From positions 1-40,269 of the IMG/VR virus record IMGVR_UViG_3300034272_001940: a stretch of 40,269 bases of DNA; one strand, given 5' to 3'. The DNA comes from a virus. This document shows, one piece after another, positions 1 through 40,269 of this stretch. The notes under the pieces are model-generated. The model did not search any database and was not told where the DNA came from. It saw only the letters and a program-made list of their open reading frames with translations. Made by a program: the position numbers and the translations under genes. Each line of letters starts with the position of its first letter. Within the stretch, counting starts at the first letter, position 1.

Positions 1-626
1 AGGTCCAAGTATGTTTTCCAATCCCAAAATTTCTCAGGCACATGTCCCTTGAGCATGCTGTGACTGAGGTTGGACAGCGTTCTGAAAACCCGTTCGTCTG
101 ATGTATTCAACACCATTTCTGCTGCCAGCCGCACAGCATCATCAGGATGTGATTGTTCCAGATCTCGCAAGACATCTTTGAATTCATCAATCTTGTGCAG
201 GTTGGCCCAACGCAAGGCCTCTCTGCTGTCCAAAACAATGTCGGGTTCGCTTGTATAACTGAACACGTGGGCACCATCAATGGGAAAAATCACATAGGTT
301 TGGCCAAAAAATTTGGTCATCTGTGATCTACTTGTGGTGAAAATACTGTTGTGTCTCTGTGCCTGTATGCCCAACAAGCTTAACATATAATCAAATTGTT
401 GGCTATAATAGGGATCGCTGTCCTTGGGTTTGCGATCTTGCATGCTGTTGCCCACAAATGCTGGATAATCAGCGTTTCGTAGGCCTCTGTACAGCCATTT
501 TTGAGCACGCTGTACCTCTATTATGTATTTGGCACAGTGCCTGTCAATGAGGGCCAATACTTGTGTGGGGTCCTCCACTTGTAATTGGCTACCTGGAGTT
601 GGAACTTGTATTTCATCTATTTTCAT
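1..626 (-). CDS. ADP-ribosyltransferase-like phage protein, partial (cut at left window edge)
   Basis: The minus strand is open from an ATG at 626 to the window edge, giving 208 visible residues without a stop. Seen: a start MKIDEIQ, then LYRG at about residues 44-47, RKPKDSD at about 63-69, NSIFTTS at about 89-95, and FGQTYVIFP at about 102-110. An aromatic-R-G strand followed by an S-T-S-like strand is the pattern of R-S-E class ADP-ribosyltransferases, and phage proteins with this motif set are common beside T4-like tail genes. I could not assign the catalytic glutamate, so activity is inferred. The gene starts 4 bases after the stop of the upstream minus-strand gene (631-1416), which is a clear paralogue, so the two probably form one operon. 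No strong Shine-Dalgarno sequence is seen. It could instead be a structural or non-enzymatic relative. Confidence 0.6.
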   Translation of the reverse strand, partial: MKIDEIQVPTPGSQLQVEDPTQVLALIDRHCAKYIIEVQRAQKWLYRGLRNADYPAFVGNSMQDRKPKDSDPYYSQQFDYMLSLLGIQAQRHNSIFTTSRSQMTKFFGQTYVIFPIDGAHVFSYTSEPDIVLDSREALRWANLHKIDEFKDVLRDLEQSHPDDAVRLAAEMVLNTSDERVFRTLSNLSHSMLKGHVPEKFWDWKTYLD

Positions 627-630
627 AATA

Positions 631-1416
631 TCAACCCGGTTGTTGGGAGTAATCAATACCCCATAGTTTTTCTATCCATCTACCAAAAATTGCACCCTTG
701 AGTGCAATGTAGGATCCACTAATGAGTATTTCCACTCCCTTGTGCATGGCCAAGTCCAATTGTTGTGCCATGGGGCTATAGTTGGCAATAAATTCACTCA
801 TGCTGCTGAGAGCTTGCTCTCGATCTTTATCCAAAACAATATCTTTTTGTTTAGTATATGTGTAGTGAAATTGATTGTTTTTGGGAAAAATCAAATAAAT
901 GTCACCATACATATCAGCTTGATCCAGATCAGTGCTGACAAATATGCTGTTGCTGCGCAAAGCCTTGAAGTTCAGTTCACGCAGATAATCATCAAATTTT
1001 GCTGTGAGTTCAGGATCACTGTCCTTGGGTTTTCTATTTGTTTTGGTAACACCACTGAAGGCTGCGCCTCTATCTGTCATGCCACTCAGCAAAAATTTTT
1101 GCGTTTTTTTGTTGAGGCCAAGTATTGTGCTGCACTCTTGTTCAATTGTTTTGAGTATTTCTCCAGCTTTGGGTGGTTGTTGTTTCAGGATTTTGTGCAT
1201 GGTAGCGTATACATGAGCCAACTGTTGATTGAGATCATGCATCTGTGTATTCAATTTGGTTTTGTCTGGACTATTTTTGTCAGCCCAAAACCAATCATTT
1301 GCAACTTTGGCATATTCTGCTTGGAGTCTAACCTTTTCTTTTTCCAGGTCATCCAACTCAGTTTGAATTTTGGTTTTATACTCTGTATTTGAAAGTTGGA
1401 TCTCGTTTATTCTCAT
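631..1416 (-). CDS. ADP-ribosyltransferase-like phage protein with N-terminal coiled coil
   Basis: A 261-residue protein. Residues about 15-80 are rich in E, K, Q and L and look like a coiled coil. The C-terminal half repeats the motifs of the neighbour at 1-626: DRG near residue 115, RKPKDSDP near 128-135, RSNSIFVSTD near 154-163, YGDIYLIFP near 169-177 and DIVLDKDRE near 190-198. Both proteins also start alike (MRINEIQ and MKIDEIQ), so they arose by tandem duplication. The R / S-T-S pattern suggests an ADP-ribosyltransferase fold, which in phages can modify host proteins; no substrate can be read from the sequence. A TGTAAATA box (1441-1448, minus) lies 25 bases upstream of the ATG and may be a late promoter. 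The gene is divergent from gp25. Confidence 0.6.
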   Translation of the reverse strand: MRINEIQLSNTEYKTKIQTELDDLEKEKVRLQAEYAKVANDWFWADKNSPDKTKLNTQMHDLNQQLAHVYATMHKILKQQPPKAGEILKTIEQECSTILGLNKKTQKFLLSGMTDRGAAFSGVTKTNRKPKDSDPELTAKFDDYLRELNFKALRSNSIFVSTDLDQADMYGDIYLIFPKNNQFHYTYTKQKDIVLDKDREQALSSMSEFIANYSPMAQQLDLAMHKGVEILISGSYIALKGAIFGRWIEKLWGIDYSQQPG

Positions 1417-1440
1417 GATGTTCTCTAGGATACCAGATCA

Positions 1441-1448
1441 TATTTACA
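1441..1448 (-). promoter_or_regulatory. Candidate T4-type late promoter for the ART-like operon
   Basis: TGTAAATA on the minus strand differs at one position from the T4 late consensus TATAAATA and sits 25 bases before the ATG at 1416. This is a motif match only. Confidence 0.35.
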
Positions 1449-1476
1449 AATGTTTATCCCAGCTGATTATAGGTAG

Positions 1477-1484
1477 GGTAAATA
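1477..1484 (+). promoter_or_regulatory. Candidate late-promoter-like box before gp25
   Basis: GGTAAATA matches 6 of 8 positions of the T4 late consensus and points toward gp25, but it ends only 8 bases before the ATG. If used, the transcript would be nearly leaderless for gp25, so it may instead be fortuitous. The upstream AGGTAGGG (1471-1478) could act as a distant Shine-Dalgarno sequence. Confidence 0.2.
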
Positions 1485-1492
1485 TTGTCACA

Positions 1493-1888
1493 ATGGCAAA
1501 TTCAGCAAGCAACAGGGTGTTTGTGGGCTACAGCAGCGTAGACACCAGTATCAAGCAAACACAATACACAGATCTGGACCTGATCAAAAGAGATTTGATC
1601 AATCATTTTTATACCAGAAAAGGTGAACGTGTGATGATGCCCACTTTTGGAAGTATAATCTGGGATATGATTTTTGAACCCATGACTGCTGACAATGTGA
1701 CCCTTATTGTGGATGACAGCACAAACATTGTGCAACAGGACACTAGAGTGAATCTGCAAAGCATCAATTTGGTGGAATATGATCATGGCATTCAACTGCA
1801 AATGAACATATACTACCAGCCCCTGGATATAGTAGAGGCATTCAGCCTGGATTTTGACCGTAGAACTGTGGAAGCCACCTCATCATGA
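1493..1888 (+). CDS. 25: Baseplate wedge subunit, T4 gp25 family
   Basis: A 131-residue protein, almost exactly the length of T4 gp25 (132). The family (also TssE of type VI secretion) forms the inner baseplate wedge with gp6 and gp7 and links the wedge to the tail sheath. Visible family features are the helix LDLIKRDLINHFYTRKGER (about residues 24-42), the loop MMPTFGSIIWDMIFEP (about 44-59) and a C-terminal beta region ending in a strand rich in Q, I and Y. An upstream in-frame ATG at 1370 exists, but the extra 41 residues look random and overlap the divergent gene, so 1493 is chosen. The stop codon overlaps the ATG of the relic gp6 start (ATGA at 1885-1888), showing that gp25 and gp6 were once translationally coupled. 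Confidence 0.9.
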   Translation: MANSASNRVFVGYSSVDTSIKQTQYTDLDLIKRDLINHFYTRKGERVMMPTFGSIIWDMIFEPMTADNVTLIVDDSTNIVQQDTRVNLQSINLVEYDHGIQLQMNIYYQPLDIVEAFSLDFDRRTVEATSS

Positions 1889-1923
1889 GCCAATCACTGA
1901 GACAAACCAACCTTGAGAACTAA
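1885..1923 (+). pseudogene. Relic of the original gp6 start (12 codons)
   Basis: Overlapping the gp25 stop as ATGA, this mini-frame encodes MSQSLRQTNLEN and stops. The intact gp6 gene at 2752 begins MSQSIRQTNLFLGQDW. Nine of the first ten residues are identical, so this is the displaced original 5' end of gp6, cut after the tenth codon. At the DNA level only 17 of 30 bases agree, because nearly every codon except ATG and CAA is a different synonym (for example TCA versus AGT for serine and AGA versus CGT for arginine). It is positioned for coupled translation after gp25, but its product should be only 12 residues. Confidence 0.85.
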
Positions 1924-1931
1924 ATAGGTGT

Positions 1932-1961
1932 GTGTCAGGAGGGTTGCGCCCCTCCTGACAC
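1932..1961 (+). other. Strong 12-bp hairpin between gp6 relic and HNH gene
   Basis: GTGTCAGGAGGG (1932-1943) pairs perfectly with CCCTCCTGACAC (1950-1961) around the loop TTGCGC. No T run follows, so it is not a standard intrinsic terminator. It could stabilise an RNA end, attenuate read-through from gp25 or be part of the element's RNA structure. The 5' arm contains AGGAGG, which the fold would hide, but no start codon follows it at a useful distance. Confidence 0.6.
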
Positions 1962-1991
1962 CTAAACGCTCAATGGAGGAGCATCTAGCCT

Positions 1992-2701
1992 ATGAAATTA
2001 TTTATCAGTGTAGGATTGCCTGTTGACAATCCTTTTATAGTCAACAAATATACATATTGGTACTATGCCATTATATCTTCAGCCTGTTCAAGGCACAATA
2101 TAGAAGGATATAAAGAGCAACATCATATCATACCCGATTGTTTTTTATCAACAATAGAAGTAAAGGATCTAGACCAGGCTGGCTTCCTGGTGATTCAAAC
2201 GATTCAAGCAATTTGGTACAGCTAACATCAAAGGAACATTTTATCTGTCATTGGCTTTTGACAAAAATGGTAACTGGACAAGCCTATTACAAAATGGAAA
2301 GAGCTTTGTGGATGTTGAGCTATGCCTCCTATGGAAGACCTCGCATTTGTAGTTCTGCACATTATTCAAGAGCTAAACTTGCAGCAATCCTACACAAATT
2401 ACATAAACCATCTCCTAAAAAAAATAAAAAATATGGTAAACAAAAAAATCCATATCAAGGACCACGGAACACTCCCAATTTAGGCAAATCTATACCAATG
2501 GAAACGAGAGAAAAAATAAGTAATAGCCTCAAAGGCCGTGTATCGCCTCGCAAAGGAAAAGTGGGAGAGCCCTCACCTAAAAGAGGGAAAGATTATGGTA
2601 AACAATCAAACCCTGCACCAAAAATAAAATGCCCTACTTGCCCCAAATTGATTAGCAGCAATAATTTAAACAGGCATATGCTGAAATGCAATATTGAATA
2701 A
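1992..2701 (+). CDS. HNH homing endonuclease, frame split at a U UUU UUA site
   Basis: The first frame starts at 1992 after GGAGGA (1975-1980) and carries EQHHIIPDCF (about residues 42-51); alone it stops at 2225 after 77 residues. The -1 frame continues the same domain: GWLPGDSNDSSNLVQLTS, then KEHFICHWLLTKM, then a NUMOD3-like repeat (ETREKISNSLKGR followed by SPRKGK) and a C-terminal CPTC..H..C zinc finger, stopping at 2701. Together they make a typical phage HNH homing endonuclease of about 236 residues: nuclease, DNA-binding repeats, zinc finger. The frames join at T TTT TTA (2141-2147), in phase for programmed -1 frameshifting; a lost T in the run (mutation or sequencing error) would look identical. 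Homing endonucleases cut an element-free allele so that repair copies the element. The target is inferred to be the gp6 5' end. Confidence 0.8.
2141..2147 (+). promoter_or_regulatory. Candidate -1 ribosomal frameshift site (U UUU UUA)
   Basis: The heptamer T TTT TTA lies with TTT and TTA as zero-frame codons, the exact phase required for -1 slippage. After the slip the next codon is ATC at 2147, entering the frame that completes the HNH domain. A 6-bp stem ACCAGG/CCTGGT lies roughly 25 bases downstream, further than the usual 5-9 base spacing, so the stimulator is uncertain. Confidence 0.45.
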
Positions 2702-2721
2702 TCTAGCAACTTAAAACCGTT

Positions 2722-2729
2722 GATAAATA
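2722..2729 (+). promoter_or_regulatory. Candidate T4-type late promoter for the relocated gp6 start
   Basis: GATAAATA matches 7 of 8 bases of the T4 late consensus TATAAATA and lies 22 bases before the gp6 ATG at 2752, in the cassette. Since the insertion uncoupled gp6 from gp25, a cassette-borne late promoter would restore expression. Motif match only. Confidence 0.45.
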
Positions 2730-2751
2730 ATCAATCAGTTGGGATATATTC

Positions 2752-5700
2752 ATGAGTCAAAGTATTCGTCAGACTAATTTATTTTTGGGGCAGGATTGGA
2801 CAGTAATTTACAACGCAATGAGTGCCATCAATTTTGCCGCATATGATTATGACACCATTCGTCAAGCCTTGATTGATTATATCAGAGTCAACTATCCAGA
2901 AGATTTCAATGACTGGATCAGCAGCAGTGAATTTGTGGCCATTATTGAAATGCTGGCTTATCTGGGAGGCAACCTGGCCTTTAGGGTGGATCTCAACACC
3001 CGAGAGAATTTCCTCACAACTGCACAGAGGCGTGAAAGCCTCATGCGCCTGGCAAGGTTCCTCAGCTACAACCCCAGAAGATGTTTGGCTGGACAAGGCT
3101 TGCTCAAGCTCACTCAGGTGAGAACAGATCAAACCATATATGACAGCAATGGCACCAACCTGCAAAACCTCACCATCAACTGGAATGACACCACCAATCC
3201 AGACTGGTATGAACAGTTTATTCTTGTTTTGAATGCAGCATTCCAGCCCAGCAATCCTTTTGGCCAGCCTGTGAAAAATGGCTCAGTGGGCAGCATCATT
3301 GCAGCCAGATATGACTTCAACAACACCACCAGCAACAATCTAGCGTATGCCTACAATGCCACTGTGAGTGGCACAAGAATGAATTTTGAGTTTGTGAATC
3401 CAGACTTTGAACCCGCAACTGGTGGCAGCATCAACACGGGCAGCAGTGGCTACTACAAAGAAAAAGCCCCCAATGTGTTCAACAGTTGGAGCATGATTTA
3501 CAGGAATGATGGCAATGGCAACAGCAGCACCAACACTGGATTCTTTGCCATGTTCAAACAAGGCACACTTGCATATACAGATTATTTGCTGGACACACCA
3601 GTGCCCAACAGAGTTATCGACATTGCAGCCACCAACGTAAACCAAAATGATGTGTGGGTGCAAACAGTGGATGACACAGGCATCCCCCTGTTAGATTGGA
3701 CCAAAGTTCCTGCAATTTTCAACAGCAATCTGGTTTACAATGATCTGGACCGACTGACCAGAAATATCTATCAGGTTGTCACAAGAGACGTCAATGGTGT
3801 GGACAGCATCAGTATTAGATTTGGTGATGGTAATTTTGGAAATGTGCCCACAGGCAGAATAAGAGTTTACTATCGCACCAGCAACAATCTCACATACACT
3901 GTGCAACCTCAGGACATGAGTTTCCAGAATCTCACACTGGGGTATCAGAGTCAGCTCAACACCATCAACAACCTCACCATGCAATACAGCTTGCAATATC
4001 CTGTTGCCAACAGCCTCAGTAGAGAAAGCAGCGATAGTATTAGAGAACGTGCGCCAGCTGTGTATTATGCACAAAATCGCATGGTGAACGGAGAAGATTA
4101 CAACGTATTTCCCCTGCAAAACAGCCAAGCCCTCAAAATCAAGGCAGTGAACAGAGTCTACAGTGGACAGAGCAGATTCCTTGACATAAATGATCCCACC
4201 AGCCAATACAGCAATGTCAAAGTATTCAGCGATGATGGGATCCTGTATCAGGAATATACACCTGTCTACAAAGAAGTTTTTGCCACCAGCAATCTCAACA
4301 CCAATCAGTTCATAGAAAGTGTGGTGCAACCTTTGCTGTCAGGCAGCACTGACACTGACAATGTGAATATAGGATTGAGAGATTTCTATCTGGAAAATTA
4401 TCCTTACTTTCCTGGCGGTGGACTTTATTGGCAACCCACTGGTGGCAGTGTTCCCAATGCTGCCCAGGGCCAATTTGTGTACACTAATTCCAACAGCACT
4501 GCTACTCCCACGCAAATATTTTTACCAGACAAGGAAAAAGGCTTGGTGACTGGCAGCATGGTGAAATTTACCAGAGAAGGTTGGGTAAATGTGGTGAACC
4601 AGGGCAGCAGCGAATTGGGCATCTACAGCACAATCTTGAGTAGACCTGTTAGCGAATATCTCACTGACACAGGAACTGTGAAAAACCTTGTGCAGCAAAT
4701 TATGCCTCCTATTAGAGTTACTTTGACCGAACAGGAAAAGGCCAGCATTTCCAATGCTGTGCAAGCCAAAAGAAATTTTGGCTTGCGTTATGACAACAGT
4801 GCCCAAACGTGGATTGTACTCAATGCACAAGACGTGGCCATCAATGCTGCATTCAGTTTGGACAATGCTGGTGATGTTAGCAAAACAAACATTGATGCCA
4901 GTTGGTTGGTGCAGTTTGTATATTTGGCCAATTTTGGTTGGCAAATCACAATGAGAGCACTCAATTATTATTTTGAGAGTGTGAGAGATGTGCAATTTTA
5001 TTTTGTGAATACACAAAAAGTAGTGGACAGTCAAACGCTAACCAGCCGCAGAGATAATGTGCGTATCCTTAAGAACAACATGGGCAGCAATGGCAGCTCA
5101 CTTGCTGATGATCAATATTGGGCAGTGCAGAGTCAACAAGTTTATCCTGATGGATACATAGAGCCCAGAGTGATCCAAGTGGTGTTCTGGGACAGCAACA
5201 ATGATAACCTGGTGGACAATCCTCAGTTGTTTGATGATTTGGTTACCAACAACAGCAGAGTGTTCTGGAAAAAAGCAAATGTGGAAGGTTTTGAGAGATG
5301 GAATCCCACCACAGTCAAATATCAGGTAAATCTTGTGGCTGATCTCACCAGTTTGCAACCTCCTGCAAACGTGGGTGATGTAGCATATGTGATCAATCCC
5401 GGTATATTCCTGGAATGCATCAACGCTAGTACACAAAGTTGGCAAGACATCAGCGCCAACTACAAAGCCAGATCAGGCACCAACCGTATAAATTATTGCT
5501 GGCAACACTTTGCAGGTAATGACAAACGTATTGATCCTGCTATCATGAACATAATTGACATATATGTGCTCACCAACAGCTACAACACAGCCATAAGAAA
5601 TTGGATCAGCAAGGGTAGACCCACAGATCCACAACCTCAACCACCCACGCCTGAAGATTTGCGCAGCAGCTTTGAAGAATTCAATGCCTACAAAATGATG

Positions 5701-6102
5701 ACAGATCAACTGATTTGGCATCCTATCAGATACAAACTGTTGTTTGGTGAGCAAGCAGATCCACAATTGCAGGCAGTATTCAAGGTTGTGAAAATACCCA
5801 GCAGCACCATTACTGATAGAGAAATCAAAAATCGCGTGATACAAGCCATTGATGATTTCTTCAATATTGCCAATTGGGATTTTGGCCAGAGCTTTTTCTT
5901 TACTGAACTGGCTGCCTATATTCACCAACAGATGGCAAATCTGCTCAGCAGTGTTGTGATAGTGCCTGCCAGCAGCAACAGCAAATTTGGCGATTTGTTT
6001 GAAATCAAAAGTGATCCTGATCAATTGTTCCTGAGTACAGCCAGAGTAACTGATGTACTGATAGTTCCTAACCTAAATCCAGCTGAGTTGAGAATAGCAT
6101 AA
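2752..6102 (+). CDS. 6: Baseplate wedge subunit, T4 gp6 family (baseplate J-like)
   Basis: An 1116-residue protein, much longer than T4 gp6 (660). gp6 connects neighbouring wedges and forms the ring that keeps the baseplate together around the hub. The N-terminal 110 residues carry the conserved pattern of marine T4-like gp6 proteins: SSEFVAIIEMLAYLGGNLAFR, then a segment with RENFLTTAQRRESLMRLA, then LSYNPRR. A baseplate-J-type core is seen around residues 421-470 (ESSDSIRERAPAVYY, NRMVNGEDYNVFP, ALKIKAVNRVYSG). The first ten codons are the recoded copy supplied by the HNH cassette; before the insertion the gene started at 1885. The Shine-Dalgarno sequence before 2752 is weak (TTGGGA). The stop overlaps the next start as TAATG at 6100-6104. 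Confidence 0.85.
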   Translation: MSQSIRQTNLFLGQDWTVIYNAMSAINFAAYDYDTIRQALIDYIRVNYPEDFNDWISSSEFVAIIEMLAYLGGNLAFRVDLNTRENFLTTAQRRESLMRLARFLSYNPRRCLAGQGLLKLTQVRTDQTIYDSNGTNLQNLTINWNDTTNPDWYEQFILVLNAAFQPSNPFGQPVKNGSVGSIIAARYDFNNTTSNNLAYAYNATVSGTRMNFEFVNPDFEPATGGSINTGSSGYYKEKAPNVFNSWSMIYRNDGNGNSSTNTGFFAMFKQGTLAYTDYLLDTPVPNRVIDIAATNVNQNDVWVQTVDDTGIPLLDWTKVPAIFNSNLVYNDLDRLTRNIYQVVTRDVNGVDSISIRFGDGNFGNVPTGRIRVYYRTSNNLTYTVQPQDMSFQNLTLGYQSQLNTINNLTMQYSLQYPVANSLSRESSDSIRERAPAVYYAQNRMVNGEDYNVFPLQNSQALKIKAVNRVYSGQSRFLDINDPTSQYSNVKVFSDDGILYQEYTPVYKEVFATSNLNTNQFIESVVQPLLSGSTDTDNVNIGLRDFYLENYPYFPGGGLYWQPTGGSVPNAAQGQFVYTNSNSTATPTQIFLPDKEKGLVTGSMVKFTREGWVNVVNQGSSELGIYSTILSRPVSEYLTDTGTVKNLVQQIMPPIRVTLTEQEKASISNAVQAKRNFGLRYDNSAQTWIVLNAQDVAINAAFSLDNAGDVSKTNIDASWLVQFVYLANFGWQITMRALNYYFESVRDVQFYFVNTQKVVDSQTLTSRRDNVRILKNNMGSNGSSLADDQYWAVQSQQVYPDGYIEPRVIQVVFWDSNNDNLVDNPQLFDDLVTNNSRVFWKKANVEGFERWNPTTVKYQVNLVADLTSLQPPANVGDVAYVINPGIFLECINASTQSWQDISANYKARSGTNRINYCWQHFAGNDKRIDPAIMNIIDIYVLTNSYNTAIRNWISKGRPTDPQPQPPTPEDLRSSFEEFNAYKMMTDQLIWHPIRYKLLFGEQADPQLQAVFKVVKIPSSTITDREIKNRVIQAIDDFFNIANWDFGQSFFFTELAAYIHQQMANLLSSVVIVPASSNSKFGDLFEIKSDPDQLFLSTARVTDVLIVPNLNPAELRIA

Positions 6103-9100
6103 TGACCAACAAGCCACGTCGCATAAGTGAATTTCTACCTGAAGTTCTACAAACTGACATACTACAAAAGTTTTTTGCTGCAACTGGAGATCAGTTGTTT
6201 CAGCCTGACAATGTGGAATATCTCAGTGCCTATATTGGCGAAAAACCTCCCTATTATGATCCCAACACTGACAAATATGTGAGTGAAATCAACAGAGATC
6301 GCAGAGATTATCAGCTGCCTCCCACCACAGTCAGTCGTGATCAAACCACCAATGAAGTCACCCATACACTGTTCTATGACGATCTCATCAACAAGTTGAG
6401 ATTTCAAGGAGCTCTTGTAAACGATCACAACAGATTGTTTGAAAATGAATACTACAGCTTTGGTGTGCCTATTGATCTGGACAAATTTGTCAACTATCAA
6501 AATTATGTGTGGCTGCCAGAAGGCCCCCTTGTGCTTACGTTGATTGAACCTCTTAATCCTCTCACAGCCATCATAGGTCAACAAACCTACAATTATGTGG
6601 GTTACTACACATATCCTGATCCTGCCAACCCAGATATTCTTGTTTACAACGAGGCAACTTCAGATAATCCGCTGGTTTTCACTAATGGCATCAAGGTACA
6701 ATTTTTCAATGATGTGACTATCAGCAACCGCAAGAACACATATATTGTGGAAGGTGTGGGTCAGAGTATAAGACTTGTGGCTGATAATTTGGAAACCTAT
6801 CTGGCATGGAGCAATCCTGAAGAATATGACAGCACGGTTTGGGATTATCCCAGCACATATAATGTGCCCAACTATATTTGTATGGGACGAGGTAGTGCCA
6901 ATGCCAATCCCTGGAGTCTGGGCAACAGATGGTTCCACAAGGATGTGCTCAAATACACCAACACAGTTTTGGAAAATTACAACCAGGCAGCAGGCAAACG
7001 TCCAATTTTGGAATTCCAGTATGACCTCAAACTGTGGAATTTTGCACAACGCAATAGAGGATTTATCACTCTAGTAGATACCACCAGCAAATATCTGTCA
7101 GACATAGATGGCCAATGGGTTACAACGATCTATCCCAGTGGCAGACGAGATTATCTGCAAATAGATGGAGTTACCCTTGACGACGACATGGTGATTTTGT
7201 TCACCAATCTCTTGGATCCCGAACAGAACAACAAATTATACAAAGTAACCAATGTGCGCAACAGCTATTACCCCTTGGTGAATCCCACACAACTGGGTCA
7301 GGTAATATTGGGATTGTTGCCCAATGGTGATGACATTATGGGTGCACCGGTTGATGGTGACGGAGTTTTGGTAACTGCTGGAAGTTTGGAATCCCCGACT
7401 GGTGCGCAGCATGTGAACACATATTGGTACTACAGCAGTGTAAGCCAAACATGGATCCAAGGTCAGAACCGACAAATCACAAGTGCTGTGGATCCCACCA
7501 GTGTGGCATATCGTGCAATTCTTAATCAAAGTCCTTTGTTTGATTTGTTTGACACACAGGGAAATTATCTGGGTAACAACAGCATATATCCCACCAACAA
7601 CTTTACTGGATGTAGTATTTTTGAATATGCCTCTAGCACCAGTTCTCCAGTGGATCCAGTATTGGGGTTTGCCACTGTTACTGAAAATCAGAGTGCAAGA
7701 AATTTTGTTTTTGCCAATACAATTGTTACTAACACATGGACTTATCAGCAAAATCTTGTATTACAGCCCATTCCTGGTTACAAGTTTTTTGCAAGAACCA
7801 ACCAAGGTGCCAGTTGGCAGTATCTCAACAATTGGCTCAAAAGCAGTGTGCCCAGCAGACAATATGTGGTAAATGAATTTGTCAGCGTTGATGATCAAAA
7901 TACATTTGTGATAGATCAAGCACCAGCTCTTGCAGTAAATCCACAAAATCCTGCCATTCTGGAACCCACTGTGCCAGGACCATTGCCTATTACTGTGAAT
8001 GTGGGAACAGAGTTACTGCAATTGAATGTGGATTACACAGTGACTGATCGCCAAGTGATTCTCAACACACCCTTGGCTGCCAACCAATTTGTCAAGATCC
8101 GCAGTTATGCAGGCATTCACAACAGTGTCTCAAATGGGTATTTTGAAATACCCAACAACTTGGCTGTTAACCCCAACAATCAGGACATTGAAACCATCAG
8201 TGTGGCCAGCCTGTTGCCACATTTTGAGAGTGTGATTTTAAATCAGGCAGGATTCCAAGGTAATGTGATTGGATCCAACAATTACAGGGATCTAGCACAA
8301 GATCAGAGTCTGGGCACTGTGCTGTTGCAAAACAGGGCTCCTATGCTCAAGCTCATGGGCACCAATGCAGTAAATCAAACAACCGCTCTGGACACCAGCA
8401 GCAGCCTTATTGATCCTTTTGCAGCAATGGTGTGGGCACAGGGAGAATACCTGCGCTTCTATAACAAAGTTGTCAACAGTCTCATGAACCTGTGGCTCAA
8501 CCAGGGATATACCACTGCTCAAACCCCCACGGCCTGGCTTGCGCAGGCCCTCACAACTGTGAACTTGGGCAAAACCAAGGCCAGTACCTGGGCCAACAGT
8601 GGATTTGATTTGACCAATGGTGCCTATTGCAGTGAACAGAGCACCAACCCCACATGGGTTCCTCCCAGTGCCACACGACTGGGTGTAACACCAGCATACT
8701 ATCCTGAAGTTTTTTATGACACAACACAACCCAATGAGCCATTGAGCATGAGATGTCACAATGGCGCAATAGTGGTAATGAAAGATTACAGTAATCAGGA
8801 TTTGGGAGAGATTGTCAACAACTTCAGGGTCACCAGTGACCCCGCTGCACTTACCAATCCAGTAGCACAGGCATGGCTGTTGTTTGAATTGCGCATGTAT
8901 GAAAGTTTGCCACTCAAATACAAGGATCCCCAAGTGCAATTGCCAGTGGATCTCAGGACTATTTTCAGCGGCAAATACAGAGTCACCAGTTATACTCGAC
9001 AGGATCAACTGGCAATACAAAGCCCCAGCTGGCAAAAGTGGTTGACCTTCAATCAGGTGGATGCGTTCAAAAACATCACATTTGATCTTGCAGATCCCTT

Positions 9101-12100
9101 TACTTGGAATTACAGCAGTTGTGTGGACCAGGATGGCATGCCTGTGCCTGGCCACTGGAGAGGCATTTATTTTTGGTTTTATGATACTGCTAGACCACAC
9201 ACAGCTCCCTGGCAAATGTTGGGCTTCAGTCAAAAACCCAGTTGGTGGGATCAGGAATATGGTGCTGCTCCATATACAAGTGGCAATACACGCATGTGGG
9301 ATGATCTGGAACAAGGTCGCATTGCTCAGGGTCCCCGAGCTGGCATAGATGATCAGTGGGCTAGACCAGGCTTGAGCAAATGTATACCTGTGAACAGTGC
9401 CGGAGAATTGTTGCCTCCATTCCTGGCAGGATGTGTGACAAGCTTACCCAGCACCACAGAAGCTAGTGCAGATTGGAAATTTGGCGACCGTGGACCCTTG
9501 GAAAATGTGTGGCTCACACAAGTGGACAGTGACATACAGTGGGCACAATGGATGTATCTCACAGTTCCTGCCCAGTTCATGGAATATCTATGGGATGGTG
9601 CCAGACAACAACAGGTTTATGCTGATCAGGAATTCAGTCAATACATATACTCAGATCAGTTGGCAAGAAAAAGCAGTGCAGATTTTTATGTACACCGTGA
9701 GAATCCACAGGATGTCACCAGCCTTGCAAATCCTCTCAATCTCGATTATTTTGGTAGCTGTGGTATTCAGCACTGGATAAGTGAAAGACTGGTGAGTGAC
9801 AGCAGAAATGTCACCACATATTTTGGTAATATTATCAGAGGGCTGAATGTCAACCTGGCTCATAGACTGGGTGGCTTTACTGACAGCCAAAACACAAAGT
9901 TGTTTGTGGAAAGTTTTGGTATTGGTGGTAACAACAGTCTATTGTTGCCACAGGAAGACATGAGCACCGAACTGTTGAGAAGCAGCAGCACAGGTGAATA
10001 TGTTTACACTGGAGTGATTGTGGAGTTTAGAGGAGCAGGCATAGGATGGAGGGTGATTGGGTATGATGGTGTAAATCCCTACTTTACAATCATCCCCAGC
10101 AATATCAGAGGACCCAAAAACACTGTTGTGATAGACAACCAACGTGTGATAGAATACAGCCGTGGATTGGCTACAACTGCTCAAGTGGCATACGGAACAA
10201 TTTTTGCCACCAGGCAAGAAGTATATGATTTTCTCATCAGCCTGGGCCGAGCACAAATTGCTGATGGTTGGCAGTTTGATCAATATGATGATGTGGCAGG
10301 CAGACCCAGAAATTGGAGTCTCAGTGCCAGAGAATTCTTGTTCTGGAGCCAAGGACCCTGGGCACCAGGCACCTATATAACCCTCAGTCCCCTGGCCACA
10401 CTGGCAAAATTCAGCAAAGAATTTGGAATTATCCAAAATGTAGGTGGCATAGTAAATGGCACTTACAGTGTGCTGGATAGATTGGGCCAGAGTATCCTAC
10501 TCAAAGATTTGGACTTTTTGCGTATTGATGATCAGATCAGTGTTAGGCCCTTGAATGATCAGGGCATCTTTGGATTGCGTCTATACACAACCACACTGGA
10601 ACATGCCTTTGTGTTCAACAACACAACAATCTTTAATGATCTTGTATATGATCCTGTATTGAATCAAAGACAAAGCAGATTCAAAATCTTTGGATACAGA
10701 ACACTCAACTGGCGCGGTCGCATGGAAGCGCCTGGTTATATGATCACACAAACACTGGAACAAACCAGCACCACCATCAGTATTCTCAACAGGATTATTC
10801 CCAATTTTGAAAAAAGTGCAGACGACTTGCGCAAACTTTTTGAAATCGATCTTGCCACCAGTTATATTGATGCCACAAACCCACAACAAGCCACCACTAG
10901 TACAATCACTCAGAGTTTGCCGTTGAATCTCAGTTTGATGGCCAAAAATGTTGTGGGCTATGTGCCCAGGCCCTATTTGACTGATTTGCTGGTGGATGAA
11001 AACATAGCCTTTCAATTTTATCAGGGCATGATACACCAAAAAGGCACAGCCACAGCCATCAATAGACTGTTGCGCAATAGGAATGTCTTGGAACCCAATC
11101 AGGACTTCAATTATTATGAAGAATGGGCTTTTAGGGCCGGCATCTATGGAAATGATTTGGATGTCAACAGTTTGGATGTGAGATTGGACAGCACAGCTAT
11201 TCAGAGCAATCCACAATTGGCTACTATTTTTGGTAATAGCAATACTGATCTGCCCAATGATGACACATATACAGTGTATGCACAAGATGCCAGAATAATA
11301 GATCAGACTGCATTTCCTCAACCCTTCCGTTTGCGTGAAACATATGGCAGCCAGCCAGATGATTTGCCCACAGCAGGATATGTGCTGTTGGGAGACACCA
11401 CCTACACTGTGCCCACGTATGATGCCCTGCTTGCCTTATACAGTGACAGAACTGCTGCCAACATTGCTGATAGCACTCAAAAGCCTTTGCAAGCAGGAGA
11501 CACAGTGTGGCAGTTTATAGACAGTTTGAGAACATGGAATATTTGGAAAATATACCAACCCACATGGCAAATTCTCACAACCAGCCCCAGTGATTTTGAT
11601 GTAACAATAACAGAAGTAACCACCAGCGACAGCCATTACCTAGTGTCAGGTGATCTGGTGGTTATCTATGGTGTGATCAATGCAGGCGTGGCAATTGACA
11701 ACACATTTGTTGTTACTGTCACCAGTACTACAACCTTTGAAATCACCTTGAGCAGCAGCAATATTGGCAGTGGTGGAAGCGTGTTGCTCTACAAAAGCAT
11801 AAGATTTGCCAATACACAAGCAAGAGATGCTGCTGCTATACCTGGCGGCTGGACCCGAGGAGACATAGTTTACATAGATGGTAGCTCAACAACTCCCTGG
11901 CAGGTGCTGCGCAACAGCGGAATCAATTGGTATCCAGTGAGAACGGAAAATTACAAAACTGATCCCAGGTATATTAATACCAGTTTCATATATGATCTCA
12001 CAACAGGCAACACTATTGCCAATCTAGTGTATTGGGATCCAGCCAAGAACAGACTACCTGGCATATTTGACGTGGAAATCACCTACAAAACTCCCTATGA

Positions 12101-15100
12101 TCCAGCACAATACACTCACGATCCCAGCACCACAGTGGGCATAAATGCAGCCAATGCCTGGGGCAATGATCAGGTGGGGTTGGTATGGTGGGATCTCAAC
12201 ACCATGAGGTTTATTGATTATGAAATTGGAACAGATAGCTACCGCAGGCAACATTGGGGATCCATCGCTCCTGGAACAACCGTTGACATTTATGAATGGG
12301 TACGAAGCACTGTGCCGCCTGCATCTTGGCAAGATCTTGTGGCAAAAGGCACAGACCTCTCAGCAATCGGCTCAACTAATTTGCCTTCAGGACAAGTAAA
12401 AAGTGACAATCAACCCTATGTGCTGAGACAGCAACTCAACAGCCTGGGCCAGCTGGTGGATGTATATTACTTTTGGGTAAAAAATACCACAACTGTGCCT
12501 GATGTGAGTTGGAGACACATCAGCACCAGCATATTGAGCAACATCATAGCTGAACCAGGCAACACAGGCATAAGTTGGTGGAGTGCCATCAACTCTACAT
12601 CTGCATTGTTGGGCAACATTGGTTATACTCTCAATGGTAACAACAGTATCTGGCATTTGAGCTGGCTGAAAACACTGGATGCTCCGGCTGTACACAAAGA
12701 GTATGATCTCATGCGCCCTGATGACCCCAGAAGCAGTCCATACGAATATCTGTGGACCAGGTTGCGCAACAGTCTTGTGGAATTTGACAATCAGAGTGAT
12801 GTTGTGCCTGGTTATGCGCTCACAGACCGTGAAACATATGGCATTCAATCTCGTCCTGCTCAAACCATGTTTGAAGATAGAAACGGTGCAAGAAAGGCAT
12901 TTGTCACATATGTGAATCAGTTGTTGGCATCTGCCAGCAGTCCCACAGCAACAGATGTGAGCAGATTTCTGTGGAGAGAATATTTCAATGCTCAAGAACC
13001 CATACCTGCACAGAGGAATACCAAACCGGCTGTTGTAGCTGCAACCACAGACAATCTCAGTGCATATTATATCAACGGCTCTGATGGAGTGGCAGCACAA
13101 TTGATTGCCAAAACTACTCAATTATTGATTGTGGACAGCAATCGTGTGCCAGTAAATCCTGGAGACCCCAACAACACAACTGATATAATAACTGGTTATT
13201 ATCCTAGTGTGGGTGATAGAATCTTGATTAAAAATCAAATCAACAACGCACACAATGGAATTTATACAGTTGTCAAACCTGGAACACTGATATATCCCAA
13301 TGCTCTGCCTGCGCCCACACAAAGCAGATTGCAATTGACTGTGCCTGATCCACTAAACCCATCCAGGTCTCTCATATACACACCAGCACAGGGTCAATAC
13401 ATTTTCAGGCTCAACACCTTGTATGTTGTCACAGACATTGGCGGGCCTGACAACAATTGGCAAGCCACACAAGTGGCTGTGGACGTGGCCAATAAACCTG
13501 ATCAATTGGATTGGATTTTGCAACGCACAAGTGACTTTGATCAGGAATCTGACCAATTATTCAACAGTGAGGTATATGTAGAATCAGGATCACAAATGGG
13601 TTATTGGACATGTGATCCCAGTGGCATTAGTGTTGTTACAGCAAAACTATCCAATCCTGGTATAAATTACCGGATTGGGGATGTGCTATACTTTGATGAC
13701 GGAGAGTTTTGGGATCAGGCCGGGCTAAAAGTCACAACAGTGGATAATTCAGCTGGTGATGTGGGACCCATTGCCTCTCTAGAAATATACGATAATGGCA
13801 ATTATACCGTGGTGCCTGATAGTAAACCTGTGCAACTCTATAGCCCAGGCAGTGGTGTCAGTGCTGGAGCCGTGAAGTTCCTGATTGTTTCAGCCAACGT
13901 TAACATTGGTGGCAATGGATTTACAGTGGGTGATGAACTTTACAGTAACTTGAATGGCAACAATCAGGACGAAGCTAGACTTACAGTAACAGGTGTCACG
14001 AATGGACAGGTACAAACAGTTGAGATCACCGATGGTGGTATTTTTGCTCAATCACAAATACCCTTGAGCCTAACCAATGTAGCGTTCTTGAACTCTGGAA
14101 CAGGTGGAGGGTGCACTCTTGATATTGTGTTTGGTATCCAAAGTATAGCGGTAAATTCCGGGGGCAGTAACTATCAAGTTGCCCCCAGTGTGGTAATATC
14201 AGGCGGAAATGGATCAGGAACATCTGCCACTGCAAATGCAATTATGGTAAACAACAGTGTTAGCTTATTGCTTATTACTAATCCTGGGTCTGGTTATACA
14301 CAGAACCCCAGTATATCATTTGTCCAGGGAAGTGCAGCGCGAGCGATCCTAACATGGAGTGATAATCAGGGGTTTGCCATGGGCAGTAAACCTATCACAT
14401 TCAGAAGTGGGAGGGCGCCCACCACATGGGATCAGCAAGTCAGCAATCTAGCACAATTGAATGATCTAAAATATCAGATTATTCCAGGAACAAAGGTGCT
14501 GGTTGCAGATACCAGTTTGGGCAACATCAGCGCAGGCAGTGAAACCAATAATAGATGGAATATTTGGTTGTGGCCCAACAGTCAACCCAATAGTGAATTT
14601 GTTCTACAACAAACCCAAAGTTATGTAGATGCACTGTGCTGGAGTCTAACAGATTGGTATAGCACTGGCTACAACAGTGATACCATTGCTGATTATACTT
14701 TTGATACTCTGGATTCCAGAGATGCTTATTTGGATTTCCAGCAGCTGGATATTGTCAAAGTCAACAACACAGGCAGTGGCTCATGGGCATTGTATTTGTA
14801 TGTGGATTTGTCTACTACCAAATGGGTGCTGATTGGCGAACAAAATGGCACAGTTGTATTAAATGACAATTTGTATGATTATGACAAATACAACATGGGA
14901 TTTAGCGGGGCAGGGTTTGCTCAGGATTTCCAGGGATTTGAATATGACAGCAGACAGGAATTGGATAATATCATACAGGGACTGTGGGTGGGTGCACAGG
15001 GCATAGGCGGACTTCTCAAAATTGACAATGTGACAAATGAGCCCAATCAAGTATTTTTCACAATGCTCAACAGAATATTCCATGAACAGGATCTGGTGGA

Positions 15101-18100
15101 TTGGGCATTCAAAACCAGTTTCATCAATTTGAGAGGATTTGCAGAACAGTTGATTGCCAGTCCCTATTATACAACCAGCAAGATCAACAGTTTGCTGGAA
15201 TACATAAATGAAATCAAACCCTATCATGCAAAAATAAGGCAGTTTGTGGATTGGAAGATCAGTCAAGACACATACACCAACAACAGCACAGATTTTGACA
15301 AACCTCCCTACAAAGATCCAGTGACTGGAGTTAGGATTTTGGACCCCTACAATGAGATTGATGGCAACATCATGATACAAAGTAGAGAATACAAGTATTG
15401 GTTGGAAAACTATCTACCCACTACTGCTACTGCCAATCCTCAACTGATAAGAAACATACGCACCAAATTGATTTTCGAACGTCTGGCATGTTCAGCATCC
15501 ACATGGTATAATCCCGATTTGGAACCCCAACAATTACAGGATTTGCTGGCACTGCCTGTGAACGTAACCATTACAAGTTTGGTGCAATGGCTGACAACCA
15601 TTTATTCACAAAATATTGAGCAGAATTACAAAGCAGAGGTGGCTATTCCTCAATTTGTCATCATGCGCAGGAATGACAACAGCAATCTCACAGATATTTT
15701 GAACAATTGGGATTTCATAGACTATGGTTTGAATTTTACACAAACCTATGGATTGGCTGACACTGAGGCATCAAAAAGAACACTTGTGGAATCACAAAGC
15801 ATATACACAAGTCAACAATTATTTGATTTGTTGGACAACAGTTTACAATACACATCAGGATATCAGATCAAGGTAAGGATTGATGATTGGACAATGCCCA
15901 ACATCTATCTAAAAACATCTGCAGATACCCAAAAGTTGAGTGACTGGTTGCTGCTGTCTTATCAACAGTATCAAGGCAGCATCAATACTATACATCAATA
16001 TTACAGCCCCAGTGGCACTCAGACACCCTTGGACAGTGAATATTTGATAAGTGGTTGTGCTGGTAAATTGCTCACAGTGGATGGTGCAGAATTCAGCAAT
16101 CAAGATGCTTGGGACAAAACCACCTGGGATAATGTCAGAGGCTGGGATTACAGCCAAGATGCATATGATCCCTATGATCAAAATATCACAGATGGCATGG
16201 GTCCTGGTTATTGGATTTATGTGGGCAATGGTGTTCGCACTGAATTTGGTTTGCCGGTGGCTCCTCAAAATCCCAATGAACTCACAGTTTGGGTAAATGG
16301 CACGCCCATCATGCGTGCTGGCAATTGGAGCATTGATAATTTTGTCAGCCAAATGTACGTGATCAACAGTGGTATAAATTACAATACCAATGATGTGATC
16401 ACTGCTGTGGGTGGCACTTATGTCCGTCCTGCACAATTCAAGGTCACAGGACATGATAATTTGGGTCACATCACCAGCCTGGCAATTGTGGATCCTGGAG
16501 AATACTCCGTGGTTCCTGATAGCAATCTGGTAAATGTCACGGGAGGTCAAGGGACCAACGCTGTCTTGAACATACTCTGGGGAGGCAAGACTATTGTGTT
16601 TGCCACAGCACCCAGTGTGCCAGTGCAGCCCAGACCCAATATATGGATTGTGGAGAAAGGCAGCACTTTCCATCCTGTTGTGTCTGGATTGTTGGGTACA
16701 ACCTTGGATGGCAGTGGATTGAACAGGCCTCATCTGGAACCTGGTCATCCCGAAGAACTCAATCCTGTGTGGAACAGAGACAGTCTAGTCATGGATGTTT
16801 ATACTTTGCCCAGTGGAGGATATGGAAATTTGGTCACCAAGGTTTATACCAGTGATGGATTGTTAGATCAATTTGATATTGGACAGCCCATAACCAACAA
16901 CTATCAGTTGTTTGTGTATGTGAATGGTGTATCTCAAGTACAAGGTGCACTGGCAGACTATGTGATTGCATTTGACACCATGAGAGTTGTGTTTGTAAAC
17001 CCTCCACTGCCTGGCAGAGTAAGTATAATCAGCGTGGGCTTTGGTGGTGCAAGTCAAGGATTGGGATCTTTGACTATCATCAGCAAGGGAGCTGGCTACA
17101 ACATAGGTGATGATATCACTCTAGATGGAGGTATTCCTTATGAACCCAGCATGGTTGCTGCAAGAGCTGTGGTAACAGTTACAGCCGTCTCAGCAGTGAG
17201 TGTCAATATTATCAGTGGAGGCCAGGATTATGTTGTGGGTGACTTGCTGAGTCTCAAATATGGATACAGTACAGCAATTGTGATTCTCAGAGTCAGCCAA
17301 GTCACCAATACCATCAACACCAAGGGTATTATTAGTGATGTAGAGATTGTCAATGGAGGATATTACCTCAGTACTCCCAATAGCATAAGCTTCTTCTCCA
17401 GTGGTGAAGGCCAGGGTGCTGATTTGATTCCTGTTTGGGGTGTGGCACAAGTGTCCATCAAAGACGCAGGTGTGTATTTCCAAACTCCGGGACAAGCAGG
17501 TCAATTGAGTGTGACTCCCAGCAGTGGCACAGGATTTGCTGTAAGCTGGGGGCCCAGTGCGATTAGACAGCAACAACAGTGGGTATCCACAGGAGACAAC
17601 ATACTGGAATGGATTACTTTTGATGTAGCCATTGCCAAACAATATGTGTTGGTGGTAAAAAATGGAGAAGAATATCAAGATTGGTATGTGGACAATGAAT
17701 GGCCCAACAGTGTGATCTTGCAAAATGTGGACAATCCTGGAGACGTTTATGTGATTACCCTGTTTGCCAGCAGCCTCAGCAGCCGAATTCACACACAAAC
17801 CTGGATGATTCAAGATGATACCCAATTGAGCTATGTATTGGATAACCCCCCGCAACAGAGTGTTGTGCAATCACTCAATGCTTTGGTGTTTGTTAACAAT
17901 GTGAAAGTCAGGCCTCCTTATTTTTGGCAAGGAACTGGAGATGGCACCACAACAGTGTGGGATATAGGCATTGATACAACCATGAATCCCACAATTGTTG
18001 CTTGGGAAAACATCAGCACAGTTGCAATCAGTGCAGGGCCAGGTGCCCAACAAGTGACTTTTGCAGTGGCACCTGTGCAAGGATCGCAAATTTATGTTGA

Positions 18101-19166
18101 GGTGGACAAAGATAATGATTATACCATTGTGGGAGACAGTATTGTTTTTGAAACAGGCGTGATCTCCAATAATGATCTCATAGAGGTGCAAACATTTACA
18201 GAAGACAGCAGCACAAGATACACCAGTGACAGATGGCAGGGTGCCACCAGTGGCATCTACAGTTTGAGTGCCACACCCAGCAATTGGGGTAGTATTCAAG
18301 TATGGGTAAATGGTGTATTGGCTGACAGCAGTTGGGATTATATTATCAAAGTGGTAGACGGAGTTACAGAAATCCAATTTGGAACCCAATGGACCCACAC
18401 TATCAATGATGAGATTCAATCCTTTTATTACACAGGTATTCCTGCCAAACCTGCCGTGGCCTTCCGCATGTTCCAAAACATCTTTGGAGATGTGCAATAT
18501 CAGAGACTGAGCAATCAAAATACAACAACACTGTCACAGGATTTGTTGGCTGATGATGAATATGTGTATGTGTCAGATGGCACAGTGGTGGCAGATCCCA
18601 ATCCCAATATGCCAGGCGTGATATGGGTGGGCAATGAACGTATAGAATATGCGGAAAAAATAGCTGAGCCCATATATTATGCTCCGCTGCAATACAAATT
18701 AGGCAAGCTGGTTCGCGGCAGTCTGGGTACCAGTGGAGGACGTAATATCCAATTTACAAGTGAATTCCACAGTGGCAACTCAGTTAATACTTATTTTAAG
18801 ACTAGCCTTGTTTCCACAAGCGGTTATATATTTGTGGATGGTGTGCTACAACTGTTGGATTTGAATTATGGTTTTGAAGACAATCCTCCAGGGTTAGTGC
18901 CAGGAACATATGTGAAATTCTTCGGTGTCAAGATAAATGAAACAGACACTGTGGCAGCCCCTCCTCTGGGCAACAAAAATATTGTGTTTGTGGAAAATGT
19001 CAATAATCCTGCTGCATATTTGAGCACCACACTAGTGAGAGACGGCAGTGTTCGCCAAAATATTCCTGCAGGATATATTTGGACAAGTGGTGTGGGTATT
19101 CAATATGGCAATGAACCTCAAACAGCATTCCTTTTAGAACAACCAGGAACTAGGCAAGGTAAATAA
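6102..19166 (+). CDS. Giant baseplate/tail structural protein (position of gp7), 4354 residues
   Basis: One uninterrupted frame of 4354 residues, coupled to gp6 by TAATG. The N-terminus (ISEFLPEVLQTDILQKFF at about 8-25, then ATGDQLFQPDNVEYLS) and the segment IDLDKFVNYQNYVWLPEG (about 126-143) resemble very large structural proteins lying after gp6 in marine T4-like phages. At about 2995-3057 lie DLVDWAFKTSFI and EIKPYHAKIRQFVDW, also typical of that group. Glycine-rich repeat modules with the pattern G-x-x-Y-x-x-G-D and P-G-x-G-Y-x-x-x-P occur at about 2503-2752, 3415-3495 and 3653-3819, suggesting repeated beta domains. Near 4172 is GVIWVGNERIEY, a motif of phage virion proteins. T4 gp7 has 1032 residues, so this may combine several wedge or fibre-attachment roles. 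The structural role is well supported by position and motifs; equivalence to gp7 is inference. Confidence 0.75.
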   Translation: MTNKPRRISEFLPEVLQTDILQKFFAATGDQLFQPDNVEYLSAYIGEKPPYYDPNTDKYVSEINRDRRDYQLPPTTVSRDQTTNEVTHTLFYDDLINKLRFQGALVNDHNRLFENEYYSFGVPIDLDKFVNYQNYVWLPEGPLVLTLIEPLNPLTAIIGQQTYNYVGYYTYPDPANPDILVYNEATSDNPLVFTNGIKVQFFNDVTISNRKNTYIVEGVGQSIRLVADNLETYLAWSNPEEYDSTVWDYPSTYNVPNYICMGRGSANANPWSLGNRWFHKDVLKYTNTVLENYNQAAGKRPILEFQYDLKLWNFAQRNRGFITLVDTTSKYLSDIDGQWVTTIYPSGRRDYLQIDGVTLDDDMVILFTNLLDPEQNNKLYKVTNVRNSYYPLVNPTQLGQVILGLLPNGDDIMGAPVDGDGVLVTAGSLESPTGAQHVNTYWYYSSVSQTWIQGQNRQITSAVDPTSVAYRAILNQSPLFDLFDTQGNYLGNNSIYPTNNFTGCSIFEYASSTSSPVDPVLGFATVTENQSARNFVFANTIVTNTWTYQQNLVLQPIPGYKFFARTNQGASWQYLNNWLKSSVPSRQYVVNEFVSVDDQNTFVIDQAPALAVNPQNPAILEPTVPGPLPITVNVGTELLQLNVDYTVTDRQVILNTPLAANQFVKIRSYAGIHNSVSNGYFEIPNNLAVNPNNQDIETISVASLLPHFESVILNQAGFQGNVIGSNNYRDLAQDQSLGTVLLQNRAPMLKLMGTNAVNQTTALDTSSSLIDPFAAMVWAQGEYLRFYNKVVNSLMNLWLNQGYTTAQTPTAWLAQALTTVNLGKTKASTWANSGFDLTNGAYCSEQSTNPTWVPPSATRLGVTPAYYPEVFYDTTQPNEPLSMRCHNGAIVVMKDYSNQDLGEIVNNFRVTSDPAALTNPVAQAWLLFELRMYESLPLKYKDPQVQLPVDLRTIFSGKYRVTSYTRQDQLAIQSPSWQKWLTFNQVDAFKNITFDLADPFTWNYSSCVDQDGMPVPGHWRGIYFWFYDTARPHTAPWQMLGFSQKPSWWDQEYGAAPYTSGNTRMWDDLEQGRIAQGPRAGIDDQWARPGLSKCIPVNSAGELLPPFLAGCVTSLPSTTEASADWKFGDRGPLENVWLTQVDSDIQWAQWMYLTVPAQFMEYLWDGARQQQVYADQEFSQYIYSDQLARKSSADFYVHRENPQDVTSLANPLNLDYFGSCGIQHWISERLVSDSRNVTTYFGNIIRGLNVNLAHRLGGFTDSQNTKLFVESFGIGGNNSLLLPQEDMSTELLRSSSTGEYVYTGVIVEFRGAGIGWRVIGYDGVNPYFTIIPSNIRGPKNTVVIDNQRVIEYSRGLATTAQVAYGTIFATRQEVYDFLISLGRAQIADGWQFDQYDDVAGRPRNWSLSAREFLFWSQGPWAPGTYITLSPLATLAKFSKEFGIIQNVGGIVNGTYSVLDRLGQSILLKDLDFLRIDDQISVRPLNDQGIFGLRLYTTTLEHAFVFNNTTIFNDLVYDPVLNQRQSRFKIFGYRTLNWRGRMEAPGYMITQTLEQTSTTISILNRIIPNFEKSADDLRKLFEIDLATSYIDATNPQQATTSTITQSLPLNLSLMAKNVVGYVPRPYLTDLLVDENIAFQFYQGMIHQKGTATAINRLLRNRNVLEPNQDFNYYEEWAFRAGIYGNDLDVNSLDVRLDSTAIQSNPQLATIFGNSNTDLPNDDTYTVYAQDARIIDQTAFPQPFRLRETYGSQPDDLPTAGYVLLGDTTYTVPTYDALLALYSDRTAANIADSTQKPLQAGDTVWQFIDSLRTWNIWKIYQPTWQILTTSPSDFDVTITEVTTSDSHYLVSGDLVVIYGVINAGVAIDNTFVVTVTSTTTFEITLSSSNIGSGGSVLLYKSIRFANTQARDAAAIPGGWTRGDIVYIDGSSTTPWQVLRNSGINWYPVRTENYKTDPRYINTSFIYDLTTGNTIANLVYWDPAKNRLPGIFDVEITYKTPYDPAQYTHDPSTTVGINAANAWGNDQVGLVWWDLNTMRFIDYEIGTDSYRRQHWGSIAPGTTVDIYEWVRSTVPPASWQDLVAKGTDLSAIGSTNLPSGQVKSDNQPYVLRQQLNSLGQLVDVYYFWVKNTTTVPDVSWRHISTSILSNIIAEPGNTGISWWSAINSTSALLGNIGYTLNGNNSIWHLSWLKTLDAPAVHKEYDLMRPDDPRSSPYEYLWTRLRNSLVEFDNQSDVVPGYALTDRETYGIQSRPAQTMFEDRNGARKAFVTYVNQLLASASSPTATDVSRFLWREYFNAQEPIPAQRNTKPAVVAATTDNLSAYYINGSDGVAAQLIAKTTQLLIVDSNRVPVNPGDPNNTTDIITGYYPSVGDRILIKNQINNAHNGIYTVVKPGTLIYPNALPAPTQSRLQLTVPDPLNPSRSLIYTPAQGQYIFRLNTLYVVTDIGGPDNNWQATQVAVDVANKPDQLDWILQRTSDFDQESDQLFNSEVYVESGSQMGYWTCDPSGISVVTAKLSNPGINYRIGDVLYFDDGEFWDQAGLKVTTVDNSAGDVGPIASLEIYDNGNYTVVPDSKPVQLYSPGSGVSAGAVKFLIVSANVNIGGNGFTVGDELYSNLNGNNQDEARLTVTGVTNGQVQTVEITDGGIFAQSQIPLSLTNVAFLNSGTGGGCTLDIVFGIQSIAVNSGGSNYQVAPSVVISGGNGSGTSATANAIMVNNSVSLLLITNPGSGYTQNPSISFVQGSAARAILTWSDNQGFAMGSKPITFRSGRAPTTWDQQVSNLAQLNDLKYQIIPGTKVLVADTSLGNISAGSETNNRWNIWLWPNSQPNSEFVLQQTQSYVDALCWSLTDWYSTGYNSDTIADYTFDTLDSRDAYLDFQQLDIVKVNNTGSGSWALYLYVDLSTTKWVLIGEQNGTVVLNDNLYDYDKYNMGFSGAGFAQDFQGFEYDSRQELDNIIQGLWVGAQGIGGLLKIDNVTNEPNQVFFTMLNRIFHEQDLVDWAFKTSFINLRGFAEQLIASPYYTTSKINSLLEYINEIKPYHAKIRQFVDWKISQDTYTNNSTDFDKPPYKDPVTGVRILDPYNEIDGNIMIQSREYKYWLENYLPTTATANPQLIRNIRTKLIFERLACSASTWYNPDLEPQQLQDLLALPVNVTITSLVQWLTTIYSQNIEQNYKAEVAIPQFVIMRRNDNSNLTDILNNWDFIDYGLNFTQTYGLADTEASKRTLVESQSIYTSQQLFDLLDNSLQYTSGYQIKVRIDDWTMPNIYLKTSADTQKLSDWLLLSYQQYQGSINTIHQYYSPSGTQTPLDSEYLISGCAGKLLTVDGAEFSNQDAWDKTTWDNVRGWDYSQDAYDPYDQNITDGMGPGYWIYVGNGVRTEFGLPVAPQNPNELTVWVNGTPIMRAGNWSIDNFVSQMYVINSGINYNTNDVITAVGGTYVRPAQFKVTGHDNLGHITSLAIVDPGEYSVVPDSNLVNVTGGQGTNAVLNILWGGKTIVFATAPSVPVQPRPNIWIVEKGSTFHPVVSGLLGTTLDGSGLNRPHLEPGHPEELNPVWNRDSLVMDVYTLPSGGYGNLVTKVYTSDGLLDQFDIGQPITNNYQLFVYVNGVSQVQGALADYVIAFDTMRVVFVNPPLPGRVSIISVGFGGASQGLGSLTIISKGAGYNIGDDITLDGGIPYEPSMVAARAVVTVTAVSAVSVNIISGGQDYVVGDLLSLKYGYSTAIVILRVSQVTNTINTKGIISDVEIVNGGYYLSTPNSISFFSSGEGQGADLIPVWGVAQVSIKDAGVYFQTPGQAGQLSVTPSSGTGFAVSWGPSAIRQQQQWVSTGDNILEWITFDVAIAKQYVLVVKNGEEYQDWYVDNEWPNSVILQNVDNPGDVYVITLFASSLSSRIHTQTWMIQDDTQLSYVLDNPPQQSVVQSLNALVFVNNVKVRPPYFWQGTGDGTTTVWDIGIDTTMNPTIVAWENISTVAISAGPGAQQVTFAVAPVQGSQIYVEVDKDNDYTIVGDSIVFETGVISNNDLIEVQTFTEDSSTRYTSDRWQGATSGIYSLSATPSNWGSIQVWVNGVLADSSWDYIIKVVDGVTEIQFGTQWTHTINDEIQSFYYTGIPAKPAVAFRMFQNIFGDVQYQRLSNQNTTTLSQDLLADDEYVYVSDGTVVADPNPNMPGVIWVGNERIEYAEKIAEPIYYAPLQYKLGKLVRGSLGTSGGRNIQFTSEFHSGNSVNTYFKTSLVSTSGYIFVDGVLQLLDLNYGFEDNPPGLVPGTYVKFFGVKINETDTVAAPPLGNKNIVFVENVNNPAAYLSTTLVRDGSVRQNIPAGYIWTSGVGIQYGNEPQTAFLLEQPGTRQGK

Positions 19167-19169
19167 CAC

Positions 19170-19301
19170 ATGCAGAAAACACAACCACCCCCAGAACAGC
19201 AACCAGACGTAGATGACACACAGACAGTTATTGCCAGCACTCATGTTCTCATACGAGACAAACAATCAGGCACAATACTGGTCAACAAGAGAGGCAGTTA
19301 A
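19170..19301 (+). CDS. 43-residue mini-protein related to the next gene's N-terminus
   Basis: ATG at 19170 follows the giant gene after 3 bases, and the TAA at 19299-19301 is directly followed by the ATG of the next gene at 19302, so the frame fills the gap exactly. It has a Pro/Gln/Asp-rich start (QKTQPPPEQQPDVDD) and then STHVLIRDKQSGTILVNKRG. The second part matches the start of the following protein (TGHVMIRDAQTQEILVDQYN): H-V-x-I-R-D-x-Q-x-x-x-I-L-V. It is therefore probably a real small protein carrying one copy of a short beta-hairpin-like motif, perhaps a connector in the virion. The function is unknown. Confidence 0.65.
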   Translation: MQKTQPPPEQQPDVDDTQTVIASTHVLIRDKQSGTILVNKRGS

Positions 19302-19886
19302 ATGGAAACACCCATCAACAAAATAACTGGCCATGTGATGATCAGGGATGCGCAAACACAAGAAATTCTTGTGGATCAATACAATGCAATCAATTTTGAA
19401 AATTTCAGCATTTGTTTGGCAGCTGGTGCGGCTTATCAACCTGAAGGCTACATTTACGAAATGGTGTTTGGCAACGGAGCAGCACTGATCACAGGCACTG
19501 GCACCATTACCTATCTGCCTCCCAATGTCACAGGCATGGATGCGCAACTTTACAATCAAACATACAGTCAGGTTGTCAACACCATGAGTCCAGAAAATCC
19601 TGATGTGAACAACAATTTTATCAGGATCAATCACAAATCAGGCAACTATTTTACAGATATAATTGTTACCTGTTTGTTGCCTGCTGGTGTTCCAGAAGGT
19701 GAGGATGCTTTTGACACAGCAACTGACATGACAACCCCCTATATTTTTAACGAACTGGGACTCAAAACCAAGAGTAGTGCATTTTATGGCGGGTTGTTGA
19801 TTACTCATCTGGTTCACAACCCAGTGCAAAAGAGTTTGAATAGAGAAATTGAAGTGGTTTATACCATAAGAATCCAAAGCGTGTGA
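19302..19886 (+). CDS. Virion structural protein (tail/fibre module), function unknown
   Basis: A 194-residue protein without gaps to its neighbours. The N-terminal motif TGHVMIRDAQTQEILVDQYN (about residues 9-28) is shared with the 43-residue protein upstream. The middle part (MVFGNGAALITGTGTITYLPP, about 49-69 with neighbours, and LYNQTYSQVV) looks like proteins found between baseplate and fibre genes of marine myoviruses, as far as I recall. No enzyme motif or membrane segment is seen. Position and tight packing suggest a small tail or fibre-attachment subunit made late with the rest of the module. Confidence 0.6.
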   Translation: METPINKITGHVMIRDAQTQEILVDQYNAINFENFSICLAAGAAYQPEGYIYEMVFGNGAALITGTGTITYLPPNVTGMDAQLYNQTYSQVVNTMSPENPDVNNNFIRINHKSGNYFTDIIVTCLLPAGVPEGEDAFDTATDMTTPYIFNELGLKTKSSAFYGGLLITHLVHNPVQKSLNREIEVVYTIRIQSV

Positions 19887-19896
19887 GATAATTATC

Positions 19897-21102
19897 ATGA
19901 CATATGTGATCAACAATTACAATGGATCTCCATTGGTCAGTATTCCTGACAGAACAGTCAACCTAACAGCAACAAGTATCAAGCTACCAGGTAGAGACTA
20001 TCCCAGGTATGGTGAACCAGTTGTAGAAGACCTGGTATGGATGCTGCAAAATTTTGCTAATACCAATCCTCCATTACATCCCATTGATGGTCAAATTTGG
20101 TATAATACGACTGAAAAAACACTCAAAGTTTATGATGCCACGACCAATTCCTGGTTGGGCACGGGTCAAACCGCATATGGTACCGCTGCACCTGCAAATC
20201 CCAGCAATGGACAATTGTGGTTTGACACTGGCACAAAACAATTGAAAAGTTGGGATGTTAGTACATGGAGATTGATAGGTCCCATTGGAGCCGCCAACAA
20301 CACAGATCCCTTGGGGCTGGTGGCTCCTGCCTATACTGCTGTGGAAGCAATGACTTGTACAGACAACACCAACACAGTGCGCAATGTATTGAGAATCACA
20401 GTAAACGGTACAGTGATTGCAGTTATCAGTGATGCCAGCTTCAGTTGTCAGGCAGGTGCTATTGCTGGATCATCTCTAACCAGTGTCAGCAAAGGTATTA
20501 ACCTAACCAACGCCGCGGTTTTGGTGGGCAATGCCAGCACAGCAACAACTGCATTGGATAGTCAAGCATTGGGTGGAAAAGTAATTGGCAATTTCTACCT
20601 TACAGATCAAACCAATGAACCTATTTTAGATAATACTTTTAACTTGGGTGCATCTGGTAAAAAATATGCAAATGTTTATGCAACACTTTTTAACGGAACT
20701 GCCACCAGTGCCAGATACGCAGATTTGGCTGAAAGATATCATGCTGATGCCCCTTTGCATGCAGGCACGTTGGTGATGTTGGGCGGCGAGTGTGAAATTA
20801 CTATGACCACTCAACAAGGCAGTTCAGATGTTTTTGGAGTGGTTAGCACCAATCCAGGTCTAATGTTGAATTCACATGCAGGGGACGATGATTCCTGGCC
20901 CTATGTGGCCCTAGCAGGTAGAGTGCCTGTGAAAGTTGTGGGCATTGTTAAAAAGGGGCAACGCTTGATGAGCAGTGATCAAGCTGGTGTTGCGCAGGCA
21001 TGGGATCCGCAGTATGGATTATTGGCAATTGTTGGGCGTAGTCTCATGGACAAGCCCTATGACGACGTTGATACAATCTTGGCGGTGGTTGGTACAAAAT
21101 AA
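19897..21102 (+). CDS. Tail fibre-like protein with conserved C-terminal beta domain
   Basis: A 401-residue protein. The N-terminal part (about residues 20-80: VNLTATSIKLPGRDYPRYGE, then PLHPIDGQIWYNTTEKTLKVYD) contains short W-Y-N/D-T repeats such as GQIWYNTTEKTLKVYD and GQLWFDTGTKQLKSWD, a pattern of phage fibre shafts. The C-terminal 130 residues start FNGTATSARYADLAERYHAD and continue with VFGVVSTNPGLMLNS, WPYVALAGRVPVKVVG and VKKGQRLMSS; this block recurs at the end of many phage fibre proteins and resembles peptidase-G2-like, self-processing tail domains. I cannot verify catalytic residues, so cleavage is only a possibility. The stop overlaps the next start (TAATG at 21100), consistent with one late operon. 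Confidence 0.7.
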   Translation: MTYVINNYNGSPLVSIPDRTVNLTATSIKLPGRDYPRYGEPVVEDLVWMLQNFANTNPPLHPIDGQIWYNTTEKTLKVYDATTNSWLGTGQTAYGTAAPANPSNGQLWFDTGTKQLKSWDVSTWRLIGPIGAANNTDPLGLVAPAYTAVEAMTCTDNTNTVRNVLRITVNGTVIAVISDASFSCQAGAIAGSSLTSVSKGINLTNAAVLVGNASTATTALDSQALGGKVIGNFYLTDQTNEPILDNTFNLGASGKKYANVYATLFNGTATSARYADLAERYHADAPLHAGTLVMLGGECEITMTTQQGSSDVFGVVSTNPGLMLNSHAGDDDSWPYVALAGRVPVKVVGIVKKGQRLMSSDQAGVAQAWDPQYGLLAIVGRSLMDKPYDDVDTILAVVGTK

Positions 21103-23078
21103 TGGCTATTGTCAGTGGAGAACTGATACGCAATACTGATTTTTCCAGTATAGTGGGAAATTACAGCAGTAATGTGGCATTTCCCAGTCAAGCATCTGCT
21201 GAAAATTGTCTCAATGCCTTGTATGGGGTAGGTTGGGGAGATAGGGGCCTGGGCCAAGTGCCCTTTGGGTATACAGGCACAGGAAACGGCGTCACATCCA
21301 CATTTGATATTGGCGTAACAACCAGTATAGAGTCTGTGACTGCAACTGTGAATGGTGTTGCCGCCAGCGTGGCCATGGTTTCAGGAAAACTGGTAACGCT
21401 TGCTAGTGTGCCCCCATCAGGGGCTGTTGTAAACATTTACATACACATTACTGCTCCAATTTCTTCCGATAAGGTATTTGCCAGTTCCTGGAAATACATG
21501 CGCAATGCTGTAGCTGATTTAAATACATTTTTTGGTCAAAGCAATAACCTGCTGCCTGGAGCATCCAATTTTGAACCAGTGGGTGATACCTATCCCACCA
21601 TCAGCTCTGTGTATAGTGATACTAGCAGCAGTTACAATTGGCAAGCTGCTGTGCAAATAATTGATCAAAATCGCAAAAATATTCCTCCCAGTAGTTTGGC
21701 ACCCCCTGTTGTAAGTTTGACAAATTCACGAAGCACACCGTGGCCAGATCTTGTAGCATTGAAATTCAGTGTAAATTTCCTAGACGAAGATCACGCCAGA
21801 TGGTTTTTCAATGCAGGTGGAGCAATTAGTATTGCGCCCTCATTTGTTCCCACAGATCCTCTTGACACACATTCCAGCAGTTGGCGAACCATGTTGTCTG
21901 GAAGCAATCCCACCAGTGATAAATTTGCCGGATCTTTCACGATTAGAGCAGACTCCGCTACAAGAGACTCTGGTAGTGGAGGCACTTTCCAATCAGTGGG
22001 ATATTACACACTACAACAACAAACTACACAAATTGTGAACTTCCGAGTTGCTGACTTGGATGCCTCACTTGTAAATCCCCAAGGAATCTACAAAGATTAC
22101 GTCAACAACTATTACACAGCCAGCGCAAGTGTCAAGAATGTGATTGGTGCAAATGGAGGCAATGGTAGGACCATTACTGTTGAGTTAATTTTCAATGATG
22201 TTTGGGGAACAAGCTATCAGCCAGTGTATGGAAATTTATCTGTAAATGTAACTGTCACCAAACCTCACACTCTTGCTGTTGCCAGTCCCACATTTACTGT
22301 GGATACGGATTTGAGTACAGGTGGTGGAGATATCTACTATTTGTTTGTTCAAGAAGTTGATGCAAATACAAACAACTATGACGTTCTTTCAGCGGCACAG
22401 ATTGCAGGATACAACACCACATCAGGTATCCCACTGAGAGCCACAGTTACAGTTAGATCCAATATTATTATTGGCAGCACCAGTGCTGCCACCTACGCCT
22501 TCACTCTGCCTGCATTACCTACCAATAGTGAAATTACCATAAGAAATTATGGATATATTGTGGGCAAAGGTGGTAATGGAGGAAACGGCACAGCTTGGCT
22601 AGTGGGCGGATCTGGTAATGCTGGGGGCCCCGCACTGAGGTTACAATACGCTTGTACACTGTTCAACAGTGGCGTTATTGGGGGAGGCGGTGGCGGAGGT
22701 GGAGGGGGATCAGCCACAGTCGATGAACAAACCTATGACGATCCTGGTGGTGCTGGTGGTGGAGGGGCTGGCAGCACACCAGGTAATGGAGCAGATGGTG
22801 GTCCCTATTATGGAACCTATGCAGGAGCCAATGGCACATTATTGATAGGTGGTATTGGCGGACAACCAGAAGCCCATGCAGGCAGCAGTGAATATTGGTT
22901 GGCTGGTAATGGAGGCAAGGGAGGCGATTTGGGTCAAGCTGGTATTACAGGACAAGACGGTAATAATAACAATGGATATGGCGGCGGACCAGGAGGGACC
23001 GCAGGTATTGCCATAACCGGTCAAAGCTTTATTCTTACTGGTAGCATAGAGGGTGACATAAGAGGTAGCACGATATGA
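21102..23078 (+). CDS. Tail adhesin 1, glycine-rich C-terminal tip
   Basis: A 658-residue protein. The N-terminal segment (GELIRNTDFSSIVG at about 5-18, YGVGWGDRGLGQ at about 41-52) and the middle segment (LKFSVNFLDEDHARWFFNAGG, about residues 213-233) recur in the next protein. The C-terminal 170 residues are extremely rich in glycine, with GVIGGGGGGGGGG (start near residue 524), many G-G-N-G repeats and PGGAGGGGAG. Such tips form polyglycine-II sandwich folds in T-even gp38-type adhesins, where loops between the glycine helices bind the host receptor; assignment to that fold is by composition. The loops differ from those of the downstream paralogue, as expected for receptor-binding regions. 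The gene overlaps its paralogue by 4 bases (ATGA at 23075). Confidence 0.7.
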   Translation: MAIVSGELIRNTDFSSIVGNYSSNVAFPSQASAENCLNALYGVGWGDRGLGQVPFGYTGTGNGVTSTFDIGVTTSIESVTATVNGVAASVAMVSGKLVTLASVPPSGAVVNIYIHITAPISSDKVFASSWKYMRNAVADLNTFFGQSNNLLPGASNFEPVGDTYPTISSVYSDTSSSYNWQAAVQIIDQNRKNIPPSSLAPPVVSLTNSRSTPWPDLVALKFSVNFLDEDHARWFFNAGGAISIAPSFVPTDPLDTHSSSWRTMLSGSNPTSDKFAGSFTIRADSATRDSGSGGTFQSVGYYTLQQQTTQIVNFRVADLDASLVNPQGIYKDYVNNYYTASASVKNVIGANGGNGRTITVELIFNDVWGTSYQPVYGNLSVNVTVTKPHTLAVASPTFTVDTDLSTGGGDIYYLFVQEVDANTNNYDVLSAAQIAGYNTTSGIPLRATVTVRSNIIIGSTSAATYAFTLPALPTNSEITIRNYGYIVGKGGNGGNGTAWLVGGSGNAGGPALRLQYACTLFNSGVIGGGGGGGGGGSATVDEQTYDDPGGAGGGGAGSTPGNGADGGPYYGTYAGANGTLLIGGIGGQPEAHAGSSEYWLAGNGGKGGDLGQAGITGQDGNNNNGYGGGPGGTAGIAITGQSFILTGSIEGDIRGSTI

Positions 23079-24973
23079 CATATGTTGCAGGTCAATTGAT
23101 ACAAACATCAGATATAACTACACTAGTTGGCAGTGTTAATAACACACAAGCCTATGGCAGTGAAGCAGCATGTGCAGGGAAACTTGCTGCTATCTACGGG
23201 GTAGGTTATGGAACATACGGCTTGGGGCAGACACCAATCATTTTACCCACGGTCTCAGCCAGCACCTTGGTGCAAAGTTCCGATTGGATGAACATCTTTT
23301 ATGCACTGCAATCCATAGCATACCACACTGGCACTACCCTAACCGCTTATTCTCTTCCCATTCTTCCCACCCCATCACTTCCTACAACAAATTATCTAGC
23401 CCCTGGAAACCTAGTAGCTACTAGCGATGTAGAATTTACTCCGCCTGGCACAACTTATGATTGGTCAGGTGCAATTGGTGCTGTGGAAGCCTTGAGAACC
23501 AGCTTCGATCCCACATACATGAAGAGAGATGATAGTGCGAGCTTAACCAGCAATAGACCACAAACCAGAACTTTTGACAGTGAAATATATCACAAATTTA
23601 CAGTGACATTTCCCAGTGAGGATGCTGCCAGATATTTTTTCAATAGTGGATCACAAATAAGGTTAACCGCCTATGTGGATGGAGATAATGGCAGTGGCGC
23701 AAGTATAGCCTGGGCCAATTACTTGACAACCAACTATAGTAATTTGGGTTATATTGGTTTCGGAGCCACTACAACACAACAAATTGGGGGAGATTCCACT
23801 GGCGTTGGAACAACAATTGGTTACTTTGATCTCACCACCAGTTTTCAAGATGTGTTCACCTTGCAATTTCAAACCAATTATGATATCAAAGTGAGAGCCA
23901 AAACCAGCAGTGGTCCTTATGTGAATGGCAGCAAGGGAGCTGTTTTGTATTTTGAATTCCAATTCAATGCCGCTGGATTTACAGTAGGAGTTGACATAAA
24001 CAGTCAAATCTTTAACTATAGACCTTTGACTGCAGGTGAATATTCACCTGCCATAACTAGTTATCCCATCACAGTTGCAAGTCCCTATTATCAAACAAGT
24101 GAAAGCTTGGATTTTGTAGGACCACCTCCTGGGCCAACTCCACCACCACCTGTGCCACCACCAAATATTTGGAGTTACACAGACGTTCTCACAGGCAGGC
24201 ACTGGAACTATAACGTATGGGACAAAATACTCAGCTACGGTTATCCAGTTGGCAGTGGGTACCATATTGATTACACTGTAAAATTACAAACAACAGGAGT
24301 TGATGCCAATCAACAACCGCTTACTCATCTATTAAGTGCTAATACTGATACCCCCTCATTATTAGTACCGTCTGGTATTCCTGTACCCTGCACTGTTACT
24401 GTAATTGTAGAAGCAAATTGTGCCATTGTGGGATGTGGAGGAGTGGGTGGCATTGGGGCTCCCAGCGGTATATGTGAATGTCCTCCAGGCGGCAACGGTG
24501 GCAATGGTGGTCCTGCCATGCAATTGTTGGGATCAAATACCAAAATTATCAATTACGGTGTAATTGGGGGTGGAGGAGGTGGTGGCGGGGGCGGCGGCGC
24601 CGAATGCGAATATATCTGGAATGCCAGTGCTGGTGGTGGCGCGGGCGGGGCAGGCAATGAAGTTAACGGTGGAGGCACCAATCCATGTGGAGTGACTGGA
24701 GGTAGATATGGCCAAGCTGGGCAACCAGGAAAAATTATTGGTGGTGGTCATGGAGGCAATCCAGGAAACATCTACACAGCAACAGGCGGCAATGGTGGTA
24801 GCATTGGAGAACCAGGTAGTCCTGGGCAGACAATAGTTAGCTTCTGGGGAGACAATGCACCCGGGGGAGCCGGAGGACAACCAGGTAAGGCTATAATTGG
24901 AGCAGAATACCTGGATCAGGCGGGTAGCCAGCTGGGATGGATTGCTGGTGCTGTTATCAACAACCCACCCTGA
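23075..24973 (+). CDS. Tail adhesin 2, paralogue of the preceding adhesin
   Basis: A 632-residue protein translationally coupled to adhesin 1. It shares the start (GQLIQTSDITTLVG; YGVGYGTYGLGQ) and the middle domain (HKFTVTFPSEDAARYFFNSG, about residues 168-187). Unlike adhesin 1 it has a proline hinge (GPPPGPTPPPPVPPP, about residues 350-364) before the distal part. The C-terminus is again glycine-dominated, with GVIGGGGGGGGGGG near residue 494 and multiple G-G-x-G-G turns, but with different inserts, including several cysteines (ICECPPGG, AECEY). Two adhesins in tandem would let one particle or lineage use two receptors, or provide donors for recombination. The gene ends the plus-strand tail module; the convergent thyX stop is 8 bases away. 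Confidence 0.7.
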   Translation: MTYVAGQLIQTSDITTLVGSVNNTQAYGSEAACAGKLAAIYGVGYGTYGLGQTPIILPTVSASTLVQSSDWMNIFYALQSIAYHTGTTLTAYSLPILPTPSLPTTNYLAPGNLVATSDVEFTPPGTTYDWSGAIGAVEALRTSFDPTYMKRDDSASLTSNRPQTRTFDSEIYHKFTVTFPSEDAARYFFNSGSQIRLTAYVDGDNGSGASIAWANYLTTNYSNLGYIGFGATTTQQIGGDSTGVGTTIGYFDLTTSFQDVFTLQFQTNYDIKVRAKTSSGPYVNGSKGAVLYFEFQFNAAGFTVGVDINSQIFNYRPLTAGEYSPAITSYPITVASPYYQTSESLDFVGPPPGPTPPPPVPPPNIWSYTDVLTGRHWNYNVWDKILSYGYPVGSGYHIDYTVKLQTTGVDANQQPLTHLLSANTDTPSLLVPSGIPVPCTVTVIVEANCAIVGCGGVGGIGAPSGICECPPGGNGGNGGPAMQLLGSNTKIINYGVIGGGGGGGGGGGAECEYIWNASAGGGAGGAGNEVNGGGTNPCGVTGGRYGQAGQPGKIIGGGHGGNPGNIYTATGGNGGSIGEPGSPGQTIVSFWGDNAPGGAGGQPGKAIIGAEYLDQAGSQLGWIAGAVINNPP

Positions 24974-24981
24974 TCATAGGG

Positions 24982-25917
24982 TCATACAAGGCCCCACTGT
25001 TGCTGAAATGCCAACAGTTCTCTCTTGCTGAGATTGAAGAATTCCAACAACTGGTTGGGAGTTTCAAAACTTGCCTGCACTTGTTGCCAAGCTGATTGAA
25101 TACTCATGTTGTGTGAATTGCTGACTACAATCAATTCCTGCATGAGATTTTTCTCCATGCGACTTACTGTGACAACATTGCCCCACTGCCAGTAATCTTC
25201 AAAGGCTTCATAGGCCAAGGGACACTTGACCTTGACAAATTCAGCAAAAATATTGGCAAACTGTTGGATTTCCCACTGAGCATGACTGTCTGCTCTGAGA
25301 TTGATGTAGTGCAAGAGATTCTTGAGATCAATCTTCCAATACAGCTCAGTGTAATTGTTGATGGGCAGCACAGTTCTGGCCAGTTCCCTGGTCAATCCTT
25401 GAGGATTTGCCAGTCCATATGATCTGCCATGCTCATCGCCAATCAAGCTGAGATAATCCAGATAGCTTTCTGCACTGACTCTTTGGATGGTTTTGAGTGT
25501 AATTTCAGCTTCCAGATCATCCAGTGTATCACCACTGCCCTGTTTGTTGGTGTTACTTTGTGCTTGCAGTCGTGAACGATCTGGAATGTAGAATTCATCA
25601 TTCATCACGCTGTAGCGACCACTGTATTCGTTTATGCTGGCCATCCTGTGGCGCACATGCTGTCGCATCACAAATATGGGCATCTTGAGATGGAATTTGA
25701 ACTCCACCATCTCTAGAGGGGTTGTATGCAGATTTTTAACAAGGTATCTTATGAGACCTCTATCTGCACTAACTGATTTAGTGCCTGTTCCATAGCTTGT
25801 GCGAGCCGCCTGCACAATGGCATGGTCATCTCCCATGCAATCAACCAAACCCACAAATCCATGATCCAATACCTTCTTATAGTTCTCATCGTCAGCAACT
25901 TCAGTCCACAAAGTCAT
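24982..25917 (-). CDS. thyX: Flavin-dependent thymidylate synthase ThyX
   Basis: A 311-residue protein carrying the diagnostic ThyX signature as RHRMASINEYSGRY (residues 89-102; consensus RHRxxSxNExSxRY), and further on NLLHYINLRADSHAQWEI, a conserved substrate-binding stretch. ThyX methylates dUMP to dTMP in the cytoplasm using methylene-tetrahydrofolate, with FAD as hydride carrier, and supplies thymidylate for phage DNA replication. The length is somewhat above the usual 220-260 residues, through an insert after the signature (about residues 115-135, rich in Q, N and D). The start at 25917 gives MTLWTEVADD. A TTGACA at 25967-25972 lies upstream, but no good -10 follows it. It is the last gene of a minus-strand run. 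Confidence 0.95.
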   Translation of the reverse strand: MTLWTEVADDENYKKVLDHGFVGLVDCMGDDHAIVQAARTSYGTGTKSVSADRGLIRYLVKNLHTTPLEMVEFKFHLKMPIFVMRQHVRHRMASINEYSGRYSVMNDEFYIPDRSRLQAQSNTNKQGSGDTLDDLEAEITLKTIQRVSAESYLDYLSLIGDEHGRSYGLANPQGLTRELARTVLPINNYTELYWKIDLKNLLHYINLRADSHAQWEIQQFANIFAEFVKVKCPLAYEAFEDYWQWGNVVTVSRMEKNLMQELIVVSNSHNMSIQSAWQQVQASFETPNQLLEFFNLSKRELLAFQQQWGLV

Positions 25918-25968
25918 TTATCTCATGTCCTAATTTTTTACAATTGTGGAGGAGATTGCAGGGTTGTG

Positions 25969-26349
25969 TCAACTGTCGGCTGCTTTAGTTTGAGTGACTC
26001 TTTTGGGCAGCCTGTTTAGGGCTCGGGTTTGCTGACTTTGCCTCTTGCTCTTGGCATAGCGTTTGCTGCTCTTTTGGAAACTGCGCAAGGCAAATTTGTT
26101 GACATCATCTTTGATTTTTTGAAAATCCAGTGTAAGCTTGCAACTTTCAATCACAGCCTCTTGTGGATCCAAGCTTCTTTCATGTTCCATGATGTTGGCA
26201 AATTCTGTGCCACTGAGTTTGTATTTTTGTCCGGTGCGAGTGTGAATTACAGCTTGTTTGATGTATTTGGGTTCTGGTTCTGTTTCCAAAATTATGTTGT
26301 TGAAGATATAATCCCATTCCTGATCTTCTGGTGATTTTCTTCTAGCCAT
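25969..26349 (-). CDS. Hypothetical protein with sequestered ribosome binding site
   Basis: A 126-residue basic protein starting MARRKSPEDQEWDYIFNN. The C-terminal third is rich in K, R, Q and S (SFQKSSKRYAKSKRQSQQTR), as in nucleic-acid-binding tails. No known family is recognised, though similar short proteins occur in marine T4-like phages. The start is supported by a very good Shine-Dalgarno sequence, GAGGTG, 5 bases before the ATG. That sequence lies in the 3' arm of a long hairpin (26354-26406) that also holds a late-promoter-like box, so translation from upstream transcripts is probably blocked and late expression favoured. DNA or RNA binding is only a guess from composition. Confidence 0.7.
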   Translation of the reverse strand: MARRKSPEDQEWDYIFNNIILETEPEPKYIKQAVIHTRTGQKYKLSGTEFANIMEHERSLDPQEAVIESCKLTLDFQKIKDDVNKFALRSFQKSSKRYAKSKRQSQQTRALNRLPKRVTQTKAADS

Positions 26350-26353
26350 GGAA

Positions 26354-26406
26354 ACACCTCACTAACACGAGTCTAAACATATTTAGACAGTTGTTGAGTG
26401 AGGTGT
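26354..26406 (-). promoter_or_regulatory. RBS-sequestering hairpin with a late promoter in its loop
   Basis: On the minus strand ACACCTCACT (26406-26397) pairs perfectly with AGTGAGGTGT (26363-26354). Inside, AACA pairs with TGTT after one bulged base, and GTCTAAA pairs with TTTAGAC around TATG: about 21 pairs in all. The 3' arm contains GAGGTG, the Shine-Dalgarno sequence of the gene starting at 26349. TCTAAATA (26387-26380), one mismatch from the T4 late consensus, spans the inner stem and loop. A transcript from it would lack the 5' arm and leave the ribosome site free, while longer read-through RNA would hide it. Confidence 0.65.
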
Positions 26407-26415
26407 GGAAGAACT

Positions 26416-27126
26416 TTAGCCTTTGCGGACAGTTTTGCGCACAGGCTTGGTGGCGACTTTAGCTGGCTCCAGCACTGATTCTACCAGAGGTTCCAGGGTG
26501 GCCTGAGCAGGTGACGCAACTGCTGACTTTTGCATCTTGGGTTTGAGACCAGGATCCATGCGATAGGCTTGCTGTCTCTTGCTGGCTGCATCAGCTTCCA
26601 GCAAGCGGGCCATTTCCAGCAAAGCCATGGCATCGCCACGCTTGCCAGCAGCAGTCTCGCCTTCCTGATTGTTGGCATGCACGTTGAACTTGTTGATGTC
26701 CGCTGCAATTGCTGCCTTGGTTTCAGGATCCAGTTCATCAAAACCCGGAGGAACTGCATTTTCTTCACTGGTCATGGCTGTGATCACATCCACCAGTGGC
26801 CAGCGCACTCCGCTGCGGGGTGTCATGGTGACATTGGCAACTGGCGTGGGCATGAGCCTGCCAGCCTGATGAAACTTTTGCAGCATGGTCATGCCACTGC
26901 CATCTGGGCTGGGTCTACGTGCCAACACTTCTGCCAGGTTTTTGCTTTGTTGTGCTTCCACACTCTCCACAACTCTGCGCAGAGCTTCGTTGAACATGTC
27001 AGGAAGAGCATCAGTGTCAATTACCAATGCTGTATTTTTATCATCTGGCAAACTCATGAACACCACTGCCACATGTTTGCCAGTGTTGTTGAGTTGGCCT
27101 GTGTGTTTTAACATACCTTCAAACAT
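26416..27126 (-). CDS. Conserved hypothetical phage protein
   Basis: A 236-residue protein starting MFEGMLKHTGQLNNTGKHVA. The first 80 residues look like a compact alpha/beta domain (VAVVFMSLPDDKNTALVIDT, then LPDMFNEALRRVVES). This start resembles a hypothetical family seen in cyanophage-like myoviruses, which I cannot name. The last 50 residues are Ala/Pro/Lys/Val-rich (PVRKTVRKG at the end) and probably disordered. It is coupled to the upstream 63-residue gene by TAATG at 27124-27128. The downstream gene is separated by the sequestering hairpin, so it can be uncoupled from this one. No catalytic motif is seen. Confidence 0.65.
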   Translation of the reverse strand: MFEGMLKHTGQLNNTGKHVAVVFMSLPDDKNTALVIDTDALPDMFNEALRRVVESVEAQQSKNLAEVLARRPSPDGSGMTMLQKFHQAGRLMPTPVANVTMTPRSGVRWPLVDVITAMTSEENAVPPGFDELDPETKAAIAADINKFNVHANNQEGETAAGKRGDAMALLEMARLLEADAASKRQQAYRMDPGLKPKMQKSAVASPAQATLEPLVESVLEPAKVATKPVRKTVRKG

Positions 27127-27317
27127 TAGGCCTCCTTGACCACAACTGGTTCTGTTTTTTCAGTTTGTTCTACAAACTTGGTAATTTTTTCATATAGTTG
27201 CCCCACGCTGCTCAGCTCAGAGCCTCTGAAGGCTCCTCGCTGAGTGCATAGGTCTATCAACACAAGGATATTTTTCATATCCTGCAAGTTGATGGTTATA
27301 CTGGTTTGCTCGGTCAT
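27126..27317 (-). CDS. Small hypothetical protein
   Basis: A 63-residue acidic protein (MTEQTSITINLQDMKNILVL...) with a strong Shine-Dalgarno sequence AAAGGTGA just upstream of the ATG. It contains an amphipathic stretch DMKNILVLIDLCTQRGAFRG followed by a short helix and a Glu/Lys/Thr-rich tail. The TAA overlaps the ATG of the following gene, so both are probably made together. No family is recognised. Confidence 0.65.
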   Translation of the reverse strand: MTEQTSITINLQDMKNILVLIDLCTQRGAFRGSELSSVGQLYEKITKFVEQTEKTEPVVVKEA

Positions 27318-27350
27318 TTGTCACCTTTTACTACAAATATACCAAGTCTA

Positions 27351-27926
27351 CTATGAACCATCTTCAGAATCCAAATATCTGGTGTCTTTTCTTACACTGA
27401 TTAATTTGGGTGGCCATCCAATATAGGGTATCCAGCTTTCATGTGGGATCACAATGGGCTGTTTCTTGACCTTGGTGAGAATTTCACCAATGGTGGGTTT
27501 GTAGGGTTCTCTCACTGGCTTCATGTGCCTTTTGCTGCCCTTGATGGTGTTGCAGGGCTGGCAAGCCATGGCAATGTTGGTCCAATTGGTTTTACCACCA
27601 GTACTTCTGGGCACCACGTGTTCCATGGTGAGGTTCTTGGTGTCAAACCTCTTCATGCAATACTGACAAGTGTAATCATCTCTAATGCACAAATTGGTTT
27701 TGTTGAACTTGACCCCGCGGCTGGTTTTCACGTAGGTGCGACTCACCAACACGCTGGGAACCTGAATTGTCACACTGGGACTGTGTACAAACCAGTCTGG
27801 ATAGTATTCCAGAACGTCTGCTTGATCTAGCCACACCAGTTTGACAGCTTCTTTCCAGCTGATGGTGCTCAGAGGGGCAATGCCCAGGGGTGAATAATCT
27901 GCATTTAAGATAAGAACACTTGACAT
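27351..27926 (-). CDS. HNH endonuclease
   Basis: A 191-residue protein. The HNH core is complete: CQYC (C87, C90), EHVVPRSTGGK with H103, then N117 and CQPCN (C122, C125, N126). The cysteines form the structural zinc site of this HNH subtype, and the histidine-asparagine set binds the catalytic metal. The N-terminal domain (VLILNADYSPLGI, then SWKEAVKLVWLDQADVLEYY) is the usual partner of this HNH domain in phage and bacterial proteins. It lacks the DNA-recognition repeats of homing endonucleases, so a role in DNA processing or packaging is as likely as mobility. AGGAA lies before the ATG, and the phosphatase gene ends 10 bases upstream, so it is probably cotranscribed. Confidence 0.9.
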   Translation of the reverse strand: MSSVLILNADYSPLGIAPLSTISWKEAVKLVWLDQADVLEYYPDWFVHSPSVTIQVPSVLVSRTYVKTSRGVKFNKTNLCIRDDYTCQYCMKRFDTKNLTMEHVVPRSTGGKTNWTNIAMACQPCNTIKGSKRHMKPVREPYKPTIGEILTKVKKQPIVIPHESWIPYIGWPPKLISVRKDTRYLDSEDGS

Positions 27927-27936
27927 AATTTCCTAT

Positions 27937-29121
27937 TCAGGTATCAAAATACCTTTCCTCCCAAGTTTGAGTTTTCAAATCAATAGCGATGCCACTCAGC
28001 CTGCCACCTTTGCCGCTGCCTGTGTCCACACAGATCACAGTTCCACCCTGTGATCCTTGCTTGACGGTCACACAACAGTTGTCATGGTCCAGCCAGTCAT
28101 GGCCCACTACCACAGTGTGATTCATGGGCACACTGTTGACCCAATCCCAGGTTCGCACTGGGTATCCCTGAGGGGTTTTGGCACGTTCATCCGTGACTTC
28201 CCCAAAATATGCTCTTTCTCCATGAATGCCAGGCAGTCTGTGATCTGTCATGTGCCACATTTCAGGCGTGGCGCTGCCATGTGTGAACAGCCAGTTGTCT
28301 ACTACCAGATGCTGGGTGCTGAGGTTTTCCAGGCATCTCCAGGCACTGTGAAATCTGGTACGACTTGTGTCAGGCAATGCTTGGATTTCCGCAATGGTGG
28401 CCTGATTGGCCTCACTGAGTTTGCCTCTAAAATGCTGTCCCCAATTGCTGCTGATCCATTTGCTGATTTTGCGTTCATGGTTGCCCCAGATCATGTGTGC
28501 CTGGTTGTGAATCACAGTTTCATAGGCCACCCTCATGCATCTCAGGGTGTGATCACCATAATCCACAACATCTCCCAGCCACACAATGAACAAGTGATTT
28601 TCATGTGCATGAGCAATCACTTTTTGCATGGCTGCTAGATTGCCATGCACATCACCCACAGCCAAAATCCCAGTGGGATTGAGATTGCGCACGGGTTTGG
28701 CCAACTGTGCCTGTGTATCAACAACCACACCTGTTTTGGCTCGCTGAATCTTTTTCACAACCTGATTGTAGAGCTGAGATTGTTTGGTTGCTGAAACATT
28801 GTCAACATCCTCCAACACCCAATACAATCTTGAGCCCCATTTGAGTGCAATTTCAGTTAGACTGTCCACATCTCGGGGATGCAAAAAGGCTCCTGTGAAC
28901 ACAACCTGGTTGCCATGTTCCAACAATAGATTGATTCTGCGGTAGGCCTCCTGCCATACCACACCATCATACAGTCGGTTGTCCTCTCTGCCTGAGATTT
29001 CTTTGCGAAGAGCTGAGAAATCCACATTGGCCTGCCAGCTCACCAGCTCGCAGGCTGGCAGACTGCCATTCGCAGGCACCTGAGGCACAACCACCAAACT
29101 ATGTAAAGGTATTTTGATCAT
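27937..29121 (-). CDS. Pnkp-like protein: metallophosphatase with degenerate N-terminal kinase domain
   Basis: With the ATG at 29121 (MIKIPLHSLVVV) the protein has 394 residues. The C-terminal two thirds is a calcineurin-type phosphatase: GDVHGN (156-161), GDVVDYG (183-189), GNHE (213-216), FTHGS and VVGHDW. The order and the N-terminal sequence (IPLHSLVVV..., then VDFSALRKEISGREDNRLYD) match the kinase-phosphatase half of bacterial Pnkp, an RNA repair enzyme that rebuilds 5'-phosphate and removes 2',3'-phosphates. However, the P-loop GxxxxGK[ST] is replaced by PQVPANGSLPA, so kinase activity is probably lost. The phage encodes RNA ligase 1 nearby, the natural partner. A TTG at 29154 and an ATG at 29136 are alternative starts; 29121 best fits the family N-terminus. 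It could also be a general PPP-type phosphatase. Confidence 0.75.
   Translation of the reverse strand: MIKIPLHSLVVVPQVPANGSLPACELVSWQANVDFSALRKEISGREDNRLYDGVVWQEAYRRINLLLEHGNQVVFTGAFLHPRDVDSLTEIALKWGSRLYWVLEDVDNVSATKQSQLYNQVVKKIQRAKTGVVVDTQAQLAKPVRNLNPTGILAVGDVHGNLAAMQKVIAHAHENHLFIVWLGDVVDYGDHTLRCMRVAYETVIHNQAHMIWGNHERKISKWISSNWGQHFRGKLSEANQATIAEIQALPDTSRTRFHSAWRCLENLSTQHLVVDNWLFTHGSATPEMWHMTDHRLPGIHGERAYFGEVTDERAKTPQGYPVRTWDWVNSVPMNHTVVVGHDWLDHDNCCVTVKQGSQGGTVICVDTGSGKGGRLSGIAIDLKTQTWEERYFDT
27939..27954. other. Small hairpin at the phosphatase stop
   Basis: AGGTAT pairs with ATACCT around a 4-base loop at the end of the phosphatase gene and just before the Shine-Dalgarno sequence of the HNH gene. 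There is no T run. It may mark an RNA processing point, or have no role. Confidence 0.3.
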
Positions 29122-29154
29122 ACTATAGCCTAGCATAGGTGACCAAAATGTCAA

Positions 29155-29358
29155 CTAAAACAAATGGGTAACATCCCAAATAAATTGCACAATGGGCATG
29201 CCAATGCCCAAACCAGCAATAAAACTGATGCCAAAACTGGCACTGCTGGTCCAGATGCAGCCGCTCAGCAACAGCACCCAATTGGCCACTAGAGAACTAA
29301 CAGTAAACACCACAAACGCAGTCACAAAAAATGTCGCATACTTGATGACGCTTTTCAT
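29155..29358 (-). CDS. Small membrane protein, two predicted membrane segments
   Basis: A 67-residue protein with hydrophobic segments at about residues 7-30 (YATFFVTAFVVFTVSS...) and 42-61 (FGISFIAGLGIGMPIVQFIW). AGGAA precedes the ATG, and a GGTAAATA box lies 29 bases upstream, suggesting late expression. The size and two membrane spans are compatible with a holin or another inner-membrane phage protein, but there is no lysis gene beside it, so this is only one option. Confidence 0.6.
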   Translation of the reverse strand: MKSVIKYATFFVTAFVVFTVSSLVANWVLLLSGCIWTSSASFGISFIAGLGIGMPIVQFIWDVTHLF

Positions 29359-29387
29359 TGGGAATTCCTGTTATCAGCTGATAAAAT

Positions 29388-29395
29388 TATTTACC
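29388..29395 (-). promoter_or_regulatory. Candidate late promoter for the membrane protein gene
   Basis: GGTAAATA on the minus strand (6 of 8 matches to TATAAATA) lies 29 bases before the ATG at 29358, with AGGAA in between. The same octamer occurs before gp25 (1477-1484). Confidence 0.35.
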
Positions 29396-29404
29396 CTTGG
29401 CACT

Positions 29405-29412
29405 GATAAATA
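29405..29412 (+). promoter_or_regulatory. Candidate late promoter box before the 29417 gene
   Basis: GATAAATA, 7 of 8 matches to the T4 late consensus and identical to the box before gp6. It ends only 4 bases before the ATG at 29417, so either that transcript is leaderless for this gene or the box mainly serves the downstream 530-residue gene. Confidence 0.3.
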
Positions 29413-29416
29413 TCAC

Positions 29417-29809
29417 ATGCGCTTTTGTATATTCTTGACCATTTTCTTGCTGATAGTTATTCCAGCTAGGCCACAGGACCTCAACACTGCTGTCACAGCC
29501 CTAGGTGTTTGTTTGAGTGTGTTGGACCTCAAAATCCGTGCTCAAATGCTGAGTCCAGACATCACTAACAATTTACCCATTACAGTGTTAAAAAACACAC
29601 TGAACATCTACAAACAAATCATACAAGATAACATGGACAGCAATGTGCAAATGCAAATTGTGGGCAGTTATTTGACGATTAGAAATGAATTTATCAGTGC
29701 ATTGATGTTATCTCAGGATCAAGATCTTGAAGAATTAGTTGCTGATCTCAATATAATATCACAACAATGTGTAGACAAAGTCAGTTATCAACCAGGACAA
29801 CCAAAATGA
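29417..29809 (+). CDS. Small protein with N-terminal signal or anchor segment
   Basis: A 130-residue protein starting MRFCIFLTIFLLIVIPARPQ, a hydrophobic stretch with one early arginine and a possible cleavage region after ARP, followed by a helical, soluble part rich in L, I, N and D. It looks like an exported or membrane-anchored protein. An upstream in-frame ATG at 29192 would place the extra residues over the divergent gene and bury the hydrophobic segment, so 29417 is preferred although no Shine-Dalgarno sequence is visible. Its stop overlaps the next ATG (ATGA at 29806), so the two products are probably needed together. No family is recognised. Confidence 0.55.
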   Translation: MRFCIFLTIFLLIVIPARPQDLNTAVTALGVCLSVLDLKIRAQMLSPDITNNLPITVLKNTLNIYKQIIQDNMDSNVQMQIVGSYLTIRNEFISALMLSQDQDLEELVADLNIISQQCVDKVSYQPGQPK

Positions 29810-31398
29810 CAACTAACATCTTACAGGAAAGCAGAGGGTTTGCAGCTAGAAAGCCTGGTGATCAATTTGTGGATCCCACAAATCCAGAAGACCTGGCCAC
29901 CTTTCAAGGACTGAGCCTGTTGCCAGATGATGGCACCCCCAGCTTTGACAGCAATCAGGATTTCCTGGACGCCTACAGAACATGGAAACAACAAGCAGAA
30001 CAAGATAGAACTGTGTATGAGCTCAACAAGCCCATCAGTGTGATCCGCAGTGCCATGGTGGTAAACATGGACACTCCCAGAGGCTTGGAAAGTTTTGTTT
30101 TGTTTACCAAAGACAACCGTATCCTTGAACGCAAGCTCACGGACATTCCTCCTCACACTGTGCCCAACCAGGGTGGGTATGTGCTCAACAGAGCCACCAG
30201 CCTAAGTGAACGTGCCGGTCTCAAACCCAGCGATGTGCTGAGTGGTAGAAAACTCTACAGTGTCAGTCAAGTGGCCAGGCTGCTGGATGGTGCCAGGGCC
30301 ACTGCTGGTGATGAGGCTGTGGATCAGATGCAAGGCTACCTCACAGCACTGGCCAAAAAACAGGGCAAGGATCATGTGATCAAAAATGGGGCCAAAAATG
30401 CCAGTTTGCATCAGAAATATCTGGGAGAATGGGCAGCGCCCATTGCCTTGATAACCAGTCAATTTGAACCCCTCAGTCAATTGCCTGAACTGGAAGATGC
30501 CATGCTGGAAGGTCAAAGCATCAAGAATGCCAAGATCATCTACAACACAAATGTCAGCGAAGCATTGTTTGACAGCAGCATTGATCTCAAAGGCATGGAA
30601 ATTTACATCAGCAGCAAGGCTCACAAGGGTGGCGGAGCAGCGGCCAGTCTCAAAGGCCTATATGATACCATCCATGGCAAACAGGATGAATTTCCCAGTG
30701 AATTTTGGAACAACCCCAAAAATCAAAAATTCCGAGACATTGTGGATGCCATCATGACCAAATCAGCCATTGATGGAGTGTTGGAATTGGCTGCACAAGA
30801 AAAAGTCATGCCACGCACAGACATTACCAAAGTCAAAGATGCCATCAACAGCAAAGATGCTGATGAGAGTGCATTCAGTGTTGCCACCCAACGAATGATG
30901 GCTGACTATGCAGCCAACAAAAACCATCCCAACTACAATGCTGGCAGACATGCGCTGGCCATCATTAGTAGAAAACTGTGCAAGAAACTCAATGCGGAAA
31001 ATTACACAGATGCGGCCAAAGCCGTCCTCAACAAAAGCAGTGTTGTGCAAATGATGTTTGTCACAGGCATCAAGGGGCCAGATTTGGTTGCCAAGGGATT
31101 CCACCTGGTGTGGCCACCCAAGTTTGATGGAACCATCAAATTTTTTGCAGACAAAGCTTTCAGTGCAACTGAGATCAAGGGCAGACTGGGATTCAAAATC
31201 AGCAAAGGCGTCGTGGATGACGTGCCAGAGCCTGATGAAAGCCTCCAAGCCCCCAGTATCAGCAAAGTGGAAATTGCCAAGAAAAAGCAGGAAGCTGAAC
31301 GTGCTGTGGGCAAAATAACGGCACTAGGAAGTAGAGACAAGCGAGACCCCAAGGTCAAGGATGTGGTGGCTCTGGGCAGAGAGATGAAAAAGAGATGA
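29806..31398 (+). CDS. Conserved hypothetical protein, 530 residues
   Basis: The chosen start MTTNILQESRGFAARKPGDQ overlaps the upstream stop by ATGA; an earlier in-frame ATG at 29767 adds only residues from inside the neighbour. The protein is mostly soluble, with a recognisable block AAPIALITSQFEPLSQLPEL (about 207-226) and IYISSKAHKGGGAAASLKGL (about 268-287). The second block, with a lysine-glycine-alanine loop after a beta strand, might be a nucleic-acid or nucleotide-binding loop; I do not recognise the family and make no functional claim. The C-terminus is highly charged (EIAKKKQEAERAVGKI and a final EMKKR), fitting a helix or nucleic-acid contact. The gene ends at a bidirectional terminator, which isolates this two-gene unit. 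Confidence 0.6.
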   Translation: MTTNILQESRGFAARKPGDQFVDPTNPEDLATFQGLSLLPDDGTPSFDSNQDFLDAYRTWKQQAEQDRTVYELNKPISVIRSAMVVNMDTPRGLESFVLFTKDNRILERKLTDIPPHTVPNQGGYVLNRATSLSERAGLKPSDVLSGRKLYSVSQVARLLDGARATAGDEAVDQMQGYLTALAKKQGKDHVIKNGAKNASLHQKYLGEWAAPIALITSQFEPLSQLPELEDAMLEGQSIKNAKIIYNTNVSEALFDSSIDLKGMEIYISSKAHKGGGAAASLKGLYDTIHGKQDEFPSEFWNNPKNQKFRDIVDAIMTKSAIDGVLELAAQEKVMPRTDITKVKDAINSKDADESAFSVATQRMMADYAANKNHPNYNAGRHALAIISRKLCKKLNAENYTDAAKAVLNKSSVVQMMFVTGIKGPDLVAKGFHLVWPPKFDGTIKFFADKAFSATEIKGRLGFKISKGVVDDVPEPDESLQAPSISKVEIAKKKQEAERAVGKITALGSRDKRDPKVKDVVALGREMKKR

Positions 31399-31424
31399 AA
31401 AAAGGGCGCTCAGCGCCCTTTTTT
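31398..31424. terminator. Bidirectional intrinsic terminator
   Basis: GGGCGC-TCA-GCGCCC (31404-31418) is flanked by an A run on the left and TTTTTT on the right (31419-31424), so either strand gives a GC stem followed by a U run. It sits exactly between the convergent stops at 31398 (plus) and 31426 (minus). Confidence 0.9.
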
Positions 31425-31425
31425 G

Positions 31426-32496
31426 TTAGCTGCCAAATCCCATTCGGAACTTTTTGGCCACTGGTTCATCTGGCTTTTGGAACAGGTGCGCCAGACTCCA
31501 GGTGTTCTGGCTGTGCCAGTCTCGAGGAGCTAAACCAGCAGCCAGAGCAGCAGCACCTGCTTCCTGGCTGGTGAGTTCGCGGAATTCCACACAGGCAAAG
31601 CAACGACCAGGACGCAACAGAGCAGCATCAATCTTGCTCAGCTGGCTGATGTTGGTGGTGAAGATCATCTTCTTGTTCATGATCTTGATCAGTCCGTCGC
31701 TGACATTGAGAAACTTGCTCATCATGTCATTGTCACCATCTTCACGAGGTGCAAGGAACACATCAGCATCTTCCACAATCAGAGCATTGTGCTCATCGTC
31801 TGTGAGATAGTTGATGAAGAATTCATCGTCCTTGAGGATGCGTTCATCATAGGTGACCATGGCATTGATGTTCTGGCTGAGCAGAATGTGCCTGAGGAAG
31901 CTGGTTTTTCCAGTGCCGGGTGGGCCATACAGCACCAGCACGTTTGCTGCACTGGCATAATAATCCTCGATGAACTGATCCACACCCTTGGGGAACCAGG
32001 GATAAAATTCATTGTGCAGTTTCTGGTTGAGGCCAGTCACGTGCATGCTGGCACTGTCATTGCCACGGCTGGTTTTGTAGAACCAGCTGATCTTCACCAG
32101 CTTTTTGCTGCGCAGACGCTCCTGCAATTCCTCACTCAGTTGCACAACCTGCTGTTGTTCACCATACAGTTCAAATTCAAAATTGATGATGCCGTTGCGG
32201 GAATAACGATAGCTTTCATCACGGCACATGATGAGAATCTGGTTGGTGGCGTCCGTGACATAGAACTCACGGCGATGAATGAAGTTGCTGACAAGGTTGG
32301 TGTGATATTCACCCACAACGGCCTTGACTGAGTTATACATGGTGAGTTCGTTGTCCTTGCAGTCCATTTCAAACCGCACACAAACGATCTCACGGACTGG
32401 GCTGGATTCCCAAAACTTGTTGATCACGCTACAGCTGAGCGCTTGGCTGTGACCTTCTGTATAGAAGATGCTTTCCAGCATGGGGGGTCGATTCAT
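31426..32496 (-). CDS. AAA+ ATPase, BCS1-like
   Basis: From the ATG at 32496 (MNRPPMLESIF) the protein has 356 residues. The AAA+ module is complete: Walker A GPPGTGKT (191-198), Walker B LIVEDAD (239-245), sensor 1 IFTTN (278-282) and ALLRPGR (292-298). The N-terminal 180 residues hold mixed beta strands, including an aromatic stretch ISWFYKTSRG before the ATPase, which resembles the BCS1 arrangement (a mitochondrial translocase/chaperone AAA protein also found in bacteria and phages). The phage role is unknown; unfolding or remodelling of a protein partner is the general expectation. An ATG at 32514 adds 6 residues, but the promoter at 32531-32558 would leave that start only about 10 bases of leader, while AAGGG precedes 32496. 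Confidence 0.85.
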   Translation of the reverse strand: MNRPPMLESIFYTEGHSQALSCSVINKFWESSPVREIVCVRFEMDCKDNELTMYNSVKAVVGEYHTNLVSNFIHRREFYVTDATNQILIMCRDESYRYSRNGIINFEFELYGEQQQVVQLSEELQERLRSKKLVKISWFYKTSRGNDSASMHVTGLNQKLHNEFYPWFPKGVDQFIEDYYASAANVLVLYGPPGTGKTSFLRHILLSQNINAMVTYDERILKDDEFFINYLTDDEHNALIVEDADVFLAPREDGDNDMMSKFLNVSDGLIKIMNKKMIFTTNISQLSKIDAALLRPGRCFACVEFRELTSQEAGAAALAAGLAPRDWHSQNTWSLAHLFQKPDEPVAKKFRMGFGS

Positions 32497-32530
32497 AAGT
32501 TTTTGCCCTTGCATTCTTTTGTATAGAGTG

Positions 32531-32558
32531 AATATACGTTGATTGAGTGTTGTGTCAA
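32531..32558 (-). promoter_or_regulatory. Sigma70-type promoter of the AAA ATPase gene
   Basis: Minus strand: TTGACA (32558-32553), 16-base spacer, TATATT (32536-32531). The predicted start is near 32524, just upstream of the gene. Perfect -35 and 5 of 6 at the -10. Confidence 0.7.
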
Positions 32559-32562
32559 CAGT

Positions 32563-32886
32563 TTAATAGTGGGATTTTGTGAGTGGATCATGAGTCATAT
32601 GCACAGTCATGATGTAATTCATCCAAGCTTCTCTCACACCTGGATATGTTTCTTGTAGATGCTCGTGCTTGGCATGATCTTTCATCACTGTGATCAGGTA
32701 TGCCAAATCAATGTCTCTAATCTCTAGATTATAGATTTTGCTGCGACGGATCTCTATGGGATGTTCCAGCATGGAACTGGGCAGATATACTTGACTTTCA
32801 TGCCATTCCTGAAATTTATTAGTATCTCGGATATCTGTGTGCAAGTGATTGCTCAACCACTCAAGGTCTTGATTGTCTAGTGTCAT
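32563..32886 (-). CDS. Hypothetical protein
   Basis: A 107-residue, His- and Asp-rich protein (MTLDNQDLEWLSNHLHTDIR...). It is mostly helical in appearance, with YNLEIRDIDLAYLITVMKDH as the central amphipathic part. The ATG follows the upstream stop by one base, so it belongs to the string of small minus-strand genes reaching back to RNA ligase. No family or catalytic motif is recognised. Confidence 0.6.
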   Translation of the reverse strand: MTLDNQDLEWLSNHLHTDIRDTNKFQEWHESQVYLPSSMLEHPIEIRRSKIYNLEIRDIDLAYLITVMKDHAKHEHLQETYPGVREAWMNYIMTVHMTHDPLTKSHY

Positions 32887-32887
32887 G

Positions 32888-33139
32888 TTATCCCCATGCT
32901 AAAATAAATGTAGTTGCTGAATCTGGATTTTTGAACCAAAATTCCTGATAAATGTTGGTGCAAATAACTCCTGTACTCCACGTCTCCCAAGTGTTGGGTG
33001 GACCCCAACACTCACTGCAATAATCAATCAAATGTTGATCATGATCTTGACCTTTCAAGGGCAGGCGAACAATGTAAAACGTCACACCTGTGCAATCAAA
33101 TTCATAACATTTTCTCACAATAATGGAACTCAGTTCCAT
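32888..33139 (-). CDS. Small protein with C-terminal F-x(2)-A-W motif (family A)
   Basis: An 83-residue protein. The C-terminus EFWFKNPDSATTFILAWG matches the ends of several other small proteins in this window: the frameshifted gene at 37553-37820, 38581-38841 and, more weakly, 34350-34577. The shared pattern is an aromatic strand, a short turn with D/E and A, then F-[ILV]-x-[AT]-W. The central part has CSECWGPPNTWETW, with two close cysteines that might bind metal. Such proteins are common in marine T4-like phages and have no known function. It is packed 3 bases after the preceding gene. Confidence 0.65.
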   Translation of the reverse strand: MELSSIIVRKCYEFDCTGVTFYIVRLPLKGQDHDQHLIDYCSECWGPPNTWETWSTGVICTNIYQEFWFKNPDSATTFILAWG

Positions 33140-33142
33140 GCG

Positions 33143-33388
33143 TCAAACCATCCATTCTCTATTGGGACTGGGCTGGTAGATCACAGCGCCCACTATGGGT
33201 TGTTGATAGGAATAGATTCTGGATACCTCTCGGGCACTCATGCGTTTATTGCCATCAATCCATCCTTGCATGTGGCAATCCCATTGAAGAGGCGCAGCAA
33301 ATGCTTTGCCATGTAACCTCAGCCAATGCCATGTGGCATGTTGAGCATTTTCAGGCACTCCATTCCAACTGGGTTTGAGGTAACTCAT
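33143..33388 (-). CDS. Small Trp-rich hypothetical protein
   Basis: An 81-residue protein with unusually many W, H and Q residues (NAQHATWHWLRLHGKAFAAP, then WDCHMQGWIDGNKRMSAREV). No family is recognised. A TTGACA occurs about 30 bases upstream of the ATG but without a convincing -10, so transcription probably comes from the RNA ligase operon. Confidence 0.55.
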   Translation of the reverse strand: MSYLKPSWNGVPENAQHATWHWLRLHGKAFAAPLQWDCHMQGWIDGNKRMSAREVSRIYSYQQPIVGAVIYQPSPNREWMV

Positions 33389-33428
33389 ACTCTAGTGTGA
33401 GATACTTTGAGTTTGTTGTCAAGAGCAT

Positions 33429-33497
33429 TCAGTTTGACACCAGGGTGGGAGTGATGAAGTCTGGGACCTGGTCCAGCACGGCAATGTATAGCTTCAT
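33429..33497 (-). pseudogene. 22-codon remnant resembling a phage peptidyl-tRNA hydrolase start
   Basis: Overlapping the stop of the preceding gene as ATGA, a frame encodes MKLYIAVLDQVPDFITPTLV, then S-N and a stop. From memory, this closely matches the N-terminus of a PTH2-like peptidyl-tRNA hydrolase family of T4-like phages (M-K-x-Y-I-x-V-L-D-x-x-P-D-x-x-x-P-T-L-V-A), which normally continues for roughly 100 residues. Here the frame ends directly and no continuation is seen in the other frames, so it is probably the leftover of a deletion. The coupling overlap shows the gene was once expressed with its neighbour. Confidence 0.45.
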
Positions 33498-33952
33498 ATC
33501 TTGATTCCTAGAGTTAGAGGGTTGTGATCCAGCATGAGCACACCATCCCCATCATAAAAACTAGCGTCATCGTCGTTGATGGTTACCTGAAGATCCACGT
33601 GAGCTAGTTCATAGTCAAGGAATGTATTTGCATCATGGTCATACACTCGGAAGAAGTACCCTCCACCCAAGCTACTGCACAAGATGCCTGTGACTCCATT
33701 TGCTGATGTTACCTTCATTGTTGTACTATCAATTGTGCCTCCCAGTGCATGGGTATTCCCATCTTGGCCCTCACCAGTAGCCTGCAACACCCTCTCAGCC
33801 ATGTGTAGATACCATGGCCATCCATCAATATTATCATGATACCAATCTGAGGCCACACCATCTGGTGGCAGCAGGGGTTGTGGAAACCCTCTATATTCAC
33901 AATCAGCTTGAGCCAAGATCAAGGCTATATGTTTATGTGCAACAGAGGTCAT
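33494..33952 (-). CDS. Hypothetical protein with acidic beta-rich C-terminus
   Basis: A 152-residue protein from the ATG at 33952, which overlaps the previous stop as TGATG; an in-frame ATG at 33964 is less likely. The N-terminal half has CEYRGFPQPLLPPDG and a Trp-rich turn DGWPWYLHMAERVL. The C-terminal half is beta-rich and acidic (FRVYDHDANTFLDYELAHVD, then DDDASFYDGDGVLMLDHN), possibly calcium-binding by composition, but not a canonical EF hand. No family is recognised. Confidence 0.6.
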   Translation of the reverse strand: MTSVAHKHIALILAQADCEYRGFPQPLLPPDGVASDWYHDNIDGWPWYLHMAERVLQATGEGQDGNTHALGGTIDSTTMKVTSANGVTGILCSSLGGGYFFRVYDHDANTFLDYELAHVDLQVTINDDDASFYDGDGVLMLDHNPLTLGIKI

Positions 33953-34332
33953 CACACATACCACTTGGGAACTTGGTGGTATGCCTTGACCAGATCAGCA
34001 TATCCCAGCTGGACGAGAACAGTGCATAGGAGACCATCGGCCTCACCGTGGCAACGGTCATAATCTTCCATCCTCTCTCCTTCCTGCGCGATTCGCTTCA
34101 TCTGGGCAGTGCTTTCTTCATCAAGAATGTTGGGTGCTAGTGTATGTGCTGGCACATGTCCCAGCTTGATGTATGTGGCAATTTGCAGGGGAGTCACACT
34201 GCGGCGATTGCCATGCAATTGGGCAGCAATCTGCTCTATGGGCACAGCCTGCATGCCATGAATCTTGACGTGAGTTTTACCCACTGTGTAGAGATATTCT
34301 TTGCTGTCTACTGTGATTTTTCGATAACTCAT
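33952..34332 (-). CDS. Hypothetical protein
   Basis: A 126-residue protein starting MSYRKITVDSKEYLYTVGKT. The first 40 residues look like a three-stranded beta sheet (YLYTVGKTHVKIHG), followed by helical parts such as VTPLQIATYIKLGHVPAHTL. The beginning resembles short phage proteins that bind or modify other proteins, but no family is recognised. It is coupled downstream (TGATG). Confidence 0.6.
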   Translation of the reverse strand: MSYRKITVDSKEYLYTVGKTHVKIHGMQAVPIEQIAAQLHGNRRSVTPLQIATYIKLGHVPAHTLAPNILDEESTAQMKRIAQEGERMEDYDRCHGEADGLLCTVLVQLGYADLVKAYHQVPKWYV

Positions 34333-34349
34333 TTGTCTGGTCCTTTTAT

Positions 34350-34577
34350 TCAGCTACACCGGTTTGCCTTGTATTCCAAATGACTCCATGCCAATAGGAA
34401 ACACAGGCGGTCATCTTCAAACTGGAAACTCCATGAGGAGAAATACTCAGTAGGTACACTCATTGTCATATTCACATAATCACGATACCGGGTTCCTCCA
34501 TGGCACTGGATGCCAACCAGGAGAAAGATGGGAATCCCCATTGTGGCCTTTTGGCTGTGGAGGGAACCGTTCACCAT
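34350..34577 (-). CDS. Small hypothetical protein, possible family A member
   Basis: A 75-residue protein. Its later part SSWSFQFEDDRLCFLLAWSH carries the aromatic strand / acidic turn / F-L-x-A-W pattern of the small-protein family described at 32888-33139, but with extra residues after it. It begins one base after the stop of the preceding gene. The function is unknown. Confidence 0.55.
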   Translation of the reverse strand: MVNGSLHSQKATMGIPIFLLVGIQCHGGTRYRDYVNMTMSVPTEYFSSWSFQFEDDRLCFLLAWSHLEYKANRCS

Positions 34578-34578
34578 A

Positions 34579-34785
34579 TCATGTGTTTTTCTGTTTGATC
34601 ACTGCGCCATCATGCACAATTCGGAAATTGTGGCCATTGTGGTATTTTGCCACCAAATTCTCATAGGTCTGCAATGCATCTTCCAGTGTGCTGTAGCTTT
34701 TGTGCAAGGTCCACTTGTTATAAGGTTTTCCAGACAGAGTATGTTTGCGCATAAAACTAGTTAATCGCTTTTCAAGCCTAACCAT
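34579..34785 (-). CDS. Small hypothetical phage protein
   Basis: A 68-residue basic protein with the pattern KWTLHKSYSTLEDALQTYEN followed by HNFRIVHDGAVIKQ. This single beta-alpha-beta arrangement is frequent in small phage proteins of unknown role. TAGGA lies before the ATG, and RNA ligase ends 62 bases upstream, so it is likely the second gene of the RNA ligase operon. Confidence 0.6.
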   Translation of the reverse strand: MVRLEKRLTSFMRKHTLSGKPYNKWTLHKSYSTLEDALQTYENLVAKYHNGHNFRIVHDGAVIKQKNT

Positions 34786-34847
34786 ATTTCATCCTAGGGG
34801 CAATGTATATCATTTTTTGCTCAGGATACCATCTCTAATTTTGGGTA

Positions 34848-36050
34848 TTATTCATTGTCCACCCGCTGCTGCATGCGCCAGGGTCCAGCGCCATGCAGAT
34901 ATCGAGTCTCGTCAACACGGGTCTGGCTGCTGAGATTCTTGCCAATCACGCCCAGAACACCAAGACGCCAATCAAAGTCAGGATTGTCCCAGGCGCGAAA
35001 TATCAGGCTGCGCAGATGTGCATCAAACCCATTGGCCCATTCCAGTGCAAACGTCTTGCGATCGGTTCCAAACCGCTTGCGCACAGTCTGGTAGTTGAGA
35101 TTCCACCCAGCTGCTGTATCCTGAACACCCTGCCAGAATTCACGCTCATACACTTCAATACGAGCCAGATCTTCCTGAGGCAGGAAAGCCTTGACGTCAT
35201 CCAGCTTCTCAGTGAGCATGAGCTCAATCAGGTTCTTCTCCTGCATGAGCGCATCCTTGGCGCGGTGGATTCGCACATATTCATCGGCTTTGATTTTGAG
35301 ACGATATCCATTGGAAAACCAAATCACCCACCCTTCTTGATTTCGCAAATCTTTTGTGGATTCAACCAAATGACGCATATTGGTAATGGTACCAGGATAT
35401 CTCTTGACCACATCAATTTGATAATCCACAGCAAGTTCCAACATCATCTCCAAGGGGAGATATTCACCAGTTGCGACACTCCTGATTGCCAACAACACCA
35501 ACCTGTCTTGGGGGTGGTCAATCACAATGGGTTGTTGGCGAGAACACCATTCCATAAGAGGCACGAGCCCATTGGCGAGCAAATCTTGGAAGAAACAGTG
35601 ATAATTGCCGCGTTTTTGAACCCATATTTCTGGCTGTAGAGAAATATCAGTGATCCCCATCTTGGTCCCAAGTCGGTAAGTGCCATCTTGCATGGGAATT
35701 GGCCGAACAAGTGAACCATCCATTTTTTCAAGGATCACATGTGGCCTGCTTATGTCAACATGCTCAATCCTAGTCTCCTCTATCTCATTGAGATTCATAA
35801 ATTTCTCAAAACCAGGAGAAATCACGTCACCTTTGAGATTGAATATCAAACCACGGCATTGCCTGCGCAATCCCCACAAATATGCAGTGTGTGCGTCAAG
35901 GGCCTTGTGAGGGTCTGGAAACACATCGGTTCCCATTTGCCTATAATTGATGATGCGACCATACTCACGATCAGCCACGAAAAATGCATCAGAGCCTTGG
36001 ATTGCTTCCAAATAGGGCTCGATTCGATTGCTATAGGGTAGGTCTCTCAT
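34848..36050 (-). CDS. rnlA: RNA ligase, T4 Rnl1 family
   Basis: A 400-residue protein; T4 Rnl1 has 374. Nucleotidyltransferase motifs are present in order: RRQCRGLIF (about 62-70), the adenylated lysine in motif I K109-M-D-G-S, motif III around E167 (LMEWCSRQQPIVID), motif IV EGWVIWF (239-245) and motif V KIK (252-254). The enzyme joins 5'-phosphate and 3'-hydroxyl RNA ends using ATP; in T4 it repairs tRNA cut by a host anticodon nuclease, with Pnkp preparing the ends. Here a Pnkp-like phosphatase lies at 27937-29121. The gene has its own strong promoter (36074-36101) and AGAGGA before the ATG, so it is probably early. A broken copy of its 5' end lies just upstream. Confidence 0.92.
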   Translation of the reverse strand: MRDLPYSNRIEPYLEAIQGSDAFFVADREYGRIINYRQMGTDVFPDPHKALDAHTAYLWGLRRQCRGLIFNLKGDVISPGFEKFMNLNEIEETRIEHVDISRPHVILEKMDGSLVRPIPMQDGTYRLGTKMGITDISLQPEIWVQKRGNYHCFFQDLLANGLVPLMEWCSRQQPIVIDHPQDRLVLLAIRSVATGEYLPLEMMLELAVDYQIDVVKRYPGTITNMRHLVESTKDLRNQEGWVIWFSNGYRLKIKADEYVRIHRAKDALMQEKNLIELMLTEKLDDVKAFLPQEDLARIEVYEREFWQGVQDTAAGWNLNYQTVRKRFGTDRKTFALEWANGFDAHLRSLIFRAWDNPDFDWRLGVLGVIGKNLSSQTRVDETRYLHGAGPWRMQQRVDNE

Positions 36051-36073
36051 AACTTTCCTCTTTCAACAAGTGA

Positions 36074-36101
36074 ATAATAGCATTTATCACAATTTTGTCA
36101 A
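36074..36101 (-). promoter_or_regulatory. Strong sigma70 promoter of RNA ligase
   Basis: Minus strand: TTGACA (36101-36096), 16-base spacer ending in TGC (extended -10), TATTAT (36079-36074). The predicted start is near 36067, 17 bases before the ATG. Confidence 0.8.
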
Positions 36102-36164
36102 TCTTAAAAGGTTGGTATGGTATTAAATAAAAGTGCAGTTCACGCATGCTGGCACTGCCACCGG

Positions 36165-36315
36165 CGGTGTGCACCTCAGGGAACATGTCAGGACCCATCT
36201 GCACATAGTTTACAACGGTGCCCTAGTCACGCTGGGCCACGATGAATCCATCAACACCGTCAATGGCTTGCAGCACCTGATCCAGGTGATCTATATAGGG
36301 AAACTTGTAGTGCAT
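36165..36315 (-). pseudogene. Remnant of a second RNA ligase 5' end, interrupted by an amber codon
   Basis: From the ATG at 36315 the frame reads MHYKFPYIDHLDQVLQAIDG, then VDGFIVAQRD, then TAG (36225-36223), then GTVVNYVQMGPDMFPEVH. The intact ligase begins MRDLPYSNRIEPYLEAIQGS, then DAFFVADREY, GRIINYRQMGTDVFPDPH. The alignment is continuous and the amber falls where the intact gene has tyrosine. Similarity ends after about 48 codons; the rest of the gene is absent. The remnant has AGGA before its ATG and its own consensus promoter. It fills most of the 355-base stretch 36051-36405, whose other content is the two promoters. It is either debris of a duplication and deletion, or a retained leader with a regulatory use. 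Confidence 0.8.
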
Positions 36316-36344
36316 GATCCTAGCTCTTCTTCAATTACCTGTGC

Positions 36345-36372
36345 ATTATAGCATGATCTGCATGGGTGTCAA
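36345..36372 (-). promoter_or_regulatory. Consensus sigma70 promoter before the ligase remnant
   Basis: Minus strand: TTGACA (36372-36367), 16-base spacer ending in TGC, TATAAT (36350-36345). Both hexamers are perfect and an extended -10 is present. Transcripts would cross the remnant and continue into the intact ligase. Confidence 0.8.
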
Positions 36373-36405
36373 CCAATTTTTGCCACAATTAGAGTCTAGT
36401 TGACG

Positions 36406-36978
36406 TTAGGCCTTGACATATCCAATGGGCAAGCCCTGAGCATCAGGAGCCACAGTGTAGATGTGCCCTGTGTCTTCTCGCACCAAGAATCCACCCTGTT
36501 GCACCTCTTGCTGACCCCAGTTGGTCTCAATGGTTGTGCCTGCCAGTGCCACATCATCCACACTCACCATCTCAACTGGAGAGATTTTGACATAAAATGG
36601 CATGTGAGAGGCATCAATGTTCAAATGCTGTAGCACCGCCAAACTGGGAATCTTGCTGCGCGACTTGGCGTCCGTGGGAAGCTCTCCTGTGAACTTCACA
36701 TACTTGCTCTTGACCACAAGGGGATTGGCAATGTAGATATCAGGGGAAATGTCCTTGCTGTTCCACTGAAACACCACATAGCCATTTTCTTGATAGTTTT
36801 GATCATAACTGGTTTTGTCAACTGCACCAGCTAGCTGCTGGATTTGGGCGGCCACGTCAGGGCCCACCATCCTGTCCAATTGCTGGAAAGGCACCAAGGC
36901 AACTGGTGTGTTCTTGATGAACTGGAGAGGTTCTCCCCTGGAGTAAATCTTTGTGAGCTCAGCCTGAGTTATGGACAT
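36406..36978 (-). CDS. Hypothetical protein
   Basis: A 190-residue protein starting MSITQAELTKIYSRGEPLQF. It is mixed alpha/beta, with a beta-rich C-terminus (GGFLVREDTGHIYTVAPDAQ, then GLPIGYV) that looks like a small barrel or a substrate-binding sheet. No family is recognised. AAAGGA lies about 10 bases before the ATG, and a near-consensus promoter lies at 37037-37065, so the gene is probably an early transcription unit of its own. Confidence 0.65.
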   Translation of the reverse strand: MSITQAELTKIYSRGEPLQFIKNTPVALVPFQQLDRMVGPDVAAQIQQLAGAVDKTSYDQNYQENGYVVFQWNSKDISPDIYIANPLVVKSKYVKFTGELPTDAKSRSKIPSLAVLQHLNIDASHMPFYVKISPVEMVSVDDVALAGTTIETNWGQQEVQQGGFLVREDTGHIYTVAPDAQGLPIGYVKA

Positions 36979-37025
36979 ATCTTATGCTTCCTTTATTGAG
37001 TTGTTGTGGCTCTACCTATGTCTAC

Positions 37026-37045
37026 CTGTATCTTTGACTATACAG
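37026..37045. promoter_or_regulatory. Palindrome overlapping a -10 box (possible operator)
   Basis: CTGTAT-8 bases-ATACAG is a perfect 6-bp inverted repeat that overlaps the TATAGT -10 element of the promoter at 37037-37065, the usual place for a repressor site. It could also form a weak leader hairpin. Confidence 0.3.
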
Positions 37046-37065
37046 ATACCTGATGGGATTGTCAA
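37037..37065 (-). promoter_or_regulatory. Sigma70-type promoter of the 36406-36978 gene
   Basis: Minus strand: TTGACA (37065-37060), 17-base spacer, TATAGT (37042-37037). The predicted start is about 50 bases before the ATG at 36978. Confidence 0.75.
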
Positions 37066-37072
37066 CCTATTC

Positions 37073-37477
37073 TTAGACATCCATCCAATGAGGATTGGTT
37101 TTCTGCTGATACCATTCAAACTTTTCGCGGCCAACTACACGGATAATCTCCTGTTCAATGCGATTGATTTCCTGTTCATCAGCATCCTGCTGCCGCATGT
37201 TCTCCAACACCTGTTCATAGTAACTGGCTCCACTCAGCACACGTTCCAGCTCAACCTTGTTGCGGGTTCGGCAATCTGCAATGATCAACTCACCCTTCTT
37301 GTTGACCCTCACTTCACAAGTGAAGTTATAGCCACCAGGTACTCTCCTGCCCAGGGCTTCACAATAATTTCGAATTGCATCCTTGGCTTGGTTCAGCTTG
37401 TCAACTGCTGCCTGCATTTCAGTTAGCACTGCTGCACGCACCTGCGCCTTGATCTGCTTGTCCGCGATAGTAGACAT
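37073..37477 (-). CDS. Hypothetical protein, mainly helical
   Basis: A 134-residue protein. Residues about 1-40 are a Lys/Gln/Ala-rich helix (IKAQVRAAVLTEMQAAVDKL), followed by a beta hairpin (GGYNFTCEVRVNKKGELIIA) and a C-terminal Glu/Gln-rich helix ending near FEWYQQKTNPHW. The arrangement suggests a small oligomeric protein. No family is recognised. CAGGA precedes the ATG, and a promoter lies at 37515-37543. Confidence 0.65.
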   Translation of the reverse strand: MSTIADKQIKAQVRAAVLTEMQAAVDKLNQAKDAIRNYCEALGRRVPGGYNFTCEVRVNKKGELIIADCRTRNKVELERVLSGASYYEQVLENMRQQDADEQEINRIEQEIIRVVGREKFEWYQQKTNPHWMDV

Positions 37478-37514
37478 GGTATCATATCCTGGATGTGTGT
37501 TATTTGTGAATCAC

Positions 37515-37543
37515 ACAATACAACAGCTTGTCAGCTTTGTCAA
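37515..37543 (-). promoter_or_regulatory. Sigma70-type promoter of the 37073-37477 gene
   Basis: Minus strand: TTGACA (37543-37538), 17-base spacer, TATTGT (37520-37515, 4 of 6). The predicted start is about 30 bases before the ATG. Confidence 0.55.
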
Positions 37544-37552
37544 ACAAAAATT

Positions 37553-37820
37553 TTATGCCCAAGCCAACAGGAATCTATCAGCATCCTCCTTGTTGAGGAA
37601 CAGCCAAATATTTCCCCCACTGTAGGTCCAGGTATGATGACGTTGACCCACCTGATCTTCCAACCAATCTCTAGCCAGCTCCAAATCCCAGACTGGGATT
37701 GGAGATAATAACCTTATAGGGCAGATGATCTGATGAAAAATCTTTGTCTAGCACTTTCCATAGATCATCACCCAGAAAGTACTCACCCAAATCAACGTTT
37801 ATGGTAACTTTCACACTCAT
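37553..37820 (-). pseudogene. Family A small protein gene with a +1 frameshift
   Basis: From the ATG at 37820 the frame gives MSVKVTINVDLGEYFLGDDL and continues to about residue 43 before a stop at codon 50. One base later, the shifted frame continues sensibly: VWDLELARDWLEDQVGQ, then WTYSGGNIWLFLNKEDADRF and LLAWA, stopping at 37553. The end matches the F-x-x-A-W family (32888-33139, 38581-38841). The two frames join near CCC-A at 37693-37697; removing one C would restore an 88-residue protein. It may be a real mutation, a sequencing or assembly error, or a +1 frameshift. A good promoter lies upstream (37867-37894), so the gene was recently functional. Confidence 0.7.
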
Positions 37821-37866
37821 TTTTGATCACAGTTCAAACAGAGATTGTTGCATGATATTACAAATG

Positions 37867-37894
37867 ACTATAAGGCAAGGTGTTGGTATGTCAA
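37867..37894 (-). promoter_or_regulatory. Sigma70-type promoter of the frameshifted gene
   Basis: Minus strand: TTGACA (37894-37889), 16-base spacer, TATAGT (37872-37867). It lies in the divergent gap before the plus-strand methyltransferase; a weaker plus-strand TATAAG overlaps the same bases. Confidence 0.7.
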
Positions 37895-37936
37895 ACAAAA
37901 TATTGAATTGGATGAGGATAATTCACACAATCAATA

Positions 37937-38596
37937 ATGAGCAATGTCAATCCCATGCTGATCAGCTATCAACCCATGCAAATGGCAATAGAACAAACCT
38001 TGGAAAAAATCTACCACATGCGAGAGATCAATCCCAATTATAGTGTGATTGATCTGGGAGGACACATGGGCGGATGGAGTTGGCCAGTGTGTGATCTGGT
38101 GGTGGATATTCAAAGCAATCCCACTGACAAAACCATACCCTTGGACTTGTGTGTGCCCTCAGATTGGAACCAACTGTTGAGAGTTGTGGAACAGAGGGGG
38201 CAAAAATTTGATTTTGCCATCTGCACTCACACTCTAGAGGATCTTTATGATCCCATTATCACTTTGCGTAGACTGCCTCTTGTAGCTCATGCAGGAATCA
38301 TCAGCATGCCCAGCCTGAGAACAGAACTCAGCCATGTGGAAAACTATCATTGGCTGGGATATATCCATCATCGTTGGATTTTTGATCAAGTGGATGGACG
38401 CATGTTGGTGATGCCCAAACTGCCATTCCTGGAACAGCGATACCAACAAAGGGTTGCGTTTGATCCTCAGATAGCTGAAATTTGTTATCAGTGGCAGCAT
38501 TCTCTGGATTTTGAAATCATCAGCAACAATTTCTTCCCCAGTGCAGAAGCCATTGTCAACATGTATGACCAGGCTATTCATCAAGCACTCTCCTGA
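37937..38596 (+). CDS. SAM-dependent methyltransferase-like protein
   Basis: A 219-residue protein with a class I methyltransferase layout: glycine loop VIDLGGHMGGW (37-47), an acidic strand end VVDI (D57) for the ribose hydroxyls, and FDFAICTHTLEDLYDP (91-106) in the position of the catalytic-side strand, as in type 11/SAM-binding domains. There is no target-recognition domain and no DNA-methylase DPPY/NPPY motif, so a small molecule, sugar or RNA is a likelier substrate than DNA bases. It is the only plus-strand gene in this block and converges on 38581-38841, overlapping it by 16 bases. A start at residue 7 is also possible; no clear Shine-Dalgarno sequence is seen. Confidence 0.75.
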   Translation: MSNVNPMLISYQPMQMAIEQTLEKIYHMREINPNYSVIDLGGHMGGWSWPVCDLVVDIQSNPTDKTIPLDLCVPSDWNQLLRVVEQRGQKFDFAICTHTLEDLYDPIITLRRLPLVAHAGIISMPSLRTELSHVENYHWLGYIHHRWIFDQVDGRMLVMPKLPFLEQRYQQRVAFDPQIAEICYQWQHSLDFEIISNNFFPSAEAIVNMYDQAIHQALS

Positions 38597-38841
38597 ACAC
38601 CACCCCAGGTTACCAAAAAAGCTGTGGCATGTTCCTGATGCATGAACTGCCAACACCAGACTTTGGGGTTGGGTGGTGAACTGAGGTTGGCCTTCCAGCT
38701 GACATTCCACAATTTGTGGTGACCTCTAGAGTCTCCCACATAAGTTTGACACCATATAAACATGGCTATCCAGTTTTGTGCCTGTGCAGCCACAAGCACC
38801 TGGTGGGGAAGTGGAGGAGAGCAAGATGTGGGATCAGTCAA
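38581..38841 (-). CDS. Small protein with C-terminal F-x-x-T-W motif (family A)
   Basis: An 86-residue protein. Its C-terminal [16 protein letters not shown] matches EFWFKNPDSATTFILAWG of 32888-33139 and FLNKEDADRFLLAWA of 37553-37820. The N-terminal part is Pro/Gln/Ala-rich, with several tryptophans ([26 protein letters not shown]). It overlaps the prs stop by 8 bases, so it is probably translated from the prs transcript. Its 3' end overlaps the convergent methyltransferase gene. The function is unknown. Confidence 0.6.
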
Positions 38842-39766
38842 ACAAGCTGCTCACACTCTTTTCATTGCTGATTCTGTCCATGGCATCTGCAATCAGGCTG
38901 CTCACATTTAGTTGTCTTATGTTCATTGCACTGTCAACCATAGGTGTGGCTTGAATGGTATTTGTAACTGTTAAAAATTCAATGTTACTGTCTTGTATCC
39001 TCAAAGAAGCTTCACCACTTAAAACGCCATGAGTAACATACACACTACAGCTTAATGCACCCTTGTTAAGTAGTGCAGCAGCCGCATTGATAAGTGTGCC
39101 GCCAGAATCCACAATATCATCTACAATGATGCAATCGCGTCCTGCAACATCTCCCACGATGTTGACCACCTCACTTTGGCCAGCACGTGGACGACGTTTG
39201 TCGATGATGGCCAGATCTGAATGGATTCGGGTGGCAATGTTTCTGGCACGCACCACTCCTCCCACGTCAGGACTGACAATCATCACATTCCTGTTTTCAT
39301 ATGTTTTCTGAATATGTTTGGCAAAAATGGGTGCAGCATACAAGTTGTCCACAGGAATATCAAAAAATCCCTGTATCTGACCAGCATGCAAGTCCAGGGT
39401 CAGCACACGATCAGCACCAGCATGGGTGATGAGGTTGGCCACCAGTTTGGCACTGATGGGTGTTCTGGGACCACTTTTGCGATCCTGCCTGGCATAACCA
39501 AAATAGGGGATCACGGCTGTGACTCTACGAGCACTGCTGCGACGCAGAGCATCCAAGGTGAGCAACAATTCCATAAGATGATCATTGGCTGGATAACTGG
39601 TGCTTTGAATCACAAATACATCTTCGCCTCTGATGTTTTCATGAATTTCCACACTCACTTCACTGTCGGGAAATCTCTTGACAGTTGTCTTGACAAGTTT
39701 TTGACCCAGATGATCAGCAATTTCCTGGGCCAGAGGCAAGTTGCTGTTACAGGCAACGATTTTCAT
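38834..39766 (-). CDS. prs: Ribose-phosphate pyrophosphokinase (PRPP synthetase)
   Basis: A 310-residue protein of normal family length, complete: ATP-site loop [17 protein letters not shown] (91-107), [11 protein letters not shown] (125-135) and PRPP loop DDIVDSGGT (216-224). It makes PRPP from ribose 5-phosphate and ATP, feeding purine, pyrimidine and NAD synthesis. The sequence around [18 protein letters not shown] reads like alphaproteobacterial Prs rather than the gammaproteobacterial form, which is my main host clue; acquisition from such a host is inferred. Together with ThyX it points to phage support of nucleotide supply. It has its own promoter (39796-39824) and CAGGAGC before the ATG. 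Some phage Prs-like enzymes act on ADP-ribose to rebuild NAD; the conserved active site here favours the ordinary reaction. Confidence 0.95.
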
Positions 39767-39795
39767 TTTTATTGAGCTCCTGCGGCTGTACGCAT

Positions 39796-39824
39796 ATTAT
39801 ATGACCTTACTGGGGGCTTCACAA
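39796..39824 (-). promoter_or_regulatory. Sigma70-type promoter of prs
   Basis: Minus strand: TTGTGA (39824-39819), 17-base spacer, perfect TATAAT (39801-39796). The predicted start is about 23 bases before the ATG at 39766. It begins right after the stop of the upstream gene. Confidence 0.65.
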
Positions 39825-39825
39825 A

Positions 39826-40269
39826 TTACATCAAACGTTCAATCAGATTCCCTTGTGGACTAGTGTAACTGGCTTTAATATGCCAGACGTTTGCGACTTG
39901 TGCTGGATCAAATAGCATGGTATTGATGGAAACATGCCCTCTTGTGTGACGATCCATTTGCCATACAATTTGAGACTGATCTTTCAAGGCTGTCATGTCA
40001 ATCAGTTTGATCTGATCATTGGCTCTGCCATATCTACCAGTGAGTATGCCACCCTGGCCATTTGACAATTCCACCACAGCATTGTGATCACAATCCACAC
40101 ATTGGTCAATCTGATCAGCAAATTCATGAGTCTCCAAGGTCATGAGAGGCACATGTGTAAATTTATCCACACAGCTCATGAACACTCTGGCATTGACTTG
40201 AACTGTATCTGAATCCCTCAAATATTGATTGAGCAGTTGCTCACTTTCAGCTAGAGTAAGTTGATCTCG
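39826..40269 (-). CDS. Hypothetical protein, partial (cut at right window edge)
   Basis: The minus-strand frame is open from the window edge to the TAA at 39826-39828, showing the last 147 residues. The internal TTG at 40219-40221 is not needed as a start. The visible part is mostly beta (VVELSNGQGGILTGRYGRAN, then MDRHTRGHVSINTMLFDPAQ), with CVDKFTHVPLM and QCVDCDHN containing three cysteines. No family is recognised. Confidence 0.65.
   Translation of the reverse strand, partial: RDQLTLAESEQLLNQYLRDSDTVQVNARVFMSCVDKFTHVPLMTLETHEFADQIDQCVDCDHNAVVELSNGQGGILTGRYGRANDQIKLIDMTALKDQSQIVWQMDRHTRGHVSINTMLFDPAQVANVWHIKASYTSPQGNLIERLM

Follow-up and report, generated by a model that had tools for sequence, protein, structure and literature searches.

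Mobile open reading frames that combine an endonuclease with a duplicated gene end have been described in fungal mitochondria, where they occur in atp6 of Allomyces and in atp6, atp9, cox2 and nad3 of Glomus (PMC3630166). The inserted ends share about 64-81% DNA identity with the native ones, the protein being conserved; in Glomus atp6 one end copy shows 91.2% DNA identity to a close relative, and the two copies are 63.5% identical to each other (PMC3630166). For phages, the accessible part of a T4 review covers intergenic insertions and gene splitting by homing endonucleases, for example by mobE in nrdA of Aeh1 (PMC2988022), and the accessible part of a survey of phage homing endonucleases reports proximity to essential genes and spliced genes (PMC10448857). 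Duplicated gene ends are not described in these parts of the two texts, and no phage example of such an element was found in the open-access literature searched.

Here, we analyzed a 40,269-nucleotide stretch of viral DNA (IMG/VR record IMGVR_UViG_3300034272_001940, positions 1 to 40,269; hereafter the window), a myovirus fragment in which an HNH gene lies between the baseplate wedge genes gp25 and gp6. As in the fungal elements, the endonuclease gene lies inside a conserved gene and the native end is left as a relic; in the window the inserted end is diverged in DNA and conserved in protein, and the native copy matches close relatives. A previous, sequence-only reading of the locus had likened it to an endonuclease frame with a replacement gene end in fungal mitochondrial atp6, and the comparison proved apt (PMC3630166). 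The free-standing T4 Mob and Seg endonucleases (MobE and others) are related HNH proteins, and their HNH members match the same family; unlike the element described here, they lie between genes or split one, and a duplicated gene end is not described for them in the accessible part of the review (PMC2988022).

Layout of the gp25-gp6 junction

The following features were located at the junction:

1493..1888, + strand: gp25 baseplate wedge gene, ahead of the insertion (PF04965 GPW_gp25, E=2.6e-9)
1885..1923, + strand: relic of the native gp6 start, MSQSLRQTNLEN-stop (25/30 bases shared with the gp6 start of the uninterrupted relative L112)
1992..2701, + strand: gene for a predicted HNH homing endonuclease of 236 aa in its intact form, with a frameshift in the window (phrog_655 match of the intact copy in contig L001)
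2752..2865, + strand: replacement gp6 start, codons 1-38, MSQSIRQTNLFLGQDW... (nucleotide identity to L112 60%, against 79% for codons 39-190)
2752..6102, + strand: gp6 baseplate wedge gene, in the form expected after the insertion (phrog_10646 baseplate wedge subunit, 1092.6 bits)

A dead gp6 start at the gp25 stop codon and a new gp6 start behind the HNH gene, as claimed in the sequence-only reading, were confirmed (1885-1923 and 2752, respectively). The ATG of the relic (1885) overlaps the gp25 TGA (1886-1888). Over the first ten codons, relic and new start agree in 9/10 residues and in 17/30 bases, the codon differences being seven synonymous and one non-synonymous, which supports the earlier view of the downstream start as a diverged copy that preserves the protein. 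The same layout recurs in contigs from other samples (L001, whose identity to the window is 99.9% across 5 kb, and L084-L086; L089 holds the left part only), and an assembly artefact is thus ruled out. When flanks were mismatched, the duplication score of the window (47) was reached once in 600 pairs, and this single chance pair scoring at least 47 may itself join two rnh loci.

The product of the HNH gene is predicted to be a homing endonuclease of phrog_655, which is matched by the intact protein P0001 of L001 with E=3e-32 and by the protein of L002 with E=3e-29. The residues of the catalytic motif (HHIIP ... N ... KEH), H44-H45, N74 and H83, are invariant in four aligned members; the comparison with solved structures returned nothing useful. 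In the window the frame is broken by a deletion of one base in a T run (about 2141-2146; six T in the alignment, against seven in L001), a break missed in the earlier reading. The window gene therefore consists of two overlapping open reading frames, 1992-2225 and 2138-2701, and its HNH motif is cut off behind the first pair of His residues; in L001 and its near-identical kin the gene is intact, with seven T and 236 aa. The frameshift may be a true inactivation or a sequencing error.

In the surroundings of the junction, an open reading frame of 4354 residues directly follows gp6 (6102-19166), and two adjacent genes on the minus strand before gp25 (3-656 and 631-1416), both of the unknown family phrog_11975, are apparent tandem paralogues.

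The same junction in other phages and the native start of gp6

The element occupies the same junction in two other phage species, L087 and L002, whose HNH proteins are 70% and 58% identical to that of the window, respectively. The L087 relic, MSQTLRQSNLFLGQD-stop, shares 26/30 bases with the window relic, and its downstream copy is identical in protein and agrees in 42/45 bases; for the L002 relic, MSETLRQNRLFAGQDWQ-stop, the downstream copy is again identical in protein, with 49/51 bases shared. The duplicated segments thus comprise 15-17 residues. If the element and one repeat copy are removed from L002, the remainder matches the element-free L006 without gaps (140/171). Since the copies in L087 and L002 are nearly identical at the same junction, recoding is no fixed property of the element. 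Its proposal as a general feature found no support; it is not needed for entry or persistence. In a further contig, L074, about 4.1 kb separate gp25 from gp6 (496-5001), against 0-80 bases in most relatives, and this gap is a different insertion.

Joining the two repeats in L002 and L087 would exactly restore the frame, as expected if an intron or a translational bypass connected the relic to gp6. A search of window positions 1400-3200 against Rfam gave no group I or other intron with E up to 10, so that neither a group I catalytic core nor its splice junctions were recognized; the noncoding bases around the open reading frame amount to just about 70 and 50, and gp6 has a complete start of its own behind a sequence resembling a ribosome-binding site. 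We regard such joining as highly improbable, and the earlier claim that the element sits in an essential gene without an intron is supported.

To which of the two starts the native gene belongs can be read from phages lacking the element. L112, the closest element-free relative found (its gp25 is 92% identical to that of the window), starts gp6 exactly at the relic position, overlapping the gp25 stop, and of its first 30 gp6 bases 25 match the window relic and 18 the new start. L006 and L115-L119 likewise start gp6 at the relic place, and L114 does so within a few bases. Because L112 starts there and its DNA resembles the relic, not the new start, the comparison identifies the relic as the native gp6 start. 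Uninterrupted relatives that begin gp6 downstream and have no homology to the relic, the finding named beforehand as speaking against this reading, were looked for; the reading withstood this check, as L112 starts at the relic.

Compared with L112, codons 1-38 of the window gp6 are 59-60% identical in nucleotides and 63% in amino acids, against 79% and 93% for codons 39-190. This is suggestive of a foreign patch and would fit co-conversion from another lineage; it is suggestive only, since element-free phages also vary at the gp6 5' end (63% vs 75% between L112 and L113) and since the 5' end of L112 may itself be mosaic, being 76% identical in nucleotides to L002, with 65% in the rest of the gene. 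As L112 would illustrate, mosaic gp6 starts occur without the element.

A foreign make of the new start, as claimed before, left no significant sign in its codon usage (17 codons, z -1.1, 15th percentile). A search with a degenerate pattern for a phage gp6 5' end carrying the recoded codons, also suggested earlier, found no exact donor. The nearest gp6 starts are those of L348 and L353 (39/48 bases) and of L003-type phages (37-39/48 bases), and in the latter gp6 is preceded by a natural spacer (about 70 bases) that contains a TAAATA motif. Both the ordinary codon usage of the patch and the lack of an exact donor count against co-conversion.

Duplicated gene ends at other HNH loci

For 102 distinct HNH loci, the 300 bases upstream of the HNH gene were compared with the 300 bases downstream of it. 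True duplications were present at five sites: the 5' end of gp6 (in three species), the 5' end of an rnh-like gene, and the 3' ends of folE (L206), a 3'-5' exonuclease gene (L391) and creA (L366). The rnh-like gene encodes a 5'-3' exonuclease of the RNase H type (PF02739) and is affected in L090 and L375, two related insertions that are 72.5% identical in bases. At each of the five sites, the HNH gene has a match to phrog_655. Thus, the arrangement recurs in three species at gp6 and in four other genes, and with uniform polarity: in the orientation of the HNH gene, the order is always relic, HNH gene, and then the replacement copy, which continues into the gene body. At the 3'-end sites, host gene and HNH gene run in opposite directions. 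In L206 (2700-4403), for instance, the antisense HNH gene has on one side folE, whose 3' end is replaced, and on the other side the 3' end of folE that was left behind, which reads as a small open reading frame just ahead of a queE-like gene.

A convincing duplication was absent from the other 90-odd of the 102 loci, among them 13 sampled loci of named, T4-like phages with related HNH genes, and four distant HNH loci of bacterial genomes had none either. The apparent duplication in Klebsiella phage KpV477 (L450) is out of frame and due to chance; the scores of L424 and L445 were also judged to be chance.

Relics were compared with element-free relatives at two sites, gp6 and rnh, and matched them at both: at gp6 with 25/30 bases (L112), and at rnh, where the L090 relic shares 23-30/36 bases with the uninterrupted L266-L270 and the new copy 20-24. 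An end that is diverged in DNA and kept in protein is found in the window (seven synonymous differences to one) and in L366, is lacking in L087 and L002, and is mixed in L090, L391 and L206. The creA gene of L366 (PF05981, 2498-3653) is the cleanest recoded case found; its 60-base copies are 65% identical, and the codon differences are 14 synonymous and one non-synonymous. Because the differences in the window and in L366 are almost all synonymous, the copies probably diverged as working genes, and therefore were either united from different lineages or recoded under selection.

Alternatively, the first 45-51 gp6 bases might have been duplicated as a direct repeat on insertion, with the copies diverging in situ thereafter. 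The replacements in L087 (42/45) and L002 (49/51), where each copy is closest to its own partner, look like such a duplication and count against co-conversion; moreover, recombination would delete long identical repeats, so that divergence could be selected for stability. A dead relic should, however, gain amino acid changes, and among the 8 changed codons in the window and the 15 in L366 there is one replacement each. In addition, the window relic stays near L112 and the live copy does not. We therefore consider divergence in place unlikely.

Selection for recoding, the full form of the idea in the sequence-only reading, is compatible with co-conversion and would add to it: the new start would have been recoded, or a differently coded one kept, to lose the cleavage site and so confer self-immunity. 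The strongly synonymous divergence in the window and in creA of L366 is in line with this, as is the location of the inserts in sequence encoding conserved motifs. L087 and L002, however, keep intact HNH genes despite near-native copies. Furthermore, according to the accessible part of the T4 review, free-standing phage endonucleases may cut hundreds of bases from their own gene (PMC2988022), and the cut site therefore need not lie at the gp6 start. We regard selected recoding as rather doubtful. Homing with co-conversion would be the simplest account of the compared sequences.

Putative expression signals and proposed mobility of the element

Around the HNH gene, the following putative signals were found:

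1921..1926, + strand: left-end TAAATA of the element, a motif resembling T4-type late promoters (from the sequence; kept in L087 and L002)
1924..1993, + strand: leader of the HNH gene, a structured RNA (fold z: leader -3.6, hairpin -6.3)
1924-1929/1988-1993, + strand: outer stem of the leader, pairing with the HNH start codon (predicted fold)
1932-1943/1950-1961, + strand: long hairpin of the leader (predicted fold; fold z -6.3)
1968-1971/1979-1982, + strand: small hairpin of the leader at the Shine-Dalgarno sequence (predicted fold)
2724..2729, + strand: TAAATA again, 28 bases upstream of the ATG of the new gp6 start (found likewise in L087 at -28 and in L002 at -30)

The elements of the window, L087 and L002 share the order TAAATA, leader (CTAAACGCTCAANGGAGGAGCATCTAGCCT), HNH gene, TAAATA (-28 to -30), Shine-Dalgarno-like sequence and gp6 ATG. 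The TAAATA motifs may act as late promoters; the motif is not enriched across the whole window. The leader is a conserved three-way-junction RNA able to hide the HNH start codon, and in the window (1924-1993) it matches no Rfam family. Pairing of the long hairpin is kept through three compensatory double changes, a covariation that is supportive and, since it comes from three sequences only, not conclusive. If the left TAAATA works as T4 late promoters do, a transcript begun there would be without the 5' strand of the outer stem. In L090, a hairpin containing TAAATA lies at the HNH start. The HNH start, with its RNA structure next to a late-promoter-like motif, is reminiscent of the control by late promoter and hairpin that the accessible part of the T4 review gives for I-TevI, segB and mobE of Aeh1 (PMC2988022).

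We propose that the HNH element inserted within the coding sequence of gp6, after about codon 10-17, and that gp6 would have been kept alive by cargo located 3' of the endonuclease gene, namely a replacement start together with a ribosome-binding site and a late-promoter-like motif. The enzyme would break the gp25-gp6 region of an element-free phage. Repair from the donor would then bring in the element along with the gp6 5' end next to it, and the recipient's own start would stay behind as the relic that overlaps the stop of gp25. For the window, a donor patch up to about codon 38 is probable. The alike copies in L087 and L002 may be due to a right-hand switch close to or at the ATG, or to similarity between donor and recipient. 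The HNH gene would be expressed from its own late-promoter-like motif and be controlled by the leader RNA, which could mask the start codon. For this account as a whole, a homing element with a co-converted replacement gp6 start, late-promoter-like motif, ribosome-binding site and leader control, we estimate a probability of roughly 0.7.

The phage elements differ from the fungal ones, which replace 3' ends, encode LAGLIDADG or GIY-YIG enzymes and carry the endonuclease after the replacement; the phage elements encode HNH proteins, affect phage genes at 5' as well as 3' ends, and always have the HNH gene before the replacement in its own orientation. The gp6 element works like the fungal type and is not classed as a member of it, because the replacements at gp6 and rnh are 5' ends; those at folE, the exonuclease gene and creA are 3' ends. 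The phage elements are thus a counterpart of the fungal endonuclease-plus-gene-end elements, extended to gene starts. They also resemble the synthetic home-and-rescue drive HomeR, in which a homing nuclease directed against an essential gene is combined with a rescue copy of its target (PMC7968924); HomeR is an engineered CRISPR drive in an insect, whereas the phage elements are natural and the cleavage resistance of their rescue copy is putative. As a tentative generalization, which seems to us possible though somewhat improbable, phage HNH elements could be natural home-and-rescue drives aimed at conserved coding sequence near gene ends, with a replacement start or finish 3' of the endonuclease gene whose different codons would protect it from the element's own enzyme and from loss by recombination.

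Replacement of a gene end would offer a selfish nuclease a route into important phage genes besides introns, inteins and gene splitting. Such elements render gene ends mosaic, and for phage annotation the dead starts and replaced ends misguide start calls and phylogenies. They would also provide engineered home-and-rescue drives with a precedent from nature, testable as a phage model.
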